A stretch of 36,839 nucleotides of DNA, taken from positions 1 to 36,839 of IMG/VR virus record IMGVR_UViG_3300043409_000737. One strand, written 5' to 3'. Both the position numbers and the translations under genes were made by a program. This DNA is from a virus. Numbering within the stretch: position 1 is the first letter of the stretch; every line of letters starts with the position of its first letter. A model generated the notes under the pieces. It was not told the origin of the DNA. It saw only the letters and a program-made list of their open reading frames with translations, and ran no database searches. Below, in pieces: positions 1 to 36,839 of the stretch.

Positions 1-1
1 T

Positions 2-265
2 CCAGAAGAAATTAAAAAAGAAGTGAATGAGTTATTAGAGTCCGAACTTCCAGAAATACAAGTAGATGAACCAACTAAAGATTGGGAACCAGAGTTATAC
101 AATCGTAAACAACTTGGTCGTCATATGCAAGAAACAGGACAAAAACCACCGAAAGCACAATCGTTCTTAAATAAAGTCCAGAGTGTGTTTTCATCCCCTA
201 GTGTAAAAACTATCGAAAAAGAAGTTGACGAATTACAAGTAAAGAATGACATAAATCCTAAATAG
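2..265 (+). CDS. C-terminal part of an unrecognised phage protein (partial)
   Basis: The reading frame is open to the left edge of the window, so the gene probably starts upstream; a GTG at 23 is the first possible internal start but has no good ribosome binding site. The visible 87 residues are very acidic and hydrophilic, rich in Glu, Lys and Pro, with no membrane segment or recognisable motif. It ends 41 bases before the next gene. I do not recognise the family. Confidence 0.6.
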   Translation, partial: PEEIKKEVNELLESELPEIQVDEPTKDWEPELYNRKQLGRHMQETGQKPPKAQSFLNKVQSVFSSPSVKTIEKEVDELQVKNDINPK

Positions 266-306
266 AGTTATAAAGTCCTCAAAAACTATAACAATATGGA
301 TTTAAC

Positions 307-582
307 ATGGAATTCTTCAAAATCGTTGCGGAACTTGGTTTCCCAATTGCAGCTGCACTAGCTGCAGGTTACTTCGTATTCCTAACACTTAAATTCATTT
401 TAGCTGGAGTTACAGGTTCTGTAAACTCTATTAAAGGTATCATCATGGCTCTTGATAAAAGAGTTGCAGCAATGAATCATGATGTTATTCGAATCGATAC
501 GAAAGTATCTCATGCACTGGGTATTCCCCCAGATTTAGACAGGATTGCTCGAGCAGAGCAAAGTGACGCACGGAGAGATTAA
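307..582 (+). CDS. Small membrane protein, holin/BhlA-like layout
   Basis: A 91-residue protein with one hydrophobic segment near the N-terminus (about residues 10-36, Gly/Ala-rich) followed by a heptad-like hydrophilic part (about 45-75) and a charged tail. It shares the pattern FPI-x-AA-x3-GYFV and the later D-V/L-I-R-I/L-x3-KV with the gene at 775, so the two look like diverged paralogues. One membrane helix followed by an amphipathic helix is the layout of small phage or bacteriocin-associated holin-like proteins, but no family can be assigned firmly. It opens the cluster leading into the curli genes. Confidence 0.7.
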   Translation: MEFFKIVAELGFPIAAALAAGYFVFLTLKFILAGVTGSVNSIKGIIMALDKRVAAMNHDVIRIDTKVSHALGIPPDLDRIARAEQSDARRD

Positions 583-583
583 C

Positions 584-772
584 ATGTTATATTGTGGTTA
601 TAATTTTGACTTAGAAAACAATACTATTATACTTGATGCTGATATGAGATTAGAGGGGTATGAACTTCCAGCTGTTGGTGGAAGACTACCAGAAAAATGG
701 AAAGATGGGGATTTATGGATGGTGAAAGTTGCTGATGATGGCAGAGTCATTCTACATAGAAAGCCAGAGTAA
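584..772 (+). CDS. Small phage protein of unknown function
   Basis: A 62-residue soluble protein starting one base after the preceding stop, with GGAGAG placed well before the ATG, which decides this start over an upstream TTG. The C-terminal half reads like a small beta-barrel (WKDGDLWMVKV, then a short strand ending in charged residues), reminiscent of the AbrB-like swap found in the gene at 29908, but the similarity is too weak to name. It lies between the two paralogous membrane proteins. Confidence 0.7.
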   Translation: MLYCGYNFDLENNTIILDADMRLEGYELPAVGGRLPEKWKDGDLWMVKVADDGRVILHRKPE

Positions 773-774
773 TC

Positions 775-1092
775 ATGGATGTTGTTGAGTTAGTCAATAA
801 GTATGGATTCCCAATAGTAGCAGCAGGTGGGTTGGGGTATTTTGTATATTATGTTTGGAAGTGGGTAACAGAAGAAATTAAACCAGTTACAGGTGAGGCT
901 AGTAAAGTTCTGATTGATCTAATCGATCGCATTAGGATGTTGGATAACGATCTTATCCGTTTGAATCAGAAAGTGAATGTTATTTTGTCTTTGCGAGAAC
1001 AAGGTAAAACCACAGAAGATGGCGGAAAAACAGATGTTAAAGCATCACTTAAAAAACCTAGTAGTAATAGCGAGTCTAGTAATAACGAATAG
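775..1092 (+). CDS. Small membrane protein, paralogue of the gene at 307
   Basis: A 105-residue protein with one hydrophobic segment (about residues 8-31, GFPIVAAGGLGYFVYYVWKW), a helical region containing D-x-LIRLNQKVN like its paralogue, and a low-complexity Ser/Asn/Lys tail. The tail is overlapped out of frame by the signal peptide of the CsgF-like gene, so the tail composition may be constrained by the second frame. The start follows the previous stop by two bases. Function is unknown; holin-like or a membrane partner of the curli export cluster are both possible. Confidence 0.7.
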   Translation: MDVVELVNKYGFPIVAAGGLGYFVYYVWKWVTEEIKPVTGEASKVLIDLIDRIRMLDNDLIRLNQKVNVILSLREQGKTTEDGGKTDVKASLKKPSSNSESSNNE

Positions 1093-1492
1093 TTATGCAA
1101 CACCATTACCAGACTTTGCATTCAAATCTCCATCCTTTAATGGCAATGGATACTCATCGCATGTTCTCACAATAGAGAACCAAGAGTTCACTCGCAGACA
1201 ACAAGTAGCAAAAGACATTCAAGCAGCATTAGATAAAGCAAAATCTGATACTGCTAATACGAACATTGCTAAGTTTATGAACAACTTAGAATCTCGTATC
1301 TACGCACAGATCTCCCAAAACTTGGCAACCGCAATGTTTGCCAACGGAGGTTCAAATAGCGGATCATTAAACTTTGAAGGTAACACAATCTTTTGGACTA
1401 AGGATAGTTCAAATGTATATCTCACTGTAACTGATACAGTTGGAAATCAAACTACAGTAACTGTACCACTAGGACAGTTTGTATTTCAATGA
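1034..1492 (+). CDS. csgF: CsgF-like curli assembly factor
   Basis: A 152-residue protein with a signal peptide at residues 1-22 (MLKHHLKN then a hydrophobic core, cleavage after NSYA). The mature N-terminus PLPDFAFKSPSFNGNG matches the CsgF pattern of an aromatic F-x-F-x-(S/N)P-x-F-x-GN followed by a stretch ending Q-x-(F/A); in CsgF this segment plugs the CsgG channel. The C-terminal strands (IFWTKDSSNVYLTVTD and TTVTVPLGQF) match the beta-rich end of CsgF. It is directly followed by csgG, overlapping by 4 bases, as in bacterial csg operons. The start at 1034 gives a clean signal peptide; an ATG at 1019 is the alternative. It overlaps the upstream gene by 59 bases. Confidence 0.87.
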   Translation: MLKHHLKNLVVIASLVITNSYATPLPDFAFKSPSFNGNGYSSHVLTIENQEFTRRQQVAKDIQAALDKAKSDTANTNIAKFMNNLESRIYAQISQNLATAMFANGGSNSGSLNFEGNTIFWTKDSSNVYLTVTDTVGNQTTVTVPLGQFVFQ

Positions 1493-2604
1493 GAAATGTA
1501 GTTTTATCCGTTCTAATCCTATTGCTGTCAGGGTGCGCAGTAATACAGAAAGCTGGACTTGAACACAAACCAGAGGTAGCACCCAATAAACTCGAGAAAG
1601 AGTTTGATGCTATACCATCACCAGATGGTAAAAAAGTAACAGTTGCTGTTTATAGTTTCACTGATAAAACTGGACAAAAGAAACCAACTCCAGGAATAGC
1701 TTCGTTTTCATCAGCAGTTACGCAAGGTGGTGAAGTGTTTTTAATTCGTGCTTTGCAAGATGTTGGAAGAGCACAATGGTTTGATGTAGTTGAACGAGTG
1801 AATGTGGATAATCTGACAAAGGAAAGAACTATCATTCGTCAGATGCGTGAAGCATATGAAGGTAAAGAAGCAAAACCACTAATGCCACTCCAATTTGCTG
1901 GATTGATTATGGAAGGTGGTATTATTGGTTATGACTCTGGTTCTGAATCAGGTGGTGCTGCACATAGGTTTCTGGGTATCGGAACTCAAACACAATATTC
2001 AAAGGATACGGTAACAGTATCTTTAAGAGCAGTATCTGTCAATACAGGTAAAGTATTGGTAGCAGTCACAGTGACTAAAGTTGTATATTCAACAGCCGAC
2101 TCTGTGGCTGTATTAAAGTTTTTAAATAATGGCACTCAGGGATTCGAAGCTGAGGCAGGTTTGACTATTAATGAACCAGGAACACTGGCAGTGAAGGCAA
2201 CTATTGAAGCAGCAGTTGTTGAGTTAATAAAAGAAGGTGAAAGAAGAGGTGTATGGGATTACAAGAAACCAGTAGTCACTGCTCCTGTTGTTATACCTGA
2301 AGTCATCATACCTGAAAAGAAAGTTGAAGAAAAGAAACCAGAGGTAGTTATTATACCTGAAAAGAAAGAAGAACCAAAGGTTGAAGAAAAGAAGCCAGAG
2401 GTAAAACCTTCAGTTATGATTTTGATAAAAGATGTTTATGTTACAAATATACCAGATGGACCAGTAAAAATGTGGTTCTTTGGTAAAAATAAAGAAGTGG
2501 TAATTAGCAACCCAGTTGACAGTAGTAGTGAGTGGGTAGAAGTTAAAGATAAAATCGGGAGAAAAGGATATACCAAAAGAGAAAACCTAAAGGAGAAGAA
2601 TTAG
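1489..2604 (+). CDS. csgG: CsgG-like outer-membrane curli secretion channel lipoprotein with C-terminal extension
   Basis: A 371-residue protein with lipoprotein signal peptide and lipobox LLSGC, lipidated Cys16. The body (about 40-265) follows CsgG: V-x-VY-x3-D-x-TGQ-x-KP, a long stretch with ER-x2-I-R-x2-RE, IMEGGIIGYDS, SGGAAHRFLGIGTQTQY and the transmembrane-hairpin region, ending GERRGVWD. CsgG forms a nonameric pore that exports curlin subunits across the outer membrane. After residue 270 comes a Pro/Glu/Lys repeat region with two copies of an IIPEKK...EEKKPEV unit, then an SH3-like domain (about 310-371) not found in E. coli CsgG. The SH3-like part could bind peptidoglycan (inference). 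The stop lies in a hairpin that precedes the first curlin gene. Confidence 0.93.
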   Translation: MRNVVLSVLILLLSGCAVIQKAGLEHKPEVAPNKLEKEFDAIPSPDGKKVTVAVYSFTDKTGQKKPTPGIASFSSAVTQGGEVFLIRALQDVGRAQWFDVVERVNVDNLTKERTIIRQMREAYEGKEAKPLMPLQFAGLIMEGGIIGYDSGSESGGAAHRFLGIGTQTQYSKDTVTVSLRAVSVNTGKVLVAVTVTKVVYSTADSVAVLKFLNNGTQGFEAEAGLTINEPGTLAVKATIEAAVVELIKEGERRGVWDYKKPVVTAPVVIPEVIIPEKKVEEKKPEVVIIPEKKEEPKVEEKKPEVKPSVMILIKDVYVTNIPDGPVKMWFFGKNKEVVISNPVDSSSEWVEVKDKIGRKGYTKRENLKEKN

Positions 2605-2628
2605 GGTTTTAACCTAATTCATAAAAAG
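2591..2628 (+). promoter_or_regulatory. Split ribosome binding site: AGGAG, 8-bp hairpin, then the curlin ATG
   Basis: AGGAG at 2591-2595 is 33 bases from the ATG at 2629, too far for normal initiation, and no closer Shine-Dalgarno sequence exists. Between them lies a perfect 8-bp stem (GAATTAGG 2598-2605 with CCTAATTC 2613-2620, 7-base loop). If folded, the effective spacing falls to about 10 bases. T4 gene 25 is a known example of a hairpin bringing a distant Shine-Dalgarno sequence into position. A competing hairpin (2582-2590 with 2601-2610) would instead put AGGAG in a loop. The csgG stop codon lies inside the hairpin, so translating ribosomes could switch the structure. Confidence 0.6.
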
Positions 2629-3435
2629 ATGTCAAGAAGAATCAAAGGAAACGGCAGTATTCCGAGAAAACTTACTGCAATTCTAACATTGGCTGCGATG
2701 TCAATGTCGGGATATGCTGCGGATAACAGCATATATGTCGATCAGGCTGGTGATAACAGCACGATTACAATAACCCAAGATGGTGCTGGAAATACGGTAA
2801 GAGGTTTACCTGGAGTTGGCACTAGTAGTATAACCCCAGCAAAAATTTGGGGTAATAACAATACCGTAGTTGTTGATCAGATTGGTAGTAGTAACATGTT
2901 GAGATTTGGTATTGATACTACAACAGGTGGAACAGGGACACCTAACATTCGTTATAGCGTAACAGGTAATAATGCAGATGCAACAATTAAAAGCATGAAT
3001 CCTGGACTGGCAAATGATAGTCCAATAATTGATGTTCAACAACTAGGAAATTTCTCTCTGTTGAATATTGATCAAACTGGTACTGGTCCAAATAATAGCA
3101 TCACTGCAATACAAAGCGGTGGTAACAACAATAGTTTATCTGTTAATCAAAATAGCAATACTACATCTACAGTTAGTGTTAATCAAACTGGTGGCGGTGG
3201 TAATACAACTGCGATCAATCAAAGTCAAGGTAAGAACGATGTTAGTTTAATTACACTTGGTGCAACTAATACAACAACGATTAATCAAACTGGTGATAAC
3301 CAAGCAGTCATTAATATTACTGGATCTGGAAACAACACTGCGCTAACACAGAGTAATCTATCTGGTGGTAATAATATATTCAACTACGCTGGTGTAGGTT
3401 CAGGTAATAATGTAACAGTTATACAGAACAAGTAA
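2629..3435 (+). CDS. Curlin-repeat secreted protein (CsgA/CsgB-like)
   Basis: A 268-residue protein with an N-terminal signal peptide (basic region 3-14, hydrophobic core 15-28, cleavage near residue 30 after GYA). The rest is a series of curlin-type repeats: N-S/N-x-I/V-x-V-x-Q-x-G-x-x-N-x-x-x-I-x-Q, for example around residues 33-56, 77-92, 133-165, 165-200 and 213-250, extremely rich in Asn, Thr, Ser, Gly and Gln. Such repeats stack as beta-strand-loop-strand units into amyloid fibres once secreted through CsgG. Which of the two curlins acts as nucleator or main fibre subunit cannot be told. Length exceeds E. coli CsgA (151). It sits directly after csgG and uses an unusual split ribosome binding site. 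Confidence 0.88.
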   Translation: MSRRIKGNGSIPRKLTAILTLAAMSMSGYAADNSIYVDQAGDNSTITITQDGAGNTVRGLPGVGTSSITPAKIWGNNNTVVVDQIGSSNMLRFGIDTTTGGTGTPNIRYSVTGNNADATIKSMNPGLANDSPIIDVQQLGNFSLLNIDQTGTGPNNSITAIQSGGNNNSLSVNQNSNTTSTVSVNQTGGGGNTTAINQSQGKNDVSLITLGATNTTTINQTGDNQAVINITGSGNNTALTQSNLSGGNNIFNYAGVGSGNNVTVIQNK

Positions 3436-3436
3436 A

Positions 3437-4540
3437 ATGAAATACCTTATATTATGTTTTGTGCTTTTACCTACCATTGGATTTTCAGCAGTGGGTAAGA
3501 TTACTGAGCAGGTAAACGCAGTCCCTTCAATCCAGAGAAATAAAGAAACTATTTCTGGTGCGAAGGGAACTGGTGTTGAGATGAATGATGCAATTAAAAC
3601 AACTCGTGGTAAAGTTGGTATTACATTTGCAGATGATACTAAAGTAGAAATAAATGAAAACTCTAGACTGGTCATTGACGATTTTGTCTATGATCCAAAA
3701 GCAAAGACAGGTAAACTAGCAATGAAAGTTGCTCTGGGTACTGTTCGTTACGCATCTGGGCAAATCGCCCACAACAACAATCAAAATGTAAACATCAATA
3801 CACCAACTGCCACTGTTGCAGTTCGTGGTACTGACTTCACTGCCACTGTAGATGAGGTTGGTGCTTCAACGATTATTCTTCTTCCAACATGTCCAGGAAA
3901 TAAAATACCAGTTGATGTATTAAAAGATTGTTACACTGGAATTATCGATGTTATTACTGATGGTGGTGTAGTTACCCTAACTAGACCATTCGAAGCGACT
4001 AAAGTATACGATCGTTCACTTGCTCCAATGAAACCAGTGGTACTCAATTTATTGAATTTTGATATGCTGAACAATATGCTTATTGTTTCACCACCAAAAG
4101 AAATTAAAAAAGAAGAAGACAGAACTAGAGTTTCTCAGACTGGAGCATTGAGTATTGACTTTTTAAGAGAGAACTCACTAGTCAATGCTTTAGATGCACA
4201 ACAGAAAGAAGTGTTTCAAGATAAACTATCAAGAAATTTACTTGATCAAAACTTTCTAGCAAATGTGTTGGATATTATTAATGCGCAAATGGCTGCACAA
4301 TTAGATTTACTTAACAATAGTAAATCAGGATTGCTTCCAGATTATGTTGCCACCAGCGGAGTTATTGCTGAGGTTGACGATGTATCTGTAACTCTTTTTA
4401 GAAATGATGGTTCCAACACACAAAGTGTAACTGTTCCTAAGAACCAGAACAGTACAATAAAACAACTACAAGGTTCAGTTGAAATTACGAACAGAGTTAA
4501 CAGTGGTGGTTCTACTGTAATTATTTTAAGGCAGAACTAA
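3437..4540 (+). CDS. Secreted FecR-domain protein
   Basis: A 367-residue protein with a signal peptide (cleavage near residue 18, GFSA). Residues about 20-190 are a FecR domain: a glycine-rich N-terminal strand region, TTRGKVGITFADDTKVEINENS, and the diagnostic TPTATVAVRGTDF (about 124-136). In TonB systems FecR transmits signals across the envelope, but free-standing secreted FecR-domain proteins are commonly encoded next to CHASE2-cyclases, as here. The C-terminal half is helical then beta-rich and unassigned. The start follows the curlin stop by one base and its stop overlaps the second curlin by TAATG, so the cassette is probably translationally coupled. Confidence 0.85.
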   Translation: MKYLILCFVLLPTIGFSAVGKITEQVNAVPSIQRNKETISGAKGTGVEMNDAIKTTRGKVGITFADDTKVEINENSRLVIDDFVYDPKAKTGKLAMKVALGTVRYASGQIAHNNNQNVNINTPTATVAVRGTDFTATVDEVGASTIILLPTCPGNKIPVDVLKDCYTGIIDVITDGGVVTLTRPFEATKVYDRSLAPMKPVVLNLLNFDMLNNMLIVSPPKEIKKEEDRTRVSQTGALSIDFLRENSLVNALDAQQKEVFQDKLSRNLLDQNFLANVLDIINAQMAAQLDLLNNSKSGLLPDYVATSGVIAEVDDVSVTLFRNDGSNTQSVTVPKNQNSTIKQLQGSVEITNRVNSGGSTVIILRQN

Positions 4541-5112
4541 TGAAAATATTTTTAATAACATTTTTTATTAGTGTAAATGCGCTTGCTGCTGATTCATTGG
4601 TAAACATTACTCAAGTTGGTTCTAATAATGTAATCAATATTGAACAATACAATGCTGCACATAATGCATCTATAAATCTTGGATTATCATCTGCAGTTGA
4701 CAATACAAACATAAGTATAGTCCAAAGAGATACTGGTGTAAAAACTGCCACAGTAGAAATTCGATCAGGAATAAACAATGGAGTTAATATTTTACAACAA
4801 GGTGCTGGTACTCATAATTCCAGTATTCAGAATTTAAGTGGTTCTGGTAATAATATAAACATTGATCAAAATGGAGCAGGTAATCATGAGTTTAATATTG
4901 TCACTGGTACTGGTACAATAAACAGTGGTAATACTATCAATGCAACACAGGCTGGTGGTGCTGGCGCAGATAAATCGTTCCAAGTTAATTTAAATGGAGC
5001 CACTGGTGCAGCAGTGACTGTGCAACAAACAAACCCCACTCAAGCCAATCAAGGTTCTATGAATATACAATGTTCTGCAGGTTGTGGAGCGTGGTCATAC
5101 ATTAGAAACTAA
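4540..5112 (+). CDS. Second curlin-repeat secreted protein
   Basis: A 190-residue protein with signal peptide MKIFLITFFISVNALA cleaved near residue 17. The mature part carries curlin-like repeats such as LVNITQVGSNNVINIEQ and GNNINIDQNGAGNHEFNI, with the Q-x-G-x-x-N signature repeated at intervals of about 20-25 residues. A C-terminal IQCSAGCGAW holds two cysteines absent from the first curlin, possibly a disulfide or cap. It lies between FecR and the cyclase, which argues that fibre and signalling genes form one unit. Start and preceding stop overlap by one base. Confidence 0.85.
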   Translation: MKIFLITFFISVNALAADSLVNITQVGSNNVINIEQYNAAHNASINLGLSSAVDNTNISIVQRDTGVKTATVEIRSGINNGVNILQQGAGTHNSSIQNLSGSGNNINIDQNGAGNHEFNIVTGTGTINSGNTINATQAGGAGADKSFQVNLNGATGAAVTVQQTNPTQANQGSMNIQCSAGCGAWSYIRN

Positions 5113-5123
5113 ATAGTAAGAAA

Positions 5124-7157
5124 ATGAACAGACTAATGAAAAAATTACTATCACCATGGATGGCACTAGTAACCCTAGTGCTTTTGGTCATTATTAGAAT
5201 GGCAGATCCATCTTTTGTCGAGTCAGTTCGTCTTCGTTATTTTGATCAACTAATAACAAGTAAAGGTGCAACTACCTCTGAACAAGTGGCAGTTGTAAAC
5301 ATAGACGATGCCTATATTCGACAAAAAGGACAGTTCCCATTCCCTCGTGGGCAGTATGCCCAACTGGTTGCTGATTTGTATTCTCATGGTGCTGGGTTGG
5401 TTGTCCTTAACATCTATATGCCTGAGTCTGATCGTTTTGGTCAAGATGCTCAGTTAGAAAAATTAATGAAACAAGCACCTGTGATTTTACCACAGACTGC
5501 TACTAATGATAATATTAAAAATAAGTATCCACCATTTACTCCAGGTGTTTCTGTAATTGGTGGCTCTGCTGAAACTACAGGAATTAGATACAATGCTATT
5601 GAACCCAACATCAAACTTTTTAATGACTCTGCTGCTGGTATTGGTGTTGTTAATACTCTCCCCGAAATTGATGGCGTCACCAGAAGAGTACCAATGGTCG
5701 TCAATGCAGGTGGGCAATTGTTCCCTAGCATTAGTTTGGAAACGCTGCGTGTTATCTCAGGAGACCCAAGTTTCCAAGTCAAAGTCACCGATGGAGGAAT
5801 CGAAGCTGTCCGCATCCCTAAATTCGGAAAAATTACTACAGACGAGATCGGTAGAATTTGGATTGACTCCAACAAACAACCTGCTGTATACTCAGCAAGC
5901 AACTTACCAAAAGACTTTGGTGGTAGAATCGTTATTGTCGGGCTTACAGCTAAAGGTCTTACAAACCCTGTCGCCACTGCCAGTGGATCCAGCTATCCAC
6001 ATTATATTCAAGCAGCAGTTTTAGATACAGTAACAAGTGGTTCCGTAATCAGCAGACCAGAATGGTCATTGCTGGCTGAGTTGGTATTTATGATAGTGAC
6101 AGTTATTCTCTCAATCTATCTTACAAGGTTTACACATGGATACATCTTTGCGATCGCTCTATCAGCACTCGCCTATTTTGGTGGCTTCCAATTATTTACT
6201 GGATACGGCTATCTACTTGATGCTGTGTTCCCGATTCTTACCATTATCCTCTGCAGCTTCCATGGATACATTGTCAAATTCCTTGTCGAGTTGCGTGCGA
6301 AACTCCAAATCAAGAAACAGTTTGGCGGATATGTATCTCCAATTATTGTCAACCAATTGGCAGAAGATCCAGAAGGTGCAGCAGAACGACTAAAGGGTGA
6401 GAAACGAGATCTGTCTATCGTTATGACAGACTTGCGTGGTTTCACTACACTGGGTGAATCATTCGGTGCTGATGTGCAAGGATTGACTGCTGTCATGAAT
6501 CGCTACATGGATGCATTGTCTAAGCCAGTACTGAAGAATGGTGGTTGTATTATTAAGTTTATTGGTGATGCCTCACTACATGTGCACAATGCACCAGTTG
6601 ATGACGAAGACCATCCAGTTACTGCAGTTCGTACTGCTCTTGAAATGATTCAAGCCATTGAAGAGTTCAATAAGGTTCTTCAAGCGGAAGGTCGTCCACC
6701 TGTTGGTATGGGTGCTGGTGTAAACACTGGTCCAACTCTGATTGGTAACATTGGTGCCAACGATCGTTATGGTTATGATGTGTTGGGTGATTCGGTTTCC
6801 ACTGCTGCACGACTTGAAGGACAAACAAAAGGTTATGGAGTTCTACTGGTTATTGGTCCAGATACAGCAGAACGAGTGAAACATGTTTATGATGTAGCAC
6901 AACTTGATTGTATCGCAGTAAAAGGTAAAACAATAGGACTTCACATATATGCAATCGCCAAAGTTGGTGAGAAGCATCAGCAGTATCTAGATGCGTACTA
7001 CTCAGGTGATTGGAAACAGGCTAAAAAACTATGTCAGGATTTGATTACGCAAAAGATAACTCCAGATCTGAACCACTATTACGAACTAATGTTAGAAAGA
7101 CTGGAACAGGGCAAACCAAACAATTGGGACGGAGTTTACCACGCAACGAGCAAGTAG
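5124..7157 (+). CDS. CHASE2-domain class III adenylate cyclase
   Basis: A 677-residue membrane enzyme. TM1 at about 12-27, an extracytoplasmic CHASE2 sensor (about 28-310), three TM helices (about 314-334, 338-358, 362-384), then a class III cyclase domain (about 425-590). Visible catalytic positions are metal Asp436 (TDLRGFT), Asp482 (FIGDAS), adenine-selecting Lys478 and Asp552 (YDVLGD), and transition-state Arg563 (AARLE). The usual transition-state Asn four residues before that Arg is Ser559 (DSVSTAAR). Lys/Asp suggest ATP specificity, making cAMP. The C-terminal helical tail (about 610-660) is typical of CHASE2 cyclases. The CHASE2 part probably senses a periplasmic signal, perhaps with the adjacent FecR protein (inference). 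Confidence 0.93.
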   Translation: MNRLMKKLLSPWMALVTLVLLVIIRMADPSFVESVRLRYFDQLITSKGATTSEQVAVVNIDDAYIRQKGQFPFPRGQYAQLVADLYSHGAGLVVLNIYMPESDRFGQDAQLEKLMKQAPVILPQTATNDNIKNKYPPFTPGVSVIGGSAETTGIRYNAIEPNIKLFNDSAAGIGVVNTLPEIDGVTRRVPMVVNAGGQLFPSISLETLRVISGDPSFQVKVTDGGIEAVRIPKFGKITTDEIGRIWIDSNKQPAVYSASNLPKDFGGRIVIVGLTAKGLTNPVATASGSSYPHYIQAAVLDTVTSGSVISRPEWSLLAELVFMIVTVILSIYLTRFTHGYIFAIALSALAYFGGFQLFTGYGYLLDAVFPILTIILCSFHGYIVKFLVELRAKLQIKKQFGGYVSPIIVNQLAEDPEGAAERLKGEKRDLSIVMTDLRGFTTLGESFGADVQGLTAVMNRYMDALSKPVLKNGGCIIKFIGDASLHVHNAPVDDEDHPVTAVRTALEMIQAIEEFNKVLQAEGRPPVGMGAGVNTGPTLIGNIGANDRYGYDVLGDSVSTAARLEGQTKGYGVLLVIGPDTAERVKHVYDVAQLDCIAVKGKTIGLHIYAIAKVGEKHQQYLDAYYSGDWKQAKKLCQDLITQKITPDLNHYYELMLERLEQGKPNNWDGVYHATSK

Positions 7158-7279
7158 AAGAGTGGTCTGCATTTGAAATCATGGGAGTGGCATTCATTGT
7201 TGGTGTTGTCACTTTCTGTTTTATTTGGGGATTCTTGGATATACTAAATACAGTAGTTACAAAAGGATTGTTAAAATGA
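7124..7279 (+). CDS. Small single-pass membrane protein, start uncertain
   Basis: The frame ends in a clear membrane helix (MGVAFIVGVVTFCFIWGFLDIL) preceded by an acidic EEWSAFEI segment and followed by a short polar tail. The start is uncertain: TTG 7124 gives 51 residues and overlaps the cyclase by 34 bases; ATG 7031 would overlap by 127 bases; ATG 7181 leaves only 32 residues and the helix. It overlaps the next gene by ATGA, which supports it being a real cistron. Family not recognised. Confidence 0.55.
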   Translation: MGRSLPRNEQVEEWSAFEIMGVAFIVGVVTFCFIWGFLDILNTVVTKGLLK

Positions 7280-7554
7280 ACGATAAACATTTAATGTGGG
7301 GACTGGCTATTCTTTTGGTGATACCTATTGGTTTCTCCATTGTTAGTAAAGAAAGTTTCCGTTATCCATGCCAAAATCCAGCGAACTGGGATAAGGATAT
7401 CTGTAAAATGCCACTATGCGATGTCACAAGAACTTGTCCAGAGCATATATTTAAAGGACAGAGAGATCCTCGTCTTGGACCACCAAAGGATGGAGAAGGT
7501 AAGTCAACTCCACCATCAATGTCAACACCACTACCAGCAGGAGCATGCAAATGA
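7276..7554 (+). CDS. Small membrane-anchored, cysteine-containing protein
   Basis: A 92-residue protein with an N-terminal membrane helix (about residues 7-22) and then a probably periplasmic domain with four Cys in the first half (YPCQNP, DICKMPLCD, RTCPEH) and a Pro-rich tail ending in a fifth Cys. Paired cysteines in an exported segment suggest disulfides. The start has AAAGGA upstream and overlaps the previous stop by ATGA. No family recognised; its place before two holin-like genes suggests a structural or lysis-related envelope role (inference). Confidence 0.7.
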   Translation: MNDKHLMWGLAILLVIPIGFSIVSKESFRYPCQNPANWDKDICKMPLCDVTRTCPEHIFKGQRDPRLGPPKDGEGKSTPPSMSTPLPAGACK

Positions 7555-8024
7555 GTGAACCAGTTATGTATTCAGAAGAGCAGTTAATGGCTCGTTTAAA
7601 ATTCTTCATCGGTATCTGTCTATCATTTACCCTTGTTGGAATTGTTTTCGTAGTTCTCTACTCTATCATCTTTGTTACTCAGCCATTGAACGCTATCAGT
7701 CCTATTGACCAGAAGTTCTTTGAGTTGATCATCCCTATCGCTACATTCTTGACTGGTACTCTATCTGGTATTATGTTGGCAGGTGGAGATAAAGATGCAC
7801 AAAAAGCTGCACTGGCTGCAGCAAACAAAGGTTGGGACAAACCACCAACTCCACCTGCTCAATCTTTTAGCCAAACAACTACAACAACTATGGGTGGAAT
7901 GCCAAGACCAGCGATGGGCATGGGCATGGGTATGGCTCCATCAGTATCGCCACTAGCAAATGCAACTACAATGCCAGTGTATGAATCTGGTGATCCAACA
8001 TTCAGGAACAGTAGAAATGACTAA
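7551..8024 (+). CDS. Two-helix membrane protein with Met/Gly-rich tail
   Basis: A 157-residue protein with two membrane helices (about 15-40 and 55-75) separated by a short loop, then a cytoplasmic tail of Thr, Pro and repeated GMGMGM. AGGAG seven bases before the ATG at 7551 decides this start over the ATG at 7545. Similar two-helix proteins occur in marine T4-like phages without known function; holin-like activity is possible but not shown. Overlaps both neighbours by a few bases. Confidence 0.75.
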   Translation: MSEPVMYSEEQLMARLKFFIGICLSFTLVGIVFVVLYSIIFVTQPLNAISPIDQKFFELIIPIATFLTGTLSGIMLAGGDKDAQKAALAAANKGWDKPPTPPAQSFSQTTTTTMGGMPRPAMGMGMGMAPSVSPLANATTMPVYESGDPTFRNSRND

Positions 8025-8283
8025 TTCTCCTAACGAAGATTGGATGAATAGAAAATGGCGTCCAGCCATGGGTTGGACATACATGGTTATATGTATAACA
8101 GATTTTATTATATTTCCAATCATGTGGAGTCTGTTACAAAATAGTGCTGGACAGTCAATCACTCAGTGGAAACCACTAACACTTGAGGGTGCTGGTTTGT
8201 TTCATATGGCTATGGGTGCTATTCTCGGTATTGCTGCTTGGTCTCGTGGTCAAGAAAAGATTGCTAATGTAAAGGATGCATAA
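8017..8283 (+). CDS. Holin-like protein (GTA-type three-helix layout)
   Basis: An 88-residue protein with the layout WRPAMGWTYMVICITDFI... then LTLEGAGLFHMAMGAILGIAAWSRGQEKI. An N-terminal W-RP-x2-GW before the first helix and a C-terminal G-x-W/R-x2-EK after the last resemble the 3TM holin family of gene transfer agents and phages. Such proteins permeabilise the inner membrane to release endolysin. The only recognisable endolysin (GH19) is far away at 34 kb. The ATG follows AGGAACAG at suitable spacing and overlaps the previous gene by 8 bases. Confidence 0.65.
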   Translation: MTNSPNEDWMNRKWRPAMGWTYMVICITDFIIFPIMWSLLQNSAGQSITQWKPLTLEGAGLFHMAMGAILGIAAWSRGQEKIANVKDA

Positions 8284-8708
8284 TGTATCAATATAAATGT
8301 AAGATTATTAAAGTTCTTGATGGTGATACAGTTGACATCGATTTAGATCTAGGTTTCAAAATCATTCTTGCCAATCAAAGAGTTCGTATGGCTGGAGTTG
8401 ATACTCCAGAATCAAGAACTACTATTGCAGAAGAAAAGGTTCGTGGTCTACTCTCTAAAAAGAAATTAGCAGAGAAATTGCCTATTGGATCATGGCAGAT
8501 TATTGAAACGCAAAAACCTGACAGCAACGATGATAAGTTTGGTAGAATCCTTGGTGTCTTTGTTCTTGAAGATGGTACTCGTGTCAATGATTGGTTAATT
8601 CAAAACAATTACGCAGTGCCATACAAAGGTGAAAACAAAGACTTGACACAAGCAGAACATCAGGCTAATAAGAAGATTCTCATCGAACGAGGTGAGTTGA
8701 AGGGATAA
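8283..8708 (+). CDS. Thermonuclease-family (SNase-like) nuclease
   Basis: A 141-residue protein matching the staphylococcal nuclease fold: V-x-DGDTVDIDLDLGF (Asp metal ligands), VRMAGVDTPESR (catalytic Arg region), KFGRILGVFVLEDG (second Arg) and a helix with LIQNNYAVPY. It lacks a signal peptide, so it acts inside the cell or in virions, cutting DNA or RNA. The start overlaps the previous stop (TAATG). It is the last gene before a strong terminator and so closes the first operon. Confidence 0.88.
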   Translation: MYQYKCKIIKVLDGDTVDIDLDLGFKIILANQRVRMAGVDTPESRTTIAEEKVRGLLSKKKLAEKLPIGSWQIIETQKPDSNDDKFGRILGVFVLEDGTRVNDWLIQNNYAVPYKGENKDLTQAEHQANKKILIERGELKG

Positions 8709-8729
8709 CCCCACGACCTGTAGGGTTAT
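8705..8729 (+). repeat. Hairpin just after the nuclease stop
   Basis: A 7-bp perfect inverted repeat (ATAACCC 8705-8711 with GGGTTAT 8723-8729) starts in the stop codon region. It has no T run, so it may protect the mRNA 3' end or help the terminator that follows 13 bases later. Confidence 0.5.
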
Positions 8730-8741
8730 TACCTCTCCCAG

Positions 8742-8767
8742 ACCCCTGTAGATGCAGGGGTTTTTTA
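8742..8767 (+). terminator. Rho-independent terminator closing the curli/cyclase operon
   Basis: CCCCTG (8743-8748) pairs with CAGGGG (8755-8760) across a 6-base loop, followed directly by six T. It separates the envelope cassette from the promoter at 8782. Confidence 0.9.
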
Positions 8768-8781
8768 TTTGCAGAAAGTGC

Positions 8782-8810
8782 TTGTCTTTAAATGCAATTT
8801 ACTGTATAAT
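8782..8810 (+). promoter_or_regulatory. Sigma70-type promoter giving a leaderless mRNA
   Basis: TTGTCT (8782-8787), 17-base spacer, TATAAT (8805-8810). The predicted start, seven bases after the -10 box, is exactly the A of the ATG at 8817. Confidence 0.85.
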
Positions 8811-8816
8811 AAGTGT

Positions 8817-9089
8817 ATGAAAAATGAAAATACAATTAAAAAGTTAGGTGCTCTTAGTGGTTGGTTAGGAATGGTACTGATTCATGGTGCTACTCTCCCA
8901 ACGACTCTTGGAGTGATTTTAGGTTATTCAAATACGGTTCCACCAGTAAGCATGGTGATTCTTGTTTGGTCTGGTTTGATGTTGTTCTTGTTTAGAGCAA
9001 TCGTGCAAAAAGATACGCTGTATATCGTATCAAATGCAGTCGGTTTCTTCTTCAACAGCATCTTGTTGGCTTTGATAGTTTTTAAATAA
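8817..9089 (+). CDS. PQ-loop/SemiSWEET-like three-helix membrane protein
   Basis: A 90-residue protein with three predicted membrane helices (about 11-31, 40-57, 66-88). The order GWLG...LPTTLGVI, then VSMVILVWSGLMLFLFRAIVQ, then D-x-LYIVSNAVGF with a long final helix, follows the SemiSWEET sugar-transporter pattern; the usual PQ is LPT here (Pro kept, Gln lost) and the third helix keeps the N-A/V pair. Such units dimerise into transport channels. Substrate is unknown. Its mRNA should be leaderless. Confidence 0.65.
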   Translation: MKNENTIKKLGALSGWLGMVLIHGATLPTTLGVILGYSNTVPPVSMVILVWSGLMLFLFRAIVQKDTLYIVSNAVGFFFNSILLALIVFK

Positions 9090-9098
9090 GGATTGATT

Positions 9099-9308
9099 AT
9101 GAAATATCGTGTGATTGTGAATGGTGTATCTTTTTATACTACAGGTGCATCCATTAAGCGTGGAGTCGGTGATTTTGTTGGTGTGAATACAGTGGTTCGT
9201 CAGTTGTTTGAAGATATGCATAACGCAATTGGTATTGCTTCAACGATGCATGTTTATGACCACAAGATGAATCGTGTTTCTTATGATGTACAAATTTCAA
9301 AGGTATAA
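9099..9308 (+). CDS. Small conserved phage protein
   Basis: A 69-residue soluble alpha/beta protein with TAAGGA nine bases before the ATG. No motif is recognisable; the sequence is basic-aromatic at the N-terminus and ends in a strand. It lies in a row of small early genes downstream of the leaderless promoter. Confidence 0.75.
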   Translation: MKYRVIVNGVSFYTTGASIKRGVGDFVGVNTVVRQLFEDMHNAIGIASTMHVYDHKMNRVSYDVQISKV

Positions 9309-9311
9309 ATT

Positions 9312-9491
9312 ATGAGCAAAATGGGTGAAATAGCATTACAAATTGATGAGTTGGTTGAGCAGGGTATGTCTGCTAAATTCATCTCTGTTACACTTGGTGT
9401 TCCATTGGAATGGGCACAAAATGCAATGTATGATCGTGAGTTGTTGGAACTTGAGAAGCAAAATGTTATGATGTCTTATGGAGATGAATAA
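9312..9491 (+). CDS. Small conserved phage protein, helix-turn-helix-like
   Basis: A 59-residue helical protein. The pattern I-D-E-L-V-E-Q-G followed by A-K-F-I-S-V-T-L-G-V-P-L-E-W-A resembles a helix-turn-helix of the kind found in small phage regulators and may bind DNA (inference). The stop overlaps the next start (TAATG). Confidence 0.7.
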   Translation: MSKMGEIALQIDELVEQGMSAKFISVTLGVPLEWAQNAMYDRELLELEKQNVMMSYGDE

Positions 9492-9718
9492 TGCGAAGAG
9501 GTGATTACAACGGCAAGTCTTACGAAACTGAACATGGTTCATTCTTTGATCGTGGTTCAGCTGATTCTTACTACAATCGTCCTCGTGACCCACATCGTGG
9601 TGGAGTCGGTGGTGGTTCTGGTCTAAGAGTCGAAGCAGATAGTGAAGCAGAATTTGAAGCATACCATGCTGGTTACGATTACAATGAGCAGTATGGTGAT
9701 AAAAAGAGTTGGGATTAA
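9491..9718 (+). CDS. Conserved small phage protein (FDRGSADSYY signature)
   Basis: A 75-residue hydrophilic protein with NGKSYETEHGSFFDRGSADS followed by YY, then a Gly-rich linker and an EAYHAGYDYNEQYGD ending. These two blocks are widespread in phages of enterobacteria and of aquatic bacteria, usually annotated only as hypothetical. The A-Y-x-AGY-x2-NE part resembles the core of ribosome modulation factor-like proteins, a possible link to ribosomes that is not proven. Confidence 0.75.
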   Translation: MRRGDYNGKSYETEHGSFFDRGSADSYYNRPRDPHRGGVGGGSGLRVEADSEAEFEAYHAGYDYNEQYGDKKSWD

Positions 9719-9748
9719 AACCCCACAAGTCTTACTGGAGGAATATCC

Positions 9749-9808
9749 GTGGCAGACTTTAAACAGCCAAAACAGCAGTCTACATCTACAGGTCGTTGCG
9801 TCCTTTGA
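9749..9808 (+). CDS. Possible 19-residue peptide
   Basis: GTG at 9749 follows GGAGG by seven bases, a very strong ribosome binding site, and encodes 19 residues (MADFKQPKQQ...GRCVL) before a TGA. Without homologues this may be a leader peptide or chance. Its stop codon overlaps the first of two hairpins described next. Confidence 0.35.
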   Translation: MADFKQPKQQSTSTGRCVL

Positions 9809-9885
9809 CTGAGAGACTATAAAGAAAGAGTCATAAACTGATGCGGTCTATTTTTGCTGGTTACAGACTATAAAGAAAAACCAGC
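9806..9885 (+). repeat. Two hairpins carrying the same 13-base loop motif
   Basis: GACTATAAAGAAA occurs at 9815-9827 and 9866-9878. In the first copy it lies between TGACT (9806-9810) and AGTCA (9829-9833); in the second between GCTGGTT (9856-9862) and AACCAGC (9879-9885). The stems differ in sequence but both pair, so the loop is the conserved part. This may be an RNA-binding or regulatory element before the MazG-like gene. Confidence 0.6.
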
Positions 9886-9906
9886 ACTAATTTTGAAAAG
9901 GTGATT

Positions 9907-10206
9907 ATGAATAAATTTGTAGTGAATAGAATGAAGACGGCACGACAGGAAGAAATTATGCTTATATGTCAAGAAGAGTGTGCTGAAGTTGCGCAAGCGA
10001 TAAGTAAGGTGTTCCGATTCGGAGTTGATGGTGAGCACAATGGTGCAACCAATCGTGAAAGACTCGAAGAAGAAATTGGTGACTTGCTTTGCATGATTGA
10101 GATGCTAACTGAAGAAGAAATTATTGATGCTTCAGTAGTTGCAAAGGCTGCACAAGCCAAGCGAGCAAAGTTAGCCAAGTGGTCGAACATTAAGGAAATG
10201 GTATGA
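9907..10206 (+). CDS. MazG-like nucleotide pyrophosphohydrolase
   Basis: A 99-residue all-helical protein with the MazG/DUF550 pattern: QEECAEVAQAISKVFRFG (E-E-x2-E metal site) and, after a short loop, ERLEEEIGDLLCMIEML (E-x2-D). Such phage enzymes hydrolyse NTPs, dNTPs or alarmones to adjust nucleotide pools. AAAAGG precedes the ATG at 9907; GTG 9901 is in frame but less well placed. The stop overlaps the next start. Confidence 0.85.
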   Translation: MNKFVVNRMKTARQEEIMLICQEECAEVAQAISKVFRFGVDGEHNGATNRERLEEEIGDLLCMIEMLTEEEIIDASVVAKAAQAKRAKLAKWSNIKEMV

Positions 10207-10424
10207 TTCAAATAGAACACCTAACTGAGTATCAAGTGGAGATGCTAGACCATATGTGGTCTTTGGATTCATTGGAAGAATACGAAGAATGGTATGATCT
10301 ATTAGATGAGGAAGACCAGCAACTTGCAGATACATTGCAACAAATGATTATTCTCGCAGAGATGGATAATGTAATGGGTAATTGCAATGATGCAAAAGAA
10401 GCATTAAAGAAATTTGCCTTGTAA
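10203..10424 (+). CDS. Small acidic phage protein
   Basis: A 73-residue, strongly acidic helical protein, rich in Asp, Glu, Leu and Tyr (EEYEEWYDLLDEEDQQLAD), the composition of a DNA-mimic or protein-interaction partner. Family not recognised. Its final codons (Phe-Ala-Leu-stop) contain the -35 box TTGCCT of the next promoter. Confidence 0.75.
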   Translation: MIQIEHLTEYQVEMLDHMWSLDSLEEYEEWYDLLDEEDQQLADTLQQMIILAEMDNVMGNCNDAKEALKKFAL

Positions 10425-10442
10425 GGAAAGATCGTGTATAAT
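10414..10442 (+). promoter_or_regulatory. Promoter giving a leaderless mRNA
   Basis: TTGCCT (10414-10419) inside the end of the preceding gene, 17-base spacer, TATAAT (10437-10442). The predicted transcription start is the A of the ATG at 10449. Confidence 0.8.
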
Positions 10443-10448
10443 AGACAA

Positions 10449-10577
10449 ATGAAACCTAGAGATCCAATAGCAAAGGATTTACGCACTCCCAAATACCGCA
10501 TGCGAGTAGTTGAGAGTAAGGTTCAGTACATTCGTCAACCTAAACACAGAAAGGCAGATCATGGACTTGGAGTATGA
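10449..10577 (+). CDS. Small basic phage protein, leaderless
   Basis: A 42-residue, very basic protein (MKPRDPIAKDLRTPKYRMR...) resembling short uncharacterised phage proteins that begin MKPRNPIA and are rich in Lys/Arg. It starts exactly at the predicted transcription start and has no ribosome binding site. It overlaps the next gene by 17 bases. Confidence 0.7.
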   Translation: MKPRDPIAKDLRTPKYRMRVVESKVQYIRQPKHRKADHGLGV

Positions 10578-10815
10578 AATTCACCGAGAAGGTTTAACGA
10601 GGACAATTAAAATCAAAGAACATAATGTGGGAACATCTTATGTAACAGTGGAATTCACAGTTAAGAATAAATTGGTCGATCAAAACGGCAAAGTTATTAT
10701 TGATGGTGGGCATACTTGTTTCTTTGATCCAAAAGAATTCACAGAGTTCTTCACACCAATTATTAATGAATTAAAAGCGAGATTAGATAATGCAGACAGT
10801 ATTCAAAACGGATAA
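10561..10815 (+). CDS. Hypothetical phage protein
   Basis: An 84-residue soluble alpha/beta protein, ATG after AGAAAGG. A central beta-rich part (TSYVTVEFTVKNKLV, then DGGHTCFFDPKEF) is followed by a C-terminal helix. No family recognised. It overlaps the WYL_2 gene by 26 bases. Confidence 0.7.
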   Translation: MDLEYEIHREGLTRTIKIKEHNVGTSYVTVEFTVKNKLVDQNGKVIIDGGHTCFFDPKEFTEFFTPIINELKARLDNADSIQNG

Positions 10816-11086
10816 AGAATTCGAGGAATTTAAAACATGGACTCTAGGGATTCTACATGACAACAACATCAAAGATTTGTGTGTTACTTTTACCAAAAAA
10901 GATGGTACAGCTAGAGATATGCGATGTACTCTCTGTGAAGGACGAATTCCAGCAGACAAGCATCCAAAAAACGAAGGGTCAAGTACCAAGGATTCTGGTT
11001 CCGCAGTCCGAGTATTTGATACAGAAAAGCAAGAATGGAGATCCTTTCGATGGGACTCCGTAACTAAAGTGAGTTTTGATCTATGA
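10790..11086 (+). CDS. WYL_2 (Sm-like SH3 beta-barrel) protein
   Basis: A 98-residue protein with the family pattern V-T-F-TKKDGTARDMRCTL, a middle linker with IPADKHPKN, then VRVFDTEKQEWRSFRWDSV. This Sm-like barrel is frequent in T4-like phages and is thought to bind RNA or ligands; the exact role is unknown. ATGA overlap with the next gene. Confidence 0.8.
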   Translation: MQTVFKTDKEFEEFKTWTLGILHDNNIKDLCVTFTKKDGTARDMRCTLCEGRIPADKHPKNEGSSTKDSGSAVRVFDTEKQEWRSFRWDSVTKVSFDL

Positions 11087-11274
11087 AAATTTTATTCGTA
11101 TTAATAGTAATATTGGTGTTGCTAGTTATATTTCCAATAGCAACAATTTGGTCTTTAAATACATTATTCCCTGCATTGGCAATTCCAGTCACACTTGAAA
11201 CATGGATGGCTACAGTCATTCTTGGTGGTGTAGTTGGTGGAACTAATGGAGTATCATTTGGAGGTAAGAAATGA
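11083..11274 (+). CDS. Small two-helix membrane protein
   Basis: A 63-residue protein with an N-terminal Ile/Leu/Val helix (about 3-25) and a second Gly-rich helix (about 42-58) ending GGKK. The pattern LNTLFPALAIPVTLETWMA between the helices recurs in small membrane proteins of many phages of unknown function. Overlaps both neighbours by ATGA. Confidence 0.75.
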   Translation: MKILFVLIVILVLLVIFPIATIWSLNTLFPALAIPVTLETWMATVILGGVVGGTNGVSFGGKK

Positions 11275-11525
11275 ACTACGCATTAACACCTGAACAGAAG
11301 AAAACTTTACAAGATGCTATTCAAGAGATTAGCAACTCAATGATTCGTACTGAAGCAGAACGAGATCTAATTCGAGAGATCGTTAAAGACCAGTCTGATA
11401 CATTGCAAATTCCTAAGAAAGTTATTTCCAAGATTGCAAAGACATATCATAAGCAGAATCTTGCACAAGAAGTTGCAGACCACGAGGACTTCGTGGAACT
11501 ATACGAGAAAATTACTTCAAAATAG
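11271..11525 (+). CDS. dsbA: DsbA-like double-stranded DNA-binding protein
   Basis: An 84-residue helical protein. The C-terminal half (KKVISKIAKTYHKQNLAQEV, then FVELYEKITSK) aligns well with T4 DsbA, which ends HKDNRD...VVELYDTVFSK. T4 DsbA binds dsDNA at late promoters and enhances their use. It sits just upstream of a strong promoter and ends before it. Assignment is from residue pattern and length only. Confidence 0.8.
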   Translation: MNYALTPEQKKTLQDAIQEISNSMIRTEAERDLIREIVKDQSDTLQIPKKVISKIAKTYHKQNLAQEVADHEDFVELYEKITSK

Positions 11526-11528
11526 TGC

Positions 11529-11557
11529 TTGTCTTTAATTGCGAATTGTAGTATAAT
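11529..11557 (+). promoter_or_regulatory. Sigma70-type promoter
   Basis: TTGTCT (11529-11534), 17-base spacer with TTAATTGCGAATT, TATAAT (11552-11557). Start near 11564, about 23 bases before the ATG at 11587, with TGGAGG in the leader. Confidence 0.85.
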
Positions 11558-11586
11558 AGATATTATATTATGGAGGTTACAAACCT

Positions 11587-12699
11587 ATGGCTGTGAATAC
11601 TGCAAAGCGTCGTGCAAAGAATAATGCAATTCTGTTGTCACAAAAGAAATTCGAACCAACACTCGACCAACTGGACTTTACGACCAGTCTGAGTCGAGCG
11701 TTGACATACTACTCTGTCAACACTGGTGCAAAAGAACAGAAGATGTTTGCGATTGATTTCTTTCTAAAGAAAGAACCAAAGATTGCTAAACAACTCAAGA
11801 AACTCCCCGACTACAAATTTACCACATTTGGTTCACTATGTCGTCTCATGTCAAATGAGCAGACAGACTTGAAGCAACTGAGTAATGTCAGTCCATTCTA
11901 CACTAACACATTGAAAGTGTTGTTAGAGGATGCAAAGAAAATTGTTGAACAGATTGAAGTCGAAAAACTACCTACTAATGTCATTTCCATTCAACAGCGA
12001 ATGGAAGAGAAAGCACATGACCTTGCTGCAGAAATAGATGGAGCAATAGATGAGTTTACCCAAACGAAGAGTTCTAACTTCTCGACAAAGAATTATCTAC
12101 TATCAAACGAAGTGGCAGCACCAATTGCAAAGCGAATTGGAGAGTTCTATGTTGAACAGTTGGAAGAGATTCGTGAAGCCATCCAAGGTGACGATGACCA
12201 ACTTACCGAAGGATACTCGCATTTTACAAAACGAGAGCTAAAGAAGTTTGCTGAGTTCTTGGAAGGTATTATTACTGATTGCAGTCAGCAAGTACAGACT
12301 GCCAAAGCGAATCGTGCCCCACGAAAGCGTAAAGCACAACCACCAAGTAAAGTGGTTGCCAAGATGAAGTACATGAAAGAATTTACTGACTTGAATCTTA
12401 AGTCAATCAAACCAGAGACGATTGTTGGATCGTCTGAAGTATGGGTATACAACACCAAGTATCGTAAGGTAACTGTTTATAAAGCAATCAATGATGTGCT
12501 CACAGTTAAGGGTACTACAATTATCGGATTCGATGTTAAAGAATCCAAAACACAGATGTTGCGCAAGCCAGATGTATTCTTTAAGGGATTAGTACTGGGT
12601 AAGCGACCATTGAATGGTGCAATGAAACCATTAACCACTACGGTAACTGTACCGAATGGTCGTGTCAATGAAGAATGTATTTTGCTGGGAGCATTTTAA
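11587..12699 (+). CDS. Conserved T4-like phage protein of unknown function (370 aa)
   Basis: A soluble, mostly helical protein with basic N-terminus (TAKRRAKNN), a central coiled-coil-like stretch (about 110-215), a Lys/Arg-Pro linker (about 240-260, PRKRKAQPP) and a C-terminal beta-rich domain (VWVYNTKYRKVTVYKA onwards). It is directly followed by the RNase H gene and expressed from its own strong promoter, so a role in replication or nucleic-acid handling is likely (inference). No named family. Confidence 0.8.
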   Translation: MAVNTAKRRAKNNAILLSQKKFEPTLDQLDFTTSLSRALTYYSVNTGAKEQKMFAIDFFLKKEPKIAKQLKKLPDYKFTTFGSLCRLMSNEQTDLKQLSNVSPFYTNTLKVLLEDAKKIVEQIEVEKLPTNVISIQQRMEEKAHDLAAEIDGAIDEFTQTKSSNFSTKNYLLSNEVAAPIAKRIGEFYVEQLEEIREAIQGDDDQLTEGYSHFTKRELKKFAEFLEGIITDCSQQVQTAKANRAPRKRKAQPPSKVVAKMKYMKEFTDLNLKSIKPETIVGSSEVWVYNTKYRKVTVYKAINDVLTVKGTTIIGFDVKESKTQMLRKPDVFFKGLVLGKRPLNGAMKPLTTTVTVPNGRVNEECILLGAF

Positions 12700-12700
12700 T

Positions 12701-13594
12701 ATGATATTAGTTGATTATAGTCAGGTGGCACTTGCAGCCATCCTTACTTTCCAGCGTGAGTTGAAGGGTAGTGAAGCAGAGGTAAAGAATCTTATTCGTC
12801 ATGTGACTCTGTCTACTCTCAAGTCATACAAGAAGAAGTATGGTAAAGATTATGGAGAGTTAGTCATCTGTTGCGATGGTCGTAAGTACTGGCGTAAGGA
12901 ATACTTTGAGTTCTATAAAGGTATGCGTAAGAGCAATCGAGATAAATCAGATCTGGATTGGAAGTTGATCTTTGATACACTATCAGAGATGCGTACTGAC
13001 ATTGCCACACACTTTCCTTATCGTGTATTGCATGTGGATCGTGCAGAAGCCGATGACATTATTGCAGTACTGGTAAAGTATATGCAAGAGAATCTTCTAA
13101 TCCAACAAGGATTGGTTGAAGAGCCACAGAAGGTATTGATTCTGTCCTCTGACAAAGACTTCAAGCAGTTGCAGTTGTTCAACAATGTGAAGCAGTGGTC
13201 TCCGATGCAGAAGAAATACATTACTGCAACTCAGAAAGAAATCATTGAGCATAAGATTGAGCATATCGTTAAGGGTGATACAGGTGACGGAGTTCCAAAC
13301 ATCCTGAGTAAAGACGATGTATTCATGAAGGGTGAACGACAAAAGCCAATGAGTGCTAAACGACTGCAAGAGTTCTTTGAGAATGGATTCATTGCGTGTA
13401 AAACTGATGAAGAACGACGCAATTGGCAACGCAATAGTGTACTGGTTGATTTCGATCATATTCCGCCTGATGTTTCAGAAGACATTATCAAAGCATACAT
13501 AAATACACAACCGAGTGGTGATAAGATGACTATCATGAATTATTTGATTGAACATCGTTGCCGTTTACTATTAGACGAACTAGAGGATTTTTAA
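12701..13594 (+). CDS. rnh: T4-type RNase H, 5'-3' exonuclease (FEN family)
   Basis: A 297-residue FEN/5' nuclease. Visible acidic metal ligands are Asp5 (LVDYS), Asp59 (CCDGRKYWR), Glu116, Asp118 and Asp119 (AEADD), Asp151 and Asp153 (SSDKDFKQL), and Asp193 and Asp196 (KGDTGDGVPN, start of the helix-hairpin region). In T4 this enzyme removes RNA primers and flaps during lagging-strand synthesis. The start codon follows the previous stop by one base, and its stop overlaps the next ATG. Confidence 0.93.
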   Translation: MILVDYSQVALAAILTFQRELKGSEAEVKNLIRHVTLSTLKSYKKKYGKDYGELVICCDGRKYWRKEYFEFYKGMRKSNRDKSDLDWKLIFDTLSEMRTDIATHFPYRVLHVDRAEADDIIAVLVKYMQENLLIQQGLVEEPQKVLILSSDKDFKQLQLFNNVKQWSPMQKKYITATQKEIIEHKIEHIVKGDTGDGVPNILSKDDVFMKGERQKPMSAKRLQEFFENGFIACKTDEERRNWQRNSVLVDFDHIPPDVSEDIIKAYINTQPSGDKMTIMNYLIEHRCRLLLDELEDF

Positions 13595-14025
13595 TGAAAC
13601 AATATGTGACCGAAATGCTTAAAGAGATCAATGACGATCCAAAGACACTTGAGAAGCACAAGAATGAATTTCTGCTAAAGGTATTGTTTGCTCACAACTT
13701 CTTGCCATCGCACAAGATGCTATTACCTGAAGGTGAGCCACCATTTAAACCTGCTGATCAACCAGTTGGAATGTGCGACACAAACTTATTTCTTGAAGCA
13801 AAGAAAATGTATGTGTTTATCCGTCAGGATTTGAAGCCAGTTAAACGAGAAGGATTGTTTATTGGTCTGTTGGAAGGTATCCATCCTACTGAAGCTGCAA
13901 TTCTTATTGCAGTTAAAGATCAGAAGTTGCAGAAACTGTATCCAAAGATTACATGGAAACTTGTATCAGATGCAGGTATCATTCCTGCAATTGCTCAATG
14001 GAAAGAAAAGACTGCAACAAAATAA
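13594..14025 (+). CDS. Conserved T4-like phage protein (DUF6433-like)
   Basis: A 143-residue helical protein: YVTEMLKEINDDP, F-L-L-K-V-L-F-A-H-N-F, LPEGEPPFKP and LFIGLLEGIHPTEA. The last segment and the PEG-PPF motif recur in the homologous position next to RNase H in marine T4-like phages, where the family is uncharacterised (I believe DUF6433). Position suggests a replication accessory protein. Confidence 0.75.
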   Translation: MKQYVTEMLKEINDDPKTLEKHKNEFLLKVLFAHNFLPSHKMLLPEGEPPFKPADQPVGMCDTNLFLEAKKMYVFIRQDLKPVKREGLFIGLLEGIHPTEAAILIAVKDQKLQKLYPKITWKLVSDAGIIPAIAQWKEKTATK

Positions 14026-14028
14026 CGC

Positions 14029-14057
14029 TTGACATGCAAGACTGTTTGTAGTATAAT
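14029..14057 (+). promoter_or_regulatory. Consensus sigma70 promoter
   Basis: Perfect TTGACA (14029-14034), 17-base spacer, perfect TATAAT (14052-14057). Transcription start near 14064, before the ATG at 14093 with GGAG in the leader. Confidence 0.92.
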
Positions 14058-14092
14058 TATATTAACTGAACACATTATGAATGGAGTGACTT

Positions 14093-14806
14093 ATGCCTAA
14101 TTGGTGTTATAACAGTGCAACATTGCACCACGATAGTAAAGAAGTAATTGATGGTCTTGAGCAAGAACTTTTAAAGGAAGATGCTCAACCATTTAACTAT
14201 TTACGACCAAGTCCTACTGGTGAGTGGGACTATGGTTGGTCTTGTGAGAATTGGGGTTGTAAGTGGGATGTTTCCATGATGGATTGGGAACGAGATGGTG
14301 ATAACACCATCCTCATGCACTTTGATTCTGCTTGGTCTCCTCCAATTGCTTTGTATGAACACTTAGAGACAGAAGGTTGGTCTGTTCGTGCATTGTATCA
14401 TGAACCTGGAATGGGATTTGCAGGTCGTTTCGAAGATGGCTTTAACGAAGACTTTGAAATGGATTGGACAGATCGTGCTTCGATTGAAGAATTACCTGAG
14501 GACATTCTTGACTTTACCAATGCTATTGAAGAGTTAGAACGATACGAAGAGGAAGAGTTCGAACAAGAACTCAATGCCTTGGAACGAACAGACTGGTATG
14601 GTGTTGCAACTAATCCAGACAAAGTTGGTCGCTATGAAGTAACAACTACGCAGTATGAGCATCCACAGTATTGTAATTGGGATGGTACGACTTGGAGTCG
14701 TTGGGATGGTGACGAAGTTGAAGTGGTTAAGTGGCGAGGTCTCATTGAAGAACATTGGGATGCAGCTGCAGCATTAGATAAAATCATCGAGGATTCAAAG
14801 GCATAA
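14093..14806 (+). CDS. Api92-like ferredoxin-fold protein (DUF1281-type)
   Basis: A 237-residue acidic protein starting MPNWCYNSATLHHD with the later block SAWSPPIALYEHLETEGWSV...YHEPGMGFAGRFEDG. MPNWC-x-N, then W-x-PP-x-A-LYE, GWSV and E-x-GMGFAG are hallmarks of the Api92-like family seen in many phages and plasmids. Role unknown. The C-terminal part is Glu-rich and Trp-rich. Confidence 0.85.
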   Translation: MPNWCYNSATLHHDSKEVIDGLEQELLKEDAQPFNYLRPSPTGEWDYGWSCENWGCKWDVSMMDWERDGDNTILMHFDSAWSPPIALYEHLETEGWSVRALYHEPGMGFAGRFEDGFNEDFEMDWTDRASIEELPEDILDFTNAIEELERYEEEEFEQELNALERTDWYGVATNPDKVGRYEVTTTQYEHPQYCNWDGTTWSRWDGDEVEVVKWRGLIEEHWDAAAALDKIIEDSKA

Positions 14807-14807
14807 T

Positions 14808-15527
14808 GTGAAGAAGTTTGCTATATTATGGTTGGTGCTTTGTGCCAATGCCTACGCAGATGTTTCGTTTGGAACTGGTGAAGCACCTGACTGTGAGTTA
14901 GCAAAAGCATTTGCAGTCAGTGATGCGATCGAACGATACGCTGAGAAAGAGTTTGAAGTAAAGAAGCAACAGATTTGCAGAGAAAGAAATGCAGAAGGTG
15001 TTGACTGCGAATATATTAAGAAGACTGAGGTTGAATCTGCTGGTACTCTGAAGAGAGTTATAACAGAAAAGATTAAACCGAAGAAAAGTAAATTTGTAGA
15101 TACATGTGTTGTTGAAGTTAAGGTTGAGATTGAACCAAGCAGACAACTGGCAGGTGACATTGAGAATGCCAGTAACATTGCAGTCAATGGAGAACGATAC
15201 AAGTTTGATGTTATTACTAAAGAGCCATTGTATGTATACTTGTTCAGTGTTTACGGAGACAAGATGCATCAAATGTATCCTTATGATGGAATTAAGAGCA
15301 ATCTTATTGATGGGAAGTTAGTATTACCAAATGGTATCTGGTGGAACGCAGACATTATGTCTAATGATCCACAAAGTAAAGATACACTGATGGCAATATT
15401 TTCCAAAGTTAAGATTACTTTTAGAAGCAGTATGACGAGAGATGAGATTTATCGACAGATTTCGTCAGTGCCTATCAATGCTAGGCGAGTAGTGTACCAC
15501 AATTTTGTGATTAAACGGAGAATTTGA
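14808..15527 (+). CDS. Secreted DUF4384-like protein
   Basis: A 239-residue protein beginning at GTG with AAAGG upstream. Signal peptide at 1-17 (MKKFAILWLVLCANAYA). Residues about 20-120 form an alpha/beta domain with conserved Cys pairs; about 128-185 (EPLYVYLFSVYGDKMHQMYP, then GKLVLPNG) follow the DUF4384 pattern of LYVYLFSVD-G-x-x-LYPN and KLPxG. DUF4384 proteins are often encoded beside LPP20 lipoproteins and CsgG/FlgT-like outer-membrane proteins, as here with the next gene. Likely periplasmic. Confidence 0.75.
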   Translation: MKKFAILWLVLCANAYADVSFGTGEAPDCELAKAFAVSDAIERYAEKEFEVKKQQICRERNAEGVDCEYIKKTEVESAGTLKRVITEKIKPKKSKFVDTCVVEVKVEIEPSRQLAGDIENASNIAVNGERYKFDVITKEPLYVYLFSVYGDKMHQMYPYDGIKSNLIDGKLVLPNGIWWNADIMSNDPQSKDTLMAIFSKVKITFRSSMTRDEIYRQISSVPINARRVVYHNFVIKRRI

Positions 15528-15528
15528 A

Positions 15529-16182
15529 ATGAAATATATTATGATTTGTACAATGGCATCTGTGATAGCCTTATCAGGATGTTCAACCTTTAAGGCAGAT
15601 CCCAACAAAACAGTTGAGATTCCAGCCAACAAACTCGATAACATTCCTCAGTGGTATCTTGCAAAAGATCCAGATGACACGAAGTTTATCGTGGTCACTG
15701 CAACTGATGTATCGAAAGATATGCAGTTTGCTATCGACAAGGCGACACTCAATGCCAAGATTCAACTTGCAGCACGACTAAAGACCGATGTTGATTCTGT
15801 TACTCGTGAGTCAACAATCGAAACTGCTGGATCTGGTTCTGCTGTTGAACGAGAGATCGATCGTGTATCAAAGGTTCGTGTGAAGCAAGCACTTGGTATG
15901 TTCAAACGAGAGAACATCGCTGTGTTCAAAGAGGGTGATGTGTATCGTGCATATGTGCAGTTTAAGATTGCAACAGAAGATGCTAAACGATTGACTCAGC
16001 CAGCTGGTGCTAAAAAGAATCGTGAAGACAAGTTTAAAGAGTTGGAAGATGAACCAAAAGTATCTACTGTACAACCAAGTACATTCCAGCTACTACCTGT
16101 AGAGAACGAAGAATACAAGAAGCGTCGTGAAGAAGCGATGAAACTTCCTGGAGCAGTAGTTGGACAGGCAGTCGTACAATGA
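15529..16182 (+). CDS. LPP20-like outer-membrane lipoprotein
   Basis: A 217-residue protein with lipobox ALSGC, lipidated Cys18. The middle (FIVVTATDVSKDMQFAIDKA, LNAKIQLAARL, then SKVRVKQALGMFKRENIAVF and VYRAYVQFKIA) follows the LPP20 family: a VTATG-like strand, A-x2-A-x2-NAR-like helix and YRVYVLV-like final strand. The C-terminus is a basic, proline-containing tail. With the DUF4384-like neighbour it forms a second envelope pair separate from the curli cassette. Start is one base after the previous stop. Confidence 0.8.
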   Translation: MKYIMICTMASVIALSGCSTFKADPNKTVEIPANKLDNIPQWYLAKDPDDTKFIVVTATDVSKDMQFAIDKATLNAKIQLAARLKTDVDSVTRESTIETAGSGSAVEREIDRVSKVRVKQALGMFKRENIAVFKEGDVYRAYVQFKIATEDAKRLTQPAGAKKNREDKFKELEDEPKVSTVQPSTFQLLPVENEEYKKRREEAMKLPGAVVGQAVVQ

Positions 16183-16661
16183 AACAGAAGTGGATTGATG
16201 CATTTATGGACACTGCGGAGAGATTCGCACAGTTGTCAAGTGCAAAACGATTGCAGGTTGGTGCGGTTGTCGTAAAAGATAATCGTATCATCTCAATCGG
16301 ATACAATGGTATGCCAGCTGGATGGACAAACGAATGCGAAGAAACTATTCCTGAGCACGAAGAAGTGCACATGGAATCTCGCACTGTTTACCACTATCCA
16401 GAGGTTACAAAAACCAAAGATGAGGTAATACATGCTGAAGCGAATGCGATTATTAAGTTGGCTAGAGATGGTGAGTCTGGAAAGAGTGCTAGTCTTTTCT
16501 GCACTCATGCTCCTTGCATCCATTGTGCTAAACTTATTCATGGAGCAGGTATAGAACATGTTTACTATCGTGAATCATATCGAGATGAACTTGGTATTGA
16601 TTTTCTTAAAAAATGTAAAATAAATGTAGATAAAGTTGACTTTAATTCAATAGTGAACTAA
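16179..16661 (+). CDS. dCMP deaminase
   Basis: A 160-residue zinc deaminase: His85-Ala-Glu87 (VIHAEANAI) and Cys113-x2-Cys116 (APCIHCAKL), with the N-terminal KRLQVGAVVV and YNGMPAG typical of dCMP deaminases. It converts dCMP to dUMP, the precursor of dTMP, for phage DNA synthesis. It overlaps the LPP20 gene by ATGA, and a promoter-leader follows before the tRNA array. Confidence 0.93.
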   Translation: MKQKWIDAFMDTAERFAQLSSAKRLQVGAVVVKDNRIISIGYNGMPAGWTNECEETIPEHEEVHMESRTVYHYPEVTKTKDEVIHAEANAIIKLARDGESGKSASLFCTHAPCIHCAKLIHGAGIEHVYYRESYRDELGIDFLKKCKINVDKVDFNSIVN

Positions 16662-16729
16662 AATAGTGACTAAATAGATTACTGTCTGAAAGAAACCCTA
16701 CAAGGATGTAAGGTTATTTCAGATAGTGC

Positions 16730-16758
16730 TTGACAAATAACCAAAGGTGTAGTATAAT
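16730..16758 (+). promoter_or_regulatory. Consensus promoter of the tRNA-array leader
   Basis: TTGACA (16730-16735), 17-base spacer, TATAAT (16753-16758). The predicted transcript starts at 16765, an ATG. Confidence 0.9.
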
Positions 16759-16764
16759 TCAATC

Positions 16765-16884
16765 ATGAACTCGAAATTAATATCCAAACAGATGCATCTA
16801 CCGCTATTAAGTGGCTGGACATGCGCACGCACATCAGTTGGATATAATGCGTTTGAGATTGATAGTGGGGGTTTTGGAAAGTAG
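16765..16884 (+). CDS. Possible leaderless 39-residue leader peptide
   Basis: ATG exactly at the predicted transcription start opens a 39-codon frame (MNSKLISKQMHLPLLSGW...SGGFGK) ending TAG at 16882, inside the 5' arm of a hairpin. No homology is recognised. It could be a small gene or a leader peptide whose translation influences the downstream terminator. Confidence 0.45.
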   Translation: MNSKLISKQMHLPLLSGWTCARTSVGYNAFEIDSGGFGK

Positions 16885-16916
16885 ATTAGACAACAAGTCT
16901 GTTTCCCAAAACCCTC
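16867..16916 (+). promoter_or_regulatory. Antiterminator-like hairpin overlapping the terminator
   Basis: GGGTTTTGG-AAA (16869-16880) pairs with TTT-C-CCAAAACCC (16902-16914) as 12 bp with one bulge, with an inner AGAC/GTCT hairpin. Its 3' arm uses the same bases (16908-16914) as the 5' arm of the following terminator, so the two cannot form together. Confidence 0.6.
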
Positions 16917-16946
16917 TGAGATGAAAGTCCAGAGGGTTTTTTGTTT
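16908..16946 (+). terminator. Terminator before the tRNA array
   Basis: AAAACCCTCTG (16908-16918) pairs with CAGAGGGTTTT (16930-16940) across an 11-base loop and is followed by more T. It ends the short leader transcript 50 bases before the first tRNA. Confidence 0.88.
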
Positions 16947-16996
16947 TATAGCCATCGTGCTAGTAATATTGTTCTTTTACAATTCGGGATTCTGTT

Positions 16997-17069
16997 GGGG
17001 GTTGGTGTAGTGGTAGCACACTTGACTTTGACTCAAGTAGTACAAGTTCGATTCTTGTATCCCCTGCCA
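16997..17069 (+). tRNA. tRNA-Gln(TTG)
   Basis: Acceptor GGGGGTT/ATCCCCT with one mismatch, anticodon stem CTTGA/TCAAG with loop CTTTGAC, anticodon TTG, T-loop TTCGATT, encoded CCA. First gene of the array. Confidence 0.88.
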
Positions 17070-17108
17070 AACAAATGCGCATTGCGTAGAGATAGTGCTC
17101 ATCTGTTT

Positions 17109-17182
17109 GGGGGTGAAACTTTAAGGTGAAGTAACTGGCTTTTAACCAGTAAAATTCGGATCGTTCCCGAACACCCCTACCA
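17109..17182 (+). tRNA. tRNA-Lys(TTT)
   Basis: Acceptor GGGGGTG/CACCCCT, anticodon stem ACTGG/CCAGT, loop CTTTTAA, anticodon TTT, CCA encoded. The T-loop is ATCGTTC instead of the usual TTCGANN, so positions 54 and 58 are A and T rather than T and A. Confidence 0.85.
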
Positions 17183-17194
17183 GTGTTCTTTGGT

Positions 17195-17268
17195 GTGACT
17201 ATAACTTAATGGTAAAGTCGTGGATTGTGATTCCGCTTATCTGGGTTCAATTCCCAGTAGTCACCCCA
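17195..17268 (+). tRNA. tRNA-His(GTG)
   Basis: Acceptor GTGACTA/TAGTCAC, discriminator C, anticodon stem GTGGA/TCCGC with loop TTGTGAT, anticodon GTG, CCA encoded. Confidence 0.88.
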
Positions 17269-17278
17269 AAGAATACTT

Positions 17279-17354
17279 GCTGCTTTAGCTGATGTGGTCA
17301 TAGCAGGGGATTGAAGATCCTCGGAAAGTAGTTCGATTCTACTAGGCAGCACCA
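17279..17354 (+). tRNA. tRNA-Phe(GAA)
   Basis: Acceptor GCTGCTT/AGGCAGC, anticodon stem GGGGA/TCCTC, loop TTGAAGA, anticodon GAA, discriminator A, CCA encoded. Confidence 0.9.
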
Positions 17355-17361
17355 AGATTAT

Positions 17362-17436
17362 TGCCAATTAGCTCAGAGGTAGAGCAATCGCTTGATAAGC
17401 GATAGGTGAGTGGATCGTTACCACTATTGGCAACCA
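17362..17436 (+). tRNA. tRNA-Ile(GAT)
   Basis: Acceptor TGCCAAT/ATTGGCA, anticodon stem ATCGC/GCGAT, loop TTGATAA, anticodon GAT, CCA encoded. T-arm AGTGG/CCACT has loop ATCGTTA, again A54 and T58. Confidence 0.88.
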
Positions 17437-17443
17437 AAGTTAT

Positions 17444-17535
17444 GGAAGATAATGCAGCGGGGTTGGTCCTGCGACCAGCCTTGAAAACTGGGTTCTGAGA
17501 AATCGGATGGGGTTCGACTCCTCTGTCTTCCGCCA
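17444..17535 (+). tRNA. tRNA-Ser(TGA)
   Basis: Acceptor GGAAGAT/GTCTTCC, long variable arm as in class II tRNAs, anticodon loop CTTGAAA, anticodon TGA, discriminator G, CCA encoded. Confidence 0.88.
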
Positions 17536-17543
17536 TATTATGT

Positions 17544-17618
17544 GCCTCGTTATTTCAGTGGTAGAATGTCTCTTTTACACGGAGAAGGTCGGCAGTTCGA
17601 ATCTGTCACGAGGTACCA
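17544..17618 (+). tRNA. tRNA-Val(TAC)
   Basis: Acceptor GCCTCGT/ACGAGGT, anticodon stem TCTCT/GGAGA, loop TTTACAC, anticodon TAC, discriminator A, CCA encoded. Confidence 0.9.
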
Positions 17619-17624
17619 AAGTTT

Positions 17625-17699
17625 GCGTCATTAGTTCAACGGATAGAATTAGAGTCTTCGAAACTCAGGATGGTGGTTCGATTCCATCATGGCGCACCA
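17625..17699 (+). tRNA. tRNA-Arg(TCG)
   Basis: Acceptor GCGTCAT/ATGGCGC, anticodon loop CTTCGAA, anticodon TCG, T-loop TTCGATT, CCA encoded. Confidence 0.9.
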
Positions 17700-17705
17700 A
17701 GATTA

Positions 17706-17795
17706 GGAAGATGGGCAGGACGGTAATGCAGCAGTTTGCTAAACTGTAGATTCACGGAAGTGGATCATAGGGTTCGATTCCCTAATCTTCCACCA
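17706..17795 (+). tRNA. tRNA-Ser(GCT)
   Basis: Acceptor GGAAGAT/ATCTTCC, class II variable arm, anticodon loop TTGCTAA, anticodon GCT, CCA encoded. Acceptor arm matches the other Ser tRNA. Confidence 0.9.
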
Positions 17796-17800
17796 GTGTT

Positions 17801-17875
17801 GGGCTGGTAGCTTAATGGTAAAGCAGTGAACTCATAATTCATTGAGTCTGTGTTCAATTCACAGTCAGCCCACCA
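17801..17875 (+). tRNA. tRNA with CAT anticodon (elongator Met or Ile2)
   Basis: Acceptor GGGCTGG/TCAGCCC, fully paired so not initiator type, anticodon stem GTGAA/TTCAT, loop CTCATAA, anticodon CAT, CCA encoded. Either elongator Met or Ile2 (needing lysidine); another CAT tRNA lies at 19722. Confidence 0.85.
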
Positions 17876-17877
17876 AT

Positions 17878-17955
17878 GCCTCGATGGACAAATTGGAAAA
17901 GTCGTCTCTCTCAAAAGGAGAAATTCTGTGAGTTCGAATCTCACTCGAGGTACCA
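17878..17955 (+). tRNA. tRNA with CAA anticodon but a short variable loop
   Basis: Acceptor GCCTCGA/TCGAGGT, T-arm GTGAG/CTCAC with TTCGAAT, anticodon stem TCTCT/GGAGA with loop CTCAAAA, anticodon CAA (Leu codon TTG), CCA encoded. The variable region is only AATTCT, while bacterial Leu tRNAs have a long variable arm. Acceptor and anticodon stem resemble the Val tRNA at 17544. Confidence 0.75.
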
Positions 17956-17956
17956 G

Positions 17957-17985
17957 TTGACTTGTAAGATTGTTTGATGTATAAT
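17957..17985 (+). promoter_or_regulatory. Promoter inside the tRNA array
   Basis: TTGACT (17957-17962), 17-base spacer, TATAAT (17980-17985), just before tRNA-Leu(TAA). Nearly identical to the promoter at 18247. Confidence 0.88.
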
Positions 17986-17994
17986 AGAGTTAAT

Positions 17995-18078
17995 GCGAGT
18001 GTGGTGGAATGGTATACACATCAGACTTAAAATCTGACGCTTAATTGATTGAGGGTTCAAGTCCCTCCACTCGTACCA
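17995..18078 (+). tRNA. tRNA-Leu(TAA)
   Basis: Acceptor GCGAGTG/CACTCGT, long variable arm, anticodon stem TCAGA/TCTGA, loop CTTAAAA, anticodon TAA, CCA encoded. Confidence 0.92.
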
Positions 18079-18080
18079 AT

Positions 18081-18155
18081 ACGGCATTCGTTCAACGGAT
18101 AGGACATGGTTCTTCTAAAGCCAGAATGGTGGTTCGATTCCTCCATGCCGTGCCA
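18081..18155 (+). tRNA. tRNA-Arg(TCT)
   Basis: Acceptor ACGGCAT/ATGCCGT, anticodon loop CTTCTAA, anticodon TCT, discriminator G, CCA encoded. Confidence 0.92.
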
Positions 18156-18164
18156 GAGATAAAT

Positions 18165-18238
18165 GTAGGTGGAGCCAGTTGGACAGGCACTGGATTGCAA
18201 ACCCATGGAAGTGAGTTCGATTCTCACCACCTACTCCA
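18165..18238 (+). tRNA. tRNA-Cys(GCA)
   Basis: Acceptor GTAGGTG/CACCTAC, discriminator T (the Cys identity base), anticodon loop TTGCAAA, anticodon GCA, CCA encoded. The anticodon stem is weak, with two mismatches. Confidence 0.88.
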
Positions 18239-18246
18239 GATAGTTG

Positions 18247-18275
18247 TTGACTTATAAGATTGTTTGATGTATAAT
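18247..18275 (+). promoter_or_regulatory. Second promoter inside the tRNA array
   Basis: TTGACT (18247-18252), 17-base spacer, TATAAT (18270-18275). It precedes a structured non-tRNA stretch and tRNA-Glu. Confidence 0.88.
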
Positions 18276-18409
18276 AGTAGTTCTTCAAAAGTCCACTCTA
18301 AGTCTGCGGTAAATACGCAGCATGTGGCAAGGATGGCTTGATTGTTGCAACTCGCTTACAATCTCCCATGCATGCAAGTTTGGTAGTTCTTGATAAAAAC
18401 TACCACTAT
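18276..18409 (+). ncRNA. Structured RNA segment before tRNA-Glu
   Basis: No gene. Hairpins CTGCG/CGCAG (18304-18308 with 18316-18320), GCATG/CATGC (18320-18324 with 18367-18371) enclosing GATTGT/ACAATC (18340-18345 with 18358-18363), then GGTAGTT/AACTACC (18382-18388 with 18398-18404). Transcribed from the promoter at 18247. Confidence 0.5.
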
Positions 18410-18484
18410 GCACTGTTCGTCTATCGGTTAGGACATGCGGTTTTCATCCGCATAAGAGGAGTTCGACTCTCCTACAGTGTACCA
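18410..18484 (+). tRNA. tRNA-Glu(TTC)
   Basis: Acceptor GCACTGT/ACAGTGT, anticodon stem TGCGG/CCGCA, loop TTTTCAT, anticodon TTC, discriminator A, CCA encoded. Confidence 0.92.
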
Positions 18485-18485
18485 G

Positions 18486-18712
18486 ATTTAATTACATTGG
18501 TTACCAAGCCAGTAGGTAATTCAGATAGTGAGTAACCAGTTGACGGACTGGCACTTCTGAGTTACACGAAAGATGGAAATCAGCATAGGCTTCGATCAGT
18601 AGTCACGCTGGAACAGCTTGGAATGTAATGTGTGCGACAGACAAGTCCATGGACGGCATGGTAGGGCAGGTTCAAAACTGTTTATTCTGTCAAACATCCA
18701 GTGTAATTAAAT
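18486..18712 (+). ncRNA. Structured RNA domain A closed by a 15-bp helix
   Basis: The 227-base stretch directly after tRNA-Glu is closed by 18486-18500 pairing with 18698-18712 (15 bp, one G-T). Inside, GTAAC/GTTAC (18532-18536 with 18561-18565) and CCAGT/ACTGG (18536-18540 with 18547-18551) form a nested arm. No credible reading frame is present. Not a tRNA and no tmRNA or RNase P signature was seen. Confidence 0.6.
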
Positions 18713-18714
18713 GT

Positions 18715-18863
18715 GGTATTAGTTTAGTGTTATCAAGGTATCGTGATCTGATCAATCACTATTCGGGTTCAATCGGCTGGAGACGAATCCTAACATAACT
18801 GCCTCAGCTTTGGATGGGAAGCACCCAACTCCTAAATTGGCACGATAACACTAAACTAATATC
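18715..18863 (+). ncRNA. Structured RNA domain B closed by a 20-bp helix
   Basis: The 149-base stretch is closed by 18715-18734 pairing with 18844-18863 (20 bp, one G-T wobble), a likely double-strand nuclease site. Inside are GTGAT/ATCAC with a 7-base loop and ATTCG/CGAAT hairpins. It begins two bases after domain A and ends three bases before tRNA-Tyr. No gene is present. Confidence 0.62.
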
Positions 18864-18866
18864 ATT

Positions 18867-18951
18867 GGAGACACGGCACAGTTGGAGGGGTGCGGCAGAC
18901 TGTAAATCTGTTCTTTAGGGCTAGTAGGTTCGAATCTTACTGTCTCCACCA
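18867..18951 (+). tRNA. tRNA-Tyr(GTA)
   Basis: Acceptor GGAGACA/TGTCTCC, class II variable arm, anticodon stem GCAGA/TCTGT, loop CTGTAAA, anticodon GTA, discriminator A, CCA encoded. Confidence 0.92.
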
Positions 18952-19172
18952 AAATCTCGATCACTACAAGCGTGATTGTAGTCGCTTACTCAGCGTTACG
19001 AGTCGGGGGTGGTCAACCGTAAAGCAGAGTGCCCAGTAACATCCAGGAATGTTACATATAAGGGAGTCCGAACCACTGGATAGAACTGTAACTATCAAGA
19101 GATCAAAACACAGTGACAGAGTGTGCAACTCAAGTAAGGGCGATGTAGAAGTCGTAGCTTACACCGAATTTA
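18952..19172 (+). ncRNA. Structured RNA domain D between tRNA-Tyr and tRNA-Asp
   Basis: No gene in 221 bases. Hairpins: ACTACAA/TTGTAGT (18963-18969 with 18976-18982), GTAACAT/ATGTTAC (19036-19042 with 19049-19055), GATAG/CTATC (19079-19083 with 19092-19096), GTAAG/CTTAC (19134-19138 with 19158-19162). No long closing helix as in domains A, B and C. Confidence 0.5.
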
Positions 19173-19247
19173 GGCTCGTTAGTATAATGGTCATTACAGC
19201 GGATTGTCTATCCGCTTATGGGAGTTCGATTCTCCCACGAGTCGCCA
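19173..19247 (+). tRNA. tRNA-Asp(GTC)
   Basis: Acceptor GGCTCGT/ACGAGTC, anticodon stem GCGGA/TCCGC, loop TTGTCTA, anticodon GTC, discriminator G, CCA encoded. Confidence 0.92.
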
Positions 19248-19377
19248 GTTTTGTGAATGCTGTTTACAGCAACCGAGTTATAAGTTTAGGGTTGAGGCTC
19301 TAATATCGAAAGATAATTAGTTTACTAATACCGTGTTACAAGTGAAGGGTTGAGGCTCTTCTTCACAAATTTATTAT
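19248..19377 (+). ncRNA. Structured RNA domain E with repeated loop GGTTGAGGCT
   Basis: Tandem small hairpins: GCTG-TTTA-CAGC, TTAG-GGTTGAGGCT-CTAA (loop 19290-19299), TATC-GAAA-GATA (19304-19315, a GNRA loop), TTAG-TTTA-CTAA (19317-19328), GAAG-GGTTGAGGCT-CTTC (loop 19348-19357). The two 10-base loops are identical while the stems differ but pair. It lies between tRNA-Asp and the initiator-like tRNA. Confidence 0.55.
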
Positions 19378-19454
19378 CGCAGAGTATGGAAGTGGTCATC
19401 CGTCTGGTCTCATAAGCCATGAAATCGCAGGTTCGAATCCTGCCTCTGCAACCA
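19378..19454 (+). tRNA. Initiator-like tRNA-fMet(CAT)
   Basis: Acceptor is C1 opposite A72 (unpaired) followed by GCAGAG/CTCTGC, with A73 and CCA. The C1-A72 mismatch is the hallmark of bacterial initiator tRNA that formyltransferase recognises. Anticodon loop CTCATAA, anticodon CAT. The anticodon stem has two G-C pairs rather than the classic three, so initiator identity is probable, not certain. Confidence 0.8.
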
Positions 19455-19458
19455 AAAT

Positions 19459-19541
19459 GCCCTGATGGTGGAATTGGTAGACACGCTGGTCTTAGAAGCC
19501 AGTACTTCGGTGTGAGAGTTCGAGTCTCTCTTGGGGCACCA
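19459..19541 (+). tRNA. tRNA-Leu(TAG)
   Basis: Acceptor GCCCTGA/TTGGGGC, long variable arm, anticodon stem CTGGT/GCCAG, loop CTTAGAA, anticodon TAG, CCA encoded. Confidence 0.92.
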
Positions 19542-19721
19542 ATGTTGAGAGTGTGAGCAAAAGATTGGGCATCCCAACTGTTAGGGAAGAAATCGCCAGA
19601 CAAAAGAGCGTCCATTATATGGAGAGAATTTATGATCACCCATCATAGATTGAAATGCGTGATGATCTGGTGGCAGGTATTTAAAGCTGCCAACTAAACA
19701 CATAACAGTACTCTCAACATT
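19542..19721 (+). ncRNA. Structured RNA domain C, closing helix reaches into both flanking tRNAs
   Basis: 19537-19552 pairs with 19710-19725 over 16 perfect bp. The first four to five bases belong to the 3' CACCA of tRNA-Leu and the last four to the 5' end of the next tRNA. Inside, ACTGTTA/TAACAGT (19577-19583 with 19703-19709) stacks on the closing helix, with TGGCAG/CTGCCA (19671-19676 with 19687-19692) and TTGGG/CCCAA hairpins. No gene is present. Confidence 0.6.
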
Positions 19722-19796
19722 GGTGATGTAGCACAACGGTAGTGCAACTCCTTCATACGGAGTAGGTTAGTGGCTCGATTCCACTCATCACCACCA
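19722..19796 (+). tRNA. tRNA with CAT anticodon (Met or Ile2)
   Basis: Acceptor GGTGATG/CATCACC fully paired, anticodon stem ACTCC/GGAGT, loop TTCATAC, anticodon CAT, discriminator A, CCA encoded. One of this and the gene at 17801 is probably Ile2 read via lysidine. Confidence 0.85.
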
Positions 19797-19804
19797 AAAG
19801 TTTT

Positions 19805-19878
19805 CTCGGGTTAGTTTAGTGGTAAAACTCGTGCTTTGGGAGCATGGGTCGGAAGTTCGATTCTTCCACCCGAGACCA
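19805..19878 (+). tRNA. tRNA-Pro(TGG)
   Basis: Acceptor CTCGGGT/ACCCGAG, anticodon stem CGTGC/GCATG, loop TTTGGGA, anticodon TGG, CCA encoded. Confidence 0.9.
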
Positions 19879-19893
19879 GATAAGTAGATAGTT

Positions 19894-19967
19894 GCCCTAT
19901 TAGTATAATGGTATTACACCTGTTTTGTAATCAGGTTACGGCAGTTCGATTCTGTCATGGGGCACCA
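19894..19967 (+). tRNA. tRNA-Thr(TGT)
   Basis: Acceptor GCCCTAT/ATGGGGC, anticodon stem CCTGT/TCAGG, loop TTTGTAA, anticodon TGT, CCA encoded. Confidence 0.9.
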
Positions 19968-19988
19968 GATAAAATAACTAGGAGACAA

Positions 19989-20237
19989 ATGTTGAGAAAC
20001 ATGAAAGGTAAGAAGGTTAAAGAGTTTGGTAGTGTTGTTGTGGTTGAAGAAGGTAAGTTTGAGAAAGCATTCAGACAATTCAAAAAGAACATAGAAGAAA
20101 GTGGATTGTTAATGGATATCAGAGAAAGACAAGCATACATTAAACCAACCACGAAAAGAAAAATGGCAAAGAGTGCTGCAAAGAAACGCTGGAAGAAGAA
20201 ACTAGCACAGCAGTCAATGCCTGATAGATTGTATTAA
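19989..20237 (+). CDS. rpsU: Phage-encoded ribosomal protein bS21
   Basis: An 82-residue, very basic protein that matches bacterial bS21: after a phage-specific 12-residue N-terminal extension come VVVVEEGKFEKAFRQFKKNI, ESGLLMDIRERQAYIKPTTKR and KRWKKKL, parallel to [31 protein letters not shown] and KRHAKKL. bS21 is the last protein added to the 30S subunit, near the anti-Shine-Dalgarno end of 16S rRNA. bS21 genes have been reported in several aquatic phages. GGAG precedes the ATG at 19989. It sits inside the tRNA array, 21 bases after tRNA-Thr, so is probably expressed with it. The basic, helical C-terminus is complete. Confidence 0.93.
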   Translation: MLRNMKGKKVKEFGSVVVVEEGKFEKAFRQFKKNIEESGLLMDIRERQAYIKPTTKRKMAKSAAKKRWKKKLAQQSMPDRLY

Positions 20238-20257
20238 GATTATTAGAATGCAACGAG

Positions 20258-20788
20258 ATGAAGATATGTCCCAAGTGTAAAGTTAATCATAACAAGAATG
20301 GAACTCATTGTTCCAGAAAATGTTCTAACTCACGCACTTGGACAGATGAAGATAAAAAGAAAAAGAGTATTGCCAATAAAAAGTACTTTCAGAATAATCC
20401 GCATCCAACAAAAGGTAAACCTGGATGGAAACACTCTGATGAAATGAAACAACTTAAAAGACAATTGTCTCTTAAAGAATGGGATACAAGAGGTAGAAGA
20501 ACGATAGAAGAAAAAGCACTACAGAATAAAATAAATGTGCATAACTATCGAGCAAGAAAGATGAGAGCGACATGTCCAACTGCTGATTTAAAATTGATTA
20601 AAAGAATTATGGAAGCATGTCCGATTGGTTATGATGTTGACCATATTATTTCTATGAGTAATGGTGGACCACACCATGAAGATAATCTGCAGTATTTACC
20701 ATCTTCAGAAAATAGAAGAAAGAGTAATAAAGATGTTTATGATGAAAGTCTTGTCATTCGTTGGCAAGATGTATTGAAAGAAGGTTAG
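20258..20788 (+). CDS. HNH endonuclease with N-terminal zinc finger
   Basis: A 176-residue protein. Residues 4-22 form C-x2-C-x10-C-x3-C (CPKC...CSRKC), a zinc finger. Residues about 55-100 are basic and helical, probably DNA-binding. The HNH core is YDVDHIISMSNGGPHHEDNL with Asp128, His129 and Asn143, then SSENRRK. This looks like a free-standing homing endonuclease placed between the bS21 gene and tRNA-Asn, a common insertion site type in phage tRNA regions. The same zinc finger occurs in the gene at 24591 without an HNH core. Confidence 0.88.
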   Translation: MKICPKCKVNHNKNGTHCSRKCSNSRTWTDEDKKKKSIANKKYFQNNPHPTKGKPGWKHSDEMKQLKRQLSLKEWDTRGRRTIEEKALQNKINVHNYRARKMRATCPTADLKLIKRIMEACPIGYDVDHIISMSNGGPHHEDNLQYLPSSENRRKSNKDVYDESLVIRWQDVLKEG

Positions 20789-20795
20789 TTTATAT

Positions 20796-20874
20796 TCCGA
20801 GAAACCCGAGCAAGGTGCATGGGCGTGACTGTTAATCACTGGTTAGAAGAGTTCGATCCTCTTACTCGGAGCCA
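20796..20874 (+). tRNA. tRNA-Asn(GTT)
   Basis: Acceptor TCCGAGA/ACTCGGA with the last pair unpaired, anticodon loop CTGTTAA, anticodon GTT, discriminator G as in Asn, T-loop TTCGATC, CCA encoded. Confidence 0.88.
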
Positions 20875-20881
20875 AAGTTTT

Positions 20882-20955
20882 GGGGGATTAGTATAATGGG
20901 ATTACGGCAGCTTTGCAAGCTGTTTATGAGAGTTCGATTCTCTCATCCTCCACCA
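20882..20955 (+). tRNA. tRNA-Ala(TGC)
   Basis: Acceptor GGGGGAT/ATCCTCC, anticodon stem GCAGC/GCTGT, loop TTTGCAA, anticodon TGC, CCA encoded. The Ala identity pair G3-T70 is present in the acceptor. Confidence 0.9.
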
Positions 20956-20957
20956 AT

Positions 20958-21031
20958 GCTCTGTTAGTTAAATGGTATAACAGTTGATTAGTAATCATCA
21001 ATTGGGAGTTCGATTCTCTCACGGAGCACCA
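20958..21031 (+). tRNA. tRNA-Thr(AGT), unusual A34
   Basis: Acceptor GCTCTGT/ACGGAGC, D-stem GTTA/TAAC, anticodon stem GTTGA/TCATC with one T-T mismatch, loop TTAGTAA, anticodon AGT, CCA encoded. Bacterial Thr tRNAs normally have G, T or C at position 34. A Thr(TGT) tRNA is also present. Confidence 0.82.
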
Positions 21032-21048
21032 AATTATAGGAGATAGTT

Positions 21049-21288
21049 ATGAGTGTGCATGTAATAAAATATTATCGTGGTAATGGTTGTGTATCGCAAT
21101 TTATTGGTGATGACGAGACAATGGCAAATGCTTTGTTTCATATGAATTTTTATTCATTTCTACCTGTAGACTTTGCGGTGACAAAAACAAACGCAGAACA
21201 TAAAGAGTATGCACTACGATTTGTTGCAGGTGGTTATTCTTGGGTAGAAGTTCAGTTGAATAACCCACAAAAAGAAATAGTACAATGA
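21049..21288 (+). CDS. Small phage protein between tRNA genes
   Basis: A 79-residue soluble protein, ATG preceded by TAGGAGATAG, so a good ribosome binding site. Aromatic-rich (Phe, Tyr, Trp), with no recognised motif and no membrane helix. Overlaps the next start by ATGA, so it is cotranslated with the zinc-ribbon protein. Confidence 0.7.
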   Translation: MSVHVIKYYRGNGCVSQFIGDDETMANALFHMNFYSFLPVDFAVTKTNAEHKEYALRFVAGGYSWVEVQLNNPQKEIVQ

Positions 21289-21485
21289 GTAATGGTGGTA
21301 AAGGTAGTAATCGTAGACCACTTAGTATACCAAAGGATGAATTTAATGATAAGTTTGATGCGATCTTTGGAGAGAAACGAATATACTGTGATGTATGTGG
21401 AAAGAAATTTTGTTGGTGCTCATGTGTAGCTGCACCAAAAGAAGTGGGTGACGCTATTGATAAAGCGTTGGGTATAGAAAGATAA
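21285..21485 (+). CDS. Small zinc-ribbon phage protein
   Basis: A 66-residue protein beginning MSNGGKGSNRRP, a start seen in many phage zinc-ribbon proteins, with a C-terminal YCDVCGKKFCWCSC cluster (C-x2-C-x4-C-x-C) likely to bind zinc. Its stop lies two bases before tRNA-Trp. Role unknown, perhaps nucleic-acid binding. Confidence 0.78.
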   Translation: MSNGGKGSNRRPLSIPKDEFNDKFDAIFGEKRIYCDVCGKKFCWCSCVAAPKEVGDAIDKALGIER

Positions 21486-21486
21486 T

Positions 21487-21560
21487 GTCTCTCTGGTGTA
21501 ATGGCAGCACGATGGTCTCCAAAACCATTAGTCGGAGTTCGAGTCTCTGGAGGGATGCCA
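21487..21560 (+). tRNA. tRNA-Trp(CCA)
   Basis: Acceptor GTCTCTC/GAGGGAT, anticodon stem ATGGT/ACCAT, loop CTCCAAA, anticodon CCA, discriminator G as in bacterial Trp, CCA end encoded. Confidence 0.9.
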
Positions 21561-21563
21561 AAT

Positions 21564-21637
21564 GCGGGATTAGTTTAATGGTAAAACTGTAGATTTCCAA
21601 TCTTCCGTTATCAGTTCGATTCTGATATTCCGCTCCA
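21564..21637 (+). tRNA. tRNA-Gly(TCC)
   Basis: Acceptor GCGGGAT/ATTCCGC, discriminator T as in bacterial Gly, anticodon loop TTTCCAA, anticodon TCC, CCA encoded. Confidence 0.9.
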
Positions 21638-21653
21638 ATTTAAAGAGGTAGTT

Positions 21654-22130
21654 ATGCGTAAAGAAATCGACATCGATGAAGTAAAAGCATTCATTGAGGC
21701 ACAGAGTCCTGAATCAAAGATTTATATCGGTGGTGACTCTGAACGATTTAATGTCGGTGATCACTTTTACGCTGACTACATCTTAGTGATTGTTGTTCAT
21801 ATCAATGGTAATAATGGTTGTAAAATCTTCGGTGAAGTGTCTCGTGAGAGATGCTACGACCAGAAGAAAGATAAGCCAAGAATGCGATTGATGAATGAAG
21901 TTTATAAGATTGCAGATCTTTACCTAAAACTGCATGATGTGTTAGAAGACAGAGAAGTTCAAGTGCATCTGGATATCAATCCAGACGAAATGCACGGATC
22001 ATCCTGCGTAATCAACGAAGCTGTTGGTTACATTAAAGGTATGTGCAATGTAGTTCCATTCGTGAAGCCAAACGCATTTGCAGCATCATACGCTGCAGAC
22101 AGATATAAGTCTTACATGCGTGCAGCATAA
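21654..22130 (+). CDS. YkuK-like RNase H-fold protein (DUF458)
   Basis: A 158-residue protein with IYIGGDSERFN, LVIVVHINGNNGC, a helix with LMNEVYKIADLYL, EVQVHLDINPDE and VKPNAFAASYAADRYKS. The D-S, HLDIN and KP-x-A-x-A-S-x2-AD blocks are those of the DUF458/YkuK family, predicted RNase H-like nucleases. Placed between tRNA-Gly genes, it may handle RNA (inference). ATG follows AGAGG. Confidence 0.85.
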   Translation: MRKEIDIDEVKAFIEAQSPESKIYIGGDSERFNVGDHFYADYILVIVVHINGNNGCKIFGEVSRERCYDQKKDKPRMRLMNEVYKIADLYLKLHDVLEDREVQVHLDINPDEMHGSSCVINEAVGYIKGMCNVVPFVKPNAFAASYAADRYKSYMRAA

Positions 22131-22132
22131 TT

Positions 22133-22161
22133 TGACATGCAGGGAATTTTATTGTATAATA
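22133..22161 (+). promoter_or_regulatory. Consensus promoter before the last tRNA
   Basis: TTGACA (22133-22138), 17-base spacer, TATAAT (22156-22161). Drives tRNA-Gly(GCC) and the small gene after it. Confidence 0.9.
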
Positions 22162-22173
22162 AGTAGTAATGTG

Positions 22174-22247
22174 CAGGATTAATTCAGTGGTAGAATGTTT
22201 CGTTGCCAACGAAAATGTCATCGGTTCAAATCCGATATCCTGCTCCA
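22174..22247 (+). tRNA. tRNA-Gly(GCC)
   Basis: Acceptor GCAGGAT/ATCCTGC, discriminator T, anticodon stem TTTCG/CGAAA, loop TTGCCAA, anticodon GCC, CCA encoded. Last tRNA of the array. Confidence 0.92.
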
Positions 22248-22260
22248 ACATGGAGATATT

Positions 22261-22464
22261 ATGACAGAAGAAATTACACCAGTACCACTAACCTTTAAAG
22301 AGCAGTGGGAACAGAAGAAAATACTGAAGCGAGCCAAGAAGAAAGCCAAGCATACTCTGCAAAGCCAAGGATTTGGTCGTAGAGAAGCAGGTAAGGCAGT
22401 CAATAAGGCAGTGACTAATCTGGCACAGAAGCCCATGAAAAAGTCTGCTGGTCGAGGTAGATAA
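22261..22464 (+). CDS. Small basic phage protein
   Basis: A 67-residue, very Lys-rich helical protein (KKILKRAKKKAKHTLQ...FGRREAGKAVNKA), possibly DNA- or RNA-binding. ATGGAGA upstream of the ATG gives the ribosome binding site. It is followed by a strong terminator, so it shares a transcript with tRNA-Gly. Confidence 0.75.
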   Translation: MTEEITPVPLTFKEQWEQKKILKRAKKKAKHTLQSQGFGRREAGKAVNKAVTNLAQKPMKKSAGRGR

Positions 22465-22468
22465 ACTC

Positions 22469-22491
22469 AATCCCACTCCTGTGGGATTTTT
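22469..22491 (+). terminator. Terminator at the end of the tRNA region
   Basis: AATCCCAC (22469-22476) pairs with GTGGGATT (22481-22488) over a TCCT loop, followed by more T. 8 bp, all paired. Confidence 0.9.
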
Positions 22492-22506
22492 CACATTAAG
22501 GATAAT

Positions 22507-22908
22507 ATGTTTGAATGTATCATAGCAGGTGATTCAATTGGAGTGGGAATCGCCAATGTTCGTAAAGAATGCGTTGCTTATGTAAAGGGTGGAATTAACT
22601 CGCACCAGTGGATAAACAAAAACATTCAGAACACACCACTCATTGCGGATCATGTCATCATCTCTCTTGGTTCAAACGATGCGTTCGTCAAGGACACTGA
22701 GGAAGAACTACGAACTATTCGTAAACTAACCAGTGCACAACGAGTCTATTGGATTATGCCAAGCGATAAGTTTCCAAAGGCACAATCAGCAGTCTGGCAT
22801 GTGGCGAATGAGCATAATGATATTATCCTAAGAACAGATCGTATGCAGAAAGATAATATCCACCCATCATGGGCAGGATATAAAGAACTGGGGGAGAGAG
22901 CACGATGA
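22507..22908 (+). CDS. SGNH-family hydrolase
   Basis: A 133-residue protein with the three blocks of SGNH hydrolases: IIAGDSIGVG (Ser10 nucleophile), SLGSNDAF (Gly55-Ser56-Asn57-Asp58), and KDNIHPSWAGY (Asp116 and His119). Such enzymes are esterases or lipases; phage copies may trim acetyl or acyl groups from polysaccharides. No signal peptide, so likely cytoplasmic or virion-borne. Short for the family (often 180-200), lacking some helices. Confidence 0.82.
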   Translation: MFECIIAGDSIGVGIANVRKECVAYVKGGINSHQWINKNIQNTPLIADHVIISLGSNDAFVKDTEEELRTIRKLTSAQRVYWIMPSDKFPKAQSAVWHVANEHNDIILRTDRMQKDNIHPSWAGYKELGERAR

Positions 22909-23114
22909 ACATCAAAGACTATCAGATGGAGCCAAAGAAGCCACTATCATTCGAGGAATGGAAGGGTAATATTGCACCAGTCTACAGTGGAGATAAACTA
23001 AAGGCATTCGATAGACTACACTCAGTGGACTACGAGAAAGAATTCAATGCCATGCTTAAATCGGAGTATGCAGAATATCTTTCCAATCTAAATGGAGACT
23101 GGTTACTAAAATGA
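22905..23114 (+). CDS. Small phage protein
   Basis: A 69-residue soluble helical protein (LSFEEWKGNIAP, LKAFDRLHSVDYEKEF) overlapping both neighbours by ATGA. Family not recognised. Part of a run of tightly packed tiny genes. Confidence 0.7.
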   Translation: MNIKDYQMEPKKPLSFEEWKGNIAPVYSGDKLKAFDRLHSVDYEKEFNAMLKSEYAEYLSNLNGDWLLK

Positions 23115-23245
23115 TACACATAAAGCAGTGGTTATTGGGAGTGGCAACGATATTCGTAATCCTTCCAATCAAGACAATCGTACAATTCTTTAAGTTCGTA
23201 TTGATCGATATTCCCATGGCTGCAGGTGAGAAACATGACCAGTGA
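23111..23245 (+). CDS. Tiny membrane protein
   Basis: 44 residues with one hydrophobic helix (about 7-33, WLLGVATIFVILPIKTIVQF) and a short polar tail. ATGA overlap with the previous gene supports it. Confidence 0.65.
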   Translation: MIHIKQWLLGVATIFVILPIKTIVQFFKFVLIDIPMAAGEKHDQ

Positions 23246-23435
23246 ACCAGAACTCATTAAGTATAGAGATGCAGGAATGCCGACCTATACTTACTTTTGG
23301 GTCATTGATAAGAAGGTAATTAGTCCGTACTTTGACTATGAAGAGGAAGCCATCGACTGGATGGATGTGGAGAAATACAAAGCCGAAGCACAATCGCTTT
23401 GGTCTGATTCATGCACAACTAAAAGGAAACTATGA
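23235..23435 (+). CDS. Small phage protein
   Basis: A 66-residue soluble protein with aromatic patch TYTYFWVIDKKVISPYF and an acidic helix. The ATG at 23235 is preceded by GGTGAGAAAC. Overlaps both neighbours. Family not recognised. Confidence 0.7.
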   Translation: MTSEPELIKYRDAGMPTYTYFWVIDKKVISPYFDYEEEAIDWMDVEKYKAEAQSLWSDSCTTKRKL

Positions 23436-23584
23436 ATACAAAGGAATGGGAAACTCAGGCAATACTGGCAATGGGCGAGAAGATAACTGCATATGAAGCA
23501 GAGATCGCCAAACTAACCAAGAGAATCATTGAACTGGAGACAGTCATTTCCAATCAACGAGCAGTCATAAAGGAATTACAGTGA
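23432..23584 (+). CDS. Tiny coiled-coil protein
   Basis: 50 residues forming one long amphipathic helix (MGEKITAYEAEIAKLTKRI... with heptad spacing). ATGA and GTGA overlaps on both sides, AAAGGAAAC before the ATG. Role unknown. Confidence 0.65.
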   Translation: MNTKEWETQAILAMGEKITAYEAEIAKLTKRIIELETVISNQRAVIKELQ

Positions 23585-23784
23585 CACAAGAAGTAGTACT
23601 ACATAAAGACGACCTCAATGCAATACTAGAGTTCGCCAACAAATATCCCGACTCTGACTATATTACAGTATCCTGTGATTCTTCCTCGGGGATCGGAATT
23701 TTAGTCTCAGCATCAATCCGCACTGTGATCAACGAAGATCCAGTAATCGTAATTAAACAAATCGTGGACGAATCATCATGGTAA
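23581..23784 (+). CDS. Small phage protein
   Basis: A 67-residue protein starting at GTG, with an N-terminal helix (DDLNAILEFANKYP) and beta-strands (YITVSCDSSSGIGILVSASI). Overlaps neighbours at both ends. Not recognised. Confidence 0.65.
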   Translation: MTQEVVLHKDDLNAILEFANKYPDSDYITVSCDSSSGIGILVSASIRTVINEDPVIVIKQIVDESSW

Positions 23785-23993
23785 CCCATCACTACGCAAT
23801 ACTCACTAAATCACCATACTTTGGCTCTGTTATCAACTACATCAAAGAGAATAATCTAACCTTCGAGCCACATCTGAATCGTACTCGATTTTGGCTTCCA
23901 GAGGAACTACATAATGACTTTATCGATAAACTGGGTGGACACTGCGACTTTGTTCCCAGTGATCAAGATCTAATTACAGGAGGATACGCATGA
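23778..23993 (+). CDS. Small phage protein
   Basis: A 71-residue soluble protein (HHYAILTKSPYFGSVINYI, FWLPEELHNDFIDKLGGH), with no motif known. Start overlaps the previous gene by 7 bases; stop overlaps the next by ATGA. Confidence 0.65.
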   Translation: MVTHHYAILTKSPYFGSVINYIKENNLTFEPHLNRTRFWLPEELHNDFIDKLGGHCDFVPSDQDLITGGYA

Positions 23994-24178
23994 AAAGAAT
24001 ACAAGATTTAGTGATAGAACTACATGATATTGCAAGAGAACAAAGCGATATTAGAGTGGATGCCAGACTAAGACGAGTGGCTTCAGAGCTATGTGTAATC
24101 GATAGAGAAGATAAGCTGTGTAGTCTAAAGGAAGCAGAGGAATTCGCTAAGAAGAGAAACTATGAGTGGACTGTATGA
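23990..24178 (+). CDS. Small helical phage protein
   Basis: A 62-residue all-helical protein with a strong GGAGG ribosome binding site upstream. Charged, with several Arg. ATGA overlaps on both sides. Not recognised. Confidence 0.7.
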   Translation: MKRIQDLVIELHDIAREQSDIRVDARLRRVASELCVIDREDKLCSLKEAEEFAKKRNYEWTV

Positions 24179-24315
24179 ACCAAGAAGAATACATTAAGTT
24201 TCTAGAAGAGAGACTGAAACACTCGGATGAACAGCTAATGAAAGCCATGGAGATGCTTGCCACACTAATGAGTAAGATGAATACAGAGAATATTAATAAA
24301 GGAGAAACAAAATGA
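24175..24315 (+). CDS. Tiny helical protein
   Basis: 46 residues, Met-rich amphipathic helix (FLEERLKHSDEQLMKAMEML). ATGA overlaps on both sides indicate a true cistron in the run. Confidence 0.65.
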   Translation: MNQEEYIKFLEERLKHSDEQLMKAMEMLATLMSKMNTENINKGETK

Positions 24316-24533
24316 ATCAATGTAAACCATGTATAACAATAAGAACCATAGTAGAATTGCTGTGGAAGAATTATGTAGTGGAAGCAACCAATAGATTCAA
24401 GCAAGACTACAGGAGTTATCGACTAATCGGTCTAACGGAATGCGTATTACCTGCTGTGCCTCCAGCGAAACCCACTAAGGATGTGCTGAAGGTAAGAGAG
24501 ATAGCCAAACAGAATTACAAAGCTGCTATTTAG
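24312..24533 (+). CDS. Small phage protein
   Basis: A 73-residue protein with a basic, partly hydrophobic N-terminal half and a Pro-rich middle (LPAVPPAKPTKDV). A ribosome binding site AAAGGAG lies upstream. Not recognised. Confidence 0.65.
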   Translation: MNQCKPCITIRTIVELLWKNYVVEATNRFKQDYRSYRLIGLTECVLPAVPPAKPTKDVLKVREIAKQNYKAAI

Positions 24534-24590
24534 TGTGTGGTGGACAGACCTCCCGAAAAACCAGTGTTGCAGTGAATACAAAGGCGAGTG

Positions 24591-24881
24591 ATGGGATACA
24601 AATCAAAAACATGTCCTAAGTGTGCTGTGGTGCATAACAAGCGTGGTGAGTTCTGTAGTCGCTCGTGTGGCAATCAAAAGAAACATACTCCAGAGACGAA
24701 AGCACTGATAGCCAAGAAGCAGACCGAGTGGCTTACTTCTGGTGATGATAGAGCAGAAGCACAAGTCCACTCCTTCACTAGTCTAGGTAATAATCAGATC
24801 CCAGATCCAGTGGCACCTATTAGGGATAATATGGGTAGTGGTCGGTTTGTTCAGGATGGCGACCTATGGGAAGAAGCATAG
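24591..24881 (+). CDS. Stand-alone zinc finger related to the HNH endonuclease
   Basis: A 96-residue protein. Residues 8-26 repeat the C-x2-C-x10-C-x3-C finger of the HNH endonuclease at 20258, including CPKC, HNK-x-G and CSR-x-C, followed by a basic helix. There is no HNH core; the C-terminal half is acidic and disordered-looking. It may be a decayed endonuclease, a recruited DNA-binding module or a domain donor. GTG 24588 is in frame just before the chosen ATG. Confidence 0.75.
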   Translation: MGYKSKTCPKCAVVHNKRGEFCSRSCGNQKKHTPETKALIAKKQTEWLTSGDDRAEAQVHSFTSLGNNQIPDPVAPIRDNMGSGRFVQDGDLWEEA

Positions 24882-24902
24882 TCTGCAACTTGCAATTTAG
24901 AT

Positions 24903-24931
24903 TTGATTTATACTTGACGATGCGGTATACT
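24903..24931 (+). promoter_or_regulatory. Possible promoter
   Basis: TTGATT (24903-24908), 17-base spacer, TATACT (24926-24931). Weaker than others. The downstream stretch to 25005 holds no gene, is Gly/purine-rich in RNA terms, and ends in a terminator, so a short untranslated RNA is possible. Confidence 0.4.
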
Positions 24932-25005
24932 TACGGTGTTAGGGTTGATCGAGAGTAGAGAACAGACAGAGAGACAAGTAAGTAACCACTAACGAGAAGA
25001 GAGAT

Positions 25006-25030
25006 AACCCCATCGAGTATGGGGTTTTGT
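25006..25030 (+). terminator. Terminator inside a larger inverted repeat
   Basis: AACCCCAT (25006-25013) pairs with ATGGGGTT (25019-25026) across CGAGT, followed by TT. It is enclosed by AACCACTAA (24984-24992) pairing with TTAGTGGTT (25035-25043), which reaches the -35 box of the next promoter. Confidence 0.75.
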
Positions 25031-25041
25031 CCATTTAGTGG

Positions 25042-25070
25042 TTGTCGTTAATTCCGAATTAGGTCATAAT
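25042..25070 (+). promoter_or_regulatory. Promoter, copy 1 of a duplicated pair
   Basis: TTGTCG (25042-25047), 17-base spacer with TTAATTCCGAATTAGG, CATAAT (25065-25070). Closely resembles the promoter at 25340. Confidence 0.75.
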
Positions 25071-25099
25071 AGTCGTTATTGAATTGAAAAGGAAATAAA

Positions 25100-25315
25100 A
25101 TGATTGATCGTGAATTCTTGGCTTCTCTTACCTTCCGTGTTATGGATAAAGACGACAAAATGGGTTTTGCTGGGGTTCAATCTCCAGTTCCACTAATCGC
25201 TGAAAATGAGTATTGTTTGGTGATTATCGATGGTGATCGTTGTGAAGTTTACGGAGACGACTCGGATTTTGGACCAGAATTCGTCTGCGAATCGATCTCG
25301 GAATTACCTTACTGA
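25100..25315 (+). CDS. Small acidic phage protein
   Basis: A 71-residue beta-rich acidic protein (PLIAENEYCLVIIDGDRCEVYGDDSDFG). AAAAGGAAA precedes the ATG. It has its own promoter. Family not recognised. Confidence 0.7.
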   Translation: MIDREFLASLTFRVMDKDDKMGFAGVQSPVPLIAENEYCLVIIDGDRCEVYGDDSDFGPEFVCESISELPY

Positions 25316-25339
25316 GAGTAGGGTTATTCCAGAAACTGG

Positions 25340-25368
25340 TTGTCGTTAATTGCGAATTAGGGGATAAT
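25340..25368 (+). promoter_or_regulatory. Promoter, copy 2 of a duplicated pair
   Basis: TTGTCG (25340-25345), 17-base spacer with TTAATTGCGAATTAGG, GATAAT (25363-25368). About 45 bases of this region, including the downstream TTATTGAAT, are shared with the promoter at 25042. Confidence 0.78.
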
Positions 25369-25399
25369 TCTCTTATTGAATCGAGAAAAGGACTAAATT

Positions 25400-26290
25400 A
25401 TGACTACAGCAAATATCACCTTCGACGGAACCAACTACATCGCTAAAGTGGGTTCTAAGACTATCAAATCTTACTCTAAGAAATATGTGGAGCGCAAGGT
25501 GCAAGCAATGGTCGGTGACATGGAAGTCCATATCGCTGCTGTTGCTGAAAAACAATCGAAATATGACATTAACACTCGTTTCGGTTTCGTTGAGAAATTG
25601 GTGACAATGGTTGCAACTGGTGTTCAACCCTCAGCTGTGATCACTGGTGAAGGTGGTTTGGGCAAGACTTATACAGTCACTAAGACGCTGGAAGCGCATG
25701 GCTACAAAGACATTTCTGATCTCGCTGAATTCCAAGTTGGTTCGGTGATTAATACACGCAAGTGTTTCACCATGGTTAAGGGTTACTCCACTGCCAAGGG
25801 TTTGTATCGTACCCTTTTCGAAAACAACAAATCCATCATCGTGTTTGATGACTGTGATGCTGTTCTTCGTGACCCTGTTGCATTAAACTTGCTTAAAGGT
25901 GCTCTGGACTCTTACGGAAAAAGAATCATTAGCTGGAATGCTGACATGAAGGACGATGATCTGCCACGCTCTTTCGACTTTACTGGTCGTGTGATTTTCA
26001 TCTCTAACATGGTACAGGACAAGATCGACCAAGCCATCCGTAGTCGTAGTATGATGATCGACCTAAGCATGTCTCTAGACCAGAAGATCGACCGCATGGA
26101 GTTTATTGCTAAGAGTGATGAATTCCTCCCAGAGTACGATGCCACTATTAAGAGTGATGCTCTTGGTCTGATTCGTACCATTAAGAACGAGTGCTCCGAG
26201 ATCTCCCTCCGTACTCTGATTGCTGTTGCCAAGATTCGTGCCAGCAACAAAGAATGGAAAGATCTTGCTACATACATGTTAACTGCTTAA
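25400..26290 (+). CDS. AAA-family ATPase
   Basis: A 296-residue protein with Walker A GEGGLGKT (residues 83-90), Walker B SIIVFDDCD (Asp150, Asp151), sensor-like VIFISNMVQ and an arginine-finger-like AIRSRSMMID. The N-terminal 60 residues are a separate small domain. Similar ATPases are found in marine T4-like phages without firm function; a role in DNA metabolism or protein remodelling is likely. Codon use is less AT-biased here than in neighbouring genes. Confidence 0.88.
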   Translation: MTTANITFDGTNYIAKVGSKTIKSYSKKYVERKVQAMVGDMEVHIAAVAEKQSKYDINTRFGFVEKLVTMVATGVQPSAVITGEGGLGKTYTVTKTLEAHGYKDISDLAEFQVGSVINTRKCFTMVKGYSTAKGLYRTLFENNKSIIVFDDCDAVLRDPVALNLLKGALDSYGKRIISWNADMKDDDLPRSFDFTGRVIFISNMVQDKIDQAIRSRSMMIDLSMSLDQKIDRMEFIAKSDEFLPEYDATIKSDALGLIRTIKNECSEISLRTLIAVAKIRASNKEWKDLATYMLTA

Positions 26291-26300
26291 GGAGAAGAGT

Positions 26301-26453
26301 ATGATTAGATTTATAGTAGGACTATTAATAGTATTCGGTGCTGTTGGTACATTAGACATAGATCCAGAAGCAAATGTATTATTGCAAATGGCTCTGGCTG
26401 GAGTAGGACTAACACTGATGTATTTCGGCACTGAGAAGATGAAACAGAGTTAA
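26301..26453 (+). CDS. Small two-helix membrane protein
   Basis: 50 residues with two hydrophobic helices (about 3-18, 27-43) separated by a short acidic loop. GGAGAAG gives a strong ribosome binding site. Cotranscribed with the ATPase. Confidence 0.7.
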   Translation: MIRFIVGLLIVFGAVGTLDIDPEANVLLQMALAGVGLTLMYFGTEKMKQS

Positions 26454-26504
26454 TCTGTATAGGGATTAGGGGACATAAAATATAACTGAGGGACTCCTAC
26501 CCGA

Positions 26505-26529
26505 TGGGCTATGCGGAGGGTTTAGCCCA
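26505..26529 (+). repeat. Hairpin in the gap 26454-26684
   Basis: TGGGCTA (26505-26511) pairs with TAGCCCA (26523-26529) across an 11-base loop, without a T run. The 231-base gap holds no gene other than this hairpin, the promoter at 26570 and a long leader. Confidence 0.5.
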
Positions 26530-26569
26530 CCACATCATTCACATCGTCTCTCTCCATTGCAGATACCCC

Positions 26570-26598
26570 TTGTCTTTAATTCGATATTAGGGTATAAT
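26570..26598 (+). promoter_or_regulatory. Promoter with an 80-base structured leader
   Basis: TTGTCT (26570-26575), 17-base spacer, TATAAT (26593-26598). Start near 26605; the leader contains GGAGG far from any start and two TTGCAA copies that can pair before the ATG at 26685. Confidence 0.82.
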
Positions 26599-26684
26599 TA
26601 TATCTGTAGGAGGGTTGCAAGGATTGAATTCCATTGTTTGCAAAAAATTCCCCGAGAAAATTTTCACTCTGAAAGGTTGCATAT

Positions 26685-26855
26685 ATGATTAAATCAAACG
26701 AACAAGAGGTATTTCAATATCTCAATGCACTACGAGAGTCGGGTATGACTAATATGTATGGAGCAGGTGCTTTTCTAAGAGATCGATTCGACTTCTCTAA
26801 GCAGGAAGCAAGAGAGTTTCTAATGGCATGGATGGAGCAATTTAAAAATGATTAA
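26685..26855 (+). CDS. Small conserved phage protein
   Basis: 56 residues, helical (MIKSNEQEVFQYLNALRESG then FLRDRFDFSKQEAREFLMAW). The second half is a helix-turn-helix-like pattern seen in small phage proteins. AAAGG precedes the ATG. Its first 17 bases recur at the start of the next gene. Confidence 0.7.
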   Translation: MIKSNEQEVFQYLNALRESGMTNMYGAGAFLRDRFDFSKQEAREFLMAWMEQFKND

Positions 26856-27015
26856 ATCAAACGAGATGGCTTCTACTGTGGGTCACTGCGAGAACTGTCT
26901 ATACGACATTAAGGAAGCCATTGAAACGAATGGATCCGAAGACCAGCGACACTATCTAGAGAAAGCACTCATGTACTTGGAATGGTTGTACTCTGACCTA
27001 CAGGAAGAAGAATGA
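26848..27015 (+). CDS. Small phage protein
   Basis: 55 residues, helical, beginning MIKSNE like its neighbour, with two close Cys (GHCENC). Overlaps the previous gene by 8 bases and the next by ATGA. Not recognised. Confidence 0.65.
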   Translation: MIKSNEMASTVGHCENCLYDIKEAIETNGSEDQRHYLEKALMYLEWLYSDLQEEE

Positions 27016-27071
27016 CTAGTCTAATCGCAATGGTAATAATATTACTCATCGAGTTTGGAACAAAGATATGA
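27012..27071 (+). CDS. 19-residue membrane peptide
   Basis: MTSLIAMVIILLIEFGTKI, one hydrophobic helix, ATGA overlaps on both sides. Plausible as a tiny membrane peptide but may be only a coupling frame. Confidence 0.4.
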   Translation: MTSLIAMVIILLIEFGTKI

Positions 27072-27211
27072 ATGAGATTGTAAGATGGATCATGACCCCA
27101 CTGGAGGTAATCTCCTTTGTATTCTTTCTTACTATGCTAATGGTCGGAGGGTTTGTAGTGTTACCCTATTATTTTATAAGGTATGGATATGGCGAATGTA
27201 AAGAAGGGTAA
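27068..27211 (+). CDS. Small membrane protein
   Basis: 47 residues with one strong helix (about 11-37, LEVISFVFFLTMLMVGGF) and a basic/aromatic tail. It overlaps the next start by 23 bases. Confidence 0.65.
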   Translation: MNEIVRWIMTPLEVISFVFFLTMLMVGGFVVLPYYFIRYGYGECKEG

Positions 27212-27320
27212 TCTTACATCTCCTCCCCAATGGTGGAAACACCTAAGAGACTGGAAGAGAGTGTTTTGGAAGTCTGAAAGACAGGCACAGAAGAAGGATA
27301 TTAAAAATGAAAAAGATTGA
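27189..27320 (+). CDS. Small basic phage protein (SPPQWWKHLR)
   Basis: 43 residues, very basic, MANVKKGNLTSPPQWWKHLR then KRVFWKSERQ. The SPPQWWKHLR block is typical of tiny conserved proteins in T4-like phages. Overlaps neighbours on both sides. Confidence 0.75.
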   Translation: MANVKKGNLTSPPQWWKHLRDWKRVFWKSERQAQKKDIKNEKD

Positions 27321-27504
27321 TCGAATGGCTTCTCGTGCAGGTCTAGACATTTTTGGTCTAGGCACAGATCGAGTCAAGTGGAATAGAAGTTTAGAAGCAT
27401 ACACTCAATTGATTGTTGAAGAGTGTATCAACAAATTTGGACAGACTCGTACTGAACCGAATCTTAGTAAGTATATCATGGATGGATTAAAAGATGAGTC
27501 TTGA
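27307..27504 (+). CDS. Small phage protein
   Basis: 65 residues, helical with LEAYTQLIVEECINKFGQT near the middle, resembling small phage proteins often carrying FA-x-LI-V-x-EC. Role unknown. Overlaps both neighbours. Confidence 0.75.
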   Translation: MKKIDRMASRAGLDIFGLGTDRVKWNRSLEAYTQLIVEECINKFGQTRTEPNLSKYIMDGLKDES

Positions 27505-27841
27505 TGTATATCTGATGATTACTAAGCCAGTATCGGTTTATGATGATAATATTACTCACAATCTCGGTAAGATGGCATCTGCTGTTATGGTTGATGAGGA
27601 AAAATCGCTGACCCTCTATAATATACTATGGAGACCAGACGAGCATGGTTTTGCGAAGGCATCTGAGATTAGTGATTATCTCGATATTGGATGGAATATT
27701 TTGCTTTCCGACCCAGAGAAATATAAGAGATATAATCCAGAGAACGGATGGGGTTCGTATGATGGTCTTTGTGATTTTGTTTATAAGTATCGTAATGCTT
27801 GCTGGGATAACCCTGACGCTAAATTGGAGGTATCCAGATGA
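27494..27841 (+). CDS. Conserved phage protein of unknown function
   Basis: 115 residues beginning MSLDVYLMI, with NITHNLGKMA and LYNILWRPDEHG and a C-terminal YDGLCDFVYKYRNACW. The N-x-THN-x2-MA and LW-RP-x-E patterns are common in a phage family with no known function. Overlaps the next start by ATGA. Confidence 0.8.
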   Translation: MSLDVYLMITKPVSVYDDNITHNLGKMASAVMVDEEKSLTLYNILWRPDEHGFAKASEISDYLDIGWNILLSDPEKYKRYNPENGWGSYDGLCDFVYKYRNACWDNPDAKLEVSR

Positions 27842-27906
27842 GAACTGCAGATGCAATTGTAATAGTGTTATTGTTTATTTTATTGTATATACATCTTGCA
27901 TACTAA
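27838..27906 (+). CDS. 22-residue membrane peptide
   Basis: One hydrophobic helix (AIVIVLLFILLYIHLAY). ATGA overlap and GGAGG upstream support translation, but it is very short. Confidence 0.45.
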   Translation: MRTADAIVIVLLFILLYIHLAY

Positions 27907-27909
27907 TGC

Positions 27910-27938
27910 TTGTCTTGCAAGATTGATTGGAGTATAAT
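27910..27938 (+). promoter_or_regulatory. Promoter giving a leaderless mRNA
   Basis: TTGTCT (27910-27915), 17-base spacer, TATAAT (27933-27938). The predicted start is the A of ATG 27945. Confidence 0.85.
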
Positions 27939-27944
27939 AGTATT

Positions 27945-28046
27945 ATGATATGGTTATGGATAATCCTTGGTTTAATCGGTCTTGAACTGACTGTGGGATT
28001 ACTCATTACAATTTTGATAAGAAGGTATGGAGTATATGGTGGCTAA
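27945..28046 (+). CDS. 33-residue membrane peptide, leaderless
   Basis: One Leu/Ile helix (WLWIILGLIGLELTVGLLIT) followed by a basic end (ILIRRYGVYGG). It starts at the predicted transcription start with no ribosome binding site and overlaps the next gene by 11 bases. Confidence 0.6.
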   Translation: MIWLWIILGLIGLELTVGLLITILIRRYGVYGG

Positions 28047-28236
28047 GTTAGAAATTCCCTTTGAAGTTGCAGATGGCATTGTAGTGGCATCTCTGAAGGA
28101 ACACATTGGTTATCTTAAAGAAGAGGTTCGACTTCATGTTGAAGAAGGAAAATATCTTCATCCAGAAGATTACCATAACTCCATGGTGAATTTAATTCCA
28201 TCAATGGAACTATTGATTGATTATTATGGTGGCTAA
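28036..28236 (+). CDS. Small conserved phage protein
   Basis: 66 residues: MVAKLEIPFEVADGIVVASL, then an acidic helix and PEDYHNSMVNLIPSMELLIDYYGG. Resembles small phage proteins with VAD-x-I-x-ASL-x2-H. ATG 28027 is an alternative start. It opens with the same ATGGTGGCTAA as the next gene. Confidence 0.72.
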   Translation: MVAKLEIPFEVADGIVVASLKEHIGYLKEEVRLHVEEGKYLHPEDYHNSMVNLIPSMELLIDYYGG

Positions 28237-28459
28237 ATTTTGGATCCCCATAATAGTGGGACTAAGCATAACAGGGTGTGGACACTTCACGAAGGTTGAG
28301 AATGTCTACATTGACAATAGTGCTTCCAATAATCTTATCGGTAATCCCTGTAAGTTTTATATTGGTCTAAGAGGTGAGCAGTACTGTATGACTGAGATTC
28401 CAAAGTTTCAAGCAAGGAATCCAGACAATCCATATAAGAAAGAACAAAATGCTAAATGA
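28226..28459 (+). CDS. Small lipoprotein
   Basis: 77 residues with lipoprotein signal MVAKFWIPIIVGLSITGC, lipidated Cys18. The mature part has NPCKFYIGLRGEQYC, two Cys that may pair, and a basic Asn/Pro tail. A phage lipoprotein here could act in superinfection exclusion or as an outer-membrane spanin-like part (inference; no inner-membrane spanin partner is evident). Opens with ATGGTGGCTAA as the gene before. Confidence 0.72.
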   Translation: MVAKFWIPIIVGLSITGCGHFTKVENVYIDNSASNNLIGNPCKFYIGLRGEQYCMTEIPKFQARNPDNPYKKEQNAK

Positions 28460-28670
28460 TGAAAACCTAATTGAAATATCACGAGGTGTTGACAGTTATT
28501 TGCCCACACTCTTAGTAAAGTATGAAGTAACCCCATTATCTCTTGCAGCAGTATTGCTGGCTCGAGCAATGGTTCTAAACAAAGAAGCAGGATCCACTGA
28601 AGACTTTTTAAAACTACTCAGTAGTATTAGTCGGGATCCTCCGATGCAGAAAAATGAAAAGGTACACTAA
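28449..28670 (+). CDS. Small phage protein
   Basis: 73 residues, helical, with PLSLAAVLLARAMVLNKEAG, a motif found in small phage proteins of unknown role. Overlaps neighbours on both sides by a few bases. Confidence 0.72.
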   Translation: MLNDENLIEISRGVDSYLPTLLVKYEVTPLSLAAVLLARAMVLNKEAGSTEDFLKLLSSISRDPPMQKNEKVH

Positions 28671-29578
28671 TGAAAATCGCAATATGCTCAGATGTCCATC
28701 TAGAATTCGGACAACTGGATCTACAGAACACACAGAATGCTGAAGTTCTTATTTTATCTGGTGATATTTGTACTGCTGTTGACCTTAGGGTTACCGATAG
28801 TATTTTATCTTCTGCTAAAACTGATAGGTATCTTGAGTTTTTTACTGCTTGCTCTCGTAACTTTCCTCATGTGGTTTATGTTATGGGTAATCACGAGCAT
28901 TACCATGGTGACTTTGCTACTTCTATCGGCTATCTGAAAGATGCACTAAAGCATCTAGAGAACATTCATGTTCTTGATAAAGAGTTTTGGGATCATGGTG
29001 ATCATCGTTTTATCGGTGGCACTCTTTGGACTGATATGAATGGTGAAGATGAGATGACCATGAATCATGTTTCTCGTCGCATGAATGACTTTCAGATCTG
29101 CAAGAACAGTCTACGGACTGTAAACTTCAGAACAGAGGAACCAACTCTTGACGAGAATGGTGAACATAAGAAACATGAAAATGGTGCTGGTATGTATCAT
29201 GCCGTCTTCAAGACTCGTGAAGCATATTTGTCTCCGCAGGATGCAGTGGAAGACCACAAAGCCATGTTGAAGTTTATCGAGGATACCTATGAAGCTACTC
29301 CTCCATGGATGACGACTGTTGTGGTTGGACATCATGCTCCAAGCAAGAATTCCGAGCATCCTCGTTACAAGCATGATCAATTGATGAATGGTGCATACAA
29401 TTCTCGTTTGGATCAATTCATTATGGATCGTCCAGGAATTAAACTCTGGACTCATGGTCACACTCATGAAGACTTTGATTACATGCTTGTTAGTTGTCGT
29501 GTTGTTTGTAATCCTCGTGGTTACATCAACTACGAAGATCGTGCAGATCGTTTCGAACTTAAATTTGTAGAGGTTTAG
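28670..29578 (+). CDS. Calcineurin-like metallophosphoesterase
   Basis: A 302-residue enzyme with all metal blocks: CSDVHLEFG (Asp8, His10), LSGDI (Asp32), VMGNHEHY, VVVGHHAP and THGHTHEDFDY. The core order is that of calcineurin-like phosphoesterases; a helical insertion (about 125-195) is phage-specific. Cytoplasmic. Substrate could be nucleic acid or a cyclic or bis nucleotide; no evidence here decides. The stop is one base before the next gene. Confidence 0.92.
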   Translation: MKIAICSDVHLEFGQLDLQNTQNAEVLILSGDICTAVDLRVTDSILSSAKTDRYLEFFTACSRNFPHVVYVMGNHEHYHGDFATSIGYLKDALKHLENIHVLDKEFWDHGDHRFIGGTLWTDMNGEDEMTMNHVSRRMNDFQICKNSLRTVNFRTEEPTLDENGEHKKHENGAGMYHAVFKTREAYLSPQDAVEDHKAMLKFIEDTYEATPPWMTTVVVGHHAPSKNSEHPRYKHDQLMNGAYNSRLDQFIMDRPGIKLWTHGHTHEDFDYMLVSCRVVCNPRGYINYEDRADRFELKFVEV

Positions 29579-29579
29579 T

Positions 29580-29915
29580 ATGAGTGATTACAATCCAGAC
29601 AAATGGTTGATTGTTAAGATCACTGGACCAGATACTCCACCAATCCATAAAGTGTTTGCTTGTTGGTTTGGTGGTTATGCAGGATCAGATTCTTGGAAAC
29701 TAAACAGTGGTATTACGAGAGCGTATGAAGAGGGTCATTGCTTCATGTTTGACGGAAGCAGTGGCTCCACCTATGCTTGTCACAAAGCAACTTATGGTAC
29801 GAACATGTATGGTCGTAGTGTTCTTCAGAACATGATTGATAATGCAGAAAAGAATGGAATCATTATTGAGATTCTGCCTGAATCAACTAATTGGTTGGAG
29901 ATTAACTATGAGTAA
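29580..29915 (+). CDS. Conserved phage protein of unknown function
   Basis: 111 residues: WLIVKITG...HKVFACWFGGYAGSDSWKLNSGI and TYACHKATYGTNMYG. The sequence from KVFA to WKLNSGI is a strong signature of a family frequent in phages but unnamed. GAGG-TTTAGT precedes the ATG. Confidence 0.8.
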   Translation: MSDYNPDKWLIVKITGPDTPPIHKVFACWFGGYAGSDSWKLNSGITRAYEEGHCFMFDGSSGSTYACHKATYGTNMYGRSVLQNMIDNAEKNGIIIEILPESTNWLEINYE

Positions 29916-30108
29916 ACCCACACACTGGACAATTACAGTTGAAACAGCAGACGATGGGAGTGGAGATTTAGTTCTTCCTCTTACTGATGAGATCATGGAG
30001 AGTGCTGGTTGGAAAATTGGCGATACACTCGAGTGGATAGATAATAAAAATGGCACTTGGTCAATAAAGAGAAAAGAAAATGAACCACCAACTAATCCCA
30101 CTGAATGA
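29908..30108 (+). CDS. AbrB/SpoVT-like swapped-hairpin protein
   Basis: 66 residues: THWTITVETADDGSGDLVLP then LTDEIMESAGWKIGDTLEWI and a final strand. The L-P-LT/P-x-E-x-LE-x-AGW-x-GD-x-LEW pattern is that of small AbrB-like phage proteins, which may bind DNA as dimers. Overlaps neighbours at both ends. Confidence 0.8.
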   Translation: MSKPTHWTITVETADDGSGDLVLPLTDEIMESAGWKIGDTLEWIDNKNGTWSIKRKENEPPTNPTE

Positions 30109-30223
30109 TAAAGAAGAAGCAATTCTTGAGTTGATGCAGCGAATCAACGATCTTGAGTATGAAAACTCAGAACTAAAATATGAAATTAAACAATTGAAAT
30201 GGTCACTACAGGAGCACGACTAA
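30080..30223 (+). CDS. Tiny coiled-coil protein
   Basis: 47 residues, helix with heptad pattern (AILELMQRINDLEYENSELK). Overlaps the AbrB-like gene by 29 bases and the next by TAATG. Confidence 0.65.
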   Translation: MNHQLIPLNDKEEAILELMQRINDLEYENSELKYEIKQLKWSLQEHD

Positions 30224-30561
30224 TGAAATATACTTTAATAGCTGAAGATAAATGGGATGGTTCAAAGACCACTCGTGAGTTTGAAGTAGATGCATTGCCA
30301 GAAGTTTTATCTGAAGTAGAATTGTTCCTTCGTGGAGTAGGATTCTTCTTTGATGGTAATCTTGACTTTGTCAATGACTTTGCTGAACCAGAATGGGATG
30401 ATGACGATTTTCAAGAGACATACGATCCTCCAAATGTTGGAGAAATGTATGATACCATGGATTTACCAAGTAACAATTGGCCATTTGAACCTCCGTCACC
30501 CAAAACATTTGGACCACATGAGCACTCGCAACACTTTTTTGATACCGAAAGGAACAAATAA
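30223..30561 (+). CDS. Conserved acidic phage protein
   Basis: 112 residues: MKYTLIAEDKWDGSKTTREF with ALPEVLSEVELFLRGVGFFF, then a long Asp/Glu/Pro tail ending HSQHFFDTERN. The N-terminal domain (LI-x-ED...T-x-EFE...FLRG-GF-F) is widely conserved in T4-like phages, function unknown. The tail carries many aromatic and acidic residues. Confidence 0.8.
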   Translation: MKYTLIAEDKWDGSKTTREFEVDALPEVLSEVELFLRGVGFFFDGNLDFVNDFAEPEWDDDDFQETYDPPNVGEMYDTMDLPSNNWPFEPPSPKTFGPHEHSQHFFDTERNK

Positions 30562-30926
30562 TGGGAATGCCACTTGATGTTTTAATGTTTCAACAAGCAT
30601 GTGATCAGAAACCATCACCTGAGAATGCAGCATTATATAAATCTCTCATGGAAGAAGAGTTCAAAGAGTTCATTGATGCGCATTGGAATCGTGATGAGAC
30701 CGAAATGCTTGATGGATGCATGGATTTAATCTGGGTTACGCTTGGGTTTTGTCACATGAAGGGTTATGATGTGCAAGGTGCATGGGATGAAGTGCTTCGA
30801 AGCAACATGGCGAAGGTTGATCCAGTCACTCGCAAGGTTACAAGACGAGAAGATGGTAAGATTTTGAAGCCAGAAGGCTGGAAAGAGCCTGATTTATCCA
30901 AATTCACAAAAAAGAAGTTGCCTTAA
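30561..30926 (+). CDS. MazG/HisE-like nucleotide pyrophosphohydrolase
   Basis: 121 residues: VLMFQQACDQKP, LMEEEFKEFIDA (metal Glu cluster), DGCMDLIWVTLGF (second metal site), then AWDEVLRSNMAKVDPVTRKV and REDGKILKPEGW, the usual C-terminus of phage phosphoribosyl-ATP-type pyrophosphatases. It hydrolyses nucleotide triphosphates to manage pools. The promoter at 30918 starts inside its end. Confidence 0.87.
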   Translation: MGMPLDVLMFQQACDQKPSPENAALYKSLMEEEFKEFIDAHWNRDETEMLDGCMDLIWVTLGFCHMKGYDVQGAWDEVLRSNMAKVDPVTRKVTRREDGKILKPEGWKEPDLSKFTKKKLP

Positions 30927-30946
30927 ATTGAGTTTTGAGGTATAAT
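30918..30946 (+). promoter_or_regulatory. Promoter giving a leaderless mRNA
   Basis: TTGCCT (30918-30923), 17-base spacer, TATAAT (30941-30946). The predicted start is the A of ATG 30953. Confidence 0.8.
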
Positions 30947-30952
30947 TACATT

Positions 30953-31477
30953 ATGATTACATTATACTTAGATATGGATGGTGTGCTTTGCAACTTTGAC
31001 AAGGCATATCGCTCTTTACGCACACATGCAACTGACGGAAAACGATTCCGTGCAGCTGTTATGGACTATCACATCTTCGAAGATCTGGAATTTATGCCAG
31101 ATACGCAAGAATTGTTGACTTATGTCAGTAAACTTGATAAAATCAACATTGAAATTCTGACTTCAATGGGTACTTTTGATGTCCAGCAAGGAAATGCTGC
31201 AAAATCACAAAAACAAAAGTGGTTAGACAAGTGGAACATTCCATACAAAGCCAATTTTGTTCGATCCAAAGAAGAAAAATCAAAATTTGCTCATGATAGA
31301 GCAATTTTAGTTGATGATTCTCCAGGATGCATCAACCCATTCAATGTTAAAGGTGGTCATGGTATCCTTCACACAAAATCTACTGAGTCTATCCAACAAA
31401 TTCATGATACCATTCGTGGTATCAATGGATTGCACGCATTAAAGTTTGGATGGGATTCTATGGGATCGTATGCCTGA
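30953..31477 (+). CDS. HAD-family 5'-nucleotidase, leaderless
   Basis: 174 residues: LYLDMDGVLCNFDKAY (nucleophile Asp and the second Asp), ILTSMG (motif II), then KFAHDRAILVDDSPGC (motif IV). The order matches the small NT5C-type deoxynucleotidases common in phages. Cytoplasmic; probably dephosphorylates nucleotides. It starts at the predicted transcription start, with no Shine-Dalgarno. Overlaps the next gene by 8 bases. Confidence 0.88.
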   Translation: MITLYLDMDGVLCNFDKAYRSLRTHATDGKRFRAAVMDYHIFEDLEFMPDTQELLTYVSKLDKINIEILTSMGTFDVQQGNAAKSQKQKWLDKWNIPYKANFVRSKEEKSKFAHDRAILVDDSPGCINPFNVKGGHGILHTKSTESIQQIHDTIRGINGLHALKFGWDSMGSYA

Positions 31478-31760
31478 TATTTTTGGACCAACATTACAAT
31501 GGATAAAAGATGACTGGAATTCTAATCCCTTTAGGTTTGCTATTGAGTTGCTCGCTTGGGCTATTTCTATTGGTTGTAGTATTACGATGGCAGTCACAGT
31601 TCCCAATCCTCCTCTACTTTTATTATATCCTGTCTGGATTAGTGGCTGTGCTCTTTATGCTTGGGCTGCTTATACTAGGAAATCATTTGGCATGTTGGCT
31701 AACTACATCTTGCTCACTGCTATAGATACTTTTGGATTAATTCGGATGCTTGTACTATGA
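31470..31760 (+). CDS. Conserved three-helix phage membrane protein
   Basis: 96 residues with three helices: an N-terminal amphipathic start (WIKDDWNSNPFRF) followed by AIELLAWAISIGCSITMAV, LLLLYPVWISGCALYAWAAY and GMLANYILLTAIDTFGLI. The WSNP-x-RF and YP-W-x-GC-x-YAWAA patterns are found in PnuC-like and other small phage membrane proteins. Overlaps neighbours by ATGA. Confidence 0.78.
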   Translation: MPDIFGPTLQWIKDDWNSNPFRFAIELLAWAISIGCSITMAVTVPNPPLLLLYPVWISGCALYAWAAYTRKSFGMLANYILLTAIDTFGLIRMLVL

Positions 31761-32368
31761 ACATTTTCTATCTACACGAAAATACTACAGAATGTGCAAG
31801 GCAACATCTTGACAAACATGTCGTTAAGATGATTCTAGAATATGCACAACTTCTTTCTACTGCTCATCGTTTACTCGATGGTTATGAGTATGAAGGCAAG
31901 TCTATTTCAGGTCGCAAAGCAATGCGATGGAAACTAGATGATTCTCGTGAAGATAATTTGTATCTGGCATCACATATGAAACATCCATCTGGTATTTGGT
32001 GTCGTGAGACATCTGCCAACTATATGTGGTTGTATTCTCTCTGGCGAGATCTCATGCAAGAATATACTTTTCGTTATGGTAAGCATCATGTTGCGGAAAG
32101 ATTAATTCCTTTCCTTGATATTTTACCGACTAATATAAAAAATGGAGATATGACTCCAATGCCACAGTGTATGCCTGAAGATTATAAAGTTCCAACGAAT
32201 TCTATTCAAGCATATCACAATTATTACATTAATGATAAGCAACCATTTGCTGTTTGGACGAATAGACCAATTCCAGAGTGGTATGTTTGTGAGTGGAAAG
32301 ATAGAAATCACAAAGCAGTGTATCAAAAACAAAACGATAGAATAAAATTTAGGATGGTTCCCGCATAA
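31757..32368 (+). CDS. Conserved phage protein (DKHVVKM signature)
   Basis: 203 residues. The start MNIFYLHENTTECARQHLDK then HVVKMILEYAQLLSTAHR is diagnostic of a phage family often with a DLHx/CC-KHVVKM core; later HPSGIWCRETSANYMWLY and KQPFAVWTNRPIPEW recur. The family is uncharacterised in biochemical terms (some annotations call it DNA glycosylase-like, which I cannot support). Overlaps the next gene by TAATG. Confidence 0.83.
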   Translation: MNIFYLHENTTECARQHLDKHVVKMILEYAQLLSTAHRLLDGYEYEGKSISGRKAMRWKLDDSREDNLYLASHMKHPSGIWCRETSANYMWLYSLWRDLMQEYTFRYGKHHVAERLIPFLDILPTNIKNGDMTPMPQCMPEDYKVPTNSIQAYHNYYINDKQPFAVWTNRPIPEWYVCEWKDRNHKAVYQKQNDRIKFRMVPA

Positions 32369-33015
32369 TGAGTTTAAATACATTTAATAACTACGGATTT
32401 ATTGAGCATGTCTTCACGAACAAAGAATTACAACCAATTCGTGATGAGATTGATGAAATTCAAGCAGACTTTGACATGCATCAACCACAACAGTGGAATA
32501 CTCGTCTCAGTGGCAACCTAAAAAGAGAATTTGCACTGCCAAAATCAATGGCACACGCAGAAAAGCTGATTTTACCGCATGTTGAAGAGTATGCTGAGTT
32601 TTTTAACTTCCTTAAAGACTCATTTCTCACAAGAGAAGAAGTAGATTTCAGTTTAAACTCTCTTTGGGTTAATTTTCAAGCAAAGAATGAGTTTAATCCA
32701 CTACATAATCATGATGGGTTCATGTCTTTTGTTATTTACACGAAAGTTCCATTTAAAATGAGAGATGAGTTGGCTGCATCTCCAGGAATCAACTCAAATA
32801 ACAATGTTCCAGGTCATTTTCAGTTTTCTTACACTGGAATTCTTGGTGGCATCAGTAATCACTATGTTCCAGTTGACGAAAGTTACGAAAACACGATGAT
32901 GTTGTTCCCTTCCAAATTAATGCACTGTGTTTATCCGTTTTTTACATCTGATGAATACAGAATCTCCGTTGCAGGCAATATTTACTGTAATAGAAAGATA
33001 TCCGCCACTAAATAG
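32368..33015 (+). CDS. 2OG-Fe(II) oxygenase-like protein
   Basis: 215 residues of the 2OG-FeII_Oxy_5 type: SLWVNFQAKNEFNPLHNHDG with His113 and His115 as iron-site residues, SFVIYTKVP as the family's SG-x-YY-like strand, then FPSKLMHCVYPF (distal His186) and YRISVAGNI (Arg198 for 2-oxoglutarate). Such oxygenases are frequent in marine T4-like phages; substrate unknown, perhaps DNA, protein or lipid. Proximal site HNHD differs from the usual HNHP. Confidence 0.83.
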   Translation: MSLNTFNNYGFIEHVFTNKELQPIRDEIDEIQADFDMHQPQQWNTRLSGNLKREFALPKSMAHAEKLILPHVEEYAEFFNFLKDSFLTREEVDFSLNSLWVNFQAKNEFNPLHNHDGFMSFVIYTKVPFKMRDELAASPGINSNNNVPGHFQFSYTGILGGISNHYVPVDESYENTMMLFPSKLMHCVYPFFTSDEYRISVAGNIYCNRKISATK

Positions 33016-33032
33016 AGTTGTGAGGAGAAATT

Positions 33033-33275
33033 ATGCCAACATATAGTTTTAGAAATAGAGAAACAGGCGAAATACACGATGAGATCATGCGCATTGCTTC
33101 TCGAGAGCAATATCTACTAGACAATCCCCAATTAGAATCTATTATCACAAGTGCACCTGCATTTGCTGGGGATCATATCACCATTAAAAAAGATACAGGT
33201 TTTAAGGAGGTACTACAAAGAATTCATTCTCTAACTCCAGGAAGTCAATTAGATAAAACATCATCCCAAATTTAA
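33033..33275 (+). CDS. Conserved phage protein with FmdB-like N-terminus
   Basis: 80 residues: MPTYSFRNRETGEIHDEIMR...REQYLLDNPQLESIITSA then GFKEVLQRIHSLTPGSQLD. MPTY-x-F and the FKEVL-x-I-x3-TPGS ending are found in a small protein common in T4-like marine phages. It lacks the Cys of true FmdB zinc ribbons. GGAGAAATT precedes the ATG. Confidence 0.8.
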   Translation: MPTYSFRNRETGEIHDEIMRIASREQYLLDNPQLESIITSAPAFAGDHITIKKDTGFKEVLQRIHSLTPGSQLDKTSSQI

Positions 33276-33285
33276 GGAATCATCA

Positions 33286-34053
33286 ATGGCTCGCACATCA
33301 GCTGCTAAAAAAGTAATAGACATTAATCATAATGAAGAGCGTGACACGAAACCCATTGCCAGTAATCAATTAAGAATTAGACTAGACAACTTAAAGACAT
33401 TCCAGCCATTAACAGACAATCAGAAGAAATTCTTTGACGCATACAAGCGTGGTGATTATTTTGTGGCACTTCATGGTGTCGCTGGAACAGGTAAAACATT
33501 CATTGCTCTCTATAAAGCAATTGAAGAAGTCCTTGACAAAGCAAATCCATTCAGCAAGATTATTGTAGTTCGCTCTGCAGTTCAATCTCGTGAAATTGGT
33601 CATCTTCCAGGAGATGTAAATGAGAAGATGGAAATCTATCAACAACCATATCGCCAAATCTGTGAGACCTTGTTTGGTCGCAAAGATGCATGGGATAGAT
33701 TAGCAGAACAGCACCACATTGAGTTTATCTCTACTTCGTTTATTCGTGGTATGTCTTTTGATAATGCAATCATCCTCGTTGATGAAATGCAGAATTTAAC
33801 ATTCGAAGAAATTGACACAGTTATGACTCGTGTTGGTCATATGTCAAAGATTATCTGGTGCGGAGATTACCGTCAGACTGATCTAAATAAGAAAAGAAAC
33901 GATATGTCTGGCATTCTGAAATTCTTTGATATTGCTTTGCATATGAGTGCTTTCACTAAGATTGAATTCACTCCTGACGATATCGTTCGATCATCTTTGG
34001 TTAAGGATTATATTCTTGCCAAATTAAAGATAGAAGATATGGAGAACAAATGA
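33286..34053 (+). CDS. phoH: PhoH-like ATPase
   Basis: 255 residues. Walker A HGVAGTGKTF (Gly64-Thr71), Walker B AIILVDEMQNL (Asp166, Glu167), TSFIRGMSFDNA, and MTRVGHMSKIIWCGDYRQTDL. N-terminal basic 25 residues. PhoH is a marker gene of marine phages and likely an RNA helicase-type ATPase; exact role in infection is unresolved. Its stop overlaps the endolysin start. Confidence 0.93.
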   Translation: MARTSAAKKVIDINHNEERDTKPIASNQLRIRLDNLKTFQPLTDNQKKFFDAYKRGDYFVALHGVAGTGKTFIALYKAIEEVLDKANPFSKIIVVRSAVQSREIGHLPGDVNEKMEIYQQPYRQICETLFGRKDAWDRLAEQHHIEFISTSFIRGMSFDNAIILVDEMQNLTFEEIDTVMTRVGHMSKIIWCGDYRQTDLNKKRNDMSGILKFFDIALHMSAFTKIEFTPDDIVRSSLVKDYILAKLKIEDMENK

Positions 34054-34670
34054 TTACAGCAGAACAATTTAAACATTTATTTCCTCGTGCACAAGATCCA
34101 GCATCTTGGGTAGAGTCGATGAATAATGTATTCCCAACATATGATATCAACACACCACATCGTATTGCAGCATTCCTTGCTCAGTGTGGTCATGAGTCTG
34201 GTGGTTGGACAGTATTCGAAGAAAACCTAAACTATTCCGCACAAGGATTGAATGGTATCTTCAAGAAGTATTTCCCTACACTTGAATCAGCACAACCTTA
34301 CGCACGCAAGCCAGAGATGATTGCCAATAAAGTGTATGGTGGTCGCATGGGTAATGGACCAGAATCATCAGGTGATGGATATAAGTATCGTGGTCGTGGA
34401 CCAATCCAGTTGACTGGAAAAGATAACTACAGAGCATTTGCCAAAGACATGTTTGAAGACTGGGAAAATCTATTTGACAATCCAGATTGGGTTACGAGCG
34501 ATCGTGACTTCGCATTGATGTCAGCAATTTGGTTCTGGAATAAAAACAAGTTAAATGTTCAAGCAGACGCTGGTGACATTAAACTAATGACCAAGAAAAT
34601 CAATGGTGGTTATATTGGTCTTGAAGACAGAATTAAACATTATAATGAAGCAATACATTTACTCACATAA
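34050..34670 (+). CDS. GH19 chitinase-like endolysin
   Basis: 206 residues: RIAAFLAQCGHESGGWTVFE (catalytic Glu49 in HESGG), EENLNYSAQGL, YKYRGRGPIQLTGKDNY, SAIWFWNKNKLN and MTKKINGGYIGLEDR. All are hallmarks of GH19 lysozyme-like endolysins that cut peptidoglycan. No signal peptide, so holin-dependent. ATGA overlap with phoH. Confidence 0.93.
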   Translation: MITAEQFKHLFPRAQDPASWVESMNNVFPTYDINTPHRIAAFLAQCGHESGGWTVFEENLNYSAQGLNGIFKKYFPTLESAQPYARKPEMIANKVYGGRMGNGPESSGDGYKYRGRGPIQLTGKDNYRAFAKDMFEDWENLFDNPDWVTSDRDFALMSAIWFWNKNKLNVQADAGDIKLMTKKINGGYIGLEDRIKHYNEAIHLLT

Positions 34671-34685
34671 CTAGGAGAAATTAAA

Positions 34686-34802
34686 ATGTTAGATACTCTA
34701 TTTTGGGTGGCACTTGGTGCATTTGTTGGATGGAATTTTCCACAACCTTTCTGGGCTAAGATTATACAAGAAAAAATTCAAACACTGATCGCTAAAAAGT
34801 AA
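34686..34802 (+). CDS. Tiny membrane protein
   Basis: 38 residues with a hydrophobic helix (LFWVALGAFVGWNFPQPFW) and a charged helical tail. TAGGAG precedes the ATG and the stop overlaps iscU (TAATG). Confidence 0.7.
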   Translation: MLDTLFWVALGAFVGWNFPQPFWAKIIQEKIQTLIAKK

Positions 34803-35185
34803 TGGCTTACTCCGACAAAGTTCTTGATCACTACGAGAATCCAAGAAATGTGGGTTCTTTAGATAAAAACGATCTAACAGTCGGTACTGGAATGGTTGGT
34901 GCACCTGCATGTGGTGATGTGATGAAACTTCAAATTAAAGTTGAAGATGGAATAATCACCGATGCAAAATTTAAAACATACGGATGTGGCTCAGCAATTG
35001 CTTCTAGTTCACTTGTCACTGAATGGGTCAAAGGTAAAACTTTGGACCAAGCAATGGAGATTAAAAATTCTGCCATTGCAGAAGAACTTGCTCTGCCACC
35101 AGTTAAAATTCATTGCTCAATACTTGCAGAAGATGCAATTCGTGCAGCAATCCACGACTATCAACTAAAGTGTTCATGCTCATGA
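34802..35185 (+). CDS. iscU: IscU-type iron-sulfur cluster scaffold
   Basis: 127 residues: MAYSDKVLDHYENPRNVGSL, GAPACGD (Cys37, Asp39), YGCGSAIASSS (Cys62), and LPPVKIHCSILAEDAI with Cys105 and His104. These are the complete cluster-ligand set of IscU and the LPPVK motif recognised by the HscA chaperone. Scaffolds assemble [2Fe-2S] clusters from host IscS sulfur. Found with the A-type carrier right after it, so the phage brings half of an ISC machine, relying on host desulfurase and chaperones (inference). Confidence 0.92.
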   Translation: MAYSDKVLDHYENPRNVGSLDKNDLTVGTGMVGAPACGDVMKLQIKVEDGIITDAKFKTYGCGSAIASSSLVTEWVKGKTLDQAMEIKNSAIAEELALPPVKIHCSILAEDAIRAAIHDYQLKCSCS

Positions 35186-35493
35186 TTACCGTAACAGAAA
35201 CAGCAAAGAAACAACTCGATGAGATCCTAATGGATGAACCGAATGGAAAATATGTAAGAGCATTTATCTCTGGAGGTGGATGCTCTGGTTTTAATTATGG
35301 ATTTACTATTGAAGAGAACAAAGAAGAAGATGACTTCGTTATTGACAATCTTGTAGTGGATGCAATGAGTATGCAGTATTTTGAAAACGCTACTATAGAT
35401 TTTACTAGTGATAAATTAAAAGGATCTCAATTTGTTATATCAAACCCAAATGCCAAATCAACCTGCGGATGTGGAAGCAGTTTCTCAGTCTAA
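35182..35493 (+). CDS. iscA: IscA/ErpA-type iron-sulfur carrier
   Basis: 103 residues: MITVTETAKKQLDEILMDEP, GGGCSGFNYGF (Cys34) and STCGCGSSFSV (Cys95, Cys97), the three conserved Cys of A-type carriers, at family-standard spacing and length. It delivers clusters to targets. ATGA overlap with iscU. Out-of-frame start of the next gene lies in its last 44 bases. Confidence 0.92.
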   Translation: MITVTETAKKQLDEILMDEPNGKYVRAFISGGGCSGFNYGFTIEENKEEDDFVIDNLVVDAMSMQYFENATIDFTSDKLKGSQFVISNPNAKSTCGCGSSFSV

Positions 35494-36148
35494 AGTAAGA
35501 AACTTTATTCGCCATGATTTCGGTAAACTTGAACGAGACACGAAACCTGATGGTACAAGGTTATACAAAACCCCATCGGGTAAATCCTATCCCTCCGTTA
35601 CGACAGTTACAGGATTGCACTCAGCAAAGGGAATCATGGAATGGCGAAAAAGAGTCGGAGAAGCAGAAGCCAACCGAATCTCTGGAAGAGCCAGTGCAAG
35701 AGGCACAAGAATTCACCAACACTGCGAAGACTTTCTCCTTGGAGAGCATGTTGAGCCAGATATGTTTGATGCAGAGATGTTCAACTCAATCAGACCACTC
35801 CTCGACCAAATCGACAACATCCACTGCTTGGAGACTCCGTTATGGTCTGACCATTTACAAGTCGCTGGCACAGTTGACTGTATCGCAGAGTTCCAAGGTA
35901 AACTGTCTGTCATAGATTTTAAGACATCCAGCAAACCAAAAGATCGTGATGATATTCATAATTACTTTATGCAAACTGCAGCATATGCAGTAGCATTTGA
36001 AGAACGAACAGGAATACCTATTGGTAGACTTGTAATTATTATGGCAGTTGATAGTGATGATCCAAGATGGTTTATCGAGAAACGAGACAACTGGATTGGT
36101 GGCTTTAAGAAATTAAGATTAGACTACAAAAATAAATTTGCCTTGTAA
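35450..36148 (+). CDS. PD-(D/E)XK nuclease (RecB/exonuclease-like)
   Basis: 232 residues: GKSYPSVTTVTGLHSAKGIM, ARGTRIHQHCEDFLLGEHVE, a helix region, then VAGTVDCIAEFQGKLSVIDF-KTS (Asp of GTVD; D-x-K of the active site), and YFMQTAAYAVAFEERTG. This is the order of PD-(D/E)XK phage exonucleases. It has only three scattered Cys, so an iron-sulfur cluster is not evident. The start at 35450 lacks a clear Shine-Dalgarno; GTG 35471 is an alternative. Confidence 0.85.
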   Translation: MPNQPADVEAVSQSKVRNFIRHDFGKLERDTKPDGTRLYKTPSGKSYPSVTTVTGLHSAKGIMEWRKRVGEAEANRISGRASARGTRIHQHCEDFLLGEHVEPDMFDAEMFNSIRPLLDQIDNIHCLETPLWSDHLQVAGTVDCIAEFQGKLSVIDFKTSSKPKDRDDIHNYFMQTAAYAVAFEERTGIPIGRLVIIMAVDSDDPRWFIEKRDNWIGGFKKLRLDYKNKFAL

Positions 36149-36166
36149 ACAAATATAATGTATAAT
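36138..36166 (+). promoter_or_regulatory. Promoter overlapping the end of the nuclease gene
   Basis: TTGCCT (36138-36143), 17-base spacer, TATAAT (36161-36166). As at 10414, the -35 box lies in codons for Phe-Ala-Leu-stop. Start near 36173; here a 20-base leader precedes the ATG at 36193. Confidence 0.82.
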
Positions 36167-36192
36167 AGTTACTTTATGAGGTAGGGTTTGTT

Positions 36193-36839
36193 ATGTGGAT
36201 AGTTGGTCTTAATAGACAACACAATAGTTCTGTGTGTTTACTAAAAGATGGTGAAATCGTTTTTCACTCAGAAGAGGAAAGACATTCCAGATTCAAAGCA
36301 GACTCAAATCCATTTTTAGCACTCAACAAAATTTATGACTATACTGATCATATTGATGAACTCTGTGTTGCTGGATTCTCTTTAGATTCTCAATTAGTTT
36401 CAGGATCAACTTTAGATTATTATGCGACTGTTTTAAGTAAAACACTAAAGAAACCATTCAATTGGGTTGTTTCTGACCACAATCATCATGAGCAGCATGC
36501 TGCCTGTGCTTTTTATAATTCTGGATTTGAAAGTTCGTTGTGTGTTATTGTTGATGGTAATGGTTCTTGGAATCAAGAAAAGACGCAACAAGAAATTGAG
36601 TCGATCTATCATATAGAATATCCAGCTAAAATAACTTTATTGTATAAAAGATATTCTTCCGATGACTACTGTAGTTCTGGGTGGATGTTTGAAGGGATCA
36701 GCGACTATTTTGGATTAAATTCATTAGATGCTGGTAAAGTTATGGGAATGTCATCTTATGGTAAACTCAATAATAGTTTACCTAATTTGTTAGATGGTTC
36801 ATTGTTTAAAATTGATAGGTCTAAGTATCTAACGAATGA
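36193..36839 (+). CDS. Carbamoyltransferase, N-terminal part (partial)
   Basis: The frame is open to the window end. MWIVGLNRQHNSSVCLLKDG, then EIVFHSEEERHSRFK, VVSDHNHHEQHAACAFYNSG, LCVIVDGNGSW and GKVMGMSSYG are the consecutive motifs of the NodU/CmcH/TobZ family: the Kae1-like ATP-binding and His-rich metal site. Such enzymes transfer carbamoyl groups to sugars or small molecules; marine T4-like phages carry them, perhaps to modify surface glycans or nucleotides (inference). The following YrdC-like part is outside the window. Confidence 0.9.
   Translation, partial: MWIVGLNRQHNSSVCLLKDGEIVFHSEEERHSRFKADSNPFLALNKIYDYTDHIDELCVAGFSLDSQLVSGSTLDYYATVLSKTLKKPFNWVVSDHNHHEQHAACAFYNSGFESSLCVIVDGNGSWNQEKTQQEIESIYHIEYPAKITLLYKRYSSDDYCSSGWMFEGISDYFGLNSLDAGKVMGMSSYGKLNNSLPNLLDGSLFKIDRSKYLTN

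Follow-up and report, generated by a model that had tools for sequence, protein, structure and literature searches.

What would a T4-like phage do with a run of curli genes among which a FecR-domain gene and a gene for a CHASE2 adenylate cyclase are placed, and do the fibre and signalling genes make up a single device? This question is raised by a 36,839-base virus record, here called the window, which comprises the whole stretch of DNA analysed. In the window, csgF, csgG, a curlin gene (cur1), fecR, a second curlin gene (cur2) and the CHASE2/cyclase gene form one intact run at 1034-7157, with every frame open (Table 1). An earlier note, made from the sequence, had described these six genes in this way, and Pfam matches and open reading frames bear it out, in the case of curlin 2 by way of its orthologues and a structural model; the CsgG, CsgF, curlin, FecR and CHASE2 profile matches are all significant. 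That is, the second curlin gene does lie between fecR and the cyclase gene, and fibre and signalling genes are interleaved, as the note had it. Its description of the junctions as one-base or overlapping holds for csgF/csgG (4 nt overlap), cur1-fecR (1 nt gap) and fecR/cur2 (1 nt overlap), and fails for csgG-cur1 (24 nt gap) and cur2-cyclase (11 nt gap), all as read from the sequence. The interval that it assigned to the cassette was too narrow, since the genes of two small membrane proteins, TmA and TmB, also belong to the module.

Table 1. Positions of the module genes and of two lysis-related genes in the window.
Feature	Position	Strand	Evidence or remark
TmA, 91-aa single-TM protein	307..582	+	phrog_18771
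TmB, 105-aa TmA paralogue	775..1092	+	overlaps csgF start
csgF, 152 aa, signal peptide	1034..1492	+	Pfam PF10614 E 3.9e-13
csgG, 371 aa, predicted outer-membrane lipoprotein pore	1489..2604	+	Pfam PF03783 E 8e-47
Curlin 1, 268 aa, repeats only	2629..3435	+	Pfam Curlin_rpt PF07012 E 5e-7
fecR	3437..4540	+	Pfam PF04773 E 5.6e-10; AlphaFold2; PupR fold; tail statistics
Curlin 2, 190 aa, C-terminal Cys pair C178, C182	4540..5112	+	orthologues match PF07012; solenoid model
CHASE2 sensor + class III adenylate cyclase, 677 aa	5124..7157	+	Pfam PF05226 E 4e-38, PF00211 E 6e-16
3TM holin-like gene	7960-8283		GTA_holin_3TM, E 1e-7; shortly downstream of cassette
Endolysin	34050-34670

The surroundings of the cassette are those of a T4-like phage, with genes for an RNase H-type exonuclease, a dCMP deaminase, PhoH-like and MazG-like proteins, a 2OG-Fe(II) oxygenase, an endolysin, a NifU-like protein and a carbamoyltransferase. 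At 16996-22247 stand 26 tRNA genes in an array that serves most amino acids, and the T4 late promoter TATAAATA does not occur in the window. Among 50,697 phage records there is no near DNA match to the first 12 kb. Three independent metagenome contigs (L005, L006 and L085) contain much of the first 15 kb again, including all or parts of the cassette stretch, at 92-99% nucleotide identity. An assembly artefact or an integrated host operon, the objection that the earlier note had itself raised, is ruled out by these contigs and by the phage neighbours. We conclude that this is a phage module in a T4-like phage.

The set of genes has been described before. Wittmers et al. 2022 reported the order CsgF-CsgG-CsgA/B-FecR-CsgA/B-adenylate cyclase in pelagiphages (two families), preceded by one or two genes termed histidine kinases; the viral T8SS set is expressed in ocean metatranscriptomes, and viral curli modules are of general interest as widespread elements expressed across the ocean (PMC9599517). 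The csgF and csgG genes with unnamed partners were noted by Zaragoza-Solas 2020 (PMC7029224), and Buchholz 2022 proposed a lysis-related pore, taking csgA/B as missing, and saw no clumping in Melnitz-infected cultures (PMC9004378). The later papers that were found add nothing to this. The GenBank record of Melnitz (MZ577097) has the same set annotated gene for gene in the same order, and HTVC008M (KC465899) also carries the module. In the window, CsgF, CsgG, curlin and FecR occur in the published viral T8SS order together with the second curlin and the cyclase, and CsgE is absent. The window is a further member of the described module and not its first sighting; the Melnitz annotation and PMC9599517 rule out a cassette unknown to science, and the earlier note's statement that the full set was not known falls with it. 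A CsgG match in Salmonella phage S.Kent was disregarded, as it comes from a low-coverage node of 1.5 kb and clusters with CsgG of cellular origin.

Searches with CsgG and with the cyclase each retrieve dozens of viral contigs, some longer than 200 kb. Gene order is conserved over 138 loci, the commonest being TM-TM-csgF-csgG-curlin-fecR-(curlin)-cyclase. Synteny across phage genomes, which had been suggested as a check, is found in a set of phage loci selected by FecR and having at least 6 kb on each side: every locus has csgF and csgG (48/48), and all but one encode the cyclase (47/48). Where omega could be computed with enough changes, it is 0.05-0.22 for the pore, curlin, FecR and cyclase genes. 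These cassette genes are under purifying selection, and because this holds for all of them, the curlins are not remnants. The profile search confirms the absence of CsgE that had been noted for the window and extends it to twelve further, larger phage contigs, the longest of 338 kb (0/13 records, with a positive E. coli control). The cNMP-binding domain PF00027 is likewise found in 0/13 of the same records. Judged from the sequences, the module is real, conserved and functional-looking.

The genes for TmA and TmB, two short paralogous TM proteins, occupy the upstream position of the published 'histidine kinases'. Neither protein matches HisKA, HATPase_c or any other kinase family at E up to 5, and TmA matches no other family at that threshold either; the sole functional hint for the pair is a weak resemblance of TmB to holins (E 0.0036). 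Among phage records, TmA is found in exactly the six full-length records with CsgG. By ssDNA-binding protein (65.8%), the nearest non-curli relative of HTVC008M is Mosig EXVC030M, which is in neither the TmA nor the CsgG list. In ten viral contigs in which the pair does not adjoin the module within the locus around it, there are exactly two copies per contig, and the pair may precede or follow the module and may lie on either strand. Thus, TmA and TmB belong to the module, which is newly noted here, and they are phage-specific. From their position and shortness we infer that they are the short genes that Wittmers et al. called histidine kinases. The pair completes the module's gene list and casts doubt on the histidine-kinase label. 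A small ORF of about 62 aa, which falls in no assigned family, lies between the two genes, at 584-772.

CsgG pore homology, CsgF and curlin repeat subunits, the components of curli (type VIII) secretion, are all found in the window. The csgF start, ATG 1034, was picked by eye from the signal peptide, and the ORF is also open from 977. CsgG has a lipobox, LLSGC16, also seen by eye, and matches the solved E. coli CsgG across the whole pore (E 1.4e-45); its matched part is only 43-45% identical to the CsgG of cultured phages. Behind a Pro/Lys/Glu linker it carries an SH3-like C-terminal extension of 110 residues. Similar extensions in L104, L105 and L107 match SH3_4 above the curated cut-off, and the window's own extension falls below it. 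Some CsgGs in these modules, on this evidence, carry a predicted SH3 domain, newly noted here, which by the known CsgG topology would sit in the periplasm.

The two curlins differ in kind. Curlin 1 matches the NCBIfam CsgA model at E 5e-9, under that model's cut-off, and the major curlin subunit 8enq in the PDB at E 8e-4. Curlin 2 itself is too divergent for a Pfam match; its orthologues do match Curlin_rpt (L094, 63-64% identical, E 2e-7), and AlphaFold2 models curlin 2 as a regular beta-solenoid with a mean pLDDT of 84. A PDB structure search with this model listed no curlin, a result that is uninformative either way. Exactly two Cys occur in the last 45 residues of 37/38 proteins at the curlin 2 position and of 0/94 curlin 1 proteins, and the pair is invariant in alignments. 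The probable exception is L118, where a separate 664-aa non-curlin protein stands at the curlin 2 position. This conserved C-terminal Cys pair of the predicted second curlin is newly noted here. The second curlin of HTVC008M (L002:10638-11963), annotated as hypothetical, has a PA14 domain besides its curlin repeats (E 2.7e-6), which suggests an adhesive fibre part. Some modules encode an extra protein of 659-681 aa (L118:11370-13364, L114:6956-9001, L018:567-2546 and L093:7733-9718), with a signal peptide, a C-terminal strand ending in Phe and no Pfam match; these proteins appear similar to an outer-membrane beta-barrel or an autotransporter.

FecR opens with a signal-peptide-like start, continues with a FecR/CSS domain and, after a helical linker modelled at low confidence, closes with a C-terminal beta domain (~305-367). 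Its model matches PupR (6ovk) with a Z of 14.9 and an rmsd of 2.5 over 135 aligned residues, and BDI_1681 with a Z of 13.7. A further match, of residues 16-111 of the model to the 'cell surface anchoring domain' 5ix9 (Z 6.7; 73 residues at 25% identity), would agree with FecR serving in retention. The fold starts at about residue 20, straight behind the signal-peptide-like start, and Pfam gives no second domain. That is, the periplasmic FecR/CSS domain of anti-sigma FecR proteins is present, and their cytoplasmic anti-sigma domain and TM helix are not; by its predicted domains, the phage protein is not a canonical anti-sigma FecR, as it has no cytoplasmic sigma-binding part.

The FecR tail, in the AlphaFold2 model, has six strands at 309-366 with a spacing of about 22 residues and a pLDDT of 85-91, in the same layout as the curlin 2 model. 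A terminal strand motif, [IVLF]x[IVL]xQ, occurs near the C-terminus of 83/100 viral FecRs, as compared with 11/1,251 other ORFs. As the curlin-repeat HMM proved too narrow, the tails were scored with a position matrix trained on viral curlin repeats, and the medians are 11.5 for FecR ends, -12.9 for other ORF ends and 0.7 for shuffled FecR ends. We consider it probable that FecR ends in a mini-curlin tail, a likeness that stops short of proven homology. It is a plausible alternative, though one to which we give less than an even chance, that the tail is a small beta domain with no relation to curlin, which it resembles through composition and strand pattern. The Pfam Curlin_rpt model finds no match in FecR tails, shuffled tails retain part of the matrix score, and no curlin came up when the FecR model was compared with PDB structures, although this last result is uninformative either way. 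Against such an origin, the strand spacing and the terminal motif are common to curlin and FecR tail; the motif is found in 0/11 cellular FecRs near cyclases, several of them truncated by the locus end, and both Caulobacteraceae FecRs that belong to csg operons end in NVTQD. The curlin-like tail, newly noted here, suggests a physical link from fibre through FecR to the cyclase. We put forward, tentatively and as no better than possible, that phage FecR is a curlin-tailed sensor whose tail would join or cap the exported fibre and so couple the amyloid physically to the inner-membrane CHASE2 cyclase, such that the infected cell would gauge its own fibre export via cAMP. In the tail, fibre and signalling genes have a tangible point of connection, one whose residues can be deleted.

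The cyclase matches solved adenylate cyclases at E 2.8e-25, and the alignment shows that the metal-binding Asp residues D436 and D482, the adenine-binding K478 and D552, and the Arg R563 are all kept. The roles of these residues, and that of the transition-state Asn, we take to be those known from class III cyclases. This Asn is replaced by Ser559 in the window and by Ser also in L003, L040 and L060, and is kept in L059, L043 and others; the replacement may reduce cyclase activity. Two kinds of catalytic domain occur among viral CHASE2 cyclases, YDVLGDSVSTAARLEG (window, L003, L060) and YTCLGDSVNLASRLEG (L059 and others), as if a domain swap had taken place.

Taken together, we favor, at about even confidence, the reading that this phage-carried module serves type VIII (curli) export, includes an envelope sensor of its own and would be expressed in infected cells. 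The sequence data establish which genes are present, how they are ordered and linked, which domains they encode, and that they are conserved and constrained. The CsgG outer-membrane pore, with CsgF, would export curlin 1 and curlin 2, and these would form amyloid on the surface of the infected cell, curlin 1 supplying repeats only and curlin 2 a Cys-capped subunit with an extra adhesive domain in some phages. Periplasmic FecR would face the inner-membrane cyclase with its PupR-like domain, while its curlin-like tail would join, cap or bind curlin; the state of export or of the fibre would thereby be relayed, through a presumed contact, to the cyclase by way of its periplasmic CHASE2 domain, and the cyclase would alter cAMP. 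Since the phage contigs yielded no cNMP-binding domain, the receptors for this cAMP would have to be those of the host. The proteins TmA and TmB would be small membrane partners. The likely benefit would be a remodelled surface of the infected cell, serving adhesion or aggregation, or the exclusion of rival phages. Against this export module stands most strongly the lack of clumping in Melnitz cultures, together with the missing CsgE, the Ser in place of the catalytic Asn in the window's cyclase subgroup, and, for the FecR tail, the Curlin_rpt miss and the part of the score that shuffled tails keep.

The lack of clumping also counts in favor of a lysis or envelope-timing device of the kind proposed by Buchholz et al. 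2022, in which CsgG-CsgF and the small membrane proteins form a gated pore that would help to set the time of lysis and the curlins are secondary. The weak holin resemblance of TmB and the 3TM holin-like gene just downstream agree with such a device; its premise of missing csgA/B is countered by the presence and constraint of both curlins, the FecR tail is curlin-like, and other lysis genes, such as the endolysin, are present, and we regard it as unlikely. We find still less probable an uptake channel in which a CsgE-less, ungated CsgG admits nutrients or siderophores and FecR acts as an iron regulator (PMC9599517, PMC7029224). The missing CsgE and the FecR-type domain suit such a channel, which would leave two constrained curlins, CsgF and the curlin-like FecR tail unexplained, and phage FecR does not have the cytoplasmic anti-sigma portion that FecR proteins of iron uptake possess. 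That the curlins are virion or baseplate components, as the earlier note had also considered, is highly improbable: nothing was found in its favor beyond the proximity of the module to baseplate genes in HTVC008M and Melnitz, while the signal peptides and the lipobox, as read from the sequence, would direct the products to the envelope and argue for export by the cell over virion assembly.

Cellular counterparts of the export module bear on its origin. The best 80 cellular CsgG loci are mostly alphaproteobacterial csgF-csgG-curlin loci without FecR, cyclase or TM pair. Loci from MAGs that contain the TM pair were excluded because they are probably binned phage contigs; one public bin, Rhodobacteraceae Water_Bin34 (L139, L141, L145), contains the phage TM pair on five contigs and is thus contaminated by several phages. 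In L143 and L144, two loci from Caulobacteraceae MAGs, the order is csgF-csgG-cur-cur-fecR-cyclase without the TM pair, and the neighbours are genes for an amidohydrolase, an acyl-CoA dehydrogenase, a TonB-receptor, a peptidase and a glycosyltransferase. By its gene neighbourhood this is a chromosomal csg-fecR-cyclase operon, newly noted here, and the combination thus occurs in cells too. It runs counter to PMC9599517, according to which cellular T8SS operons do not include FecR and cyclase, though it is rare: a Caulobacterales survey found this FecR type in one genome among 299, that of L143/L144, and a sample of 398 taken across the phylum turned up this genome again, plus two weak partial matches. 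The L143/L144 cyclase branches next to the main viral clade, as its sister group (modest support, 82), and the CsgG of these loci groups among phage-bin sequences (95/90). CHASE2 cyclases of this type occur in 129/289 Alphaproteobacteria. A FecR gene lies within 300 bp of the CHASE2 cyclase gene in 6/40 inspected cellular loci, none of them with csg, and the two are therefore a recurring couple. The phage module looks like two cellular building blocks joined, together with a phage-only TM pair.

Compared with known systems, the window is closest to the pelagiphage T8SS module, with which it shares genes and order, including the second curlin that Melnitz also has between FecR and cyclase; it differs in its divergent CsgG with an SH3-like extension, in belonging to a phage rich in tRNA genes, and in upstream small TM proteins that have no kinase domain. 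With the csg systems of E. coli and Alphaproteobacteria it has CsgF, CsgG and curlin repeats in common, and with the latter also the order csgF-csgG-curlin, whereas FecR, the cyclase, the TM pair and the Cys-capped second curlin are added and CsgE is missing. The Caulobacteraceae operon resembles it in having one Cys-ended curlin, a similar FecR ending and a close cyclase (E about 1e-238), but has ordinary bacterial neighbours, no TM pair and both curlins ahead of fecR. In the alphaproteobacterial FecR-CHASE2 pairs, a FecR-domain protein adjoins a CHASE2 cyclase as in the phage module, but there is no csg, and the FecRs, often far larger, are without the curlin-like tail. Lastly, the FecR/PupR anti-sigma regulators share the periplasmic FecR/CSS fold with phage FecR, which instead has a signal peptide and no cytoplasmic anti-sigma part; the partner of those regulators is a sigma factor, whereas that of phage FecR would be the cyclase.
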